Shown here: positions 1 through 64,000 of the stretch, one piece after another | Layout: each line of letters starts with the position of its first letter | How positions within the stretch are numbered: the stretch's first letter is position 1 | NCBI GenBank assembly: GCA_012932865.1 | Contig: SAXG01000015.1 | Location: forward strand, 496,001-560,000 | Length of the DNA stretch: 64,000 nt | Direction: 5' to 3' | Origin: Amylostereum areolatum | Taxonomy: Eukaryota; Basidiomycota; Agaricomycetes; Russulales; Stereaceae | Translations under genes and position numbers: made by a program | The notes under the pieces: model-generated | The model's input: only the letters and a program-made list of their open reading frames with translations | Told to the model about the DNA's origin: nothing | Databases searched by the model: none

Positions 1-1974
1 GGGCGTGGTGTGCGCCTTGATGGCGGCGGTGGGCAGGCGGTTGCGGACGTGGATGTAGGCACTGAGCGCTTCTCCCCAGAAAGACGCAGGCAGGCCGGAC
101 TCCGCAAGCATCGCGGTGACACCCTCCTCAATGGTGCGATTTGCACGCTCCGCCACGCCGTTCTGCTGAGGGCGATTGCGCGTCGTATGACGGCGCTCGA
201 TCCCGTGCAGCGAACAGAACTCGTCCATGTTGCGCCCCATGTACTCGCCCCCCTTGTCGTCCTGCAGCGCGAGCAGCTTCTCGCCTGTCTGCTTCTCGGC
301 CCACGCTTTGAAGTCCTTGAACGCCTCGTACTGGTCCGACTTCTTGCGAAGCAGGTAGACGGCGTAGAAACGCGAGGCGGCGTCGATGTAGAGGACCCAG
401 TAGCGATAGCCAGAGGCGGTGCGGACTGGAAGCGGACCGTGCAGGTCAGAGTGGACGAGGGCGAGGCGCTTTGTGTAGACGGTGGTAGAGGAGGGGAACG
501 GGTCGGCATGCATCTTGCCAGCGAGGCAGGGCTCGCAGATAGGGTCGGGCTTCTCTAACGAGTTGAAGACGAGACCGGTGACGAGATTCTCGCGCACTAT
601 GCGCTGGAGACCAGCGTGGTTGAAGTGAGCCAGGCGGCGGTGCCATAGGGACGCGTCGAGCGGCGTAGAGGCGGCGAGCGCGGCGGATAGGGCGTAGTGC
701 GACGCTGTAGAGGTGGAACCATCGAGATAGGCGGTGTTCGCATCGTTGATCGTTGCAGTGAACCACACAGCGCCGTCCTTAGCGAAGGAGACGCGGCTCC
801 CCTTGATGGTGACGACGAACGCCTTATGCTTCGCAAGGTAGAGGACAGAGAGGAGATTATTGCGAAGATGGGGAACATGGAGGACTCTAGTAAACTCGAC
901 GGCACCCTGCGCCTTTCCTGCTACAACCGGATTGAACACCACTGAACCGACTCCTGCACTGTACACCGTCTTTCCGTCTGCGAGGCGAATGGGCGTGCGA
1001 AGGGGACGGTAGGAGGCGAAGAAGTGGCGATGCGGGGTCATATGAGACGTGGCGCCGGTGTCTGCATTCCAATCGACGTCAGCATCGAGCTGCAGCGGCG
1101 AGAGGGGGTCGGAAGGAGCGACACTTGCGGATGCAGCGCTGCCAGCGTGTTCGCCAGCAGGATTGAAGCCGTCAGACGACGACGAAGCGGCGTTGGCCTT
1201 GTCCCCAAGGCGAGAACGCAGGTCCTTGATCTGCTTCTGATAGCAGGTCTTCTCCTCGTGCCCGCTCTTCTTGCAGAACGCGCAAGTGAGACGTGGACGC
1301 GAGGACTGCCCCTTGGCCTTGCCAGATGCGCCAGACGACGACGCACTGAGCGCAGACGAAGCGTCCGGCTTGAAGAACTCGGGGTTGCGCTCCCTGTTGG
1401 TCTCCTCGCGCACAAACGCGTCCTTGACGCTGTCGGGGTCGAGCTTCTCGAGCAGGAGGAGGGAGGAGACGAAGGAGGAGTACTCCGAGGGGAGGGCGCG
1501 GATGTACGCCATGGTGGTGAGCTCCTTGTCGAGCTCCTCGAGGGTGAGAGACGCAGGGCGAAGGGAACGAATGCGACGCATAGCATCGTCGACTCGCGTC
1601 GCCATAGCGAGCAGGGACTCGTCCTCCTTCTTGCGGACATTGAAGAGGTCGTCATACGCGTTGAAGCGCGCGCCAGGCGCCTTCTTGACGTGCAGCGCCT
1701 CGAGCTTCGTCCACATAGCAGGGGCGTCGCGCCTAAGGTCGTCCACAGGACCTCGCTGGTCCTTGGAGATGAGGAGGTAGATGGCACCCCCAGCCTTGGA
1801 GCAGATCGAGGTGTACTCCTTGAGGGCGGCAGCAGCAGTATCCGCCGGCTTGGACGTCTCCCCCAGCACTACAGCGTCCCAGCCCTTGGTCTGGAGCCAG
1901 GCCAGAACCTCGTTCGACCAGTCCTTGTAGTTTTGGCCGGTGAGAGCGTCGATTTTGGGGATAGAGTCGGACAT
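1..1974 (-). CDS. copia-1 Gag-protease-integrase polyprotein, intact, runs off the window
   Basis: The first 658 codons of a Ty1/copia polyprotein, open from the ATG at 1974 down to base 1 with no stop found on reading the frame. Domain order is Gag, a CCHC zinc knuckle (CAFCKKSGHEEKTC, near residues 229-242), an aspartic protease with DTGA near 304, a GAG-pre-integrase zinc region (WHRRLAHF near 442), then integrase. The integrase D, D and E residues lie in HSDLHG (about 508), DDKGGEY (about 572) and QNGVAERANR (about 605). Protease and integrase before reverse transcriptase is the copia order. A 5' LTR and primer binding site lie upstream at 2670-3132 in the same orientation. Unlike the related copies in the duplicated block, this copy lacks the 4-bp duplication that breaks Gag from protease. 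Reverse transcriptase, RNase H and the 3' LTR would lie left of the window, so whether the whole element is competent is unknown. Confidence 0.92.
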   Translation of the reverse strand, partial: MSDSIPKIDALTGQNYKDWSNEVLAWLQTKGWDAVVLGETSKPADTAAAALKEYTSICSKAGGAIYLLISKDQRGPVDDLRRDAPAMWTKLEALHVKKAPGARFNAYDDLFNVRKKEDESLLAMATRVDDAMRRIRSLRPASLTLEELDKELTTMAYIRALPSEYSSFVSSLLLLEKLDPDSVKDAFVREETNRERNPEFFKPDASSALSASSSGASGKAKGQSSRPRLTCAFCKKSGHEEKTCYQKQIKDLRSRLGDKANAASSSSDGFNPAGEHAGSAASASVAPSDPLSPLQLDADVDWNADTGATSHMTPHRHFFASYRPLRTPIRLADGKTVYSAGVGSVVFNPVVAGKAQGAVEFTRVLHVPHLRNNLLSVLYLAKHKAFVVTIKGSRVSFAKDGAVWFTATINDANTAYLDGSTSTASHYALSAALAASTPLDASLWHRRLAHFNHAGLQRIVRENLVTGLVFNSLEKPDPICEPCLAGKMHADPFPSSTTVYTKRLALVHSDLHGPLPVRTASGYRYWVLYIDAASRFYAVYLLRKKSDQYEAFKDFKAWAEKQTGEKLLALQDDKGGEYMGRNMDEFCSLHGIERRHTTRNRPQQNGVAERANRTIEEGVTAMLAESGLPASFWGEALSAYIHVRNRLPTAAIKAHTTP

Positions 1975-2669
1975 AATGAGGAATTGGAGAGGATATACGC
2001 AAAAAGCGACGATTTGGACGAGCAGAGGTTCGAGGGGGCGCCGAGGGCGATGGGATAGGGCGATGGGGGCGGGTACGACGGCGATGGGGAGGGTGGATGG
2101 TCTAGATGGAGGCCTGAAGAGCGCGTACCGATAGCACAACGCGATGGGAAGCTACACTCGTCCGATCCCAAGGTGAAAATTTCTCGAAACAGCCTCCTGC
2201 AAACAACGAGCTCCTGAGGGCGAACGGCTTCAGCGACGGCTACCGCGTTTGGCGAGGGGGTAGGTAGGGTGGTAGGGAGGGCTGACGCGAAGCGAGGTAG
2301 CAAACGGTTGAAGGGGCGCTGAGGGCGCCTTTGATGTTTGTGGGAGGAGGAGGAGGAAGCGTCACAGGCTGTGGACGCGCAGCGACAAAAGCGACGGCCT
2401 TGGGGCTTGGCACGAAGTTGGATAGGGAGTAGTAGATGCGGAATATGCAAGGGCGAGGCGAACGGATGAAGGGGCGTTGCGTGCGCGCTTGATGTTGCGA
2501 AATGCGCGCCCTGGAGGATGGGGATGGCGTTGGGAGGCGACGGATGGGTCGTTCGACTTGAAACTCGAGGGCTGGGGCCTCTAGGGATGGTAGGAGAGGT
2601 GTGTAGAAGGACGAGGCGAGGGGGGTGCTGTGAGGCGAGATAAAAGCGATGGATGTTGGCTAGAGCGCA
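1975..2669 (-). other. 5' leader of copia-1, no gene
   Basis: The stretch between the primer binding site and the Gag ATG of copia-1, about 0.7 kb. Open frames here (for example on the minus strand from 2450) run out of frame into Gag and look accidental. Two imperfect copies of a motif containing TGAAGGGGCG and TTGATGTT lie about 160 bp apart (near 2310 and 2470), which suggests a small tandem duplication in the leader. Confidence 0.6.
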
Positions 2670-2681
2670 GGGCCCATAACC
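2670..2681 (-). promoter_or_regulatory. copia-1 primer binding site, half-tRNA type
   Basis: Reading the minus strand, the LTR end TTCAACA is followed at once by GGTTATGGGCCC. This complements GGGCCCATAACC, the anticodon arm of eukaryotic initiator tRNA-Met, rather than a tRNA 3' end. Drosophila copia is known to prime from a cut initiator tRNA-Met and has a primer site starting with this same string. The site fixes the orientation of the 451-bp LTR family. Confidence 0.8.
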
Positions 2682-3132
2682 TGTTGAAGTCGCAGTTGAA
2701 GGGGCTAGCCAACTAGCTAGGGACGCTCAGAACTGACACAAACAGTGGATTGCTGCAGCACAGAATGAGCGACTGAGAAACAAGACAGAAACGAGCAAAG
2801 GGCATACCTGCAGCACAGAATGAGCGACTGAGGAGGAGCAGACGCGTGTGGCTGCAGGTAGAGGCCATGGAGCGTGGGAGGAAACTCGGAATAAGCCGAG
2901 AATCGACCTAAAGCGGTAACTAACTCGAAACTGAAGCTAGGGAAGCTAGCTCAGGCTGAACTACAGTAAGTACAGTACAATAGCGAACAGTGGGTGAAGT
3001 GGAGAGGGCATGTGAGGGTATAGACGCGGAATTAGATGATAATAGGGTGAATGGAGCGGAATAGACGCGAATAGAAGGGAGATAGAACAGAATAAAGGCG
3101 TAGAAATCAGACATAAACGAATATCTTCAACA
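2682..3132 (-). repeat. 5' LTR of copia-1 (451 bp)
   Basis: Bounded by TGTTGAAG and CTTCAACA, the short inverted termini of a copia LTR. It is followed on the minus strand by the primer binding site, so it is a true 5' LTR. The flank outside it (GTTCC from 3133) lies in an older copia integrase fragment. The duplicate block carries that fragment without an LTR near 12323, so copia-1 inserted here. A 64-codon ATG frame starts at 3114 on the minus strand and is present in most copies of this LTR; its meaning is doubtful. Confidence 0.88.
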
Positions 3133-3512
3133 GTTCCATCTCTACAGTGTTGTACTACGCCCTTTCCACCGCGCTCGCTGCCTCTATGCCTCTCGACGCG
3201 TGTCTATGGTACCGCCGCCTTGCGCACTTCAACTATGCTGGCCTCCAGCACATAGTGCACGAGAACCTCGTCACTGGTCTGATCTTCAACCCATTAGAGA
3301 AGCCCGACCCTATCTGCGAGCCCTGCCTTGCTGGCAAGATGCATGTTGACCCGTTCCCCTCCTCTACCACTATTTACACAAAGTGCCTCACCATCGTCCT
3401 CTCCGACTTGTGTAGTCCGCTTCCAGTCCGCACCGCCTTATTGACTATGTAGGGATATTGGGTCATCCTAGCCGACCTTACATCATGTATGGTCTGTTCG
3501 CGCTAACACCCC
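3133..3512 (+). pseudogene. decayed copia integrase fragment
   Basis: Matches the GAG-pre-integrase and early integrase region of the intact copia copies (LWYRRLAHFNYAGLQ against LWHRRLAHFNHAGLQ). It keeps the CEPCLAGK motif but loses the first catalytic aspartate context (LSDLCSPLP against HSDLHGPLP). A stop follows near 3450, after which weak homology continues to about 3512. Many differences from the intact copies are C-to-T or G-to-A, as in GCGTCGCAC becoming GTGTTGTAC. The left part is cut off by the copia-1 insertion; the duplicate at 12305 extends further left. Confidence 0.8.
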
Positions 3513-4298
3513 CCCCCAAGTTGTCATATGGTGCTCGGCGCCTATACAGCACTACTTTTGTGCAGCAGCCAAATCAGCGGTCCAGCGAGAATAAATATGA
3601 AAAAGATGAGTCAAAATGTACTGAGATCAACGATGTTGCCCTTGAATACATCCTTGACCTTCATACATCCTTGACCTTCACCTCAGCAGCCAAGAACACA
3701 GCCCAGTCCGAGGTATATAGTGTGCCGCATTCAGTGAGGAAGCAACAGACATAGTGGGTGGCATTGACGCTGCCGACATGGCGCATAAAGGGTGGACCTG
3801 CCAGCCTCTGCAGGATGGCCTCACACCATTCCACAATAGCACCCTCAACACCATTCTTCAGAAAGCGTAAGAATCTCTTGGGAGACTTCATGGGTGGTGT
3901 CGGAGGAGGTAGAGCCAGGAATGACACCGAGCCATATACGACGGGACCAAGACTCCCTTCTCCTCCTCTCCCGGCGGTCCATGGGTGAAGAAGCGGGCAG
4001 GGTCGACAGACGACCAGTTGATCTTCTGAGCCTTGATCAGGTCATGGCTCTCGGGACCAACACTGTGCCAGACACCATTGGGAAGAGCAAGAAAAGGCAT
4101 ACTGATCTCTTTGTGGCAGGCCGTAATGGGCTTCAGTCCTCGTGTGCTTGCGCAATGCAGAGCTGCTTGCGCTTGATGGTGAAGAATGGGCACCAACTCA
4201 TCCAGGTCTCGCATGTTGCTGCAGAGGCACATAGATTTGCAAAACTTTGGGGGAGCCGCCTACTTTGTCGTTGGTTGAAGGACTGAGTTGAAAAGCGG
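3513..4298. other. unassigned sequence in duplicated block A
   Basis: I recognise no gene here. Several overlapping open frames of 76-130 codons occur on both strands, but none shows a known motif and they overlap one another. A nine-C homopolymer lies near 3510. The same sequence recurs at 12703-13488. Confidence 0.5.
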
Positions 4299-4452
4299 GT
4301 GCTTCCAACATCGGACCGAGGCTGCTACACAAAAATGTTCTCGCTTCTCCAGGATCCAGTGGTCCGTGCCAAATTATGTTCCTTTGTCCACTCAAAGAAA
4401 TGGGCCATGGACCCGAAGAAGCTGGCAGAGTACACGGCAAGCACATCGCATG
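4299..4452 (+). pseudogene. possible fragment of a fungal DDE transposon protein
   Basis: A short frame containing AKLCSFVHSKKWAMDPKKLAEYT. From memory this resembles an N-terminal segment of DDE-superfamily transposon proteins common in Agaricomycetes (an SKKWAMDP-KLAE pattern). It stops being recognisable exactly where the copia LTR begins at 4453, so it is cut off there. A profile search would be needed to confirm the family. Confidence 0.3.
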
Positions 4453-4903
4453 TGTTGAAGTCGCAGTTGAAGGGGCTAGCCAACTAGCTAGGGACGCTCA
4501 GAACTGACACAAACAGTGGATTGCTACAGCACAGAATGAGCGACTAAGAAACAAGACAGAAACGAGCAAGGGGCATACCTGCAGCACAGAATGAGCGACT
4601 GAGGAGGAGCAGACGCGTGTGGCTGCAGGTAGAGGCCACGGAGCGCGGGAGGAAACTCGGAATAAGCCGAGAATCGACCTAAAGCGGCAACTAACTCGAA
4701 ACTGAAGCTAGGGAAGCTAGCTCAGGCTGAACTACAGTAAGTACAGTACAATAGCGAACAGTGGGTGAAGTGGAGAGGGCATGTGAGGGTATAGACGCGG
4801 AATGAGACGATAAGAGGGTGAATGGAGCGGAATAGAAGCGAATAGAACGGAGATAGAACGGAATAAAGGCGTAGAAATCAGACATAAACGAATATCTTCA
4901 ACA
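4453..4903 (-). repeat. solo copia LTR, 451 bp
   Basis: Same termini (TGTTGAAG and CTTCAACA) and orientation as the copia-1 LTR. It has no primer binding site or coding sequence of its own. The flanking pentamers GCATG (left) and TTATC (right) differ, and the two flanks carry unrelated sequence. This is not what a simple solo LTR would leave and suggests recombination with an LTR elsewhere. Confidence 0.85.
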
Positions 4904-4917
4904 TTATCTGGGTCTCG

Positions 4918-5127
4918 TTGGTCCCAACGGACTTCTTCACCAGGGAACACATCGAGCGGAGACAGTCACAGGATGCGTCCCATCTTAACGACGACGACTT
5001 CAGTGTGCTCGCGTTCATTGCCAACAGGCTCGAGAACATGCGAGTCGAGGACATACGCTGCAACCCCCAATTGTATCCGAATATCAGTAACCGTGGGACG
5101 TTCATGGCCGGCTGCAACTTACTGTGA
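4918..5127 (+). CDS. hypothetical exon fragment, 69 codons
   Basis: A frame starting in the sequence right after the LTR and ending at a stop that overlaps a good 5' splice site (ACT then GTGAGT at about 5126). It reads like coding sequence (HLNDDDFSVLAFIANRLENM) and so may be one exon of a longer gene, cut on its left by the LTR. I do not recognise the family. An identical copy is at 14108-14317. Confidence 0.35.
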   Translation: MVPTDFFTREHIERRQSQDASHLNDDDFSVLAFIANRLENMRVEDIRCNPQLYPNISNRGTFMAGCNLL

Positions 5128-5935
5128 GTCCTATGTAACCCTTCTCGACTGCGTGCACGTAAGCATTGCAGAGCGCACGCGCGTACGCTCTGCGACGTTT
5201 ACACGCACTCACACGCGTTTCACTGCTATATTATATACACTGCTATATTATGTCTTTAACTGGATATATCAATAAGCTATGCTTGTCATGAACACCCTAC
5301 GTACAGATACGACCTACCTATTTTACATACAATTGTTATGAAGAATGACGAGAAGTTGAAGAAGAATTGTAACTGCAGGCCCACCACTTTCAACCGAGGG
5401 AATTGTGATAAAATCGGTTCTGGGTCAAAGTGCATAGTCAAAGTGCATAATCAATCGCTTCCGTCACATGGAGGAACAAGTGGAGTAAGCTCACCCTGAA
5501 TAAACCATCCCGATCATCGCTCACAGGCGCAAAACTCCTGGTATAGCCCTGTCAATTGACAGGCCTTCAGTTGAAACGTCGTTGGGGGCATTGCCAGTCA
5601 CAAGAAATCTGACAAGATCGGTGATGCCCAATCGGGGAACAGATTCGCTAGGATGTCGACCATTCGAGGATTGTCGACCATTCGCGGCGATACTAACACA
5701 TACATTGAGTTATCCAGCTGAGGTTCAGTGAGACTGGTGCACTCACCAAGATCCCCCCTCTGACAATGATGTTGATTGTTCAATCCATGTCTTCTAGAAG
5801 AATGTGTAGCAGATCATCAGCATCCTTCCCAAGCAGATATCGACAGGTGCACTTGACACATAATGTGTGGACATAGGGCAAGAACACACAGATTTCAGCC
5901 ATCCCTATGAAGCGAGTGTGAGTGAATACAGAGAA
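5128..5935. other. no gene seen
   Basis: An AT-richer interval between the hypothetical exon and the next LTR. It holds a short tandem duplication (GCTATATTATATACACTGCTATATTAT near 5223-5250 is an imperfect repeat) and small local repeats (AAGTGCATA twice near 5430, GTCGACCATTCG twice near 5660). No convincing coding frame. It recurs at 14318-15125. Confidence 0.5.
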
Positions 5936-6378
5936 TGTTGAAGTCGCAGGTGAGCCAACTAGCTAGGGACGCTCAGAACTGACACAAACAGTGGATTGCT
6001 GCAGCACAGAATGAGCGACTGAGGAGCAAGACAGAAACGAGCAAAGGGCATACCTGCAGCACAGAATGAGCGACTGAGGAAGAGCAGACGCGTGTGGCTG
6101 CAGGTAGAGGCCATGGAGCGTGGGAGGAAACTCGGAATAAGCCGAGAATCGACCTAAAGCGGTAACTAACTCGAAACTGAAGCTAGGGAAGCTAACTCAG
6201 GCTGAACTACAGTAAGTACAGTACAAATGGGTACAGTAGGTGAAGTGGAGAGGGCATGTGAGGGTATAGACGCGGAATGAGACGATAATAGGGTGAATGG
6301 AGTGGAATAGACGCGAATAGAAGGGAGATAGAACGGAATAAAGGCGTAGAAATCAGACATAAATGAATATCTTCAACA
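5936..6378 (-). repeat. solo copia LTR, 443 bp
   Basis: Same LTR family, with an 8-bp deletion near its left end (the stretch after TGTTGAAGTCGCAG). Left pentamer GAGAA and right pentamer AACGA do not match. Its right edge joins directly to an internal codon of copia Gag (NEVLAW), so the start of that Gag is missing. Confidence 0.85.
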
Positions 6379-7218
6379 AACGAGGTACTAGCCTGGCTCC
6401 AGACCAAGGGCTGGGACGCTGTAGTGCTGGGTGAGACATCCAAGCCGGCGGATACTGCTGCTGCCGCCCTCAAGGAGTACACATCGATCTGCTCCAAGGC
6501 TGGGGGTGCCATCTACCTCCTCATCTCCAAGGACCAGCGAGGTCCTGTGGACGACCTTAGGCGCGACGCCCCTGCTACGTGGACGAAGCTCGAGGCACTG
6601 CACGTCAAGAAGGCGCCTGGCGCGCGCTTCAACGCGTATGACGACCTCTTCAACGTCCGCAAGAAGGAGGACGAGTCCCTGCTCGCTATGGCGACGCGAG
6701 TCGACGATGCTATGCGTCGCATTCGTTCCCTTCGCCCTGCGTCTCTCACCCTCGAGGAGCTCGACAAGGAGCTCACCACCATGGCGTACATCCGCGCCCT
6801 CCCCTCGGAGTACTCCTCCTTCGTCTCCTCCCTCCTCCTGCTCGAGAAACTCGACCCTGACAGCGTCAAGGACGCGTTTGTGCGCGAGGAGACCAACAGA
6901 GAGCGCAATCCCGAGTTCTTCAAGCCGGATGCTTCGTCTGCGCTCAGTGCGTCGTCGTCTGGCGCATCTGGCAAGGCCAAGGGGCAGTCCTCGCGTCCAC
7001 GTCTCACTTGCGCGTTCTGCAAGAAGAGCGGGCACGAGGAGAAGACCTGCTACCAGAAGCAGATCAAGGACCTGCGCTCTCGCCTTGGGGACAAGGCCAA
7101 CACCGCGTCCTCGTCGTCTGACGGCTTCCACCCTGCTGGCGAACACGCCGGCAGCGCTGCATCCGCAAGTGTCGCTCCCTCCGACCCCCTCTCGCCGCTG
7201 CAGCTAGCTCGATGCTGA
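6379..7218 (+). pseudogene. copia Gag, 5'-truncated, copy A
   Basis: Copia Gag from NEVLAW onward. It lacks the first 20 or so residues present in copia-1 because an LTR lies at its left edge. The CCHC knuckle CAFCKKSGHEEKTC is intact. The frame ends at a TGA at 7216-7218 created by a 4-bp duplication (CAGCTAGCTCG here, CAGCTCG in copia-1), so protease and integrase continue in the +1 frame. The same 4-bp change is in copy B (15569-16408), so it predates the block duplication. Confidence 0.88.
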
Positions 7219-7411
7219 CGTCGATTGGAATGCAGACACCGGCGCCACGTCTCATATGACCCCGCATCGCCACTTCTTCACCTCCTATCGTCCCCTTCGC
7301 ACGCCCATTCGCCTCGCAGACGGAAAGACGGTGTACAGTGCAGGAGTCGGCTCAGTGGTGTTCAATCCGGTTGTAGCAGGAAAGGCGCAGGGCGCCGTCG
7401 AGTTTACTAGA
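7219..7411 (+). pseudogene. copia protease and early integrase, left piece, copy A
   Basis: Continues the polyprotein in the +1 frame relative to Gag: the DTGA protease motif, then MTPHRHFF and onward. Interrupted at 7411 by a TRIM whose target duplication is CTAGA; the coding sequence resumes at 7915. The uninterrupted version of the same sequence is in copy B. Confidence 0.85.
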
Positions 7412-7457
7412 TGTTGAAAACACAGAGGGACCTTCAGTCATAAAGTGAAACACAAAG

Positions 7458-7531
7458 TGGACTGGCCGGGGATTGAACCCAGGACCTCCCATATTCTAGA
7501 AGGGTGCTCTAACCAACTGAGCTACCTGTCC
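7458..7531 (-). tRNA. tRNA-like gene in TRIM-a right-strand LTR 1
   Basis: A 74-nt cloverleaf. The D stem GCTC-GAGC and the T stem pair fully, the T loop is TTCAATC, and the usual invariant bases are present (T8, A14, G18-G19, A21, T33, the T54-T55-C56 run, A58, C61). The acceptor stem GGACAGG against CCAGTCC has one A-A mismatch, and the anticodon stem has one T-T mismatch. Box A (TAGCTCAGTTGG) and box B (GGTTCAATCC) fit a Pol III promoter. The canonical reading gives anticodon AGA (serine), but the variable arm is short (5 nt), unlike tRNA-Ser, so isotype is uncertain and it may serve mainly as a promoter. Confidence 0.7.
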
Positions 7532-7751
7532 GATAGTGGGAACAGGTTGGTAGTTGATATAGAGAATATCACCGAGCTCTGATTGTGTGCAACAGGCCAG
7601 GGCTTAGCCTTATTTCAACACACCCCCGTAAGACCAGGCCTGATGTGATCTTAGGCACTCGCCACTTGTGCCCAACAGTAATCATGAAGGCGGGTGCTGC
7701 TACCATGTTGAAAACACAGAGGGACCTTCAGTCATAAAGTGAAACACAAAG

Positions 7752-7825
7752 TGGACTGGCCGGGGATTGAACCCAGGACCTCCCATATTCTAGAAGGGTG
7801 CTCTAACCAACTGAGCTACCTGTCC
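7752..7825 (-). tRNA. tRNA-like gene in TRIM-a second LTR
   Basis: Identical to the gene at 7458-7531, 294 bp further on, inside the second LTR. The pair is a product of LTR duplication during reverse transcription, not two independent genes. Confidence 0.7.
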
Positions 7826-7914
7826 GATAGTGGGAACAGGTTGGTAGTTGATATAGAGAATATCACCGAGCTCTGATTGTGTGCAACAGGCCAGGGCTTA
7901 GCCTTATTTCAACA

Positions 7915-8996
7915 CTAGAGTCCTCCATGTTCCCCATCTTCGCAATAATCTCCTCTCTGTCCTCTACCTTGCGAAGCATAAGGCGTTCGTCGTCACCATC
8001 AAGGGGAGCCGCGTCTCCTTCGCTAAGGACGGCGCTGTGTGGTTCACTGCGACGATCAACGACGCGAACACCGCCTATCTCGACGGTTCCACCTCTACAG
8101 CGTCGCACTACGCCCTTTCCGCCGCGCTTGCCGCCTCTACGCCTCTCGACGCGTCCCTATGGCACCGCCGCCTTGCGCACTTCAACCACGCCGGTCTCCA
8201 GCGCATAGTGCGGGAGAACCTCGTCACTGGTCTCGTCTTCAACTCATTAGAGAAGCCCGACCCTATCTGCGAGCCCTGCCTCGCTGGCAAGATGCACGCG
8301 GACCCGTTCCCCTCCTCTACCACCGTCTACACAAAGCGCCTCGCCCTCGTCCACTCCGACCTGCATGGCCCGCTTCCAGTCCGCACTGCCTCTGGCTATC
8401 GCTACTGGGTCCTCTACATCGACGCCGCCTCGCGTTTCTACGCCGTCTACCTGCTTCGCAAGAAGTCGGACCAGTACGAAGCGTTCAAGGACTTCAAAGC
8501 GTGGGCCGAGAAGCAGACAGGCGAGAAGCTGCTCGCGCTGCAGGACGACAAGGGGGGCGAGTACATGGGTCGCAACATGGACGAGTTCTGTTCGCTGCAC
8601 GGGATCGAGCGCCGTCATACGACGCGCAATCGCCCTCAGCAAAACGGCGTAGCGGAGCGTGCAAATCGCACCATTGAGGAGGGCGTCACTGCGATGCTTG
8701 CGGAGTCCGGCCTGCCTGCGTCTTTCTGGGGAGAAGCGCTCAGTGCCTACATCCACGTCCGCAACCGCCTCCCCACCGCCGCTATCAAGGCGCACACCAC
8801 GCCCTTTGAGCTCTGGCACGGGTCCAAGCCGGATGTGAGTCATCTGCGCGTGTGGGGATGCACCGCATACGTCCACGTCCAGCGCGACAAGCGCAAGGGC
8901 CTGCAGCCGCACATGGTGAAGGCCGCCTTCATCGGGTACCCCGAGGGGTACAAAGGCTGGAAGTTCTGGGACCCTATAGCGAAGAAGGTCATCATT
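7915..8996 (+). pseudogene. copia integrase, right piece, copy A
   Basis: Resumes the protease-integrase frame after TRIM-a and covers the GAG-pre-integrase zinc region (WHRRLAHFNHAGLQ), then integrase with D (HSDLHG), D (DDKGGEY) and E (QNGVAERANR) all present. It ends at 8996, where TRIM-b is inserted with target duplication TCATT. After that element the frame continues at 9505. Integrase residues match copia-1 closely. Confidence 0.88.
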
Positions 8997-9085
8997 TGTT
9001 GAAATAAGGCTAAGCCCTGGCCTGTTGCACACAATCAGAGCTCGGTGATATTCTCTATATCAACTACCAACCTGTTCCCACTATC

Positions 9086-9159
9086 GGACAGGTAGCTCAG
9101 TTGGTTAGAGCACCCTTCTAGAATATGGGAGGTCCTGGGTTCAATCCCCGGCCAGTCCA
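9086..9159 (+). tRNA. tRNA-like gene, TRIM-b first LTR
   Basis: Same 74-nt sequence as in TRIM-a, here on the plus strand and so easiest to read: G1-C72 acceptor, discriminator A73, canonical anticodon AGA at its positions 34-36, short variable loop. Box A starts 7 nt into the gene and box B about 51 nt in. No CCA is encoded and no T-run terminator follows directly; the next bases are CTTTGTGTTTC. Confidence 0.7.
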
Positions 9160-9379
9160 CTTTGTGTTTCACTTTATGACTGAAGGTCCCTCTGTGTTTT
9201 CAACATGGTAGCAGCACCCGCCTTCATGATTACTGTTGGGCACAAGTGGCGAGTGCCTAAGATCACATCAGGCCTGGTCTTACGGGGGTGTGTTGAAATA
9301 AGGCTAAGCCCTGGCCTGTTGCACACAATCAGAGCTCGGTGATATTCTCTATATCAACTACCAACCTGTTCCCACTATC

Positions 9380-9453
9380 GGACAGGTAGCTCAGTTGGTT
9401 AGAGCACCCTTCTAGAATATGGGAGGTCCTGGGTTCAATCCCCGGCCAGTCCA
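9380..9453 (+). tRNA. tRNA-like gene, TRIM-b second LTR
   Basis: Identical to 9086-9159, within the second LTR of TRIM-b. Confidence 0.7.
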
Positions 9454-9499
9454 CTTTGTGTTTCACTTTATGACTGAAGGTCCCTCTGTGTTTTCAACA

Positions 9500-10018
9500 T
9501 CATTTGCGAGTGTGCCAACTTTGACGAGCGCGATTTCCCTCGCTCCAGGCTGAACAAGCCGCTCCTGCCCTCGCCTTCCGCTCCCCTCTTCCCTCCTCCG
9601 CCTCCATCGGAGCCTGCTCCCTCTCAGCCGGTGCTGGATGCCGGGGGGGACGACGACTCGTCCTCTGCTGAGCAAGACGAGCCTGTTCTGCCTCCAGCTC
9701 CGCCTGCTGATGAGCATGATCAGGATGCGGCCGATCCCGCTCCTGCGCCGCCTGCAGCCGATCCTGCACCTCCCTCTCCACATGCGGGTCCTTCGCGGCC
9801 TGGCGTCGAATTCGGAGCCCGTTCTCGACGAGATCATCGCCACCCTTCGCTCGCACTTCAAGCTGCGAGATCTCGGCCCCACCTCCTTCCTCCTTGGCAT
9901 CCACATCACTCGAGACCGCTCTCTGCACACCCTCTTCCTCTCCCAGCGCCAGTACATCATCGACACGCTTGCACGCTATAACCACGCCGACTGCCACCCT
10001 GTCACCATGCCTATGCTG
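9500..10018 (+). pseudogene. copia integrase tail fused to a reverse transcriptase C-terminal piece, copy A
   Basis: The first 300 bp continue copia integrase into its proline- and acid-rich linker (about 9505-9800). At about 9803 the sequence jumps to a later reverse transcriptase segment (LASNSEPVLDEIIATL through CHPVTMPML) in a different frame. The catalytic fingers and palm, including the FVDD box, are deleted. This segment differs slightly from the RT at 19854-20518 (EPVLDEIIATLRSH against EPVVDEIITTLRTH), so it is from another copia copy. It ends at 10018, at a fragment of copia LTR. Confidence 0.8.
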
Positions 10019-10102
10019 CGGAATAAAGGCGTAAAAATCAGACATAAACGAATATCTTCAACAAGATATTCGTTTATGTCTGATTTTTACGCCTTTATTC
10101 CG
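10019..10102. repeat. 40-bp-arm palindrome at a head-to-head LTR junction, copy A
   Basis: Left arm 10019-10058, loop CAAC at 10059-10062, right arm 10063-10102; the arms look perfectly complementary. It forms because a 45-bp LTR end in minus orientation (10019-10063) abuts an LTR in plus orientation that has lost its first few bases. The transcript or single strand would fold into a long hairpin. Confidence 0.85.
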
Positions 10103-10507
10103 TTCTATCTCCCTTCTATTCGCGTCTATTCCACTCCATTCACCCTATTATCGTCTCATTCCGCGTCTATACCCTCACATGCCCTCTCCACTTCACCTAC
10201 TGTACCCATTTGTACTGTACTTACTGTAGTTCAGCCTGAGTTAGCTTCCCTAGCTTCAGTTTCGAGTTAGTTACCGCTTTAGGTCGATTCTCGGCTTATT
10301 CCGAGTTTCCTCCCACGCTCCGTGGCCTCTACCTGCAGCCACACGCGTCTGCTCCTCCTCAGTCGCTCATTCTGTGCTGCAGGTATGACCCTTGCTTGTT
10401 TCTGTCTTGTTTCTCAGTCGCTCTTCTGTGCTGCAGCAATCCACTGTTTGTGTCAGTTCTGAGCGTCCCTAGCTAGTTGGCTAGCCCCTTCAACTGCGAC
10501 TTCAACA
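10064..10507 (+). repeat. copia LTR, plus orientation, missing its first 6-7 bp
   Basis: LTR of the 451-bp family. It lacks the TGTTGA start and ends in GCGACTTCAACA at 10507. No primer binding site follows (GTGGGCGAATG), so it is not a functional 5' LTR; the sequence to its right is a reverse transcriptase leader piece. Confidence 0.83.
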
Positions 10508-10668
10508 GTGGGCGAATGACGACGTCTACTTCGCGCAGGAGACGCCTGAGGCCGCCTTTGCCATCCACACCGCGTTGGAGACCGCCCTGCTATCCGCAGA
10601 CGGCGAGCCGTTCTCCTACTGGCAGGCTATGCAGCGTCCAGACGCGGAGATGTGGCTTGCAGCGTGCA
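10508..10668 (+). pseudogene. copia pre-RT segment, copy A
   Basis: In the frame starting TGG at 10509 this reads WANDDVYFAQETPEAAFAIH and on to MWLAAC, the stretch just before the copia reverse transcriptase core. TRIM-c cuts it at 10668. In copy B the same codons continue after the element into the RT (MWLAAC then REERNAHAANGTW); in copy A the continuation has been lost. Confidence 0.8.
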
Positions 10669-10714
10669 TGTTGAAAACACAGAGGGACCTTCAGTCATAA
10701 AGTGAAACACAAAG

Positions 10715-10788
10715 TGGACTGGCCGGGGATTGAACCCAGGACCTCCCATATTCTAGAAGGGTGCTCTAACCAACTGAGCTACCTGTCC
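10715..10788 (-). tRNA. tRNA-like gene, TRIM-c first LTR
   Basis: Same 74-nt tRNA-like sequence as in TRIM-a, minus strand, with identical mismatches. Confidence 0.7.
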
Positions 10789-11008
10789 GATAGTGGGAAC
10801 AGGTTGGTAGTTGATATAGAGAATATCACCGAGCTCTGATTGTGTGCAACAGGCCAGGGCTTAGCCTTATTTCAACACACCCCCGTAAGACCAGGCCTGA
10901 TGTGATCTTAGGCACTCGCCACTTGTGCCCAACAGTAATCATGAAGGCGGGTGCTGCTACCATGTTGAAAACACAGAGGGACCTTCAGTCATAAAGTGAA
11001 ACACAAAG

Positions 11009-11082
11009 TGGACTGGCCGGGGATTGAACCCAGGACCTCCCATATTCTAGAAGGGTGCTCTAACCAACTGAGCTACCTGTCC
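11009..11082 (-). tRNA. tRNA-like gene, TRIM-c second LTR
   Basis: Identical copy in the second LTR of TRIM-c. Confidence 0.7.
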
Positions 11083-11171
11083 GATAGTGGGAACAGGTTG
11101 GTAGTTGATATAGAGAATATCACCGAGCTCTGATTGTGTGCAACAGGCCAGGGCTTAGCCTTATTTCAACA

Positions 11172-11717
11172 GCTCGTGATTTTGTTCCTGCATTATTTTG
11201 CACCCCCCCTCCCCCTCCGCTGAAATTCTGCATCACACATCAAGACAGATGACATGAAAGGTGGTATTTTACTTGTAGATCATAGAACATGAGCTGTGAT
11301 AAGCAAAAACATAAAAAGTCACGAGTGGCTACAAGTGAAGAGTGAGGAGAGAGCCTGAGGGCAACAAGAGAGAGCAAGCCTAACAGGGAGCAAGCCTGAC
11401 AGAGAGCAAGCCTGACAGAGAGCAGCACAAGAGCAGCATGAGAGTGACGAGAGAGAACAGCACGAGAGGGCAACACGAGAGGGCGACGAGCGAGCAAGGA
11501 CAATGAGAGCAGTAGCCAGCGGGGGTGGATGGATAGTGGGACCTTGCGTTAGCGGTTGAGTTAAGGCTGGAGGCCAAAACTAATGGTCCAACTGGGCGAT
11601 GGATGATCCAACGGGGGAGACGGGAATCTAACAGGGGGGCGGGTGATCTAATGAGAGTGTGGGCATACCCTTGCACTTGCGTTGGTTGTGTTCATTGCGG
11701 TAATGGGTTCTAATGTA
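11172..11717. other. no gene; GAGAGCA-type simple repeats
   Basis: Separates the two duplicated blocks. From about 11340 to 11510 it is a purine-rich, imperfect tandem of GAGAGCAAGCCTGACA and GAGAGCAGCACGA units. Open frames across it are by-products of the repeat. No recognisable protein. Confidence 0.6.
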
Positions 11718-11945
11718 ACCTAAAGCGGTAACTAACTCGAAACTGAACCTAGGGAAGCTAGCTCAGCCTGAACTACAGTAAGTACAGTACAAATGGGTAC
11801 AGTGGGTGAAGTAGAGAGGGCATGTGGAGGGTATGGACGCGGAATGAGGCGATGATAGGGTTAATGGAGCGGAATAGAAGCGAATAGAAGGGAGATAGAA
11901 CGGAATAAAGGCGTAGAAATCAGACATAAATGAATATCTTCAACA
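11718..11945 (-). repeat. truncated copia LTR
   Basis: About 228 bp of the 451-bp LTR family, from CCTAAAGCGGTAACTAACTC to the terminal CTTCAACA at 11945. The other half is missing. It is diverged from the neighbours (GAACCTAGGG for GAAGCTAGGG) and so is an older copy. Confidence 0.8.
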
Positions 11946-11960
11946 CTAGCAAGCTGTAAC

Positions 11961-12203
11961 GTGTTGCACAACGTCATGGATGCAAGTGCCAAGGTATTTA
12001 AACCTTTTTCCACTCACCCACATGGGCCGACAGTAGACATCTTAACTAGGTGTGGCGTGTTTTATGGAAGCGAGGGCATGGAAGTTGTGCTTGTCAGTAT
12101 GTCGCACATGTTTGAACCTGAACAATTCATACACTCCGGTATCCAGAAGAAAGGAGGGAACCTTGGAGAAGTGATGACTTGGGGATCTCGCCATGGCACG
12201 TGA
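11961..12203 (+). CDS. hypothetical exon, 80 codons
   Basis: An ATG frame (HGPTVDILTRCGVFYGSEGM) whose last codons overlap a plausible 5' splice site (CAC then GTGAGT near 12199), so it may be an exon of a disrupted gene. No family recognised. Its left side abuts the truncated LTR. Confidence 0.25.
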   Translation: MLHNVMDASAKVFKPFSTHPHGPTVDILTRCGVFYGSEGMEVVLVSMSHMFEPEQFIHSGIQKKGGNLGEVMTWGSRHGT

Positions 12204-12304
12204 GTAAATAAGCTTATCTGTAAGGACATCCTGTCAGGACCTCACCAAACTATTGAACAAGGTTGATGACATCATAAAAAATGCGGCGCAAACATGGAGA
12301 AGCT

Positions 12305-12702
12305 GCAATGCCTATCTCAATGGTTCCATCTCTACAGTGTTGTACTACGCCCTTTCCACCGCGCTCGCTGCCTCTATGCCTCTCGACGCGTGTCTATGGT
12401 ACCGCCGCCTTGCGCACTTCAACTATGCTGGCCTCCAGCACATAGTGCACGAGAACCTCGTCACTGGTCTGATCTTCAACCCATTAGAGAAGCCCGACCC
12501 TATCTGCGAGCCCTGCCTTGCTGGCAAGATGCATGTTGACCCGTTCCCCTCCTCTACCACTATTTACACAAAGTGCCTCACCATCGTCCTCTCCGACTTG
12601 TGTAGTCCGCTTCCAGTCCGCACCGCCTTATTGACTATGTAGGGATATTGGGTCATCCTAGCCGACCTTACATCATGTATGGTCTGTTCGCGCTAACACC
12701 CC
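12305..12702 (+). pseudogene. decayed copia integrase fragment, copy B
   Basis: Second copy of the fragment at 3133-3512. It extends further left (AATGCCTATCTCAATGG matches the integrase upstream codons) because copia-1 did not insert here. From 12323 rightward it appears identical to copy A at an offset of 9190. Confidence 0.8.
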
Positions 12703-13642
12703 CCCCCAAGTTGTCATATGGTGCTCGGCGCCTATACAGCACTACTTTTGTGCAGCAGCCAAATCAGCGGTCCAGCGAGAATAAATATGAAAAAGATGAG
12801 TCAAAATGTACTGAGATCAACGATGTTGCCCTTGAATACATCCTTGACCTTCATACATCCTTGACCTTCACCTCAGCAGCCAAGAACACAGCCCAGTCCG
12901 AGGTATATAGTGTGCCGCATTCAGTGAGGAAGCAACAGACATAGTGGGTGGCATTGACGCTGCCGACATGGCGCATAAAGGGTGGACCTGCCAGCCTCTG
13001 CAGGATGGCCTCACACCATTCCACAATAGCACCCTCAACACCATTCTTCAGAAAGCGTAAGAATCTCTTGGGAGACTTCATGGGTGGTGTCGGAGGAGGT
13101 AGAGCCAGGAATGACACCGAGCCATATACGACGGGACCAAGACTCCCTTCTCCTCCTCTCCCGGCGGTCCATGGGTGAAGAAGCGGGCAGGGTCGACAGA
13201 CGACCAGTTGATCTTCTGAGCCTTGATCAGGTCATGGCTCTCGGGACCAACACTGTGCCAGACACCATTGGGAAGAGCAAGAAAAGGCATACTGATCTCT
13301 TTGTGGCAGGCCGTAATGGGCTTCAGTCCTCGTGTGCTTGCGCAATGCAGAGCTGCTTGCGCTTGATGGTGAAGAATGGGCACCAACTCATCCAGGTCTC
13401 GCATGTTGCTGCAGAGGCACATAGATTTGCAAAACTTTGGGGGAGCCGCCTACTTTGTCGTTGGTTGAAGGACTGAGTTGAAAAGCGGGTGCTTCCAACA
13501 TCGGACCGAGGCTGCTACACAAAAATGTTCTCGCTTCTCCAGGATCCAGTGGTCCGTGCCAAATTATGTTCCTTTGTCCACTCAAAGAAATGGGCCATGG
13601 ACCCGAAGAAGCTGGCAGAGTACACGGCAAGCACATCGCATG
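12703..13642. other. copy B of unassigned sequence and DDE-like fragment
   Basis: Same as 3513-4452, including the possible DDE-transposon fragment (13489-13642). Nothing further recognised. Confidence 0.5.
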
Positions 13643-14093
13643 TGTTGAAGTCGCAGTTGAAGGGGCTAGCCAACTAGCTAGGGACGCTCAGAACTGACAC
13701 AAACAGTGGATTGCTACAGCACAGAATGAGCGACTAAGAAACAAGACAGAAACGAGCAAGGGGCATACCTGCAGCACAGAATGAGCGACTGAGGAGGAGC
13801 AGACGCGTGTGGCTGCAGGTAGAGGCCACGGAGCGCGGGAGGAAACTCGGAATAAGCCGAGAATCGACCTAAAGCGGCAACTAACTCGAAACTGAAGCTA
13901 GGGAAGCTAGCTCAGGCTGAACTACAGTAAGTACAGTACAATAGCGAACAGTGGGTGAAGTGGAGAGGGCATGTGAGGGTATAGACGCGGAATGAGACGA
14001 TAAGAGGGTGAATGGAGCGGAATAGAAGCGAATAGAACGGAGATAGAACGGAATAAAGGCGTAGAAATCAGACATAAACGAATATCTTCAACA
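13643..14093 (-). repeat. solo copia LTR, copy B
   Basis: Counterpart of 4453-4903 at offset 9190, with the same non-matching flanks. Confidence 0.85.
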
Positions 14094-14107
14094 TTATCTG
14101 GGTCTCG

Positions 14108-14317
14108 TTGGTCCCAACGGACTTCTTCACCAGGGAACACATCGAGCGGAGACAGTCACAGGATGCGTCCCATCTTAACGACGACGACTTCAGTGTGCTC
14201 GCGTTCATTGCCAACAGGCTCGAGAACATGCGAGTCGAGGACATACGCTGCAACCCCCAATTGTATCCGAATATCAGTAACCGTGGGACGTTCATGGCCG
14301 GCTGCAACTTACTGTGA
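14108..14317 (+). CDS. hypothetical exon fragment, copy B
   Basis: Identical to 4918-5127. No recognised family; it ends at a GTGAGT splice-site-like sequence. Confidence 0.35.
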   Translation: MVPTDFFTREHIERRQSQDASHLNDDDFSVLAFIANRLENMRVEDIRCNPQLYPNISNRGTFMAGCNLL

Positions 14318-15125
14318 GTCCTATGTAACCCTTCTCGACTGCGTGCACGTAAGCATTGCAGAGCGCACGCGCGTACGCTCTGCGACGTTTACACGCACTC
14401 ACACGCGTTTCACTGCTATATTATATACACTGCTATATTATGTCTTTAACTGGATATATCAATAAGCTATGCTTGTCATGAACACCCTACGTACAGATAC
14501 GACCTACCTATTTTACATACAATTGTTATGAAGAATGACGAGAAGTTGAAGAAGAATTGTAACTGCAGGCCCACCACTTTCAACCGAGGGAATTGTGATA
14601 AAATCGGTTCTGGGTCAAAGTGCATAGTCAAAGTGCATAATCAATCGCTTCCGTCACATGGAGGAACAAGTGGAGTAAGCTCACCCTGAATAAACCATCC
14701 CGATCATCGCTCACAGGCGCAAAACTCCTGGTATAGCCCTGTCAATTGACAGGCCTTCAGTTGAAACGTCGTTGGGGGCATTGCCAGTCACAAGAAATCT
14801 GACAAGATCGGTGATGCCCAATCGGGGAACAGATTCGCTAGGATGTCGACCATTCGAGGATTGTCGACCATTCGCGGCGATACTAACACATACATTGAGT
14901 TATCCAGCTGAGGTTCAGTGAGACTGGTGCACTCACCAAGATCCCCCCTCTGACAATGATGTTGATTGTTCAATCCATGTCTTCTAGAAGAATGTGTAGC
15001 AGATCATCAGCATCCTTCCCAAGCAGATATCGACAGGTGCACTTGACACATAATGTGTGGACATAGGGCAAGAACACACAGATTTCAGCCATCCCTATGA
15101 AGCGAGTGTGAGTGAATACAGAGAA
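14318..15125. other. no gene seen, copy B
   Basis: Same as 5128-5935. Confidence 0.5.
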
Positions 15126-15568
15126 TGTTGAAGTCGCAGGTGAGCCAACTAGCTAGGGACGCTCAGAACTGACACAAACAGTGGATTGCTGCAGCACAGA
15201 ATGAGCGACTGAGGAGCAAGACAGAAACGAGCAAAGGGCATACCTGCAGCACAGAATGAGCGACTGAGGAAGAGCAGACGCGTGTGGCTGCAGGTAGAGG
15301 CCATGGAGCGTGGGAGGAAACTCGGAATAAGCCGAGAATCGACCTAAAGCGGTAACTAACTCGAAACTGAAGCTAGGGAAGCTAACTCAGGCTGAACTAC
15401 AGTAAGTACAGTACAAATGGGTACAGTAGGTGAAGTGGAGAGGGCATGTGAGGGTATAGACGCGGAATGAGACGATAATAGGGTGAATGGAGTGGAATAG
15501 ACGCGAATAGAAGGGAGATAGAACGGAATAAAGGCGTAGAAATCAGACATAAATGAATATCTTCAACA
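15126..15568 (-). repeat. solo copia LTR, 443 bp, copy B
   Basis: Counterpart of 5936-6378, with the same 8-bp deletion and the same junction into Gag. Confidence 0.85.
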
Positions 15569-16408
15569 AACGAGGTACTAGCCTGGCTCCAGACCAAGGG
15601 CTGGGACGCTGTAGTGCTGGGTGAGACATCCAAGCCGGCGGATACTGCTGCTGCCGCCCTCAAGGAGTACACATCGATCTGCTCCAAGGCTGGGGGTGCC
15701 ATCTACCTCCTCATCTCCAAGGACCAGCGAGGTCCTGTGGACGACCTTAGGCGCGACGCCCCTGCTACGTGGACGAAGCTCGAGGCACTGCACGTCAAGA
15801 AGGCGCCTGGCGCGCGCTTCAACGCGTATGACGACCTCTTCAACGTCCGCAAGAAGGAGGACGAGTCCCTGCTCGCTATGGCGACGCGAGTCGACGATGC
15901 TATGCGTCGCATTCGTTCCCTTCGCCCTGCGTCTCTCACCCTCGAGGAGCTCGACAAGGAGCTCACCACCATGGCGTACATCCGCGCCCTCCCCTCGGAG
16001 TACTCCTCCTTCGTCTCCTCCCTCCTCCTGCTCGAGAAACTCGACCCTGACAGCGTCAAGGACGCGTTTGTGCGCGAGGAGACCAACAGAGAGCGCAATC
16101 CCGAGTTCTTCAAGCCGGATGCTTCGTCTGCGCTCAGTGCGTCGTCGTCTGGCGCATCTGGCAAGGCCAAGGGGCAGTCCTCGCGTCCACGTCTCACTTG
16201 CGCGTTCTGCAAGAAGAGCGGGCACGAGGAGAAGACCTGCTACCAGAAGCAGATCAAGGACCTGCGCTCTCGCCTTGGGGACAAGGCCAACACCGCGTCC
16301 TCGTCGTCTGACGGCTTCCACCCTGCTGGCGAACACGCCGGCAGCGCTGCATCCGCAAGTGTCGCTCCCTCCGACCCCCTCTCGCCGCTGCAGCTAGCTC
16401 GATGCTGA
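15569..16408 (+). pseudogene. copia Gag, 5'-truncated, copy B
   Basis: Same as 6379-7218: starts inside Gag, keeps the CCHC knuckle and ends at the TGA created by the 4-bp duplication. Reaching protease would need a +1 shift. Confidence 0.88.
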
Positions 16409-17678
16409 CGTCGATTGGAATGCAGACACCGGCGCCACGTCTCATATGACCCCGCATCGCCACTTCTTCACCTCCTATCGTCCCCTTCGCACGCCCATTC
16501 GCCTCGCAGACGGAAAGACGGTGTACAGTGCAGGAGTCGGCTCAGTGGTGTTCAATCCGGTTGTAGCAGGAAAGGCGCAGGGCGCCGTCGAGTTTACTAG
16601 AGTCCTCCATGTTCCCCATCTTCGCAATAATCTCCTCTCTGTCCTCTACCTTGCGAAGCATAAGGCGTTCGTCGTCACCATCAAGGGGAGCCGCGTCTCC
16701 TTCGCTAAGGACGGCGCTGTGTGGTTCACTGCGACGATCAACGACGCGAACACCGCCTATCTCGACGGTTCCACCTCTACAGCGTCGCACTACGCCCTTT
16801 CCGCCGCGCTTGCCGCCTCTACGCCTCTCGACGCGTCCCTATGGCACCGCCGCCTTGCGCACTTCAACCACGCCGGTCTCCAGCGCATAGTGCGGGAGAA
16901 CCTCGTCACTGGTCTCGTCTTCAACTCATTAGAGAAGCCCGACCCTATCTGCGAGCCCTGCCTCGCTGGCAAGATGCACGCGGACCCGTTCCCCTCCTCT
17001 ACCACCGTCTACACAAAGCGCCTCGCCCTCGTCCACTCCGACCTGCATGGCCCGCTTCCAGTCCGCACTGCCTCTGGCTATCGCTACTGGGTCCTCTACA
17101 TCGACGCCGCCTCGCGTTTCTACGCCGTCTACCTGCTTCGCAAGAAGTCGGACCAGTACGAAGCGTTCAAGGACTTCAAAGCGTGGGCCGAGAAGCAGAC
17201 AGGCGAGAAGCTGCTCGCGCTGCAGGACGACAAGGGGGGCGAGTACATGGGTCGCAACATGGACGAGTTCTGTTCGCTGCACGGGATCGAGCGCCGTCAT
17301 ACGACGCGCAATCGCCCTCAGCAAAACGGCGTAGCGGAGCGTGCAAATCGCACCATTGAGGAGGGCGTCACTGCGATGCTTGCGGAGTCCGGCCTGCCTG
17401 CGTCTTTCTGGGGAGAAGCGCTCAGTGCCTACATCCACGTCCGCAACCGCCTCCCCACCGCCGCTATCAAGGCGCACACCACGCCCTTTGAGCTCTGGCA
17501 CGGGTCCAAGCCGGATGTGAGTCATCTGCGCGTGTGGGGATGCACCGCATACGTCCACGTCCAGCGCGACAAGCGCAAGGGCCTGCAGCCGCACATGGTG
17601 AAGGCCGCCTTCATCGGGTACCCCGAGGGGTACAAAGGCTGGAAGTTCTGGGACCCTATAGCGAAGAAGGTCATCATT
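16409..17678 (+). pseudogene. copia protease-integrase, uninterrupted, copy B
   Basis: The protease (DTGA) and integrase region without TRIM-a. From the ATG at 16446 the frame is open for about 410 codons through the zinc region and the D, D and E residues, to the TRIM-d insertion at 17679. It has no start of its own, since it is joined to Gag only by a +1 shift. It is the pre-insertion reference for TRIM-a, with the single CTAGA at 16597-16601. Confidence 0.9.
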
Positions 17679-17767
17679 TGTTGAAATAAGGCTAAGCCCT
17701 GGCCTGTTGCACACAATCAGAGCTCGGTGATATTCTCTATATCAACTACCAACCTGTTCCCACTATC

Positions 17768-17841
17768 GGACAGGTAGCTCAGTTGGTTAGAGCACCCTTC
17801 TAGAATATGGGAGGTCCTGGGTTCAATCCCCGGCCAGTCCA
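17768..17841 (+). tRNA. tRNA-like gene, TRIM-d first LTR
   Basis: Same 74-nt tRNA-like sequence, plus strand. Confidence 0.7.
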
Positions 17842-18061
17842 CTTTGTGTTTCACTTTATGACTGAAGGTCCCTCTGTGTTTTCAACATGGTAGCAGCACC
17901 CGCCTTCATGATTACTGTTGGGCACAAGTGGCGAGTGCCTAAGATCACATCAGGCCTGGTCTTACGGGGGTGTGTTGAAATAAGGCTAAGCCCTGGCCTG
18001 TTGCACACAATCAGAGCTCGGTGATATTCTCTATATCAACTACCAACCTGTTCCCACTATC

Positions 18062-18135
18062 GGACAGGTAGCTCAGTTGGTTAGAGCACCCTTCTAGAAT
18101 ATGGGAGGTCCTGGGTTCAATCCCCGGCCAGTCCA
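18062..18135 (+). tRNA. tRNA-like gene, TRIM-d second LTR
   Basis: Identical copy in the second LTR of TRIM-d. Confidence 0.7.
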
Positions 18136-18181
18136 CTTTGTGTTTCACTTTATGACTGAAGGTCCCTCTGTGTTTTCAACA

Positions 18182-18700
18182 TCATTTGCGAGTGTGCCAA
18201 CTTTGACGAGCGCGATTTCCCTCGCTCCAGGCTGAACAAGCCGCTCCTGCCCTCGCCTTCCGCTCCCCTCTTCCCTCCTCCGCCTCCATCGGAGCCTGCT
18301 CCCTCTCAGCCGGTGCTGGATGCCGGGGGGGACGACGACTCGTCCTCTGCTGAGCAAGACGAGCCTGTTCTGCCTCCAGCTCCGCCTGCTGATGAGCATG
18401 ATCAGGATGCGGCCGATCCCGCTCCTGCGCCGCCTGCAGCCGATCCTGCACCTCCCTCTCCACATGCGGGTCCTTCGCGGCCTGGCGTCGAATTCGGAGC
18501 CCGTTCTCGACGAGATCATCGCCACCCTTCGCTCGCACTTCAAGCTGCGAGATCTCGGCCCCACCTCCTTCCTCCTTGGCATCCACATCACTCGAGACCG
18601 CTCTCTGCACACCCTCTTCCTCTCCCAGCGCCAGTACATCATCGACACGCTTGCACGCTATAACCACGCCGACTGCCACCCTGTCACCATGCCTATGCTG
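18182..18700 (+). pseudogene. copia integrase tail fused to RT piece, copy B
   Basis: Same as 9500-10018, at offset 8682: integrase linker, then an internal jump into a late RT segment. Confidence 0.8.
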
Positions 18701-18784
18701 CGGAATAAAGGCGTAAAAATCAGACATAAACGAATATCTTCAACAAGATATTCGTTTATGTCTGATTTTTACGCCTTTATTCCG
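18701..18784. repeat. 40-bp-arm palindrome, copy B
   Basis: Same hairpin as 10019-10102: arms 18701-18740 and 18745-18784 with loop CAAC. That both copies keep it suggests it is real or was duplicated as such. Confidence 0.83.
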
Positions 18785-19189
18785 TTCTATCTCCCTTCTA
18801 TTCGCGTCTATTCCACTCCATTCACCCTATTATCGTCTCATTCCGCGTCTATACCCTCACATGCCCTCTCCACTTCACCTACTGTACCCATTTGTACTGT
18901 ACTTACTGTAGTTCAGCCTGAGTTAGCTTCCCTAGCTTCAGTTTCGAGTTAGTTACCGCTTTAGGTCGATTCTCGGCTTATTCCGAGTTTCCTCCCACGC
19001 TCCGTGGCCTCTACCTGCAGCCACACGCGTCTGCTCCTCCTCAGTCGCTCATTCTGTGCTGCAGGTATGACCCTTGCTTGTTTCTGTCTTGTTTCTCAGT
19101 CGCTCTTCTGTGCTGCAGCAATCCACTGTTTGTGTCAGTTCTGAGCGTCCCTAGCTAGTTGGCTAGCCCCTTCAACTGCGACTTCAACA
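18746..19189 (+). repeat. copia LTR, plus orientation, copy B
   Basis: Counterpart of 10064-10507. Confidence 0.83.
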
Positions 19190-19350
19190 GTGGGCGAATG
19201 ACGACGTCTACTTCGCGCAGGAGACGCCTGAGGCCGCCTTTGCCATCCACACCGCGTTGGAGACCGCCCTGCTATCCGCAGACGGCGAGCCGTTCTCCTA
19301 CTGGCAGGCTATGCAGCGTCCAGACGCGGAGATGTGGCTTGCAGCGTGCA
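19190..19350 (+). pseudogene. copia pre-RT segment, copy B
   Basis: Same as 10508-10668. Here the coding sequence resumes after TRIM-e at 19859 in the same protein. Confidence 0.82.
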
Positions 19351-19396
19351 TGTTGAAAACACAGAGGGACCTTCAGTCATAAAGTGAAACACAAAG

Positions 19397-19470
19397 TGGA
19401 CTGGCCGGGGATTGAACCCAGGACCTCCCATATTCTAGAAGGGTGCTCTAACCAACTGAGCTACCTGTCC
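19397..19470 (-). tRNA. tRNA-like gene, TRIM-e first LTR
   Basis: Same 74-nt tRNA-like sequence, minus strand. Confidence 0.7.
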
Positions 19471-19690
19471 GATAGTGGGAACAGGTTGGTAGTTGATATA
19501 GAGAATATCACCGAGCTCTGATTGTGTGCAACAGGCCAGGGCTTAGCCTTATTTCAACACACCCCCGTAAGACCAGGCCTGATGTGATCTTAGGCACTCG
19601 CCACTTGTGCCCAACAGTAATCATGAAGGCGGGTGCTGCTACCATGTTGAAAACACAGAGGGACCTTCAGTCATAAAGTGAAACACAAAG

Positions 19691-19764
19691 TGGACTGGCC
19701 GGGGATTGAACCCAGGACCTCCCATATTCTAGAAGGGTGCTCTAACCAACTGAGCTACCTGTCC
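19691..19764 (-). tRNA. tRNA-like gene, TRIM-e second LTR
   Basis: Identical copy in the second LTR of TRIM-e. Confidence 0.7.
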
Positions 19765-19853
19765 GATAGTGGGAACAGGTTGGTAGTTGATATAGAGAAT
19801 ATCACCGAGCTCTGATTGTGTGCAACAGGCCAGGGCTTAGCCTTATTTCAACA

Positions 19854-20518
19854 GTGCAGAGAGGAGCGCAACGCGCATGCAGCCAACGGCACCTGGGCTA
19901 TCGCTTCCCTTCCCCCTGGCGCGCACGCCGTCGCATCGCGCTGGGTCTTCAAGGTCAAGCGCAAGGAGGACGGCTCTATCGAGCGCTACAAGGCGCGCAT
20001 CGTCGCCAAGGGCCTTGCCCAGCGTCCTGGCTTCGACTACTTCGAGACCTTCGCCCCCACTGCCAAGTTCCAGGCCATCCCCACTGTCCTCGCCCTCGCC
20101 GCCGTCGAGGATCTCCACCTGCGCTCCATCGACATCTCCCATGCCTTCATCAATGGCGACCTCAATGCGGAGGTCTACATGAAGCAACCTGAGGGCTTCG
20201 AGGAGGGTCCTCCTGGCGCGGTCTGCAAGCTGCAGAAGTCGATCTATGGCCTCAAGCAGGCCGCTCGCCTGTGGAAGATCAAGCTGATGGAGGTCCTGTG
20301 CGACAAGATGGGATTCCGCTGCATCTACAGCGACGCGTCGATTTATGTGCTTCAGCGCGACGCTGTGCGCGTTCTCCTCCCTGTCTTCGTCGATGATGGC
20401 ACCCTAGCGTCAAATTCGGAGCCTGTTGTCGACGAGATCATCACCACTCTTCGCACACACTTCAAGCTGCGAGACCTCGGTCCTACCTCCTTCCTCCTTG
20501 GCATCCACATCACTCGAG
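19854..20518 (+). pseudogene. copia reverse transcriptase, 3'-truncated
   Basis: The copia-type (RVT_2) reverse transcriptase core, about 220 codons. It runs from the NGTWAI region through KARIVAKG, SIDISHAFINGDL (first catalytic aspartate), YMKQPEGF and SIYGLKQAAR to the FVDD catalytic pair and FLLGIHITR. It stops at 20518 where a copia LTR begins, so the RT tail and RNase H are missing. It is present only in the right-hand block; copy A lost it at the TRIM-c edge. Confidence 0.9.
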
Positions 20519-20710
20519 TGTTGAAGATATTCATTTATGTCTGATTTCTACGCCTTTATTCCGTTCTATCTCCCTCGCCTCTATTCCGCTCCATTCACCC
20601 TCTCTTATCGTCTCATTCCGCGTCTATACCCTCCACATGCCCTCTCCACTTCACTCACTGTTCGCTATTGTACTGTACTTACTGCAGTTCAGCTTGGGTT
20701 AGCTTCCCTG
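20519..20710 (+). repeat. truncated copia LTR, plus orientation
   Basis: Begins TGTTGAAGATATTC and follows the LTR family for about 192 bp, then diverges near 20710. It joins directly to a coding codon of the RT with no polypurine tract, so it is not that element's own 3' LTR. Confidence 0.8.
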
Positions 20711-21686
20711 GTTAGTTATCTTTGAAGTCAGTCTGCCCCAACAGCCACTGGTTTTCTTCTGCCTGACAACTTTCTGCTCTCTCCAGGCTGCTCGCCGCAA
20801 AACCACGGACAAGTCGCAAGTCAGCCCGCCCAGCCCTAAAGTAAATCATCACATGACATTCAACGTGAATCAACGGACTTCGTTTTTCACCGACTTTCAA
20901 TTCCTCTTGCACTGACCATCTCCTCCCCATTTGCTTCATTGGTGCATCGTTCGTTCACTTTTCCACACCCTGTCTCATCCCGCTCTTGTGTTTGGCGATA
21001 GTATGGTTGATAGAAGCCACGGCTTAGAGGTGCGTGGTCCGTTATCTAAAATTTCAGGATGCTCTGACATCCGCACAACTTGACGGTCGTTGCCTTTTGG
21101 CTCGAGGGCTGCAGTCTGCATTTTCAGGGTGCGTTTCTCCTCACGATTGTCCGGTATTGGTGTGAATGAGGGAGGTCAATCCTGGCCAAGCCCAGATTGA
21201 TGTAGTGGAGGTGGGAGCTGGAGGGCTAGGTAGTAGAAGGTCTTGGGGGTGGACTCTCCCCCCCGAGGCTAGAATCTGCCCACCAATGCTTGACTCTGCC
21301 CACCAAGAGTTGACTCCCTCTGCTAGGCAGCCAATGTGCTTGTCAAATCTGCAAACTTAGAATCCCTTGCTCTCACTGAGCACATGTGTCAAAAACTTAA
21401 CTTCAAACCACACACAATGTTCACAAGAAGCATTATATACATTGTACACTATACAGAGAAGATATTATCTAAAAAAACAGTACAAGATCAGAAACCAAAA
21501 TACAAAAAAAAAGAAGGAAAACAGAAACAATCGCTCAAGAAAAAAAGCAAGAAAGTCCTAACAAAACCAATAAGTCCACCATCGGCCGCCGCTAGAAACC
21601 CCCTGCCAAACCATCGCCAAACCACCGCAGCCACCCAACCACCGACACCCAACCGACCCAGTCCCAACTCCCCCGCCAGATGCCTA
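20711..21686. other. no gene seen; A-rich tract
   Basis: Mixed sequence with an A-rich, lysine-rich-looking tract near 21470-21560 (runs of 6-8 A) and a pyrimidine-rich stretch near 21570-21680. Open frames are short and unconvincing. Confidence 0.5.
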
Positions 21687-21948
21687 CTTCAACTTGCCCT
21701 TGCCACCAGCCTTCAAAGCTGGCTTCACCGGTGTGGTCTTGGAGGGAGGCTTGCTAGAGCTGGAGGCAGCGCATGAGCATGTCATAACCTCCATCTTGGC
21801 CTTGGCATTGCAAGGGGTGCACAAGGTGGGCACCACATTAGAGTTGCGCTGCTAGTTGGGCAGCGGTGCAACCTCTGCCTTGAACTCACCAGCCTTGCAC
21901 TTGCCCGCAACCGTCAACTTGCTTGTGTTGCCGGAGTTGATGAAGTTG
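21687..21948 (-). pseudogene. 3' end of an unknown gene cut by a copia LTR
   Basis: On the minus strand this reads as one frame from NFINSGNTSKLTVAGKCKAG through a Cys-rich stretch (CTPCNAK, MTCSCAA) into a Ser-, Pro- and Lys-rich tail that ends in TAG near 21687. One in-frame TAG lies after APLPN. It connects in frame to 22400-22755 if the 451-bp LTR between them is removed exactly. No family recognised. Confidence 0.5.
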
Positions 21949-22399
21949 TGTTGAAGTCGCAGTTGAAGGGGCTAGCCAACTAGCTAGGGACGCTCAGAAC
22001 TGACACAAACAGTGGATTGCTGCAGCACAGAATAAGCGACTGAGAAACAAGACAGAAACGAGCAAGGGGCATACCTGCAGCACAGAATGAGCGACTGAGG
22101 AGGAGCAGACACATGTGGCTGCAGGTAGAGGCCACGGAGCGTGGGAGGAAACTCGGAATAAGCCGAGAATCGACCTAAAGCGGCAACTAACTCGAAACTG
22201 AAGCTAGGGAAGCTAGCTCAGGCTGAACTACAGTAAGTACAGTACAATAGCGAACAGTGGGTGAAGTGGAGAGGGCATGTGAGGGCATAGACACGGAATG
22301 AGACGATAAGAGGGTGAATGGAGCGGAATAGAAGCGAATAGAACGGAGATGGAACAGAAGAAAGGCGTAGAAATCAGACATAAATGAATATCTTCAACA
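21949..22399 (-). repeat. solo copia LTR inside a gene
   Basis: Full 451-bp LTR with proper ends. Left pentamer AGTTG and right pentamer GTGCA differ, so no target duplication. It sits between two pieces of what looks like one minus-strand gene. It carries extra transitions compared with the others (GACACATGTG for GACGCGTGTG), so it is not the youngest copy. Confidence 0.85.
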
Positions 22400-22755
22400 G
22401 TGCAGAGGAAGTCCTTGCCGGTCTTCATAAGACCGGAGAACAAGTCTCCTTGCCAGGGGAAGGGGGTGCCACCGGTGCCAGAGGGGTCAGGGGTGGTGTT
22501 GAAGTGGCCCACGGAGAATCTGCAACCACAGAAGACCAATAGATGGCGAGAAAAGGTGGGGCGGCCAGCGGGGATGCTGGTGGAGGGGGTCCGGTTGTGT
22601 AGGAGCTGCTGGGGGTCGATGCCTCCGGTGATAGCATCCTTCACAGTCGCTGAGGGGGTCCATGGGGAGGAAGGGGGCCACCGGGTATTGCATGCACAGG
22701 TTGAGGGCCTGCACATGCTATGTGATGTCGTGCATAATATCACAGAGGGTGGCAA
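22400..22755 (-). pseudogene. 5' part of the gene cut by the LTR at 21949
   Basis: The minus-strand frame here ends PFPWQGDLFSGLMKTGKDFLCT at the LTR edge, and joining it to 21948 continues in frame as NFINSG. The well-ordered part is about the last 60 codons (VFCGCRFSVGHFNTTPDPSG); further upstream the frame becomes doubtful and may be spliced or shifted. Function unknown. Confidence 0.45.
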
Positions 22756-23780
22756 GATCTTGGCCTATTGTGCCAAGGGGACCATAGTTGGGGGTGACAA
22801 TGACACCGGTGTAGGCGAGGGTGTCCATGATACTGGGGATGATGCCGCAAACCTCCTCGGTGAGGCGTTGCAGCATCACAAGGAGCTCGCCATGCTGTCA
22901 TGCAGCCTCCAACCTCTCCAGGTGGAGGTGGAGGATGATCGCCATGACCGGCGAGCCGTAAACTCCAATAGTGGGGGGCGCAGGGAGGAGCGGTGTGGAG
23001 AGGATGGAGGGCCCGGGAGCAAAGAAGGAGGTGGGGGGGCCTGGGGGGGCGACCAGCGAGAGGTGGGAAGCTAGCAGGGGTGGGTGGGCTCGCAAGGGCG
23101 GGAATTGGTGGCGACGGGGGCCCATTATCAATCTCCATCGCGCTATCATCAACTGCATGAGTCTTGCCCTTGGACGAGGTCTGCTAGGCAGATCGTTGGA
23201 TAATGAGGAGGCCCATGAGAGGTGGGAGGGGGGAGGGCTTTGCCAAGGGGACAACAACCTCTACGTGGCGAGCAGGGAGGTCTGCGGTGGGGGATGCGGT
23301 AGGTGGCGGGGTATCACCAATGTTGACTGTTTCCTCCTTGCTAGGCTCTCGCTGAGCCCTCTTCATCAACTTCTTGGTGGTGGGCTTGGGGGCCGCAGGT
23401 ATATCAAACAGGAGGACGTCATTGTCGCCGATGTTGGTGGTAGACTCCTTGGTGGCAAAGTTGGTGGGGGCTGGCCGGGTCTTCCTCATCGCCGACTTCA
23501 GCGGTGCAAGCTTGGGGCAAGGTGGGGGGACATCCATGTTGGGCCGACGCCTAGCACCCGGCCGTCCACCTCCACCTCCACATGCAACCCATTGGCAAAA
23601 AAAAACAATGATCTCCCACAAGATCGACCAGCCACGATGACGCGTGTCGCTCGCTCGTTGCCCTGTTTCAACGGGTCTCACCTCCAAGGCCGGCCCCCCG
23701 CAGTCCCGCTCCCTCTCCCCATAAATCTCCCGCACGATCCTCCGAAATCGTTGACACAAATACCCCATCTGCACCCCCAT
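22756..23780 (-). pseudogene. probable upstream part of the same decayed gene
   Basis: Minus-strand frames continue with coding-like text. A 198-codon frame (23780-23184) includes AMRKTRPAPTNFATKESTTN and a Pro-rich region, and another (23257-22898) is rich in Pro and Leu. Frames shift several times. The plus-strand 224- and 279-codon frames over the same bases are Gly- and Arg-rich mirror images and look accidental. I do not recognise a domain. Confidence 0.3.
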
Positions 23781-23911
23781 CCATTCCGTCTTTCACTTGC
23801 TTCCCAATAATGTCCTTTCACCCCCCCCCCAAAAGAAAAAACCCCCCATCTCCATCATCTTCCTCACCCAACCCCTCAAAACAATCCTAACATTGTCCCC
23901 CTGCTCCTGTC

Positions 23912-24454
23912 ATGGGTCCCCCTCGTCGCAAGGCCTCTGCACCCTCCAGTGCCCCCGCCAGCGTGCCCCCAACTAGTGCGGCGCCCCCTTCCGCGGAGTC
24001 TGCAGTCCCCGTCCCTCTACTTCCCAATTCCGCTGGCGCGCCTCTCGATCCGTCCACTCTCCTCGCAAGCAGCCGCCCCTCTCGCGTGAAGGCCAACCTG
24101 CGTCCGGCCGACATACTCAAAACAATTGCTAGTCGCCGATCTTCCTCCAAGAAGCATGCCGACAACACTCAAGCCGCCCAAACCAAAGCCACGAAGGCCG
24201 CTACGGTTGCAGCTGCCCGCAAGGTGAAGGCCCAGGTCGCCGCCCAGGCTCGCGACGAGGTGCGTCTCAAGCAAGCTACGTACGAGGCTGACCATGCCCC
24301 TCCAAGTGGTACATGTTCCCCTTTGTCCTCACAGTTACCCAACACTGACATTCCCTCATCCCCAGATACTCCGAGTCTCCCCGCAGTCAAGCCGTCGAAG
24401 TGGTGTGCCCCTCGCGCTGCCGCCCCTCGATCCCCATGCGCTCACTGTCCGTAA
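23912..24454 (+). CDS. hypothetical protein, Ala/Ser/Lys-rich N-terminal region
   Basis: A 180-codon frame starting MGPPRRKASAPSSAP. It is low-complexity (Ala, Ser, Pro), followed by a basic helical-looking stretch (KANLRPADILKTIASRRSSS, then KKHADNT and an Ala/Lys repeat). A CCAAG then GTACATG with a CCCCAG at 24366 could be a 5' and 3' splice pair, so the true protein may continue by splicing into the region after 24460. Such N-terminal regions are common in fungal hypothetical proteins next to transposons. It could be the start of the gene whose later exons lie at 24747-26182. Confidence 0.45.
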   Translation: MGPPRRKASAPSSAPASVPPTSAAPPSAESAVPVPLLPNSAGAPLDPSTLLASSRPSRVKANLRPADILKTIASRRSSSKKHADNTQAAQTKATKAATVAAARKVKAQVAAQARDEVRLKQATYEADHAPPSGTCSPLSSQLPNTDIPSSPDTPSLPAVKPSKWCAPRAAAPRSPCAHCP

Positions 24455-24746
24455 GTTCACCTGTACCGGCACCTATCCCCGTCAATATGCTCAACTCTTC
24501 TTCTTATTCCACACAGCCCCTCACCACATCATCTACCTCTTTCAATTTTTCAGTCCACGTCGCGGCATCATCGTCCTCATCCTCCGTTATCATAGAGTCA
24601 CCGCCAACTAGTCCTGTGAGTACAAATGCGCCACAGGTCTTGGTACAGCCTGAGCAGCACACTACTGGAGGCTCATCCCACGAGAACACTAGCAATATGT
24701 CAACACCTTTTTTCACAATCATGCCATCCTTACTCAACATCCTCAA

Positions 24747-26182
24747 TTGAAATGCAGTACAAGTCTACCACAAGTTGTACCCTCCAGCAGCGGAGGGAGA
24801 CATCTTCTGCTTCATTGCGGCAACACCTTTGAATCAGGGTCTCGCTTATCTTTCGAGGATGCCTACCACTGCACATGTACATCTCCTCAGCTTGGGAAGT
24901 TGCCATCAATGCTGATCTCCGTCCTCCAGTCTAGACTTGTTTCTCATATCGAAGGAGGGTTGAATGGCAGTCCAGAGGTTTATTCTCAACTAACTTTGTA
25001 TCAAGTCCTTGGCCGGTACATTCTCGTGCAATCCATTTCAATTGACATGTCACCAAGACGTCTTCCTTGAAACAGGAAAACCCTATCATTACCCTCAGTT
25101 TCGCGAATAACAAGAAGGCAATCGCTGAATCTATAGGGCATGGAAGCTTCACAGCACTAGCCAGCTACACGATGTACAACACCTTAACCCAACTCCATTG
25201 CTCCTTCATCGCCACATTCACCCCCAACCTGGAGGTAGCGGTTGAAGACATGCTGGTTAGAATCGGACGGTCCAGTGGTCCGTCCCCAGCATCGCAAACT
25301 CCTGTTGTCTTGCTTGGTAAGGATTCCCTTTTTCGATCTTTGGTGCCAGCTTATGCTGACTGGCCTGGGCAACATCAAGATGAATTCAAGCAGGAGAATT
25401 TTATGGAAACAGCGATAAACAGGGTAAATTTTTACAGTAACTGGCCTGCTTACTCACACCCAAACACTCTCTAGTACAACACGGGCTGCAAGATTGCCTG
25501 GTCTAGGTACTATGATTACACAAAGAAGAATGGCACAGGTGCTCTGTTTTCTGAGCTCGCTCTGAAAAAGACCCCTGGCCTACGCCTTTCCCTCGAGGAG
25601 GGTGGAACAGGTATATTCCGGCCGGGTGCTAGCAGCCCTTACCATGGGCTGATGAAAGGCCGATTGGAGGCTCACAACCTGGTGCACCTCCGTGAGAGAA
25701 ATGTAAGTTATCCCTCAATCTCTTCTGGACTATGCTGATCCTGGGAATATACAGGGCCCAGCAGCAATTGTAATTCCTTTTTGGGGATATCTGATTCAAT
25801 GCTCCCTCAAAAAGTAATACACTGGCTATGGTGACAACAAACTTTTCGCAAAAAGCTATATTGTGCAGTCGTTTTTGTGTACAACCTGGGTTGTCCATGT
25901 GGTTGCATTGGAATACACACTGGTAAGTTGTAAGTCTGATCATGTTTTGAGCAGCTTGCTCATTATGATCTAGTATTGTCGAGGATAGGTAGAATTCTAT
26001 ATCTTCAGTGTGGACCTAGAGTGGTCTACAAGCCCTGTGGCGCGATACTTCGCACATCCAAAGCAGAGACCAACCGAGATGACAAGTGATACCATGCAAT
26101 ATTTCCGTGCAGAGTTTGAGCAGTACGTGACTGATATCCTGATCTTCGAAAAGAAGTTTCCTGGCACGATCACTGCCATGGT
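24747..26182 (+). pseudogene. spliced hypothetical gene cut by a gypsy LTR
   Basis: Coding-like frames joined by two clear GT-AG introns. Intron 25703-25754 (52 bp, GTAAGT to ACAG) follows the sequence AHNLVHLRERN. Intron 25923-26008 (86 bp, GTAAGT to TTCAG) separates VVHVVALEYTL from VDLEWSTSPVARYF. One in-frame stop occurs near 25817 (CSLKK then stop), so the gene is probably dead. The frame reaches FEKKFPGTITAM, where a solo gypsy LTR begins at 26183; the gene then continues at 26607. The family is not recognised with confidence. The end region loosely recalls fungal DUF6532 proteins, which a profile search could test. Confidence 0.45.
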
Positions 26183-26606
26183 TGTCAGAAACACAGTTTA
26201 TGAGACCGAAGGAACCGCCTAAGTCACGACGATGGGAGGAGTGAGAGGAAATAGATAGATTCGAGAGTGCCGGGTCTAGGGTAGTCCAACGTGCACTACA
26301 GTACCGTATGTCGAGATGGACAGTCTAGGGAAATAGGAGAAGAAACACTGTCCTTATATACAAGTGGGAACAATGGTGCAATGTGATGCAATAGTGGTGC
26401 AAGCAGGGGGAGACAATAGAAAAGGAGTCATGGGGTGGAGGACAGAAGTCTGGAGCGATGATGTCATAAATAAGGGGACGGAGTTCCGCTCGGAAGTCCA
26501 GACAATGACGTCATTGGAGCATGTGATGTGAAAAAGAGCCATGTGCCATGATGCATCACGTGTAGGAGGTCTGCGAACAAAGAGAGAAATGGAGCAATCC
26601 GTGACA
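26183..26606 (-). repeat. solo LTR of the gypsy-2 family (424 bp)
   Basis: On the minus strand it begins TGTCACGGATTGCTCC and ends GTTTCTGACA, matching the LTRs at 43408 and 50081 along its length, including the TATATAAGGACAGTGT promoter-like box. Flanks ATGGT and ATGGG match at 4 of 5 bases, consistent with an aged target duplication. It lies inside the spliced gene. Confidence 0.88.
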
Positions 26607-26753
26607 ATGGGTGAGATTATTCAGTGGGCTTTAATGGGAGTGAGTTGGCAATTATTGAGTGTAAATAGCTGATTGTAATTGCTTTGCAGGGTAAGGTCTA
26701 TGAGACTGCTTCAGATGAGGGCTGCCTGGTGCCCTCCTCTGTTTCTCAACTCT
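26607..26753 (+). pseudogene. last exons of the gene cut at 26183
   Basis: After the LTR the frame continues MGEIIQWALMGVSWQLLS, then a short possible intron (GTAAATAG to TTTGCAG, about 33 bp) and GKVYETASDEGCLVPSSVSQ with a TAG near 26753. The short intron is unusual, so this exon structure is tentative. Confidence 0.3.
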
Positions 26754-26759
26754 AGGTGG

Positions 26760-27260
26760 CTGCATTGCAGAGCTCTTCACGAGTATATCTATGGATATCT
26801 GCGGGTATTTCAGACAGGTACCTGTGGTGTCAAAGTCCTCTACTCGCACTCTTACAGGTATTTGGGCCATGAATACTCGTATCCACGGATACAATTACCC
26901 ATGGATGTGCCTGGCAAGTACTCAAACAGGTACTCACAGGTTACCCTCTCACAATCAAGCTCTCAGGCATAGAACTACAATATTGGTCAGAAATATAACT
27001 GTAAAGAGGATAACCAAGGACGTAGATAGCATATATAAGGTGACTGTCAAGATCTAGAGAGGTAATGGCCTATTATAAGAGCTAAAATGCCATTTTAGTA
27101 GCTTATTTAGTGCTCACAGGTATTTCACAGGTACCTGCAAGGGTTACTTGTGGTCAAGAAATCACTACCTACGGATACTCGTATCCGCGGATACCAATAC
27201 CCACAGATGTGCCTGACAGGTACCTGAATAGGTACTCACAGGTTTTGGTACTCATGAAGA
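26760..27260. repeat. GGTACC-rich repeat cluster 1
   Basis: Dense in CAGGTACCTG, GGATACTCGTATCC and related palindromic words, in both orientations. Same family as the clusters near 29805, 31770, 33170 and 33805. Confidence 0.55.
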
Positions 27261-27364
27261 GCTCTGCTGCATTGAATCCTAAAATCCTCGTTGCTGTAAC
27301 AGTTTGTGTCGCACTTTGTACCTCGCACTTTGTATTTTATCTAGGACATACTTCTCATTCATGT

Positions 27365-28080
27365 ACGCAGTTCCTTCTACTGGCCATGACAGTGTTCAAC
27401 AATATAACCCACTCCTCCATTGGCATGTTCCCCAACTTCGCCAACTATGGCTGCGAACTGTACCTAGGAATGAACCCACAATGCAAAACAACCAACCCCA
27501 CCGCCAATAAACTCGCTCAACGCATGAGGGACATCTATGTCGAAGCTTGCTCCGTGCTGAGAGCCACCCAAAGCGGACAGAAACAATTCTACAATCACAA
27601 CAATGCCAACTCTGTAGACTACCACATTGGAGACTTCGTATGATTGGAAGCCAAGACCTGCAACAGGAAGACCATCATTCATACAATACGGCCCATGCAA
27701 AAACTTGATGCCAAAAGATTTGGGCCATTTGAAATCCTGAAAAAGGTTAGAGTGGCCGCGTACCACTTGAAGCTTCCGACTACGTGTAAACGCGAACACC
27801 CAGTATTCAACAAAATCCTCCTGTCCCTGCACAATGGCCTGCCTTTGATGTTCAGAAAAAAGCACCTGCTCCACCCCCAGACCTTGTTAGGGGAGAAGAA
27901 TTCTACAAAGTAGAATCCATTGTCGACACCCGAAAAAGAAGGGCCGCCTCAAGTTTTTGGTACATTGGAAAGGATACAACGCAAGTAAGAACATGTAGGA
28001 GCCCAAGTCAAACTTAGGAAAAGCCAAGAAACCCCTGGACAGCTTCTACTGGCGCCATCCAACTGTGATCTGCCTACTTA
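27365..28080 (+). pseudogene. gypsy-3 integrase C-terminal part and chromodomain remnant
   Basis: Two frames separated by one TGA at 27641 carry the end of a Ty3/gypsy integrase: SSIGMFPNFANYGCELYLGM, QRMRDIYVEA, then KRFGPFEILKKV and HPVFNKILLS. These match the gypsy-1 integrase tail at 40935-41354 motif by motif. After a stop at 27911 a decayed chromodomain-like stretch follows (EEFYKVESIVDTRKR) to about 28080. The 5' nine-tenths of the element is missing. Confidence 0.82.
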
Positions 28081-28159
28081 AATAGCTGTTGACATGCCGC
28101 ATATTAATGGCAACATAGTTCTAGATTCAACAAGGACATTGAATCTAACAGGGAGGTGA

Positions 28160-28622
28160 TGTCATAAATGTTGCCATATCGGGCATCTCAGAGACATCAT
28201 CCCTATTTCATTTTCTATTCATTTCTCTACTGACACTTCATTGTTTAAGTCATACTCCAATACTCCGCTCCGGACTTGGCTCATCCTTATCGCCTGGCCC
28301 ACTGACACTCTACCACTTAGTCATGCCCCGGTACTCCGCTCCAGACTCGACTCATCTCTACTGCCTCGCTTACTGATCCTGCTGCACATGTATCTATATT
28401 TAGTTCTGCTTACTGACCGCCGTGTATTGTAGCTTACTAGGTGACTCCGCTCTTGGTATATAAGGACTCAATCTCTTCTGTACATATTCTCCACCTCGAC
28501 CTGGTCAATACTACCAACCTTATTCCTCATCATTCCTCATCTCCTTCATCAACACTCATTGTCCCCCTTGCCTTGTGTCATATGTCGTCGCCCAGTGCTT
28601 GTTACCAAGGCCGTTGCTGACA
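28160..28622 (+). repeat. 3' LTR of gypsy-3
   Basis: Starts TGTCATAAATG after a purine tract (ACAGGGAGGTGA) and ends GCCGTTGCTGACA. It contains TATATAAGGACTC. It matches the LTRs at 33973 (minus strand) and 59112, so gypsy-3, gypsy-4 and gypsy-5 are one family. Confidence 0.85.
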
Positions 28623-28734
28623 TGACAGTGATGGCAGTGGAGGCAGATGGGACTGAGAAGAGGAAGGATGGATGGTGGTGGTGAGAGACTGAGTGACACG
28701 TCATTGAGGCAAACGAGTATGAATGAGGAAAAAT

Positions 28735-28950
28735 GTCTCACAGTGTTTGTGGTTTTAGGGCAGGCCTAATTTTCTGTTCGGATCAAATCTTGATGTGCTC
28801 AAAGAAGTTGATGTTGGTTAATATGCCTGGCCAAGTTGCCAGCGGGTTCGCCAACTCGGCCTGGCCCAACAATTGATCAAACTTGTTAACAACATCAAAA
28901 CTGTCAGCAACCCTGCAACAAAAAGTGTCAAGTTGCTGATGAAAGCTGCA
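28735..28950 (+). repeat. about 210-bp dispersed repeat, copy 1
   Basis: Shares ordered words with 57705-57915: GTCTCACRGT, AGGGC-GGC, GATCAAA-TTTGATG, GCCTGGCCAAGTTGCC against CTTGGCCGGACCTG, and CAAAAAGTGT-A-TTGCTGATG. Both copies lie next to a G-rich trinucleotide stretch. Type of element unknown. Confidence 0.5.
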
Positions 28951-29804
28951 CTCAAGGACATGATTTAGGTATTATCTTTCAGATCAAAGCATTGCATTAG
29001 TAACTACCACAGTGTAACTAGTATACAATGCATGATGTATAACAGATCACAGTAGTGGTTGAGGCAAAGCAGAGGGTGATTGCAAAACTGAACAAGAAAA
29101 TACATGCGGACAGGCTATGGAGGTGCATAGAAGGGTACCGACAGGTGCACACCAAGGGAGCAAGGGACAAGGTGTGCCAGGGTAGGGAAGGGACAACAGG
29201 TGCACAGACATCAAGACAATGGGGGCCTAAGCATTGAGGGTGATAGAGGCACAGGCGCTTGACAGGGTTGTGGGAACTCAAACCGACGAGCTCCCCAGCT
29301 CGCCGAGATCCAGTAATTCAACTGGGCAAAATCTTGGTGAGACAAGAAGATCATAGAGAATATAATACCACCTCGCCGGACCTAACTTTGTATTAGAAAT
29401 AGCTAATAAATTCACCACTGCTAGCTGTGGTCTCACCGAGTGTGCTTTGGCAAGAGCTCCTGACACCCTGGCGAGCAGGGAATCCTGCCCAGTGATCAGG
29501 GACACATGCTCGGTGAGATATTTCAGCGCAAAATCTGTATGTATATATCATGAAAAATGGCAAAATTTTGCCCGCTGATGCAGTGAACCCCCCTACCCCC
29601 AGCATATGGGCCTACCCAATACGTTGCAGGTGTCGGCTGACCCTAAACAAGGTGGGATGCTCTCACTGAGAGGCCATACATCGGCCCACCCCACACTGCC
29701 TAGGGTCTTGCCTAAGACCTAGGTGGTGTCGGCCGACGTCCACTCGCCCATGACAATCAGCAAATCCGTGCATCCGCTCACCGTGTATGACAGAGTACCA
29801 TGAG
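28951..29804. other. no gene recognised
   Basis: Short frames only (60-87 codons on either strand). The interval 29281-29530 has repeated words CTCGGTGAGA and CTCACCGAG in opposite orientations, giving weak inverted repeats. Confidence 0.45.
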
Positions 29805-29945
29805 GGCAATATGTGGGGTACCCGCCAGGCACACCCGCGGGTATTGAACCCACGGATGGAGGTACCTCCGTGCCTGATACCTGCACGGATGCAGGTATGG
29901 CCTTGGAGCATCGTGGGTACCCTGCATGAGTACCGCTGATAGGGC
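29805..29945. repeat. GGTACC-rich hairpin repeat, cluster 2
   Basis: Contains a perfect hairpin at 29877-29898 (9-bp stem ATACCTGCA, loop CGGA) following GTGCCTG, and flanking GGTACCTCC and GGTACCC words. The order of words is shared with the clusters at 31770, 33170 and 33805. Confidence 0.6.
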
Positions 29946-31769
29946 TCCGCACGTGCTGAGCCCGTACTGAGATCAAGTTTGGCTCCTTTGGACACTTCAG
30001 TTTCTTCGGGTGCTTCGGCTCCTGTCCCAGCTCCTTCAGTTTCGGCTTTGGCTTTGGATCCATGGGTCACGTGACCTCGACTCCTACCTACCTACCCCCG
30101 GGTTCTTGCTCCCGGCTTCATTACTCAAAAGACCCCTTAGGTTTTGACGCAGGCTTCCTCACAGACCCTATACTGCACTTTCTACCTACTTGACTTAATT
30201 CTCAACCTTGTTACGGCTCATCCCCAGTATGTTTTAGACTTTTGAGCCAAGTTTTGCTTAGTCAGCACTTGGGTCCGTTCCGCGTACAAGTTGTACTTAC
30301 TCTAGAGTGTACCACCACCACCTACGTCCTCACCCTCGTCTTCACCCTCAGAATATCATCAGTTTTGCCCCATTGTCACCCTTGGCTCTAGGTTCTCATT
30401 TCTCTCTCTCGACCCTTGGCTCTAGTATTAGGTTCCCTCCCAAGTCCTCCAAAAGCCGGCTCATTTCCAGCTTCTCCCTCTCTTCCTGACCGCCCCAGAA
30501 TGCTCGACGCCCTCGCACCCTTCCTTCTTCCTCACTCCCTCTTTGTTGTGGTTTTCCCCCTTCATAGGCAAGTTAGGGTCATCACCGCCGGAAATCCATG
30601 ACCGGCTAGAATCTTTATTTGGATGCTCCAATTGGCTGCGGCGTCAAGGGTGACACGTCTTTCTCCTTTCCTTCTTTTTCTTTACCTCTTCACTCTCACC
30701 TCTCGCTGCCCCTTTTGCTGTCTGCCCCCCCATGTGTCGCTACCGCCAACATTCCCGCGCCCACGCCACTCCTGCCGCCACACTCCCACTACCACTGCCC
30801 CCAGGTTACCCCTCACCCACCCCCAACATGCACATGTGCGGCCCCAACGTGCTCACCCCTGCTCACCCCTGGCCTCGGTGCACACTCGCTGCCACTGCTG
30901 TTGCTACCACTGATGCCCCTCATGCCCACACTGCTCCCACGCTCTCCCTGCCCCCGTGTTTGTCCCCATCCCCAATGTGCTTGCCCCCGTCCCCAACGCA
31001 CTCGCTCCTGTCCCTGCACAAACTGTGTTCGCCCCCATGCACACCCCCACGCGCCTCAACGAGCACACCCTCATGTGCAACATGTGTGCTCATGAGCTCA
31101 ATGTGCTCCCCTTTGCATGCGCTCATTCCAACCGCGCTCTTTCCCTGCCCCCAAGACATACATTTCTGTGCTCTATACACATTCTCTTGTACTAACTCTC
31201 CCCCGTGCCCCTAGTATATCTGCCCTCACTCGCACCCTCGCCCTCATTCTCTGCGCTCCCTACCAATTCTCCCTCCTCGCACCATCTCTGCACCCTCGCC
31301 AACTTTCCCTATGCCCGCACGGCTCCCACTCATACCCATACGGCTCCTCCCCCAGCTGCCTAGCATAGCACGAGCTGCATCCACCCTCAATGCTGCCCTC
31401 ACGCTCAAGCCGCACCTCCATACTCACATCCAACATACAGCACTCCGCCCTTGTGCTCGATATGTGCTCCCGCGCACACGTACACACCCACCACTCCCCC
31501 TTGTCTGCCCGAGGTATATGCCACACGGCTAGCGCGCCTGTCCTCGTGTCTTGGCCCCGTGTGCCATGCACACAACTACGTGCCCCCTACGGGCATGGCA
31601 CTTGCGTGCGTGGATTATACTGTATTGTAGCTACTCAAATAACATTTTTGCGTTGACTCTACATTGTATAAGACTAAGTAAAAGCCAGAGAAAAAACCTG
31701 GCAGCTGAGAATTGCCTTAAATGGTAAGAAAGGATTTTTGGACTGTGACCTCAGTGAACGTGGGAGTGT
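29946..31769. other. pyrimidine-rich low-complexity tract, no credible gene
   Basis: From about 30300 to 31600 the plus strand is C- and T-rich with loose repeats of TGCCCCC, CATGTGCTC and CACTC. All three plus frames stay open for long distances (up to 160 codons of Pro, His, Thr, Ser), which is what such composition gives by chance. The minus strand mirrors this as Gly- and Glu-rich frames. No introns or motifs support a gene. Confidence 0.6.
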
Positions 31770-31905
31770 ACACATGGTACCTATATCCGCACAGGTTTAG
31801 GTACCCGCCGGCGGGTTACCTGCATGCCTGATATCTGCGCAGATGGAGGTATGGCTTCCGAGCATTGCAGGTACCCGTTCCGTGGATACAGGTAGATCCA
31901 CAGAT
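31770..31905. repeat. GGTACC-rich hairpin repeat, cluster 3
   Basis: Has GGTACCTATATCCGCACAGG, GGTACCCGCCGGCGGGTTACC (itself a near palindrome), then TGCCTGATATCTGCGCAGAT and GGAGGTATGGC. The word order matches cluster 2. Confidence 0.6.
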
Positions 31906-33169
31906 CCACTCGTGTCAAGCTCTGGGCAGGGGCAACAGTGATGACCAGGCCAGGTCCTCAACAATAACAGATTGTCATGGTTGAAGACAAAGAGATGACA
32001 CGGCATCGAGCGTCAACATAACTGAAGAGTCACGTGACTATATGTATACAAAATTCACTAAGTCGTGATTTCACAAGTAATTGCATACTTAACCAAATTA
32101 CCTACTAAATTTACCAAGTACGAAAGTAAACTTCTATAGTATACCCAAGAGAACTTCTAAGTCACACTTGTTTCAAAAAGCTAGCCAGGAATTTTGTCTC
32201 AAGTGTAACTACTAAGGCATTGCTCATGTTGTTGGTGGAGATGGGAAGCCTGTTGCATGGAGTTCTTGTATTGTGCTCAAACCTGGGTAGTTTATGAGAT
32301 ATTGGTGTATTGTTGAGTACTTGCCCCAGTTGGTACATGTTTAGCCAATGTCACAACTGGTGACAACACCTCAACACCTCAAATACGGTGGGTGGGATAT
32401 CTGGATTCTGGTGGCTCATCACCTTTCTTTCTTCCTCATTCCCATCTTCATCATCCTCCGCCGTTACCGTCACCACCTCCACTGCCTCCACTGCCTCCAC
32501 CGCCTTCCTTGCTTCGGCATCAGTGTTGTCACTTACAGTGATAACACTGACACCCACCCACCCAACATACCTCTGTGCCCACTCATCTCTCCCCTTTGCA
32601 CACACTCCTTGCATGCCCTCCGCCACCTCTGCCACCTCTGCTGGCCTATGCTCCTGCTCATGCACACATCGCCTGCCTCTTCCTCCGCATCTGCCCTCCC
32701 TCCGCACCTGCCTTCCTCCCCTCTCAATGACCGCTGTAGTAGGGTCAAGTAAGTGCTCGAGACCTGGAGGTTGGTTTGTCAGAAGGTCCTGAGGATGAGT
32801 ACGTGAGGAGGAGGAAGGGAAGAGAGGAGCCAATAGGGAGTAGGATGCGTGGAAAATGCACCTAGGTCGCTTGTGGGAGGCATACAACACTTTTTGAGTC
32901 CATCGGTAGGTTACTGGTGGGCTTTGGGAGGCTGTGAATCAGGAGGAATTGAGTGTTGACAATAGAAGCTGCTTTTGGTGGTGGTTTCTTGAGTGGGCGG
33001 CGCGAGCGAGGACGAGCAGGTGCAAGGACAGGCAAGCGGGGCAGGCTTTCTTAGGTGGTAAGTTCAAGGGAGGAAAAAGTGTTCTTCACCTCAGAGGCAT
33101 TGAGAAGAAATACATTGAGAGCTTCCAATCAGGTGCATGCGTGCTCGTATGCTAAAGCTCTACATGAGT
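31906..33169. other. no gene recognised
   Basis: Includes a C-rich stretch (32400-32720) of Thr/Ser/Pro/His codons open in several frames, again probably compositional. An inverted pair CAGTGTTGTCACT / AGTGATAACACTG sits at 32520-32550. Confidence 0.5.
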
Positions 33170-33325
33170 TCAAGAACCCGTGGGTGCCTGCATGAGTACC
33201 TGTCAGGTACACCTACATAGATCCGCATCCATGAGTGTAGGTACCTGTGTGCCTAACACCTGTGCAAGTACAGGTATTGCTCTGGTGCCCACAGGTTATC
33301 TGCACAGGTACTCACAGGAATCCGC
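33170..33325. repeat. GGTACC-rich hairpin repeat, cluster 4
   Basis: GAGTACCTGTCAGGTACACC, then GTAGGTACCTGTGTGCCT and a hairpin at 33258-33275 (stem ACCTGT/ACAGGT, loop GCAAGT). Same word order as the other clusters. Confidence 0.6.
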
Positions 33326-33804
33326 GAGTCTTAAAGCTATAGAAATTATCTAGGTTTGTTTTTCATTGGACTTGTTTCTCCTTTTTCTCAAGGGTAACAT
33401 GTGTCAAACCAAGGATACTTCAAGTATGAAAAATTCAAATTGACTAGACTTGTAGGATCTTTGGGCTTGACAATGCACATGACCTATCTTTTAGATTTCT
33501 CCACCACTACCCTCGCCCTCAATATCACCCTCAACACCCCAGCTCTCCACACTGTTTTCATCTTCACCACATTTGTTTTCCCAGTCATAGATGACATCGT
33601 TGCCCCTACTCCCAACATTGTTACCACCACCCTCATTCACCCTCAACACTACTGTTGTCACACCTACAATGCTCTTCACTCCTATCTCCACTGCATTTAT
33701 CACCCCTGCCCCTGTCACACTCATCATTGTTCCCCTTGCTGCGCTCATCACCCCCACCCCTACGAGTGCTTGCTGTACCTGTTGAGTATGATGTCATAGT
33801 TGTC
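33326..33804. other. no gene recognised
   Basis: Ser/Thr/His-rich frames on the plus strand and Gly/Val-rich on the minus strand across 33490-33790, compositional in look. No motif. Confidence 0.45.
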
Positions 33805-33960
33805 AGGCATGGCAAGTACCTACCATATCTGCACATCTGCAGGTGCAGGTACTTGTGTGCCTGATACCTGTGCGAGTACAGGTACAGATTTTTTCCCCAT
33901 AGGTACCTGCACAATAGATACAAATACACCTATGAGTGCACTCGTGGGAAGCTCTATTGT
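33805..33960. repeat. GGTACC-rich hairpin repeat, cluster 5
   Basis: Hairpin at 33865-33884 (7-bp stem TACCTGT/ACAGGTA, loop GCGAGT) after GTGTGCCTGA, with AAGTACCTACC before and AGGTACCTGCAC after. It ends next to the gypsy-4 LTR. Confidence 0.6.
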
Positions 33961-33972
33961 ACACCACCCGGG

Positions 33973-34428
33973 TGTCAGCAATGACTAGTGCGACGGCACC
34001 AAGTTACGACAAAGCTGAATAGAAGACAAGGAGGACAGAGGGAGCCAATCAGACACAGTGACAGACAAGGGAAAGCAAGCAAAGTCGGTAGAATTGACTA
34101 GCTCGAGATAGGGAATATGTACAGCAAGAGCAAGCCTTATATACATGAGAGGAGAGCGACTTAGGTAAGCAACCAATACACGGCGATCAGTAAGCAAACC
34201 AAGTATAAGTAAGGAGACGTATGTAAAAGAGCATAGCATGAGTCAGTATTGTACAGCATGAGTCAAAAGAAAGGAGTCAGACCCGGGCCGAGATGAGTCA
34301 CGTGGGCCCGGGCGGGACATGGATGAACTGGGTCTGGGCCAAAGTGGAGCCGGACCAGTGATAAGCCAATAAGTTCTAAAGTGTGTAACCAATGTAAAGT
34401 AAAAGTAAATTATAAACCGTTCATGACA
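33973..34428 (-). repeat. 3' LTR of gypsy-4
   Basis: On the minus strand it starts TGTCATGAACGG right after a purine tract (AAGGAAGGGGTGA) and ends CATTGCTGACA. Same family as the LTRs at 28160 and 59112. Confidence 0.85.
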
Positions 34429-34925
34429 TCACCCCTTCCTTAGATCTGATGTCCTTGTTGCAATCAGATCCAGCTTCCTCTTCCGACAGGAGTTCCCAAT
34501 GATTAAGGCGTGCAGGTTTTGGGACACCCGGATGTTTGCAGTGGAAGTTGTCGATACGTTTCTTGGCATTCTGGAGATTGGCGAGAGGTTCCCAAGTATT
34601 GTCATTGTCTGGGTAGCCTTTCCATTTGACGAGGTACTTGAAGCCACAACCAACCTTCTTGGAGTCTATAATCTTTTTGACCTCATAGACTTCCTCTCCT
34701 TGGACTAACTCTTGGTTGTCAAAGGTGGGACCGTTGTGTGGAGACAGGAGGGACTTGTTGAAGACCGGGTGTTTTTGTGACCAGAATGCAGGGAGGCAAA
34801 GATAGTCTCTTTCACAGACCCTAAAAGATCATATGCACCTTTTAGGAAGAGGGAGGACGGTGCTGATCTATAAGGTCTGTGTACAATCATGCACCTGTCA
34901 TAGGATATCAGCAATTTGATTCAGA
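34429..34925 (-). pseudogene. gypsy-4 integrase tail and chromodomain
   Basis: On the minus strand the frame reads HPVFNKSLLSPHNGPTFDNQ, then a well-preserved chromodomain (VYEVKKIIDSKKVGCGFKYL, VKWKGYPDNDNTWEP) and the usual tail before the LTR. Upstream of about 34800 the frame is broken. Everything 5' of the integrase end is missing. It is better preserved than the chromodomain of gypsy-3. Confidence 0.82.
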
Positions 34926-35075
34926 AGGACGGTGTTAGTTTCGAATGGACTGCGATAAGGATGCCGCAGAATATGATGTCACTAAAACCCGTGGATAGAC
35001 GCCCTGTTTGATCACAAGTACATGTCCGAAGCATTCTGTGCAAAGTCGCGCACGAAATAGCATAGCTTCACCAAC

Positions 35076-38000
35076 ATGAACCAGCCACCAGAAAAAGGCA
35101 AAACGGGGTGGAGGTTGACCGGCATACCTATTTCAACTCCCACAGCTCATGCCGACGGGAATAACCAGCCCGGAAATGCCTGGATTCCTATGTTTACAGG
35201 TCACACCATATCCCGCACCACTCCCATTAATAAATGGCCAAGCCATCTTTTGAAACAGCAATATATATACCAGGCAGCCCAAACTGACCATGTCTCCGAC
35301 TCACGGTCCAATTCGCCACGTATCGAGACCCTTGAAGACCTACCAGTAGACCCCGATCCTCGCCTCGCCCCTGACATGACCCTCCCTGCCGCAGACACCG
35401 CCTTTCGCTGCCAGTATACCTAGCGTAGAAGTGATAGCAAAAAGCTGGCGGCTGTCTTCGCAGCTATTGGATCTGTTGGATGGACCCTTGGTGAATTCTT
35501 GTACTATACTTTCCGTGTCCAAGGACCAAACGGAAACCCCTGTGAACAAACTCCGAACCATGTCAAAATAGTCAGCTATTACCTAGGCGGAGGCGGACAA
35601 ACCTTACCATATGAGCAGCGCCCGGCATTTCTCATCCACACCTTCAACCATCATCCATATGGGTCTACAGACGACACATCAGAGATGCATTCCTTGTCGA
35701 CCTCATACAAGGACATCCATCCCGTGTATGCTGCATTGTCATCATTTGCCGTCCAGGAGACCCGCCGAATGCTTGTCCGTGAGCGGAACAAGGCTATCGA
35801 TCTCTCAGGTGGGCACTTCGTTGTCTTCAAGATGGACAATCCTTCGCAGCAGACGACTTAGGCGGATATCAGCAGTACAACTGTTGGCCTCGTCACGGAC
35901 ACAATGGAAAACAAGAACCAGAAACTAACCTGGCAGCTTCTTACGAGTATTGCAACTCCACAAAACAGGGAGAGGGATAAATATCGACCTACAGAGATGG
36001 TAAGAACACGGTAATACTACTGAATAGTCGAACATGCTCACTGAAATGACACATATAGGTAGTTGGACATAGCCTTGCGTCACTCAATTTCTCAAGCATG
36101 AAGTATGCTCGGTTATTGCCCGTCGCGAGGTCTATCTTCTACTTCACATGTGGCGTGGAGCAGAAGGTGTTCAGCTATAACTGCCGCATAGGTGCAATAA
36201 TCAGCTATCAAACAACATGCCGCATATTATGAGAACTCGCCTGCCAGGATTGCGTGGAGCTCCAAGCCATCGCTTGGGGAGAGGATACTGGGATCCTGTT
36301 GCACTTTGACAATATGCAGCTGTTTTCCTGACAGCTCGAGCAGCGGATCGGTCAGGAGAACCGGGTTAACATCGGAGTGGCTGAGACAGCGGTGCAAATT
36401 GAGGCCTTCAATGCCAACACATTGGACCTGGATGCGACACTGAAGAAGATCACGGAAAACAAGAGGGAAACATTAACAATCGACGACTTCGTGGAGTTGG
36501 TCGACAACACTCACCTTACGCACGTGTTTGTGCTACAGATTCTGAACGTTCTGGTGGTGTACGTGCCAGAGTTTGCTCCACTGAGGGAGCGCATTGAAGC
36601 ACTCTATCAGACACCTTTCAAGGACGGGGGTGTTGCCAAACTTCGTGTGCCAACGGCAAGGACATCCCATGTCTTCCCTCTGTCCACCAACGGAAAGGAT
36701 GAGACGGTGTCATCTGAGCTAAAGGATGCACTGCTCGACTTCCTACAACAAGCGGGTCAGACATGGGACAATTATACAAGACACTTGCTTTTAGTCGGAG
36801 GGGACGGCCTCACCTTCGAAAAGACGTTGAACTTGAAGAAGATCTTGCAGCTTCACTCGGACGACTTGGAGAGCTTTACGATTATCAGGCCATTTCTAGA
36901 GATGTGGCATGCCAAACTCACGGATCTGTGTCGTATCTTCGAAGCACATTTCGACAATGCGCTCACCAAAGACCCGTCTCGCCTAGGACATAGTGCAACG
37001 AAAATTTCCCGCAAGGCCCCGCCGAACCTGGGGAAAGTCGACTACTACGATGGCATCAACCTCGCATATCTCGACCTTGACACACGGATTCTAGACCTAT
37101 GGAGGTGAGTTTCAAATGATTGCATGAGTACGGCAGGAGCTTACCATATGTCTACTGCAGAATAGAGTTTGGTGTAGACAACCTGTGGGACCACTGCCGG
37201 GTCTTAGCCTCAGAGGACCGTCTTCCGAGGTTTGAGGAGCTGTTGGTCACAGCGGAGAGACTTCATAAATGGTATACTTCCTTGAAGGCCTACAACCAGG
37301 CAGTCCAGGGAGTGTTCGACACTGCTTCTAACCCCAAATTGCGGGTTCCGCAAGGGTCCCAGTGGCGACCCACCGAGGGTGACCTAGAGATTCCAGGCGA
37401 TTGGGTCCTTGCACAATCAGGCCGGTTCATGCGCGACCTGATGAACTCGAGAGAAATGGCAAGTGTGGTTGCGCAAGGAGATCCGGGTCGCGTCTACGAG
37501 GCACTCAAGGTTAGCATCTACAGCAGCTATAGGCGGCTCGACAATGCTCATGAGTTCGCAGATGATGCTGTTTACTTTCGCAGGATTGAACTATCACAAG
37601 TACTTAGTCTATCTCCTCAAGATGATCACCTTTATGGAGTGGGAGTCAGCGAAAGGGATGAAGGTCATGATGCTGAAGAATATAACCGTCAATCTTCAAG
37701 GACGCGCCAATACCAATATTGAGTGTGACTTGATGCAGGAGCATTTCAATCGGGACCTGCAGGACGCGCTCGGGCGCAAGAGCCAGGAGTGGGACATGAA
37801 GTTCGTTCGCGAGGTCGTTGCACCCAATATCCATAGGACGAATACCATGAAAAAGGTGTGGGGTTTGGGTGTTGGTCTTGCTACAGAGAGCAGTTGTCAT
37901 CCAGAACCACATACTCGCCCCAAAGTTTGCATTCTAACAGAATCTCACCATATGCACCAGCTTCACAAATTCTGACCTGGTTGTCACTATGCCGGAGACA

Positions 38001-38373
38001 ATATGCCTGTAGAGGTGGATCAGCACAAACGGGGGATCAAGCGACTTCAACCGGACGTATACGCAAGTGGTCACAGGAGACGACAACGACACGCGGTTTA
38101 AAGGCAAAACAAGATCGCGATTATACCGAGTGGAGGGCCAAAGGGCAGGCCTAGCTTGCTGCATTGGAAGTGTCAATGATGGAGGATACTGACAGCGAGG
38201 ATGGGAATACTGACATGTTCACATTAGATGAGGTGGACGACTTCGCAGACCCTCGAGTCTCGCGTACTGTTGTTGATGGCCAGGTCGTAGTGGAGTGCAA
38301 GACACAGGAGATGTCACAGGATGGGTTGGACTACGAATTGCTTGATGACAAACTTGGAGAGCTTAGAGATTGA
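35076..38373 (+). pseudogene. DUF6589-type fungal protein, broken
   Basis: A long multi-exon gene of a type common in Agaricomycetes and annotated as DUF6589-domain protein; its biochemical role is not known to me. The central part is clear: SGKDETVSSELKDALLDFL-like text, LLLVGGDGLTFEKTLNLKK, then DPSRLGHSATKISRKAPPNL and KVDYYDGINLAYLDLDTRIL. Introns are visible at 36010-36058 and 37107-37160 (GTGAGT to TGCAG). In-frame stops occur near 35859 (TAG), 36229 (TGA) and 36330 (TGA), each explicable by one C-to-T change, and frame breaks occur near 35425 and 37975. The end (HHMHQLHKF, then a Glu/Asp-rich tail) reaches about 38373. It converges with the helicase gene on the other strand. Confidence 0.78.
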
Positions 38374-38524
38374 TACTGACTCGAGATCTCACATTGGCTG
38401 GAATGAAAATACAGATGGAAGAATATCAAGGGGTGCACATGCTGTATACTTTATCATGACCGAAGTTCTGCTAACTCGTCCCGTTCTCTTTAATCTGCGC
38501 AGGTCAGAAAAATCGGTCAGATGG

Positions 38525-40965
38525 CTATCTTTTTGAGGTCGAACAAGATCGTACCTCGTTCCCTCGGGAATGCACGTACTCCTTCCTCGAGTTCTCCCCT
38601 TCCTGATCCACGCTCTCGATTGCTCGCTTGCGCCTTCTTGTTGTTATTGTCTCCTTCATGGTTGGATTGTACGCGACGAAGTTGTAGGCCATTAGGAAGG
38701 GCGGCTCATTAGCGACCGCCGAGTCTCCCAATACAATGTTGTCCCTTGCAATCCGAGACAGATCAGCGCACGCTAGCACCAAAAAAATGTGAGTACTCAC
38801 CTTCCACTTCTCTGGTCCGCTACGGACACAAGCGACACTGTTGACGCATTCTCGGTTTCGTCCTTTCTACCTGCCTGTAGCTCCTGTGCTGTCTCTCCTG
38901 CGCGACTTGGAGTGCGTGTCGATGTCGGCCTAGACGCCAACCCTTCATGTGTTGTTTGAATGAAGGCGATGAGGGAAGTGTGGTAGGGATGGAGGAAGCA
39001 ATGAACGGAGATGACGGGACTCAAGGTATTGAGGGAAAGGATGCGAGGCCACACATCCAAGATGGACTCGATGGTGTCGTTGGACATGAGCAACGAGCAC
39101 GTCACAATGGTATCATCGTCAAGGCCAGCAAATATCTTGTCTCAGAAAGCTTCAAGGGCCTCTTGAACGACTTCACAGGCATCTCCCGCCAGTGGGATCT
39201 CCATAGGATGGAGGGACCTGGTAAGTGCGAATGGTTTTGTCTTTGTCTGAGCTCGTTTGGCCATCTTCGGAAGGAAATGCGGATTGCATGAGCTGCACAG
39301 CGTGCACGTACCCGCAGGAGTGGGAGGGATGGATGGAATCGTGCCACAGGTTGTGCAGGAGCAGGAGGAAGGAGGTGGGTTGTCGAATATGCGATTCAGT
39401 TCCTCAACCACACACGTGGCTACGAGCGTCCTGGCCATATCTCCATTCATCTCCTTCTTCCCATTGGCTGTCTTCTTCTGCAGACTTCCCCCGCTAGCAC
39501 CCATCTTCCACGCCTTTGCCTTGGCACCCTTACCAATATACATGATACCGCGGCCGTCTATGATCGAGCTCTCTCGTCCCGCACGTCCAGTCATTTTCAT
39601 GAACTTATTTGGGTCGACACTGGCTTCCCCAAGGATGTACGCGTCTTGTACGCCACCAAGTGAGACGCCGACATGGAGAACATTGGTGGCAATGATGATT
39701 TGAGTTAATAGATTTGACCGCATCAGCTCGCGAGATTCGTGGTTGTGACTTTGCCAGTTAACTGCATTATACAGGTGAAAGCGGGTGGATTGAGGAGGAT
39801 AAGGGGAAGATGTTCGCTAGAAATAACAGAGCAGCTGGAACCCGATCATAATACTGTCGCAGAAGATGATGCATTTGCGTCCCTCGGTCAACACAATATC
39901 AAGATCTGGGAATTCGGATCCGCTGAGTCCGTGCGTGAGAGTCCGGAACTGAAGTTGAAGGTCTTGTCGTATGTTGGACCTGTGAAGAGAAAAAAAGCGA
40001 CCTGGCTTAAACCCAAGAAAATGTGTGACCCTCTCCATCTGACCACCACCTTGAAGGGTGGCAGTCACTCCGACGAGCACGACATTATGGGGCATCTGTG
40101 CGCGCATGAGCCCAATTTGTCGAAACACCTTTTGAAAGTATGCGCCCCAGGTATCGACAAGATGGATCTCGTTGGCACCAAGTCTGACAAGACAACAGCT
40201 GAAGGATGGACTGTCGAGTAGTCCCACAAAGCCACTTGATGACAGTTGCTCTGGAGACATAATAAGGAATGTGGCTGAGGTATGCGCAGATTTCCAGATG
40301 TCTTCACCACGAAGCCGTGCCGTGGACACCGAGTCCTGTGTGATAGCGAGAGCAGATAGCCCAATCTGCTTCATACTGGCCTCCTGTAACAAAAGTTCAC
40401 TCATCAGAAGAACTCAGATGAAACTGCAATAGTAATTACCATCTCTTCACTGAGGCTTTTTGTAGGGCAGATGATAACCATGGCCAGATTAACGGGATAA
40501 CGACATCTATTGACTTTGGGGAAAATGGAATGGTCCTCGTGAAGCACTTGTATTACGCGGATAAACATAAAGAATATCCCAGTCTTCCCGGAGCCGGTGG
40601 GAAGGATGGCGAGAACGTCGACATTGTCCAGGAGTTTGGACACACAAGTGAGCTAATCATCATGGGGCGCGTACGGGACAAAGGGGGGGAGGAGGATAGA
40701 GCGGAGACCTTCACGGCCTATACTACTATCAAACAGAAAGGCTTCCTCCATACAGCGGAGGATATTAAAGGAACGGAGGCTGAACTGAACGTAATTTACC
40801 GCACCCAATGAACTTCAGTCGGTTCTCACGCATGTTCGTTGATCTCTTAGTAGGCGCCAAGCGCGATACATGTTTCGGTGATAGCTCTTGCATGTGATCG
40901 TTCAGATAAGGTTCAAAGTTGAAATGCTCAATGCCTATGAGCATGTGTCCATTGCACTAAGACTA
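38525..40965 (-). pseudogene. RecQ-like DEAD/DEAH helicase, decayed
   Basis: On the minus strand: motif I LPTGSGKTG (about 40590), motif Ia region CPTKSLSEEM, a 56-bp intron at 40439-40384 (GTAATT to TACAG), a motif II remnant NEIH (usual DE-x-H), VGVTATLQGG (motif III), IIFCDSI, then IIIATNVLHVGVSLGGVQDA and KMTGRAGRE (motifs V and VI). A Cys-rich stretch (CSCTTCGTIP, CTLCSSC) follows and the protein ends in a basic tail (TRRRKR) near 38525. Stops lie before motif I (HDD then TAG), after QLLCYF (TAG) and near 39142. The 5' end is cut near 40965 by gypsy-1. RecQ-like helicases of this sort are repeated in fungal genomes and in some species sit next to telomeres; that cannot be judged here. 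Confidence 0.78.
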
Positions 40966-43407
40966 AGGCGAAGCTTGTAAGCTGAAGCTCCAACTTTTTC
41001 CAGGATTTCGAAAGGACCAAAGCACTTGTCATCTAGCTTTTCCATAGGACGTGCTGTTTTGATTACGGTTTGGCCATCTCTTATCTTGGCTTCCAGCCAG
41101 ACAAAGTCGCTGATTTTGTAATCTATTGGTTCGTCCTTTTTACGATTGTAAAAGCGCTTTTGATCATCCTGTGCTGCCTTTAGCGCAGAGCAGGCTTCTT
41201 CATAGATGTCTCGCATGCGTTGTACAAACTCGTTTGCCGATGGGTTGTCTGTTTCATGTCGCGGATTCATTCCTAGGTAGAGTTCCCGGCCATAGTTGGC
41301 AAAGTTGGGAGACATCCCAATCAAACTATGGACCATGTTGTTGAGCGTGGTCATGACAAGTGGGAGGTAACATGTCCAATTGTCCTGTCATTGATTGACA
41401 AAGATGCGAAGGTAGTTTTCCATGGTCATGTTGGAGTGTTTGGTCTGTCCGTCCGTCTGAGGGTGGTACGCCGTGGACAGATTTCCTTCGATGCCTAACA
41501 GTTAGAACAATGCTGTGGTGAACTTGGAGACAAACACACTGCCGCGGTCGCTGACAATCTTTCTAAGAATTCCATGATGGGGGACCACTTCTTGTAGGTA
41601 TTCGAAGGCAAGTTCGTCTTCCATTAGGTCCTTGGTTGTGGCCCAGAATACAACCTGCTTGGTGCCCATGCAGTTCACATTACAGATGGCATCTTTTCCA
41701 TCCGAGACTGGGAGTGGCATGACAAAGTCAATAGACACGTGTTCCCAAGGTGCTTGTGGTGGGTCATGTGGGTGGAGCGGGGCAGCGATACGGTCATGTC
41801 TGATTTTAGTTTGTTGGCAGGTTTCACAGCCTTCAACGTATTTTTGGACGTCATCTCTAATGGCAGGCCACCAGTAGTTGCGTGTGATGAGCTTGTGGGT
41901 CTTGTATTGTCCTGGATGACCGACAAGCGGGCCATCATGATGAGCTTGGATGATGTCCGCACAGAGTCCTTTGTCTTTTGGGACATAGAGTCTGTGTTGC
42001 CAGGTGACCGTTCTGTCTGCGTGTTCCAGCCATCCCTTCACTTTGAGTGCTAAGATGTGTTCTACTGCATGGTCTCGAAGTAAGGTAGCCTCCTGAATCC
42101 GCTCAATGAAGACATTGTCAGGTCCATTGGTTACGATTCCCGCATGGTTGAGGGCACGAAAAAGTTCTGGTTTCAGGAGGACAATGTTTTCATTGTCTTT
42201 CTCCCTCTTCTCAAGGCCCACTAGTCGGGAAATAGCATCGGCTTTACCCATTGTTTTGCCAGGCTTGTGGAGTAGTGTACAATGATATTCTTGTAGCTCC
42301 GTTAGCCACCGTGCTTGTCTCCGATTTAGCTTCTGCACCTTGCGGAAGTATGTGAGATTACAATGGTCCGACCAGATTTCAAACTCCTGTCGTGCACCCA
42401 TGAGGTATTGTCTCCATTCCTCTAACGCCGTCATGATAGCCAGCAATGCCTTGTCATAGATCTCATAGTTCCTCTCAGCTTTGCTGAGGGACTTGGAGAG
42501 GAAGGCGACCGGGTGCCATTTGTCATTGTCCTGTTGTTGCGAAAGTACCGCACCTGTGGCATAGTCAGAGGAGTCTGCTTTGACACGGAACTGCCCATCA
42601 TCTGTAGGGATTGCTACAACTGGCTGCAATATTATACGTCGCTTGAGTTCCTCGAATGCCTCCTGCTGCGGGGTGTCCCAGACCCATTCCGTCTTCCCAG
42701 TGAGCTTAGTCATTGGGTGAGCAATGCCACTGAAGTCCTTGATAAAGCGACGGTAGAAGTTGCAGAAACCCAAAAACGATTGAAGTTGTTTTTTTGTTTT
42801 GGGGGCTGGCCAATTGGTGATTGCTGCAACCTTTGCTGGATCCATGCAAACCCTTCCTCCACCAACGATCATGCCTAGGTATCCGATTTCTGCCTTCTCA
42901 AACTCGCACTTTTCTGGCTTCAGATAGAGTTTGTTCTCTCACAGGATCTGGAGGACCTCTTTGACTATCCGACGATGTTCTTCTAGTGTATGCGTGAAGA
43001 TGAGGATGTCGTCCAAATAGACAACCACGACTCCTTGGTGGATCAAGTCTTTGAACAGATCGTTCATCATAGCTTGGAAAGTAGACAGGGAGTTGGTGAG
43101 TCCGAAGAACATGACTGTAGGCTCGTAAAGGCCTTTGTTCGTGCGGAATGCGGCTTCCCATTTGTCCCCTTCCTTAATCCGAACATTGTTGTACCCCCAT
43201 CGAACATCGAGCTTGGTAAAGTGCCGTGCTCCCTTAAGCTTATCGACCAACTCCTGAATGAACGGAAGCGGGTAGCGGTTCTTTATTGTCATCTCATTGA
43301 GTTTCCGATAGTCTTGCACAGGACGTAATGAGCCGTCTTTTTTCTTGATGAAGAAGAACGGGGAGGCCATAGGGGATTTGGACGGCTGAATCCGTCCAGA
43401 TCTCAGG
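40966..43407 (-). pseudogene. gypsy-1 reverse transcriptase, RNase H and integrase (3' half)
   Basis: Minus-strand Ty3/gypsy Pol. RT runs from GRIQPSKSPMASPFFFIKKK (43400) through KLDVRWGYNN and the catalytic VVVYLDDILIF. A TGA follows (LQIL then stop, CGA to TGA). The next frame (42872-41502) carries the RT end, RNase H (KADSSDYATGAVLSQQ, WSDHCNLTYF), the integrase zinc region (HHDGPLVGHPG, CETCQQTK) and the catalytic core from SIDFVMPLP to VSDRGSVF. After two more stops the tail (41354-40935) contains QRMRDIYEEAC and FGPFEILEKVG. It is truncated near 40966 at the helicase, so the chromodomain and 3' LTR are gone. The RT is split by gypsy-2 at 43407, and the first part lies at 50504. Confidence 0.88.
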
Positions 43408-43830
43408 TGTCACGGATCGCTCCATTTCTCTCTTCATTTGCAGACCTCGTACACGCGACGTGTCATGGCACATGACTTTCTCTTGCATCACATGCTTCAA
43501 CGACGTCATTGCCTGGACTTCCGAGCGGGGTTCCGCGTTCTTATCTATGACATCATTGCTCCGGACCTTCGTCCTCCGCCCCATGACTCCTTTCTTATTG
43601 TTCCCCCCGCTCGCACCACTATTGCATCACATCGCACCATCGTTCCCACTTGTATATAAGGACAGTGTTTCTCTTCCCTTTTCCCTAGACTGTCCATCTC
43701 GTCATACAGTACTGTAGCGCATGTTGCACTACCCTAGGCCTGACACTCTCGAATCCATCTGTTCTCTCTTGCTCCTCCCATTGTCGCGACTTAGGCGGTT
43801 CCATCGGTCTCATAAACTGCGTTTCTGACA
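43408..43830 (+). repeat. 5' LTR of gypsy-2 (423 bp)
   Basis: TGTCACGGATCG to GCGTTTCTGACA. A TATATAAGGACAGTGT box near 43653 is a likely promoter. The downstream bases CCTGGACAGTCTACC may contain the primer binding site (TGGACAG), offset by two bases. Confidence 0.9.
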
Positions 43831-44451
43831 CCTGGACAGTCTACCCTACGCCTACCTCACACCCCTCTCCCCTATACCTCCCTCGCCATCTCTACGACGT
43901 TAAAAACCCCCACCCTGGAACCCACCGCCGAACCGATCTTTCTCACCTTCAATCTCCAAGCATTCAACCCCGATCGCAACGCCCCGTTCCCCTGGCCCCG
44001 AGCAAACGTGGCCACCGTCGATCGCATACGAGCTCTCGAACTCCTTTGTAGGGAACATACCTGGAAGGTCCACGGAGTCAATTGCTGCATATACGAGTGG
44101 CGCTGGAATCACGATCACGGTAGGCAGACAATCCTCTGCCTCTACGCTCGTGTCGTTGCGTGCTTTGACGTAGATCGGAACCGGTTCGAATTCTCAATTC
44201 ACTCCCCCACCTGGCACACCTGTTCCAACACCCATCTACCTCCATCGATCATCCGACACAACTTCCCTACCATCTACAATTTCGCAATCCCCACACCGGA
44301 ATCCACCCCGCCACTAGTCCTCCGTCCCACTATCAAGGGCAAGACCCTCCGCCACCGTCACCTCAAACACAAGATCCGCCAGGCTGTAAAAGCCGGCTAC
44401 CTCACCCAGAAACTCCTCGGTCGTCGCCCCGTCGCGGCCGACTTCTTCTAG
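43831..44451 (+). pseudogene. gypsy-2 first gag-region frame
   Basis: A frame open from the LTR edge to a TAG at 44449 without an obvious ATG. It includes the coding-like stretch ATVDRIRALELLCREHTWKV and a basic end (KGKTLRHRHLKHKIRQAVKA). The protein then seems to continue in the next frame from 44457 (FPPGIFRNYCPYEYSVL), so either a frameshift mutation or two separate gag-region frames. Gypsy-5 likewise has an extra frame ahead of its gag. Confidence 0.6.
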
Positions 44452-44456
44452 AATCA

Positions 44457-45982
44457 TCGCTTCCCAAACCTTCACCCGTCCCCCCACCCCCGCGTTCCCG
44501 CCGGGTATCTTCCGCAACTATTGTCCATACGAGTACTCCGTCCTCACCTCCCTAGACACCAAGAGACCAGTACATTGGGCCCACAACCCTCCCGAAGAAA
44601 GCAGACAAGACTGGTACTTTCAAGGAGGCAACTATCTCACAGACGAAGACTTTGATCTTGCAACCGACGTCCTTGCCGCCTTCATCGACCCACCAGCATC
44701 CTCTTCCCCACCGCCCCGCCGATCTACCGTCCTCTTCCTCCCCAGAGGATTCAAGTTCGACAGCGTCACCAAGAAGTGGTACGTGTATCGACGGAACCGG
44801 CAAGGAACACCAGGGCGCACAGTAGTTGAGTGGCAACCCTCTAGTGCAAACCCTGTTCAGGATCTCTGGTTTTGGAGACACAACCAGGAACTCATCACAC
44901 CCCTCGAATTACAAGTCGCGCGTGAAGTCCAAATCGAGCTTGACAAAGCTGAAGAACATCGCGAGGAACTCCGACGCCAACAAGAAGCAGCCTTCACCCG
45001 ATCCCTTGACATCGCCCTCCCCGCTGACAAAATGCCCGACGAAGAAACCAAACCCTCGACCGCCTCTAAGCGCGAGCTCGGCCCCAAGCCGAAGCCCTTC
45101 AAGGGCGACAGACGCGACACCCTCCGATTCTCTCTAGAGCTCCGCATGTTCCTTCGTGTTAACAAAGATGTTTACACTACAGATGATGCCAAGATGATGC
45201 TCCTCCTCAGCCTGATGGAGGGAAACACGGCGAACTCCTGGGCCACGCACCGTCGCATGGAGCTCTTTGCCGACGAGGACAAGAAGGAAGAAGCCGAGGA
45301 CTCCGGCGAAACACCCCCAAAGCTCTACTACAGCACCTACAAGGAGCTTTCGGACAGGTTTGGTCGGGACTTCGTACCCATCGAACCAAAGATGGAGGCC
45401 TAGCGTAAGATCAACGAGCTCACAATGACTACTCGGGACGTCACTGACTTCATCACCGAGTTTGAACTGCTGGCAACTATGACGGAGTATGACGAGGAAG
45501 CGCTGATCCACTTCTTCAAAAAAGGACTGCAGCGAGAACTCGGCAAGCAGGTGGCCCGGTCGTACCCATTCCCCACTGACCTCGCGGAGTGGAAGGAGCG
45601 CGCCCGCCGCATCAACCACCAATGGCTCGAGGAGAACCCGGAGAGGAAGAGCAGTCAGTCCAAGGGGGCTGTCGCGCTCACCTCGAATGGTTCGGCCAAC
45701 GACTCCTCATCGTGCCGAGTCGGCGCCTTCACCAACACCTCGACCCGCCCTGCAAAGCTGACAGACGATGAGCGCGCAAAGATGATGCGTGAGGGCAGGT
45801 GCTTCATGTGTCGACAGGCCGGTCACGTCTCTCGCGACTGCCCCAACCGCGACTCGAGCGCGCGACCGGTGGGCGCAGTGGAGACTGGATCTAAGGCCCC
45901 TCCCCCACTGACGAGCATGGCTCCACCCACTGCGAAAGCCGCTCCCAACCCGTCCAAAACCATCGTGGCGATCACTCGCTAG
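44457..45982 (+). pseudogene. gypsy-2 Gag with one nonsense codon
   Basis: Capsid-type Gag of about 500 codons: PKPFKGDRRDTLRFSLELRM, then LLSLMEGNTANSWATHR, YKELSDRFG, and after a TAG at 45401-45403 (MEA then stop, CAG to TAG) MTTRDVTDFITEFELLATM and FFKKGLQRELGKQV. The CCHC knuckle CFMCRQAGHVSRDC lies near 45803-45844. It ends at a TAG at 45980. The proline, lysine and charged linker after the knuckle is typical of fungal gypsy Gags. Confidence 0.85.
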
Positions 45983-46056
45983 CTGAAGGATCTGGATGCG
46001 GAAGGCAAGGAGCAGGCAGTAGCGCTGTTGAAGGACATCCTGGAATTGCAGGATTT

Positions 46057-49000
46057 TTGAAACGCCCCCCAGTTGCGTCGTCTGGTGGAGGCAAAGGACT
46101 TTTGGTATTATCGTTGAATCGTTTCGCTGTATCATCATCCATGCATACCTGTGAGCAATCGTATCCCCCGTGTTTGTATCTGTCTACCGTCACCAAGAAC
46201 AGGCAAACACCATCGATCACGCTCAAGGTCAAGCTGATCGGATAAGTTACCAAAAGAGAAATCGACGCAGACGCGCTGCTTGATAGCGGCGCAGAAGGAA
46301 TTATCCTGAACCGAAGCTTCGTTGAACACAAGAAGCTTACCACAAGAAAACTAGAAAACCCGTTCCCCGTGCGTAATGTGGACGGCACCGAGAACATCAT
46401 GGGCTGGGTACGCGACACAACGACCCAGCGGATCTGGATATACTCGCAAGATTCAAAGGCCTACCATGAGGAAGAAGCTGAGTTCTTCATCACCGACATC
46501 GGCGATCATGACATGATCCTTGGAACAGACTGGCTCGACGAGCACAATCCCACCACAGACTGGCAACGAGACCGTGTTGACATGCTCCGCTGCCCTCCCT
46601 CGTGCACTCTGTCCAAACCTCCTGTGACAAACCTCACAACCAAGCCACGGAAACCATCATCGGTCCAATCACAGCGTAAGGTTGAAGCAGGTAAAACCCC
46701 AAGGACACCTCTCGTTCTGGACGACCCCTTCCCAGAGCCGACGTATGTGTCCTGGACCCCAGTCCCCACTTACGTTATTCCTGCATGCAGAGTCAAAGGT
46801 GTTCGTGTTCGCACGGTCCATCACTCCCCTCTACCTACACGACTCTTCACTGAGGATGACGACGAGCGGCCCATGGTATTCCGAGACTGGGAGATCAATG
46901 GACTACACCGCGCTGGAATCCTCCCTGAAACCGATGGTCCTAATCCAGATGCAGTACCCATTCGTGCGGGCTTTACAAAAGCGCAGGAGCTTGCAGAGCA
47001 TTCAAAAGAGAATGCACGCCCGCAAACCTTCAAAGACTTAGTCCCCCCTCCGTACCGCGACTTCGCGTCTGTATTCGACAAGAAAACCTCCGAGCGACTT
47101 CCTGACCGACAACCATGGGACCATGCTATCGACATGAAAGAAGGCTTTGAACCCAAACCGTGCAAAATCTACCCCCTCTCACCTTCCGAGCAGATCGAAC
47201 TCGACACCTTCCTCGACGACCACCTGAAGAAGGGCTATATCCGCCCATTGAAGTCAGCTCAGGCGAGTCCGTTCTTCTTTGTGAAGAAAAAGGATGGAAA
47301 GCTGCGTCCCGTACAGGACTATCGAGAATTAAACAAGGGCACTGTCAAGAATGAATACCCCTTGCCACTGATCTCTGAAATTGTCGACCGTCTCAAAGGT
47401 GCAAAGATCTTCTCAAAGATGGATGTTTGCTGGGGCTACAACAATGTCCACATCAAGGAAGGCGACAAGTGGAAGGCTGCGTTCAAGACGAATCGCGGTC
47501 TCTTTGAACCTACGGTGATGTTTTTCGGACTTATGAGCTCCCCTGCGACATTTCAGGCAATGATGAATGAACTGTTTAAGGATCTCATCAACTCGGGAAA
47601 GGTCATTATCTACATGGACGACATCTTGGTGTTCACTCGCACCATGGACGAACACCGTGCCATAGTGCGGCAGGTTCTGCAGTGTTTGCAAGACAACAAC
47701 CTCTTCCTCAAACCGGAGAAATGCGTCTTTGAGCAAGACTCTGTTGAATACCTCGGACTCATCATCTTGCACGACAGGATCACTATGGACCCCGTCAAGG
47801 TAGCAGGTATTCAGGACTGGCCGACACCACGAACGGTCAAAGATGTGCAATCCTTCCTTGGCTTTGGCAACTTCTACCGATGTTTCATCAAGAACTTCTC
47901 CAAGGTTGCATGACCCCTATTTGACCTGACAAAGAAGGACTGCACATGGGACTGGTCGACGGACTGCCAAACTGTGTTTGACGCACTGAAAGCTGTGTTT
48001 ACTTCCTCCCCCGTCTTGGTCATGCCTGACCCAAAGAAGCCTTACCTCGTTGAAGTCGACGCCTTGGACTTTGCTACTGGGGGTATACTCTCGCAGAAAG
48101 GCGATGACGGCCACTGGCATCCGGTGGCGTATCTGTCCAAGGCCCTATCGGAACCGGAACACAACTACGACATCTACGACAAGGAGCTACTCACAATCAT
48201 CCACGCGCTCGAAGCCTGGCGCCACTACCTCGAAGGCGCCCCCGACACCGTCAAAATCTGGACAGATCACAAGAACCTGCAGCACTTCAAGACGGCGCAG
48301 AAGCTGAGCCGCCGACAGGCACGTTGGGCTCTGTTCCTCACTCGATTTGACTTTTTGCTCATTCACAAACCAGGAATATCCCATCGCCCGGATCCAATGT
48401 CTCGACGACCCGATCACAAGTATGGCGTTGAAAACAACAACAAGGAGCGCATCCTGCTCGACCCCAAGTACTTCCAGGTACGCGCAACAAGGCCAGGAGC
48501 AGTAACCTCCCTCGGCGATGTCGAACTCCAACGACGTATCCGCGACTGCAAAACCAAGGACATCGAGGTCGTTCAAGCCCTGGACGCCATCTTACAAAAT
48601 GGACCACGTACGCTCGTCAAGAACCTCCAGGAATGGAACTACGAAGAAGGCCTAGTCCTGTTCAGGGGAAAGGTATATGTCCCTGCAGATGACGAGTTGT
48701 GATGTGACATCGTCAAAATGTACCACGAATCACCCCTGGCTGGACACCCCAGCCGCTTCAAGACCTACGAACTTGTGAGTTGTGAATACTGGTGGCCTGG
48801 CATGTCCGTCTTTGTTCGCGACCTTGTAGCAGGATGCGCAACCTGCCAGTTGACGAAGACACAGAGCAGCCGACCCCACGTCGACATGATCCCGAACGAA
48901 GTACCCGACTAACCATTTGGCGTCATCTCTACCAACTTCATCGTCGAGCTCCCTGACTGCGAAGGCTATAACGCTGTCAACATCGTAGTCGATCGCCTCA

Positions 49001-50148
49001 CCAAGATGGTGATTACCACCCTGTGTACGACCAAGATCACCAGTGATGGCACGGCCGACATCCTTTTCGACAAGGTGTATCGACACTACGGCCTAGCAGA
49101 CAAGATCATCTCAGACCGAGGACCCCAATTTGCTGGACAGGTGATGCGCACGCTCAACGAGAAGCTTGGGATCAAGTCCACCCTCAGTACGGTGTACCAC
49201 CCACAGACGGACGGCCAAACTGAACGTGAGAACCAGAACCTCGAACAGTTCCTGCGAGTGTTCTGTAACTACTTCCAAGACGACTGGGTGAAGTGGCTAC
49301 CTTTCTTCGAGTTTTCTCACAACTCTTGCACCCATGCAGCCACTGGAAAGGCCCCCTTCGAAGTCCTCTACGGCTTCCTCCCCAAAATGTACCCGTCCGT
49401 GAACCCGTCCTCAAAAGTCCCTGCAGTTGAAGAACACCTCTGTCAACTCAAAGAAGTCCAACAGGAGATCAAGGCCAGCCTCACCCTTGCATCCGACTTG
49501 ATGAAGCACTACAATGGCGACACAATCAGCAAATCGACACTGTTCGCCGTTGGAGACAAGGTCTGGCTTGAAGGCAAAAACCTGAAGACGACGAGGCCAA
49601 AAGCTAAGCTTGCTGCCAAACGATTTGGACTCTTCGAGATCGTTGACGTCGTTAGCCCAGTGAACTACCGCCTGAAGCTGCCGAAGACGTGGAGAATCCA
49701 CCCAGTCTTCCATGCTTCGCTGCTCACCGCGTACAAGGAGACAACGGCACATGGTCCAAACTATGAACAACCGCCGCCTGACCTCATTGATGACGAAGAA
49801 GAATATGACGTTGAAGACATCATCGACTCGAAGCCGACCCGCAACAAGAAAGGCATACAATACCTCGTCAAGTGGGCAGGCTATCCTGGCTCCAAGAATA
49901 CCTGGCTCCCTCGCTCCTTGCTCTCAAAGGTCACCAACATGATTGACGCCTTCCACAAACGCCATCCAAACGCGCCCCGCCCTGTGCGTTCCCTCGGCAT
50001 CTCCTTTGACGATTTTCTCGCATCTACCCTTGCAGATGACATCGCGCTCCAGGCAAAAGCGCGTCTTAAAGGGGGGGTAATGTCACGGATCGCTCCATTT
50101 CTCTCTTCATTTGCAGACCTCGTACACGCGACGTGTCACGGCACATGA
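46057..50148 (+). pseudogene. gypsy-2 Pol with chromodomain, four nonsense codons
   Basis: One reading frame carries the whole Pol. Protease: ALLDSGAEGIIL (about 46275) after a TAA at 46243. RT: FVKKKDGKLRPVQDYRELNK, catalytic YMDD at 47611-47622. RNase H: VEVDALDFATGGILSQK, WTDHKNLQHF. Integrase: HESPLAGHPS and CATCQLTK zinc region, a first catalytic position altered to STNF (usually S-x-D-F), SDRGPQF, and HPQTDGQTERENQNLEQ. A chromodomain (YDVEDIIDSK, YLVKWAGYPGSKNTW) follows. Further stops are TGA at 47911, TGA at 48700 and TAA at 48910, each one C-to-T from CGA or CAA. The frame ends inside the 3' LTR at 50148. Confidence 0.9.
50068..50078 (+). promoter_or_regulatory. polypurine tract of gypsy-2
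   Basis: AAAGGGGGGG followed by GTAA and then the 3' LTR, the usual plus-strand priming site. Confidence 0.8.
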
Positions 50149-50503
50149 CTTTCTCTTGCATCACATGCTTCAACGACGTCATTGCCCGGACTTCCGAGCG
50201 GGGTTCCGCGTTCTTATCTATGACATCATTGCTCCGGACCTTCGTCCTCCGCCCCATGACTCCTTTCTTATTGTTCCCCCCGCTCGCACCACTATCGCAT
50301 CGCATCGCACCATTGTTCCCACTTGTATATAAGGACAGTGTTTCTCTTCCCTTTTCCCTAGACTGTCCATCTCGTCATACGGTACTGTAGCGCACGTTGC
50401 ACTACCCTAGGCCTGACACTCTCGAATCCATCTGTTCTCTCTTGCTCCTCCCATCGTCGCGACTTAGGCGGTTCCATCGGTCTCATAAACTGCATTTCTG
50501 ACC
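50081..50503 (+). repeat. 3' LTR of gypsy-2 (423 bp)
   Basis: Same length as the 5' LTR. The last base is C instead of A (CTGACC). Retains more CpG than the 5' LTR at sites such as CACGGC, GCCCGG, CATACGG and CGCACG. Confidence 0.9.
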
Positions 50504-51751
50504 TCAGGTTTTCTTCTAAGAAGGCATCTAGTTGTTTTTGTTTGTCCAGTGTGAGGGGATAGACCTTGCAATCGACCGGTTTGAAGTTAGGGGTTAGCTC
50601 AATAGCGTGATCCCATGGGCGTCGCTCAGGAAGCTTATCGAAGTCGTCCTTGTCAAAGATATCTTTGAATTTGTGGTAAGCGGCTGGGACGTGCTCCGAG
50701 AAGGTCTGTTCCTTTTTCTTTGCATGTTCTTCGATTGCAATGTCCGAGGCGTGGGTCCAAATGTGGTATGTTGCCTTGTAACCATCCCAATCAAACGCAA
50801 ACAGCTGTTTGTCTTTTTCTATGTGGATGGGCTCTTCTTCCTCTTCTTTGTTATTGTCCATGTTGAGCAGAGGAGGGGGCCAGGCGCAGCTAGTAGGACA
50901 TCGGTCGAATTTGATCGATCCTGATTTCCAGTCGATGCGAGGGTTATGTCGTTTTAGCCATTCGTGTCCGATGAACAGGTCTATATCTCCCAGGTTTGAG
51001 ACTGCGAGATCGATGTTTTCCTCATGGTCCTGGATAATCAGGCGGAGCGTAACATATTCCGTGATGGGTCCTCCTGCATTGAGAGTACTTTCTGCATTCC
51101 GTACTGGTATTGGACGTGCTGTGCGTCGCGTAGCGATATGATTATCCTGTACGAATTTTGCGTTGATACACAAACCAGTGCAACCACTGTCTAGGAGTGC
51201 GAGAGCTTTGAAAATGCGCTTGGAATCTACCACAAGTTGTGTGGGGATGACCGTTTGTTCCTTAGCGCTTGAGGAGCGTATGAACTGCATGGGAGTGGCG
51301 AGCTCTAATAGAGCTTGGCATGCTAATTTGTCTCCCATGCCAGTTATCTCCTTGATGGCTTCATAAGTAGCCTCATCGTGGCGTCGATAGTGTGTCCGGG
51401 TGCCGTGCCCCTTCCATCGCACGGCGTTGTCCCTGACTTCACAGGGTCCATATCCAAAATCAAGTCCGTATTCAAAGCTGTATCCAAAACTGAAGCCGAA
51501 ACCAATGCCGTATCCAAAGCCGAAGGCTCACAAATTGAAGCCTGAGTATCTAAAATAACAACAGGACGCGTGCCCGTACCGATAGAGTCCATAAGAGAGG
51601 TCATAATGGGGATATCCCCCGTAGTAGTACAGTCCGAGTCAGTCATGCGCATATACAGACGAGAACCAGGCCACCAAGGTGCAACAAAACCAGACGAGCG
51701 AGAAACAGAAACTTGGGCTTTGGATGCTGTGTGCGTCATCAGCCCCCTCAA
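50504..51751 (-). pseudogene. gypsy-1 protease and start of RT (5' half)
   Basis: Minus-strand frame from about 51422 to the gypsy-2 junction. Protease motif LLDSGCTGLCINAKF, then GHEWLKRHNPRIDWKSG, an acidic stretch, LPERRPWDHAIEL and KVYPLTLDKQKQLDAFLEEN. Joining at TCAGG continues into the RT at 43407. The stretch 51423-51751 is the Gag-protease linker in a neighbouring frame and has lost continuity. Close in sequence to the gypsy-5 protease (ARPIPV motif shared). Confidence 0.87.
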
Positions 51752-53110
51752 AAACCCTCCTTCTTCTCCTCTACCTTTGGCTGAGCTTGAAGTGCATCCA
51801 TCACGCTTTTCCGATCTTTGGCCGACAGGCTCCTAGCCCAAGCGGTGGGCGTCTCGAACGTCTGTTCCCGAGCTTCCCGCTTCGACAGCTCCGTGTACCG
51901 GTCTCTCCCCCATATATCCCGGATGTTCTTCACATCCACCCTGCAATCCCACACCTGGTGGCCATTCCGTCTGCAGCGGAAGCATCAGCCTTTGATGTCA
52001 ACACGGTTGGTGTCCATGGGCTGACCCTTGCCGCCCTGCACTGTGCCGGTTCTGTCGCGGCGCCATGGGACCTGTCCCCCTTGCTGCCCATTGGATGATC
52101 CTTGTCCTTTGGGTTTCTGGTTTTGCACGGGTCCGTTGCGCTGGGTTTTCAGGTCCTCCCGCTCCTGTCGCAGACCATTGATCAAGATGATGCGCTCCTT
52201 GAGGTCCTCATATTTCTGAGGGACGCTGCCGCTATTGTAGATGGAGTTGATGGTCTGGTAGTAGATATTGTGCTTGAGCAGCTGCATGAGGTGGATGGGG
52301 TCCTGCGCCGTGGAGTACCCGGCCTTCCTTGCCAGTTGTTCAAACCTGGCAAAGTACTCATAGGCGGTGGTACCCTTTGTCTGCTTGAACCTGTCTAGTT
52401 TGACTGCAGCGCGGTGCTGCTCATTGATGTTGGTGAAGGCTCCTTTGAGCGCTTTGTGGAAGTCCACCTAGGCAACCATGGCTCCATTGGCCAGATGTGC
52501 ATCTTTGTACTTGGCCTTCCAGGTGCGTGCTACCTCTCCCGTCATGTAAGTGAGGATGAAGAGGACTTTGTCCTTATCCGTGATGAGATAATCCTCGGCG
52601 GCTCACATGTACTCCTTGCATGACCGCATCCAGTCATTGACGTCCTCTCTTTTTCCAGAGAATCCTTCAAGGGTTTTTGTGTGGACCTTCTTTTGAGGGG
52701 GTCTGGCGGTGGCGGCGGCTGGGGCGTTGACAGTGACAGCTGGGTTGACGGTGACAGGAGGGGTGGTGACATTGATGGTGGGGGGTGGTAGGTTGAGGGC
52801 AGAGATGAGCACTGCTGGGATGCCCATCCTATTGACCATTTAGTTCCATGAGCCATGCATTGTTTGTTCCATTGTTCATATGCTGGATTGGAGACCCGGA
52901 TTGGCCAATGACGATATTCCATCTTCCGCCAATTTCGGTGCAGTTGACAAGTTCAGCAGGGAGAGAGGGTTGGGGGTCAGGTGTGAATCCACGGGGCGGC
53001 CATGGCTGGTTCATTGGTGATGGGTGGTAGGGCGGAGGCGGCGATGAAGTCGAAGTCGGCTTCAGTGAGGTCGTTTTGGTTTTTGTTGGTGAAATACCAA
53101 CTGATGCCAC
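51748..53110 (-). pseudogene. gypsy-1 Gag, several stops
   Basis: Minus strand, in one main frame with stops: a Pro-rich N-terminal part, LEGFSGKREDVNDWMRSCKE, then AAEDYLITDKDKVLFILTYM after a TGA, the capsid region VDFHKALKGAFTNINEQHRA, FKQTKGTTAYEYFARFEQLA, and the CCHC knuckle CFRCRRNGHQVWDC near 51950-51990. It ends near 51748. Stops occur near 52829, 52604, 52469 and 51986. No 5' LTR is found upstream; the satellite array begins at 53265. Confidence 0.82.
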
Positions 53111-53264
53111 CTGTTTGTGTTGCTTACAAAGGCGACTTCGACAGTGGTGTCTCCAAGTTGGACAAAGAAGTTGTTGCCCTTGTTCAGTGAAGCCTAGAGG
53201 GAGGGGATATATGTAGCAGCTTTCATCCTCGACGTAGGCAGTAAGCAGTTCTTCTACATTACAC

Positions 53265-54215
53265 TATATCTTGGTGGTATCTAGGGGTCCCAATAATGTC
53301 CCTGTATTACCATAGGACTTGGCTTTGGATTGGAATGATGCTAAACAATTCACAAATCCTGTCAGTGGTGTCCTACCAGGCATTTAGCCGGAAGGAATTC
53401 TATGTGTCTACTGAGTAATCCCTGTGTAATAGGCTAGGTCTCAGTAGTGTCCCAGACACCTCGGAGAGCCCCTGTGTCACCGCCGGACCTGCCTTTGCAT
53501 TGGAATCATCCTAAACAATTCACAAATACTGTTGGCGGTGTCCTATCAGGTGTCTTGCCGGAAGAGGCTCTACATGTTCGCCAAGCGGTCCCTATATCTT
53601 GGGCTGAGTCTCGGCGGTGTCCTAAACACCTCGGCGAGACCTTGTGTCACCACCGTACCTGCCTTTGCATTGGAATCACCTTAAACAATTCACAAATCCG
53701 GCCACGGTGACCTACCAGGTGTTTCGCCGGAAATGGCTCTACATGTTTGCTGCGCAGTCCCTGTGTTCTGGGATACATTTCGGCGGCATCTAGGACACCT
53801 CGGCAAGCCTCTACACTCTTGCCGAACCTGCCTTTGCATTAGAATTGCCCTAAACAATTCACAAATCCTGTCACAGTGCCCTACCAGGTGTTTCACCGGA
53901 CATGGCTCTACATATTCGCCGAGCAGCCCCTGTGTCCTGGGATAAATCTCGGTGGTGTCTGGGACACCTCGGCAAGCCCCTACATCACTGCCGGACCTGC
54001 CTTTGCATTGGAATCACCTTAAACAATTCTCAAATCCTGTCACAGTACCCTACCAGATGTCTCGCCGGACAAGGTTCTCCATGTTTGCCGAGAGGTCCCT
54101 GTGTCCTGGACACCACCGAGACATAGCCCAGGACACCTCGGTGAGACCCTGTGTCACCGCCAGACCTATATTTGCATTGGAATCAATCGTAACAATCTAC
54201 AAATCCTGACCGCTC
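53265..54215. repeat. 169-170-bp tandem satellite
   Basis: Units begin at the TGGAAT (or TAGAAT) word at 53331, 53501, 53671, 53840, 54009 and 54178, giving spacings of 170, 170, 169, 169 and 169 bp. Each unit carries AAACAATTCACAAATCC, CTACCAGGTGT, GCCGGA, a CACCTCGGCGAG-type word and CTGCCTTTGCAT in the same order. The first and last units are partial. Units differ by roughly 10-20 percent by eye. Short plus-strand frames in each unit are by-products. The period is close to nucleosome spacing. Confidence 0.9.
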
Positions 54216-54589
54216 TGTTCCGGTGAACCAAAGCGACCGGAGGGTCAAAATCATAGTTTTTGTGTACTGCCCAGCCGGATCCTGCACCTGGTGATCTATT
54301 TCGGCGAAATAAAGTGGCCAGGGGTGGTGAAAATCATAATTTTTGTGCACTGCACAGGCCGGATTCTAGCTGCACTGCTCGCCGAGGGCAGGTGCTCATC
54401 GCCAGTTCTACCGCCGGTGTGCCTACCCAACCACTGGAATATTGTCACCGAGCACCTATAAACCCGCTGAAGAGAGCCTGCACTGCCCGCCGATGTCCTG
54501 CTGTGGACAGGGCACCATGGCACCTCATTGGCCGATGTCCGCTCGCATGTGACCGACAGCACTTCTGCGCGTTCGCTCCATGTGGACCA
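54216..54589. other. no gene; short direct repeat
   Basis: Carries two copies of GTCAAAATCATAGTTTTTGTG / GTGAAAATCATAATTTTTGTG about 85 bp apart, each followed by an ACTGC-CAGCCGGAT word, so a further small tandem repeat follows the satellite. Confidence 0.55.
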
Positions 54590-55470
54590 CATGGCTTGGT
54601 GCACCATGGGGTCACTCTTTGTGGCACCACAATGGACAGCATGGTTTGTCTCCTTCTTCAGTTTGTAGTGAAGACATTCTCACCAATAAAGTAGGACTTA
54701 TCTGATGGTGCATCATCATCTACGAGTTCATTGACAGCTACTCCCACCTGATTACAGGCCTGCACGCTCACAACAACAATCAAGTGTCAACTGTTTTGGC
54801 CTTGTTCTTGGATGCCGCTCGCCTCTTTGGAGTTCCCTCTTGCCTCAGGGGAGACCATGGAATGGAAAACCTGGAGGTGGCCGCCTAGATAGAAGACTTC
54901 TGAGGAGAGCACTGAGGCTCTTACATCTGGAGAAGGTCAGTTTTCTTCAGCAACTTTGTCTTGCCTGGCACCGCTGAACTCTTGTTTTAGAAGTATCCAC
55001 AATGTTCACATTGAACTACTTGCGGGTGGACATCATTGCCCAAGTGGGCTTCTACTGGGCAGAGCTCTTTTCTTTTTTGGAGATGTCTCATGGCCTGAAC
55101 ATCGACCACATGCCTCACCTGTGGCTCCTACACCATCTTGTCCTTCTAGTCATCAATGCTGAGCTGGTGTTCTAGGAAGAGAGCTAGAATCAGCACAGAA
55201 TCGAGATGTGTCATCAGCCCTCTAGATCTCCTGCAGATATGTTCGGCTTCGACATGCTGACCAAAGGTGTTCACAGTGATGTTTTGCCAGAGGAGAACCT
55301 TTCTGAACAAGAGCTAGAGGTCTATGGTGTGGACTAGGAAGGTTTGCAGGATGATTGGCTCCTCCAATCTCAGCTGGGAAACAATGGTAGAGATGAAGGC
55401 GCTACCTCTTGAGTTAGGTGGAACTGGCCCTCCAGACCACCTGAACTCTGTCATTGTTGACCCTCCTACT
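54590..55470 (+). pseudogene. fungal integrase-core (rve-like) protein, broken
   Basis: Fragments match a conserved Agaricomycete integrase-core family I recognise by pattern: LWHHNGQHG, a likely 51-bp intron (GTTTGTCTCC to AAAGTAG), then EFIDSYSHLITGLHAHNNNQ, LFLDAARLFGVPS, RGDHGMEN and GSYIWRRS. After a frame change come GFYWAELFSFLEMSHGLN and WLLHHLVL, then PSRSPADMFGFDM and VYGVDW. Stops and shifts are frequent. The usual family has a D-D-E RNase H fold; here the first aspartate (FID) and the RGDHG aspartate are still visible. Confidence 0.68.
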
Positions 55471-55947
55471 TAGGGAAGGGGTTACTAAGGGGGTTGTTGC
55501 AGGTCTTTAGGCTGCTGTTGCCTAATAGGCTAGCCAGGCAGATAACGAGGCCAGAGTTTCTATATGGACTGCTGGTGTTGAACAGACTTATGCAAGTCAG
55601 TGAGACGCTACAGTAAGGTATGTAAGTGAGGGAAATAAGTAAAGAGTATAAGAGATGATCACCTCAGTTGAAGGGATACTTCGAGTGAGGAGGAAGGACA
55701 AAATACTGAGAGCCTTATATACCCAAACTGCTGTGTCATAAGAGCCAATTATAAAAGGCGTAAGAAAGTGGTGTCATAGTGTAGCAGAATTAATCAGCTG
55801 CTAAGAGTGTGCTCAGTCATCCACTACAGCTTTCATGTGAAAGCATACAGTAAGAATCACATGCTCTGTACAGCCTCACATAGCCAATTCCATATTGTTC
55901 TGGTCCTTCCCAGAACCTTCCGTTCCTTTCCATCACATATTACATAA
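55471..55947. other. no gene recognised
   Basis: Includes a purine-rich piece with GCCTTATATACCC near 55710 that could be a promoter-like box of an old LTR, but no matching partner was found. Nothing else supported. Confidence 0.4.
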
Positions 55948-56394
55948 GGGCCTGTTTGGTAAACTTTCGAAGTTGCAGTGACCGCTCTTTTGTTCACGTG
56001 GCGGTAACTCTTGACACAAATCACTTGTGTCATTACCTGCCTTCCTGTGGCAGACCAGCTGTGCTCTCCGCCATTGGCCTCATCTTCATCGCTGTCAGCA
56101 ACAGCGAGCAACAGTTTTTTTTTTCAACATCTAAGATTTACATAATAAGGTAGATTATAATGTTGATAGATTTTTGGTGTACAATTGGAAGCCTCACTCC
56201 CAAACATCGTTGCTCACTGTGAAGAGCAATGAGTGCGATGATGTCGACAGTGGCCAGATAGGCCCATATGATGGAGACAGTCGGGATGGGGTGCAATATG
56301 ATGTTATTAATCCGTGTCAGCAGTTACTGACACATGACAATTTACACTGAGTTGTCGACAACTAGGCAACTCCACAAGTTTACCAAACAGGCCC
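55948..56394. mobile_element. 447-bp MITE, PIF/Harbinger-like
   Basis: Perfect 19-bp terminal inverted repeats GGGCCTGTTTGGTAAACTT, extending to 26 of 29 matching bases, and a TAA on both sides (55945-55947 and 56395-56397). A 3-bp TAA/TTA target duplication and a G-rich TIR of this kind are typical of Tourist/Harbinger MITEs. No transposase. A minus-strand 84-codon frame at its left end starts inside and runs out of the element, so is not part of it. Confidence 0.82.
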
Positions 56395-56397
56395 TAA

Positions 56398-57110
56398 TAT
56401 ACTAGAAGCTAGAGATTGTCCGTGTTACTATCTTCAACATGCAAGACTCTTATACATGAGAAGTATATATGGGAAATCAGTTCTAATCTGTATCATACAA
56501 AATGTATCTATTCTACTCAGACTTGGGAAAGAGCCCCTTTTCAATCAAGCCCTAGTGCATCACACCCAATCTCAAGGCCCCTCCTTTGTAGGCACCTTCT
56601 CATCAGAAGTAACAACCACTAAAAAGATATTAGATTTTCTAGCATGGAGGTAAAATAAGCATCAGAACTTATCATGCCAGTAGAAGAGAGAGGATGGGTA
56701 GGCAACAAATACACCAGGAGAGATCTTCACAACAATTTCAGCTTCCAGTATGACCAGCCAAGCCTTGGACTTGTGATCAAATTTACCTGAGAGAGTACAT
56801 CAGCAATTTAACACATTTTGTTTGGGCTTGTTTGAGCCTGTTTCGGAGTTGTCCAACACTCAAAACTTGCGAAAACTCACAAAACACCCCAACACCCCAA
56901 CAGTCTCCCAGGCCATGTCTGGATTGGACAACTGTCACGGAGTTGAGCCAACTAGTGTCCAATTCACCATACATTTGGGTATAACTTAGGCTCAAGTACA
57001 TGACAACAACACACTTCAATACATATATTTAATTTATATTGCTCATATCCAAACATTTTAATGGGTAAATCAATATCATTATTAATCAATGGTACATACT
57101 ACATGGGCTA
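56398..57110. other. no gene recognised
   Basis: AT-richer sequence with only short frames (60-80 codons). The sequence CACCCCAACACCCCAACAG at 56884 resembles CACCCCAACACCAGCAACAG at 57848, hinting at a further repeat copy. Confidence 0.45.
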
Positions 57111-57700
57111 CACAAAGTAGAGAAGGAAAAGTACGATGATGATGATGAAAAGATGATGTAACAAGGGTGACAAGGTGGCCCCGGCGGGGGTGACAAGGCG
57201 CCAACAGCACTGGTGACGGGGCTGGCCATGGCAGTGGTGACAGCGGCGGTGACGGGGCGGCGAGGGCGGGAGTGATGAGGTGGTGACGCCGGGAGTGACG
57301 AGGTGGCAACACCGGGAGTGACGTGACAATGAGGGCGACGGCTGTGACGAGGCGGCAAGGGTGGCTCTGAGGAGATGGTAATGGCGGTAGCGAGGTGGCG
57401 AGGGCGGCAGTGATGCGGCGGCGACAGCGTCGGTGACGTGGCAGCAACAGCGTCGGTGACGTGGCAGCAACAGCGGCGGTGATGTGGTGGCAACGGCGGC
57501 TGTGATGAGGTGGCGACGGCATCTGTGACAGGGCAGCGAAGGCGGCGGTGACAAGGCGGTGAGGGGGACGATGGTGATGACGGCGAGGGGGATGATAGTG
57601 GCGAGGGGGACGATGGTGGCGACGGTGGTGGTGAAGGGATAGTGGTGGTAGAGAAGGAAGGAAAGACGTGTTGTGGCAGGGAAATATGAGAAAGGAGAAA
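57111..57700. repeat. GC-rich imperfect minisatellite
   Basis: Loose tandem of GGTGACGAGGCGGC and GGCAGCAACAGCGGC words across about 500 bp. On the minus strand all frames stay open (up to 201 codons of His, Pro, Ser, Arg), an artefact of the repeat. A purine-rich end (GGGGACGATGGTGGCGA) leads into the dispersed repeat at 57705. Confidence 0.7.
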
Positions 57701-57704
57701 GTCT

Positions 57705-57915
57705 CACGGTCAAAAGCAGTTTAGGGCCGGCTCAATATCCCTTCTGATCAAAATTTGATGCCGGGAAGTGCGATCGATGAATTGCCCCGGAATTGCGGGG
57801 AGTTGCCGGGTTTGCCAAACTTGGCCGGACCTGACAACTGCCATCAACACCCCAACACCAGCAACAGAGCCGAAATCATTGGCAACACCCTAACAAAAAG
57901 TGTGATATTGCTGAT
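57705..57915 (+). repeat. about 210-bp dispersed repeat, copy 2
   Basis: Counterpart of 28735-28950, in the same orientation and also preceded by a G-rich repetitive stretch. Ends CAAAAAGTGTGATATTGCTG. Confidence 0.5.
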
Positions 57916-58169
57916 GTAGGGTAGGCTTGTATAAGCTCAAAAGGAGACAAATAATAATCACCATGAATTAAGAGTAGGCAGACTCTAATGGCCAGGTTCT
58001 TCCAGTCAATATGAGGCCAGCAGCTCTCATCCCTAATTTTCTCCTCGGGAAAATTGAGACAATAGTTGTAAAACAATCCAAACTCTGGCTTCACATCAGA
58101 ATACATCTCCTGCAGCTTTTTTGCACCATCTTTAAACCTGTCTACAATCTGAGGGAATGACCGCTTCAC
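57912..58169 (-). pseudogene. fragment of a conserved fungal protein with PEFGLFYN and PHIDWKN motifs
   Basis: Minus-strand frame of about 90 codons: FPQIVDRFKDGAKKLQEMYS, then VKPEFGLFYNYCLNFPEE and WPHIDWKNLAIRVCLLLI. From memory this matches a repeated Agaricomycete protein family found near transposons. The HID pair recalls the H-x-D iron site of 2-oxoglutarate oxygenases, but the rest of such a domain is not here and the assignment is uncertain. Both ends are lost. Confidence 0.5.
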
Positions 58170-58513
58170 AAATTTACAGCCAATTTTACTAAGGCAATGC
58201 TCAGAGTTACAATTTATTTAAGATTGTGTAAAGTGTGGGGGGTGCTGGGGTGCCTGTAATGCCAAGCAGCCTCGCCTTGGCATTTTCCTTTTCCGTTCAG
58301 TCTCATCAATTCATCATCTTCTATCCAGTTGTGCCTGCCTGGCATCAGATGCCAACCTGCTCTCGCTGTTGACAATGTCAACGAGAGTTGCTGGTCATCG
58401 ACGCGCTTGACAACCAACTTGACCTTCAAGAAATAGCTCGAGCCGCCATCTTATCTCATTCTACCTGACTCCTTCATTCACCCATTACAATCAAATTGCA
58501 GTAATCTGCTAGG
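58170..58513. other. no gene recognised
   Basis: Only short frames on either strand; no motif. Confidence 0.45.
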
Positions 58514-58990
58514 TCATACACTCCAGGACACCAGCAAGAAGCAGCTTTTCCAGCAGTCATGACCAGCTACCGTTGCAAACAGTTGAACAGTAACTCGCGC
58601 CATCATCACCATCACCCCCGCCGCCAACCTCGCAATCTCCCCCTCCAAATACCTCGCCTCCTTTGCCCACACAAACAACACCTCCACCATCCAATGTGCC
58701 CACCTCTCCACGTCGAACTACGTCCCCAGCCCAAATGCCTGCGGCACCATCAGTCTCGCCTCCCTCTGCCCATCTGACATTGACCACTTGAACCGCGCCC
58801 GATACTCCTCGCACACGAACTCCTGCATGACGGACATGCACCACTCATCCAGGATCTGCAGTGCCTTTGCCGGGTCGTCGTAGAGTGCCACCACGTGCTC
58901 CTTGCCATACTGCGCCAGGTGCGCCATCCACTCTGCGTACGAGTACCCCCGACAGCGGTGCCAGCTCTCGCACTGCACGCACATGGCCAC
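58514..58990 (-). pseudogene. hypothetical fungal protein with one nonsense codon
   Basis: Minus-strand frame MCVQCESWHRCRGYSYAEWM, then DDPAKALQILDEWCMSV, RARFKWSMSDGQREARLMVP and QAFGLGT. A TAG follows, and the same frame continues FDVERWAHWMVEVLFVWAKE and EGEIARLAAGVMVM to about 58514. It looks like one protein of 160 or so residues interrupted by a single stop. The start may be spliced: GTGAGTGG lies just upstream on the minus strand. Family not recognised; the C-x2-C pair may bind zinc. Confidence 0.5.
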
Positions 58991-59111
58991 TCACAAACCT
59001 GATGGAAGCCAACCAGGAAGAAATTGGTGCAATTGAGGTCATCAATGCCGGTGCATCTCCTCCTACCCTATACCTCTTCCCTTCCTTTGTTTCTTCTCAT
59101 CTGTACGCTGA

Positions 59112-59544
59112 TGTCATGAACGATACCATTTCGGGCATCTCGGGGACCTCGGGGATAATATCCCAATTCATTTTCATTTTCATTTCTATCTGACCATTCA
59201 CCATTTAGTAATACTCCGCTACTCCGCTCTAGACTCGGTTTATCCTGGCTCCGCATGATATCATAGCACTGCGCATGACATCATATTGCTCCGGACCCGG
59301 CTCATCCTTATTGTCTCGCTTACCGATCTTGCTACGCATGTATCTATACTTAGCTCTGCTTACTGACCGCCGTGTGTCGTAGCTTACTAAGTGACTCTGC
59401 CTTGTAGTATATAAGGGCTCCATTCCTCCTGTACATATTCCCCATCTCGACCTGGTCAATACTACCAACCTTATCCTCCATCGTCCCTCTTCACTTGTGT
59501 CACACGTCATCGCCTAGTGCTCGTCACTAAGGCCGTTGCTGACA
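59112..59544 (+). repeat. 5' LTR of gypsy-5
   Basis: Starts TGTCATGAACG and ends GCCGTTGCTGACA, with TATATAAGGGCTCC near 59408. Same family as the LTRs at 28160 and 33973. The flanks GCTGA and TAAGG cannot be compared with a 3' end, which is outside the window. No TGG primer site immediately follows. Confidence 0.85.
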
Positions 59545-60018
59545 TAAGGTCGAGATCTACTTACCATCGCACTACCCGACGACCATCGTAGCGTAGCATA
59601 TCGTGTCTGTAGTAGACGTTTCCCCACGCTACTAACCCTTACTTTGTATCGCCGCCTCGGATCATTACCCCCAGCGTACGCGACTAGTCACCCCGATTCT
59701 GTGGTTGTGTGCATGCATCAGCGGCTGCCAGCTTGACGTAACCGCGTTACGTTACACGTACTCGGGGCCCCTCAAACACCACGAGAACCCAGACGTGACA
59801 GTTGAAGGTGCACCTAACGGTGTAGGAGGCTAGTAAAAGCGACAAAGGGAAAGTGACCCGAGAAGTTCTTGGGCTCGTGACCCTTGAACAAAGAGACAGC
59901 CAACAGGCCGAGAAGGCTGAGGCAGACAGTCTTGTGATTTGGCAAGACCAGTGACATATCCCTCAACACCCGATCCCCTTGCCGTACTAGTAACCGTCCT
60001 TGACTCGGGGGCTAGTAC
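59545..60018 (+). other. gypsy-5 leader
   Basis: Untranslated-looking sequence between LTR and first ATG. Frames here are closed or out of phase with the later ones. Confidence 0.5.
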
Positions 60019-61149
60019 ATGGGAGAGGAAAACCAAACCTTGGAAGAAGAAGACTTCCATTTCCCCGACTTCGACTTCGTGTATGAACGCGAAGAATTCA
60101 CAGCCGTCACCGAAATCGAACGTGACACCGCCATCGACGCCTACTTTGGCGACAACCTCTTTGCCGCCCACAACTGGGTCTACGCCGCTGCGAGCAACCC
60201 TGATTGGGGATTCCAGGTTTGAGTTGACTTCACTCGGATCGTCGTATCAATTGAACAGGGCCATCCCCGGCTTACGTTCGAGCCCTACTTTTCCGCTATC
60301 TACCGCAACGAGGAGCTCCCCAACCAGTGGTACGGACCTCACACACCCATTCCCACCTACACCACAACTAGCTCCGAAGGTAGGTGGCCAACGCCAACGC
60401 CAAGCCCGCCACCGCAAGAAGAAGGTTTCTGGACTACCCCCAGCAGCCCCAACTCCTCAACCCACGAGGATTCAGATCCCAGTGGGTCCGCATCCAGTAG
60501 CGTGCGATCCCTGGACGGATCCCCGCGGATTTATCCACTTGGGCCTTGGACCATCGGAGACAGAGGAAGAAGCGGAGACGAATTAGACGAAATTGACGAA
60601 ATCACCGATTTATACCTCTCCGACACCACAACCCTCGTCGACGATGAAACCTTCGAATACGACCCCGATGACCTCGAGTGGGGAGAACCCGAGGACCTTA
60701 ACAACAACAACTGGGACCAAATCCCAGTCCCCTACATCGCAACTCCACCCCAAATCCCTCGCCCGCTCTAAGCCGTGTCGTCAACCTACGGCTTACGTCC
60801 CCGCAGTCCCTATCCCCTCCCCCGAGGAATCACCGAAGAATACCTCCGAAGGGAACGGAGATTCCTTTACTTCATCCACTTAGAAGGGGACAGCGAAGAA
60901 GACCAAGTCTACTTTGTTGACGGAGAGTGGTGTGCCGACAAAGAAGGAAATCAAGCCTTCACTGCCAACGACCTCGCACTCATTGCCATAGACTACGACC
61001 GACGTGAAGAACGTCTAAGGAACCCAGCTCCCCTTGCACCGCCCCCACCCCCACTGTATAACCCACCGCCTCGAACCTTCCAAGTCCAAACCCACACCGG
61101 ACCCCTACGACCCCGCTCCCCCCCCTCATCCGCCTGGAACAGAAGATGA
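60019..61149 (+). pseudogene. gypsy-5 frame upstream of gag, two stops
   Basis: One frame from the ATG at 60019: acidic start MGEENQTLEEEDFHFPDFDF, then Pro/Ser-rich and Asp/Glu-rich parts (DEIDEITDLYLSDTTTLVDD), SSTYGLRPRSPYPLPRGITE and a Pro-rich end. Stops TGA at 60220 and TAA at 60769 interrupt it. It ends at TGA 61147, just before the Gag ATG at 61153. The TGA-GCC-ATG spacing suggests either a natural separate frame or an N-terminal extension of Gag broken by a third stop. No domain recognised. Confidence 0.55.
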
Positions 61150-61152
61150 GCC

Positions 61153-62493
61153 ATGGCCGCCACTGTCCTCAACCGCCGTGCGGCCGATCAAACCAACTGC
61201 CTCGCCAACATCGCTGCCTTCGCCCCCGTCATTGGAAACACCCGCTACGCGTTCCTCAATGGAATAGCATATGAAGTCGCCAAATTCGAATTCACCGACG
61301 ATCCACTGAATGGAACACAATGGGCCTACATAGACGCCGGAAACTGGCATGCCTTCAGCGGCCTAATCATCGCCGCGTTCACTCCCGCTGCCCCAGGAGC
61401 ACCCGCAGCCGCTACCGCTAAACGGAAAATCCACGCCGCCAAACCGCGGGAGTACAGTGGAAAATGTTCGGAATATGCGGACTTCAAACACGAAGTCACC
61501 AGCTACATCGAAGCGGCCCCACAAGACTTCGTCAGTGAGATCGACCAAGTCCGCTTCATCCTCAGTTACATGAGGGAAGGTGCCGCCAAGGAATGGGCGC
61601 GCAACTTCAAAGATGCCAATGTCCTCACCGCCGGAACCACGGTCACTATGGCCAACTTCATCACCGCTCTCGACGCCTCCTTCATCAGCACCTCGGATCA
61701 GCAGGATGCACTCAATGAACTAGATCAGTTCAAAATGGGGAGCAAATCAGCCGACGAATTCTTCGTCAAATTCGAACAAATTGCGCGACGCGCCAACGTC
61801 ACCCCCACCAACGACAACACCTGGTTCCTTCGTATTCTCAAAGCCAACATCGAGATAGAGATACTGAAGAACATCTTCCGCAGCCCGCCGGTCCCCACCA
61901 CATACATCGATTGGAAGAAACGTGTTACCGAAATGGACAATGCCTGGCGCGAAATCTCCGAAATGCACCGTGGACACCCCTCCTCCTCGACCCATACCAC
62001 CTCCAAACCCAAAGACGTCAAAGATGCCACGGGTACCATTCATGGAGGCAGTGGACAAGCCATGGACGTAGGCGCCGTCGACACCAAGGGATGCTGCTTT
62101 AAGTGTGGAATGACCAACCACATCTCCAAGGACTGCAAAGTGTCGGTTGAATACATCCGAAAAAAGTGGGGACGCGATCGCTATAGCACGTCGCCCAATT
62201 ACAAAGGACCCCGCTCCTCGAACACCCCGCGACCACCTCCCTTCAAACGCAACCCCAACCAGCAAGCACGGTCCCAGACCACGGAAGAATTCGCCTTGCC
62301 CAAAGAATGGATCAACACTCTAGACGACAAGCAGTGAAAGATGATCCTCCGCGCCCTGGTGGAAACCGACGGCAAGACCACGCCGACGCCCAAGACGGAA
62401 GCAAAGAAGAAGAAGAAAGACAAGGACAAGGTAGTTGACGACAGGAGCACCAAGAGCGGTGGATCAGATGCCGACACAGAGTCGGATTTTTAG
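61153..62493 (+). pseudogene. gypsy-5 Gag
   Basis: Starts at an ATG in good context (GCCATGGCC). Capsid-like body: KPREYSGKCSEYADFKHEVT, LSYMREGAAKEWARNFKDAN, DQFKMGSKSADEFFVKFEQI, and a CCHC knuckle CFKCGMTNHISKDC near 62095-62140. A TGA at 62335 (QQ-end, CGA to TGA) precedes the last 50 codons, which are lysine-rich then acidic, ending in TAG at 62491. Related to the gypsy-1 Gag in order of motifs. Confidence 0.85.
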
Positions 62494-62504
62494 AGGGGCA
62501 AAGG

Positions 62505-64000
62505 ATGAACACGGCATCCAACACCTCAAAACCAGTTTCTAAATGGCCTCTTTCTCGCATTTTATCGTCTGGACTCTTGGTACCCTCTCGTTTCCCTGAC
62601 CCGGATTTCTTCAATCGCTGGCCCCATTCTCGTTTACGATCACATGTACACTCCTCGTTGGAAAAGGACTCAGTGAGGACCGAGACTACGACGCGCGATA
62701 GTTGGGGCGCGTCGCTGGACACAATTAAATCCCCTCCTCCCCCGTATATGTCGCTCTGCACGTCCAACATGACGTTAAACTGTGGCCCAGGTGTGAAGCC
62801 TGCCCTCGAAAAGGACAAAGGAAAGAAGAAGTTCCCACTCGGATGGACCGCCTTCAACCCCGTCAACTGGACCGCCCCGAGAATCCTGGACTCGACCAAA
62901 CCGCGGACCTTCACATGGACCGCGTTCAACCCCATCCTCCAAGTGCCACCTGTGAAAATCCCTAAGACATCGCGCACTCATGTGGGCACCATCCATAGGG
63001 AGAATACGGATGCCACCCGACCACCTCCCCGAGAGGAAGAGGGCATAGTTCGACCTCCTCAGGGCGGATACACGCCAGATCCTTCTTGTAAGGTTGGGGA
63101 CACGAAGCAGGAAAACGGGGACAGGGGTTGCATTGACAGGGAAATCCCGGTGGACCCGAGTATAGCTCGGGACAGGGGAGGCGCAATGGCAGGGGCGCCC
63201 CCCACAGGTGTAAATACATCACGGAAATATGCATTACCTGGAACCGCTCGTTGGACACTGAGACACTTAAGGGAAGACAAACCCGAAAGTGCAATTGCAG
63301 AACTTAGGATATGGACTCATTACAAACGACGCGAGGAAGCCACTCACGAAGCCATCCGAGAAATCAGTCAAATGAAGGATGAGCAGGCAATCCAAGTGCT
63401 GCACGAGCTTCACTCGCCCATGAGATTCATACGTTCCAACGGTCAACAGGAGCAGATCAATGTCCCCATCCAACTCCAATTTGGTCCAAAAACGATACAT
63501 GCCCAAGCCCTGATCGACAGCGGATGTACGGGGTCGTGCATTGATGAAGCCTTCGTCAAAAAGCACGACATTCCCACTCGGAAAACTGCACGACCCATTC
63601 CGGTTTAAAATGCAGATGGAACCCACAACTCGGGAGGACCAATAACCAAGTATGTCACGGCGCACGTAACCATTCATGGACACAAAGAGGACTTCGACTT
63701 AGCGGTTTCACACCTCGGAATGAACATCTACATCGGGCATGAATGGCTTCGACAGCATAACCCATCAATCAATTGGACAGAAGGGACCATCACGTTTGAC
63801 AGATGCCCCAAGGAATGCCAACCTGCGAACTTCAACATTGACGAGGAAGACAAGGAAACACCCGACAAACTCTATCCTCTAGAAGAAGGCGAACAATTAT
63901 ACGCCTTTGACTGGGAAGGTTATAAATCGTCGGCCTCGCTGTACGTCAGGACACTCGCCTCGGACATCGCCATAGCGGAAAACGCGAAGAAAAAAGCTCA
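62505..64000 (+). pseudogene. gypsy-5 Pol start with protease, runs off the window
   Basis: A frame from ATG 62505, beginning with a linker of low similarity to anything I know, then THYKRREEATHEAIREIS, the aspartic protease ALIDSGCTGSCIDEAFVKKH (about 63510) and ARPIPV. A TAA at 63606 follows, after which the same frame continues (NADGTHNSGGPITKYVT, GHEWLRQHNPSINW, QLYAFDWEGYKSS) to the window end. It matches gypsy-1 Pol (51422-50504) closely, so RT would begin soon after 64000. Confidence 0.83.

Follow-up and report, generated by a model that had tools for sequence, protein, structure and literature searches.

A Helenus-type TRIM whose LTRs each carry a tRNA-like sequence, and its candidate Copia helper, in Amylostereum areolatum

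TRIMs whose LTRs contain tRNA-derived sequences were described in 2024 by Kojima under the name Helenus (PMC10886601). According to the portions of that paper on which we draw, Helenus elements are 311-1263 bp long, most have a box A of the form TRGCY...YGG and a GGTTC box B, and disagreement between the isotype of the anticodon and that of the tRNA body is common among them without being defining. Fungal members are flanked by 5-bp target site duplications (TSDs), a Copia helper has been inferred for them, and their priming mostly involves the anticodon of the initiator-Met tRNA (iMet), with priming from the iMet 3' end having arisen several times. The text of the paper, though not its Table 1, lists Amylostereum areolatum, a member of the Russulales, as one of the Agaricomycete hosts. 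Kojima views the tRNAs of Helenus as mostly non-functional, and leaves transcription by Pol III unproven. Other systems of similar design are Cassandra of plants, which has been reported in tandem arrays (PMC7215508), Ajax of nemerteans, with partial 5S rRNA sequence and a tRNA-Leu primer, and LTR-1_PTrit, a fungal Helenus paired with Copia-9_PGr, in which the entire core of the TRIM finds its match at the ends of the internal Copia region and the partners come from two species (PMC10886601).

We analysed a 64-kb stretch of A. areolatum DNA (C56:496001-560000, called the window below), and searched the 57.13-Mb genome (182 contigs) for related sequences. The original prediction, made from the letters of the window alone, placed a TRIM with a tRNA gene inside each LTR at positions 7412, 8997, 10669, 17679 and 19351, and all five copies are found there (Table 1). 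Its description of the anatomy was also accurate: each copy is 503 bp long and consists of an identical pair of 209-bp LTRs around an 85-bp core, which holds a primer site starting with TGG and a G-run, and codes for no protein. Having two LTRs in less than 1000 bp, without space for reverse transcriptase (RT) or integrase, the element is a TRIM by size and structure. The LTR termini are TGTTGAAATAAGG...TGTTTTCAACA, giving the end motif TGTTGAA...TTCAACA, and the core begins with TGGTAGCAGCACC and finishes with ACGGGGGTG, a G-run, but not a pure purine tract, that adjoins the second LTR. The 5-bp target duplication that had been attributed to the element is present at four of the five copies, and absent from the one at 10669. 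Ajax has in common with this element the TRIMp3 design and TSDs of 5 bp (PMC10886601).

Table 1. Coordinates, within the 64-kb window, of the TRIM copies, their parts and the adjoining Copia element.
Feature	Position	Strand	Details
TRIM copy 1	7412..7914	-	503 bp; TSD CTAGA 7407-7411 / 7915-7919; insertion postdates segmental duplication
TRIM copy 2	8997..9499	+	LTRs 8997-9205, 9291-9499; TSD TCATT 8992-8996 / 9500-9504
TRIM copy 3	10669..11171	-	Without TSD (GTGCA / GCTCG); flanks fit crossover of two other TRIM copies
TRIM copy 4	17679..18181	+	Duplicate of copy 2; TSD TCATT
TRIM copy 5	19351..19853	-	TSD GTGCA 19346-19350 / 19854-19858; one of two presumed crossover parents of copy 3
Primer-binding site (PBS) TGGTAGCAGCACC, copy 2	9206..9218	+	Perfectly complementary over 13 nt to 3' end of host initiator-Met tRNA once CCA is appended
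PPT-like run TTACGGGGGTG, copy 2	9280..9290	+	Directly 5' of 3' LTR
TATA, copy 2 5' LTR	9056..9059	+	LTR position 60; 30 bp upstream of tRNA-like start (position 90)
TTTT, copy 2 5' LTR	9197..9200	+	LTR position 201; sole sense-strand TTTT of LTR; candidate weak Pol III terminator; again at 9491-9494
tRNA-like sequence, copy 2 5' LTR	9086..9159	+	RF00005 56.1 bits, ARAGORN; box A TAGCTCAGTTGG, box B GGTTCAATCC; twin 9380-9453
Empty site of copy 1	16597..16601	.	Single CTAGA inside duplicated segment
Dominant Copia 5' LTR (TGTTGAAG...CTTCAACA)	2682..3132	-	PBS GGTTATGGGCCCTGCGC at 2665-2681, complementary to iMet anticodon region
Dominant Copia open frame, 5' part	1..2139	-	gag, Pol_BBD, gag_pre-integrase, weak integrase-core match; runs off window

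The ten tRNA-like genes expected from the original prediction, each with box A and box B, were recovered in full by two programs: ARAGORN found ten in the window, every one within a TRIM LTR, and Rfam RF00005 gave the same ten matches, at 56.1 bits each (E 2.2e-9; gathering score 29). Box A and box B satisfy the Helenus patterns. 5S rRNA, the hallmark of Cassandra, is absent from the LTRs, all ten Rfam matches in the window at gathering score being tRNA; the two elements are alike as TRIMs with a promoter derived from a Pol III gene in each LTR, and differ in its source (5S rRNA in Cassandra, tRNA here) and in the kingdom of the host. Read by eye, the acceptor stem and the anticodon stem have one mismatch apiece. 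The anticodon assigned by ARAGORN is AGA, although the body lacks the long variable arm present in host tRNA-Ser genes, and the fold is barely better than that of shuffled sequences (z -1.25). Of five nuclear host tRNAs compared (Ile, iMet, Gly, Leu and Ser), the nearest is Ile-AAT, with 55 of 79 aligned columns. The stem mismatches and the apparent conflict of isotype agree with Kojima's non-functional view (PMC10886601), and because of these features the statement that each insertion spreads tRNA genes is true of the sequences, which do spread, but should be worded as tRNA-like sequences.

Genome-wide, a 40-mer that begins with box A, takes in the anticodon arm and excludes box B found 166 tRNA-like stretches at up to 3 mismatches, vs none with the reversed control; a genome search with RF00005 scored 63 of 1434 candidates and is not the basis of any count. 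So many near-identical stretches, and a score far above the cut-off of the tRNA family, are what might be expected if the LTRs provided a working tRNA maintained by host selection. We consider this very improbable, since both stems contain a mismatch, the AGA anticodon is not accompanied by the long variable arm of host tRNA-Ser, the folding signal is weak, and recent identical copies require no selection. The published genome of A. areolatum lists 457 tRNA genes (PMC7227769), and, on the figures taken from that paper, up to 36% of them could be transposon LTRs (166 stretches); tRNA counts in such genomes may therefore be inflated by tRNA-like sequences in LTRs.

The start of the LTR, searched as a 24-mer with up to 2 mismatches, occurs 167 times in the genome vs 0 times for the reversed pattern, and this abundance is therefore not due to chance. 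Among the matches listed for the LTR-start and tRNA-like searches (the first 100 of each), all were without mismatch. Flanks were surveyed in loci L001-L062, in which LTR units with 12-nt flanks were collected if they had at most 2 mismatches in each end motif and were not cut by the end of the locus. The survey yielded 86 LTR units, 69 of them identical to the window LTR, and 37 paired complete elements with 33 distinct flank pairs, of which 30 show a perfect 5-bp duplication. The two LTRs are identical in 36 of the 37 complete elements, and those of the remaining one are of unequal length. Solo LTRs account for seven units (three with a target duplication). The three complete flank pairs without duplication are those of the 10669 copy, which has both flanks in common with other complete copies, of a copy on C134, which has only the right flank in common, and of C139:1155165, for which neither flank is found among complete copies and the right one recurs beside an LTR in L032. 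Relatives of the empty site (up to 4 mismatches in 50) were found for 18 of the 30 duplication-flanked insertions. Since the copies are nearly identical, with identical LTR pairs, TSDs and empty sites, the family is young and has recently multiplied. Exact searches with a 42-mer of the tRNA-like sequence in viral contigs, and with a 20-mer across the LTR end and PBS in bacterial and archaeal contigs, gave no matches.

These results bear on whether the 209-bp repeats are LTRs at all, for a tRNA-bearing repeat that spread by tandem or segmental duplication would also be present in multiple copies, and segmental duplication does account for part of the copy number in the window. This alternative is refuted by the 5-bp TSDs at 30 of 33 distinct insertions, by their presence on many contigs and by the empty sites, and we give it practically no weight. 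The genome search that the original prediction called for thus returned copies elsewhere with 5-bp duplications, as an LTR element should have. No larger autonomous element containing the TRIM core was found, all 40 core candidates scored (of 56) being of the TRIM type. At two loci TRIMs are joined to each other: at C96:474205-474714 (L045) two TRIM cores lie inverted, linked by a 68-bp LTR-end remnant, with the outer LTRs kept and the inner ones lost, and at C32:62626-63626 there is a head-to-tail TRIM pair, the first member of which is without about its last 5 bp. Several tRNA loci on different contigs have almost identical flanks (L070/L077 on C34 and C150; L087/L092; L088/L090), and the assembly seems to keep some regions of both nuclei of the dikaryon, or duplicates that were not removed.

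In the window itself, the segment 3122-11172 is duplicated as 12313-19854, including the pairs 8997/17679 and 10669/19351. The second segment lacks the 7412 copy and has a lone CTAGA at its empty site; the insertion of this copy therefore came after the segmental duplication. The 10669 copy, read on the plus strand, has the left flank of the 19351 copy and the right flank of another copy, located at C56:491.5k; the target duplications of these two copies are complete. This is the pattern expected of an unequal crossover between two TRIM copies, and, judging from the flanks, the 10669 copy is probably the product of such an event; crossover between TRIM copies would also explain why the duplicated segment stops at the edge of a TRIM. 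The prediction of five copies therefore holds for the number of elements, but not for the number of independent insertions: the five represent three insertions, a duplication and a putative crossover product.

The hallmarks of a TRIM are all observed, namely LTR anatomy too short for RT or integrase, identical LTRs, a PBS for a tRNA 3' end, a PPT-like run, 5-bp TSDs and empty sites, and together with the tRNA-like matches in each LTR they support the reading given in the original prediction. The element agrees with published Helenus (PMC10886601) in having a tRNA-like sequence per LTR, in length (503 bp), PBS, PPT, 5-bp TSDs and a putative Copia link, and in host species. We consider it very likely to be a Helenus-type TRIM (TRIMp3) from A. 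areolatum, moved by a Copia-type helper. From its description, we infer that it belongs to the A. areolatum Helenus family of that paper. The question whether this kind of element had already been described is thereby answered: it had, as Helenus (PMC10886601).

Candidate helpers were sought with the Copia RT profile PF07727 (RVT_2), which gave 130 matches in the genome. Of these, 76 were sorted by score and extent alone, into a dominant family with 45 entries, family 1 with 27 and family 3 with 4, and the 54 left unsorted are mostly partial and perhaps include other families. Open frames of 1495 aa are recorded for 16 of the dominant family's 45 entries. The LTR ends TGTTGAA/TTCAACA of the TRIM are common to the dominant Copia and family 1, and are not those of family 3. 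For the TRIM, positions were taken from a 12-mer of the PBS, which has 60 sites genome-wide (14 for the reversed control); 55 were assigned to the TRIM, since their positions are those of the 52 exact matches and three of the four one-mismatch matches of a 17-mer, and these include incomplete elements. Of the 55 sites, some of which are duplicates and not independent, 43 fall within 20 kb of a dominant-Copia RT, a zone that takes up no more than 2.0% of the genome, and 45 fall within 50 kb; the remaining 12 and 10, respectively, are farther from any listed dominant-family RT. By comparison, family 1 has none of the 55 within 20 kb and three within 50 kb (1.3-fold), and there is no enrichment near listed Gypsy matches (4/55 at 20 kb, 0.8-fold; 150 scored of 949 candidates). 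Nor do the other families gather at the dominant Copia, which has 0 of 27 family-1 matches and 4 of 150 listed Gypsy matches within 20 kb. TRIM copies occur on 19 contigs, and 15 of these also have a dominant-family entry.

The two elements also meet directly. The dominant-Copia LTR start abuts TRIM LTR sequence at two places (one junction each in L028 and L032), and several TRIM insertions sit in Copia sequence that the window also contains; TRIM and Copia therefore moved in overlapping times. Shared sequence was sought by BLAST of the TRIM against the dominant Copia LTR and leader (window 1-3140), and only chance-level matches were obtained. In this respect the element differs from the LTR-1_PTrit pair: TRIM and Copia are here in one genome, and no Copia likeness was found beyond the LTR termini and G-run. 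The PPT was set aside as evidence for a helper, because by eye it resembles those of the three Copia families at 9, 8 and 7 of 12 positions, which is not discriminating. Taken together, the common LTR ends and genomic address lead us to lean towards the dominant Copia in particular as the mobilizer, with the reservation that the co-clustering could come from common retention and not from a common integrase.

The primer site complicates this picture. Six iMet genes were located in the host; four end in ...GAGGTGCTGCTA and, with CCA added, have 13 nt perfectly complementary to the TRIM site TGGTAGCAGCACC, while two end in ...GGAGTGCTGCTA and match it over 12 nt. Priming from the iMet 3' end places the window TRIM in the minority type among fungal Helenus (PMC10886601). 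The PBS of the dominant Copia, GGTTATGGGCCC (17 nt including the following bases), that of family 3, also GGTTATGGGCCC, and that of family 1, GGCTATGGGCCC, which has one mismatch, are all directed to the iMet anticodon region, and a 3'-end PBS like that of the TRIM is absent from the one copy of each family inspected. This difference is what would be seen if the same TRIM were moved by another element that itself primes from the iMet 3' end, either a Gypsy or a Copia now lost or missing from the assembly, and a rust element, Copia-39_PHord, does use this end (PMC10886601). Against this, the 5 of 60 12-nt PBS sites that are non-TRIM include none near a listed RVT_2 match or at its 5' side (by eye), the same is true of the CAACA-TGGTAGC junction outside the TRIM, these two patterns (the 12-nt PBS, or the PBS after a CAACA LTR end) being the scope of the search, and the listed Gypsy matches scored are not enriched near the TRIM. 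We regard another mobilizer as possible, though it is not our preferred reading. With the dominant Copia as helper, we tentatively propose that the TRIM primes at the intact iMet 3' end while the Copia primes from the iMet anticodon region (half-tRNA). If true, the TRIM would have the tRNA species and integrase ends of its helper in common, but not its primer site, and trans-mobilization would need neither a common PBS nor common internal sequence.

Transcription of the TRIM by Pol III is plausible and, on balance, somewhat more likely than not. Each LTR has one sense-strand TTTT, which starts 38 nt past the last base of the tRNA-like sequence, and four Ts end Pol III transcription only weakly in some fungi. 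Many Pol III transcripts should nevertheless end early, at the TTTT within the 5' LTR. In the model that we favour, Pol III would initiate on the tRNA-like part of the 5' LTR, would sometimes read through this TTTT near the end of the LTR, and would stop at the matching TTTT of the 3' LTR, yielding an RNA with terminal repeats about 110-115 nt long, sufficient for strand transfer; the terminal repeats of Cassandra RNA are 18 bp (PMC10886601). First-strand synthesis would then be primed by intact iMet, with RT and integrase supplied in trans by the dominant Copia. The mobile RNA might instead be a Pol II product that depends on the TATA (LTR position 60), with the tRNA-like part as a passenger or a source of short RNA only. 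A Pol II start lies some 30 bp downstream of TATA, which is the spacing seen here, such that the start sites of Pol II and Pol III would almost coincide, and the expected loss of many Pol III transcripts at the TTTT also speaks for this alternative. Against it, 166 copies retain the stretch from box A to the anticodon arm with up to 3 mismatches, as is expected of young copies regardless, box B is retained in the ten window copies, and the design recurs across many Helenus families (PMC10886601). We regard Pol II as the less likely source. The TATA was rejected as evidence for Pol III, since the upstream regions of host tRNA genes show, by eye, no TATA at a fixed place.

No paper combining all the terms sought was returned by a literature search on fungal LTRs that contain tRNA genes. 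Apart from Kojima's paper, the name Helenus came up together with retrotransposons in a 2026 meeting report and in a butterfly genome paper, with two mentions and one mention, respectively. As far as the literature searched shows, the kind of element is not new, and the additions are the Copia association, the primer-site mismatch and the crossover product; relative to published Helenus, the association within the same genome and the apparent crossover product distinguish the window TRIM. A young, near-identical Helenus family together with a probable helper with long open frames in one assembled genome opens Pol III transcription, the primer used and the helper to testing.

The TRIM and the dominant Copia mostly form one cluster per contig, away from listed Gypsy and other Copia, on C1, C32, C34, C41, C56, C96, C98, C100, C108, C139, C149 and others, with exceptions that include a TRIM at C76:624k, far from a Copia at C76:853k. 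These clusters could be centromeres. Nine open reading frames of the window were checked, lying in 1-2139 (the Copia frame), 22971-23807, 36377-37105, 41505-51422 and 61153-63605; six are retrotransposon-like (one with a chromodomain), one is DUF6589 and two are without a Pfam match. At 10020-10103 and 18702-18785 of the window, Copia LTR starts are paired head to head to give a near-perfect palindrome (GGAATAAAGGCG...CGCCTTTATTCC). Copia RT matches follow one another at constant steps of ~3.7, 4.0 and 4.3 kb in C41:8100-20016, C148:185243-197992 and C85:71284-80125, which suggests tandem LTR-internal arrays.
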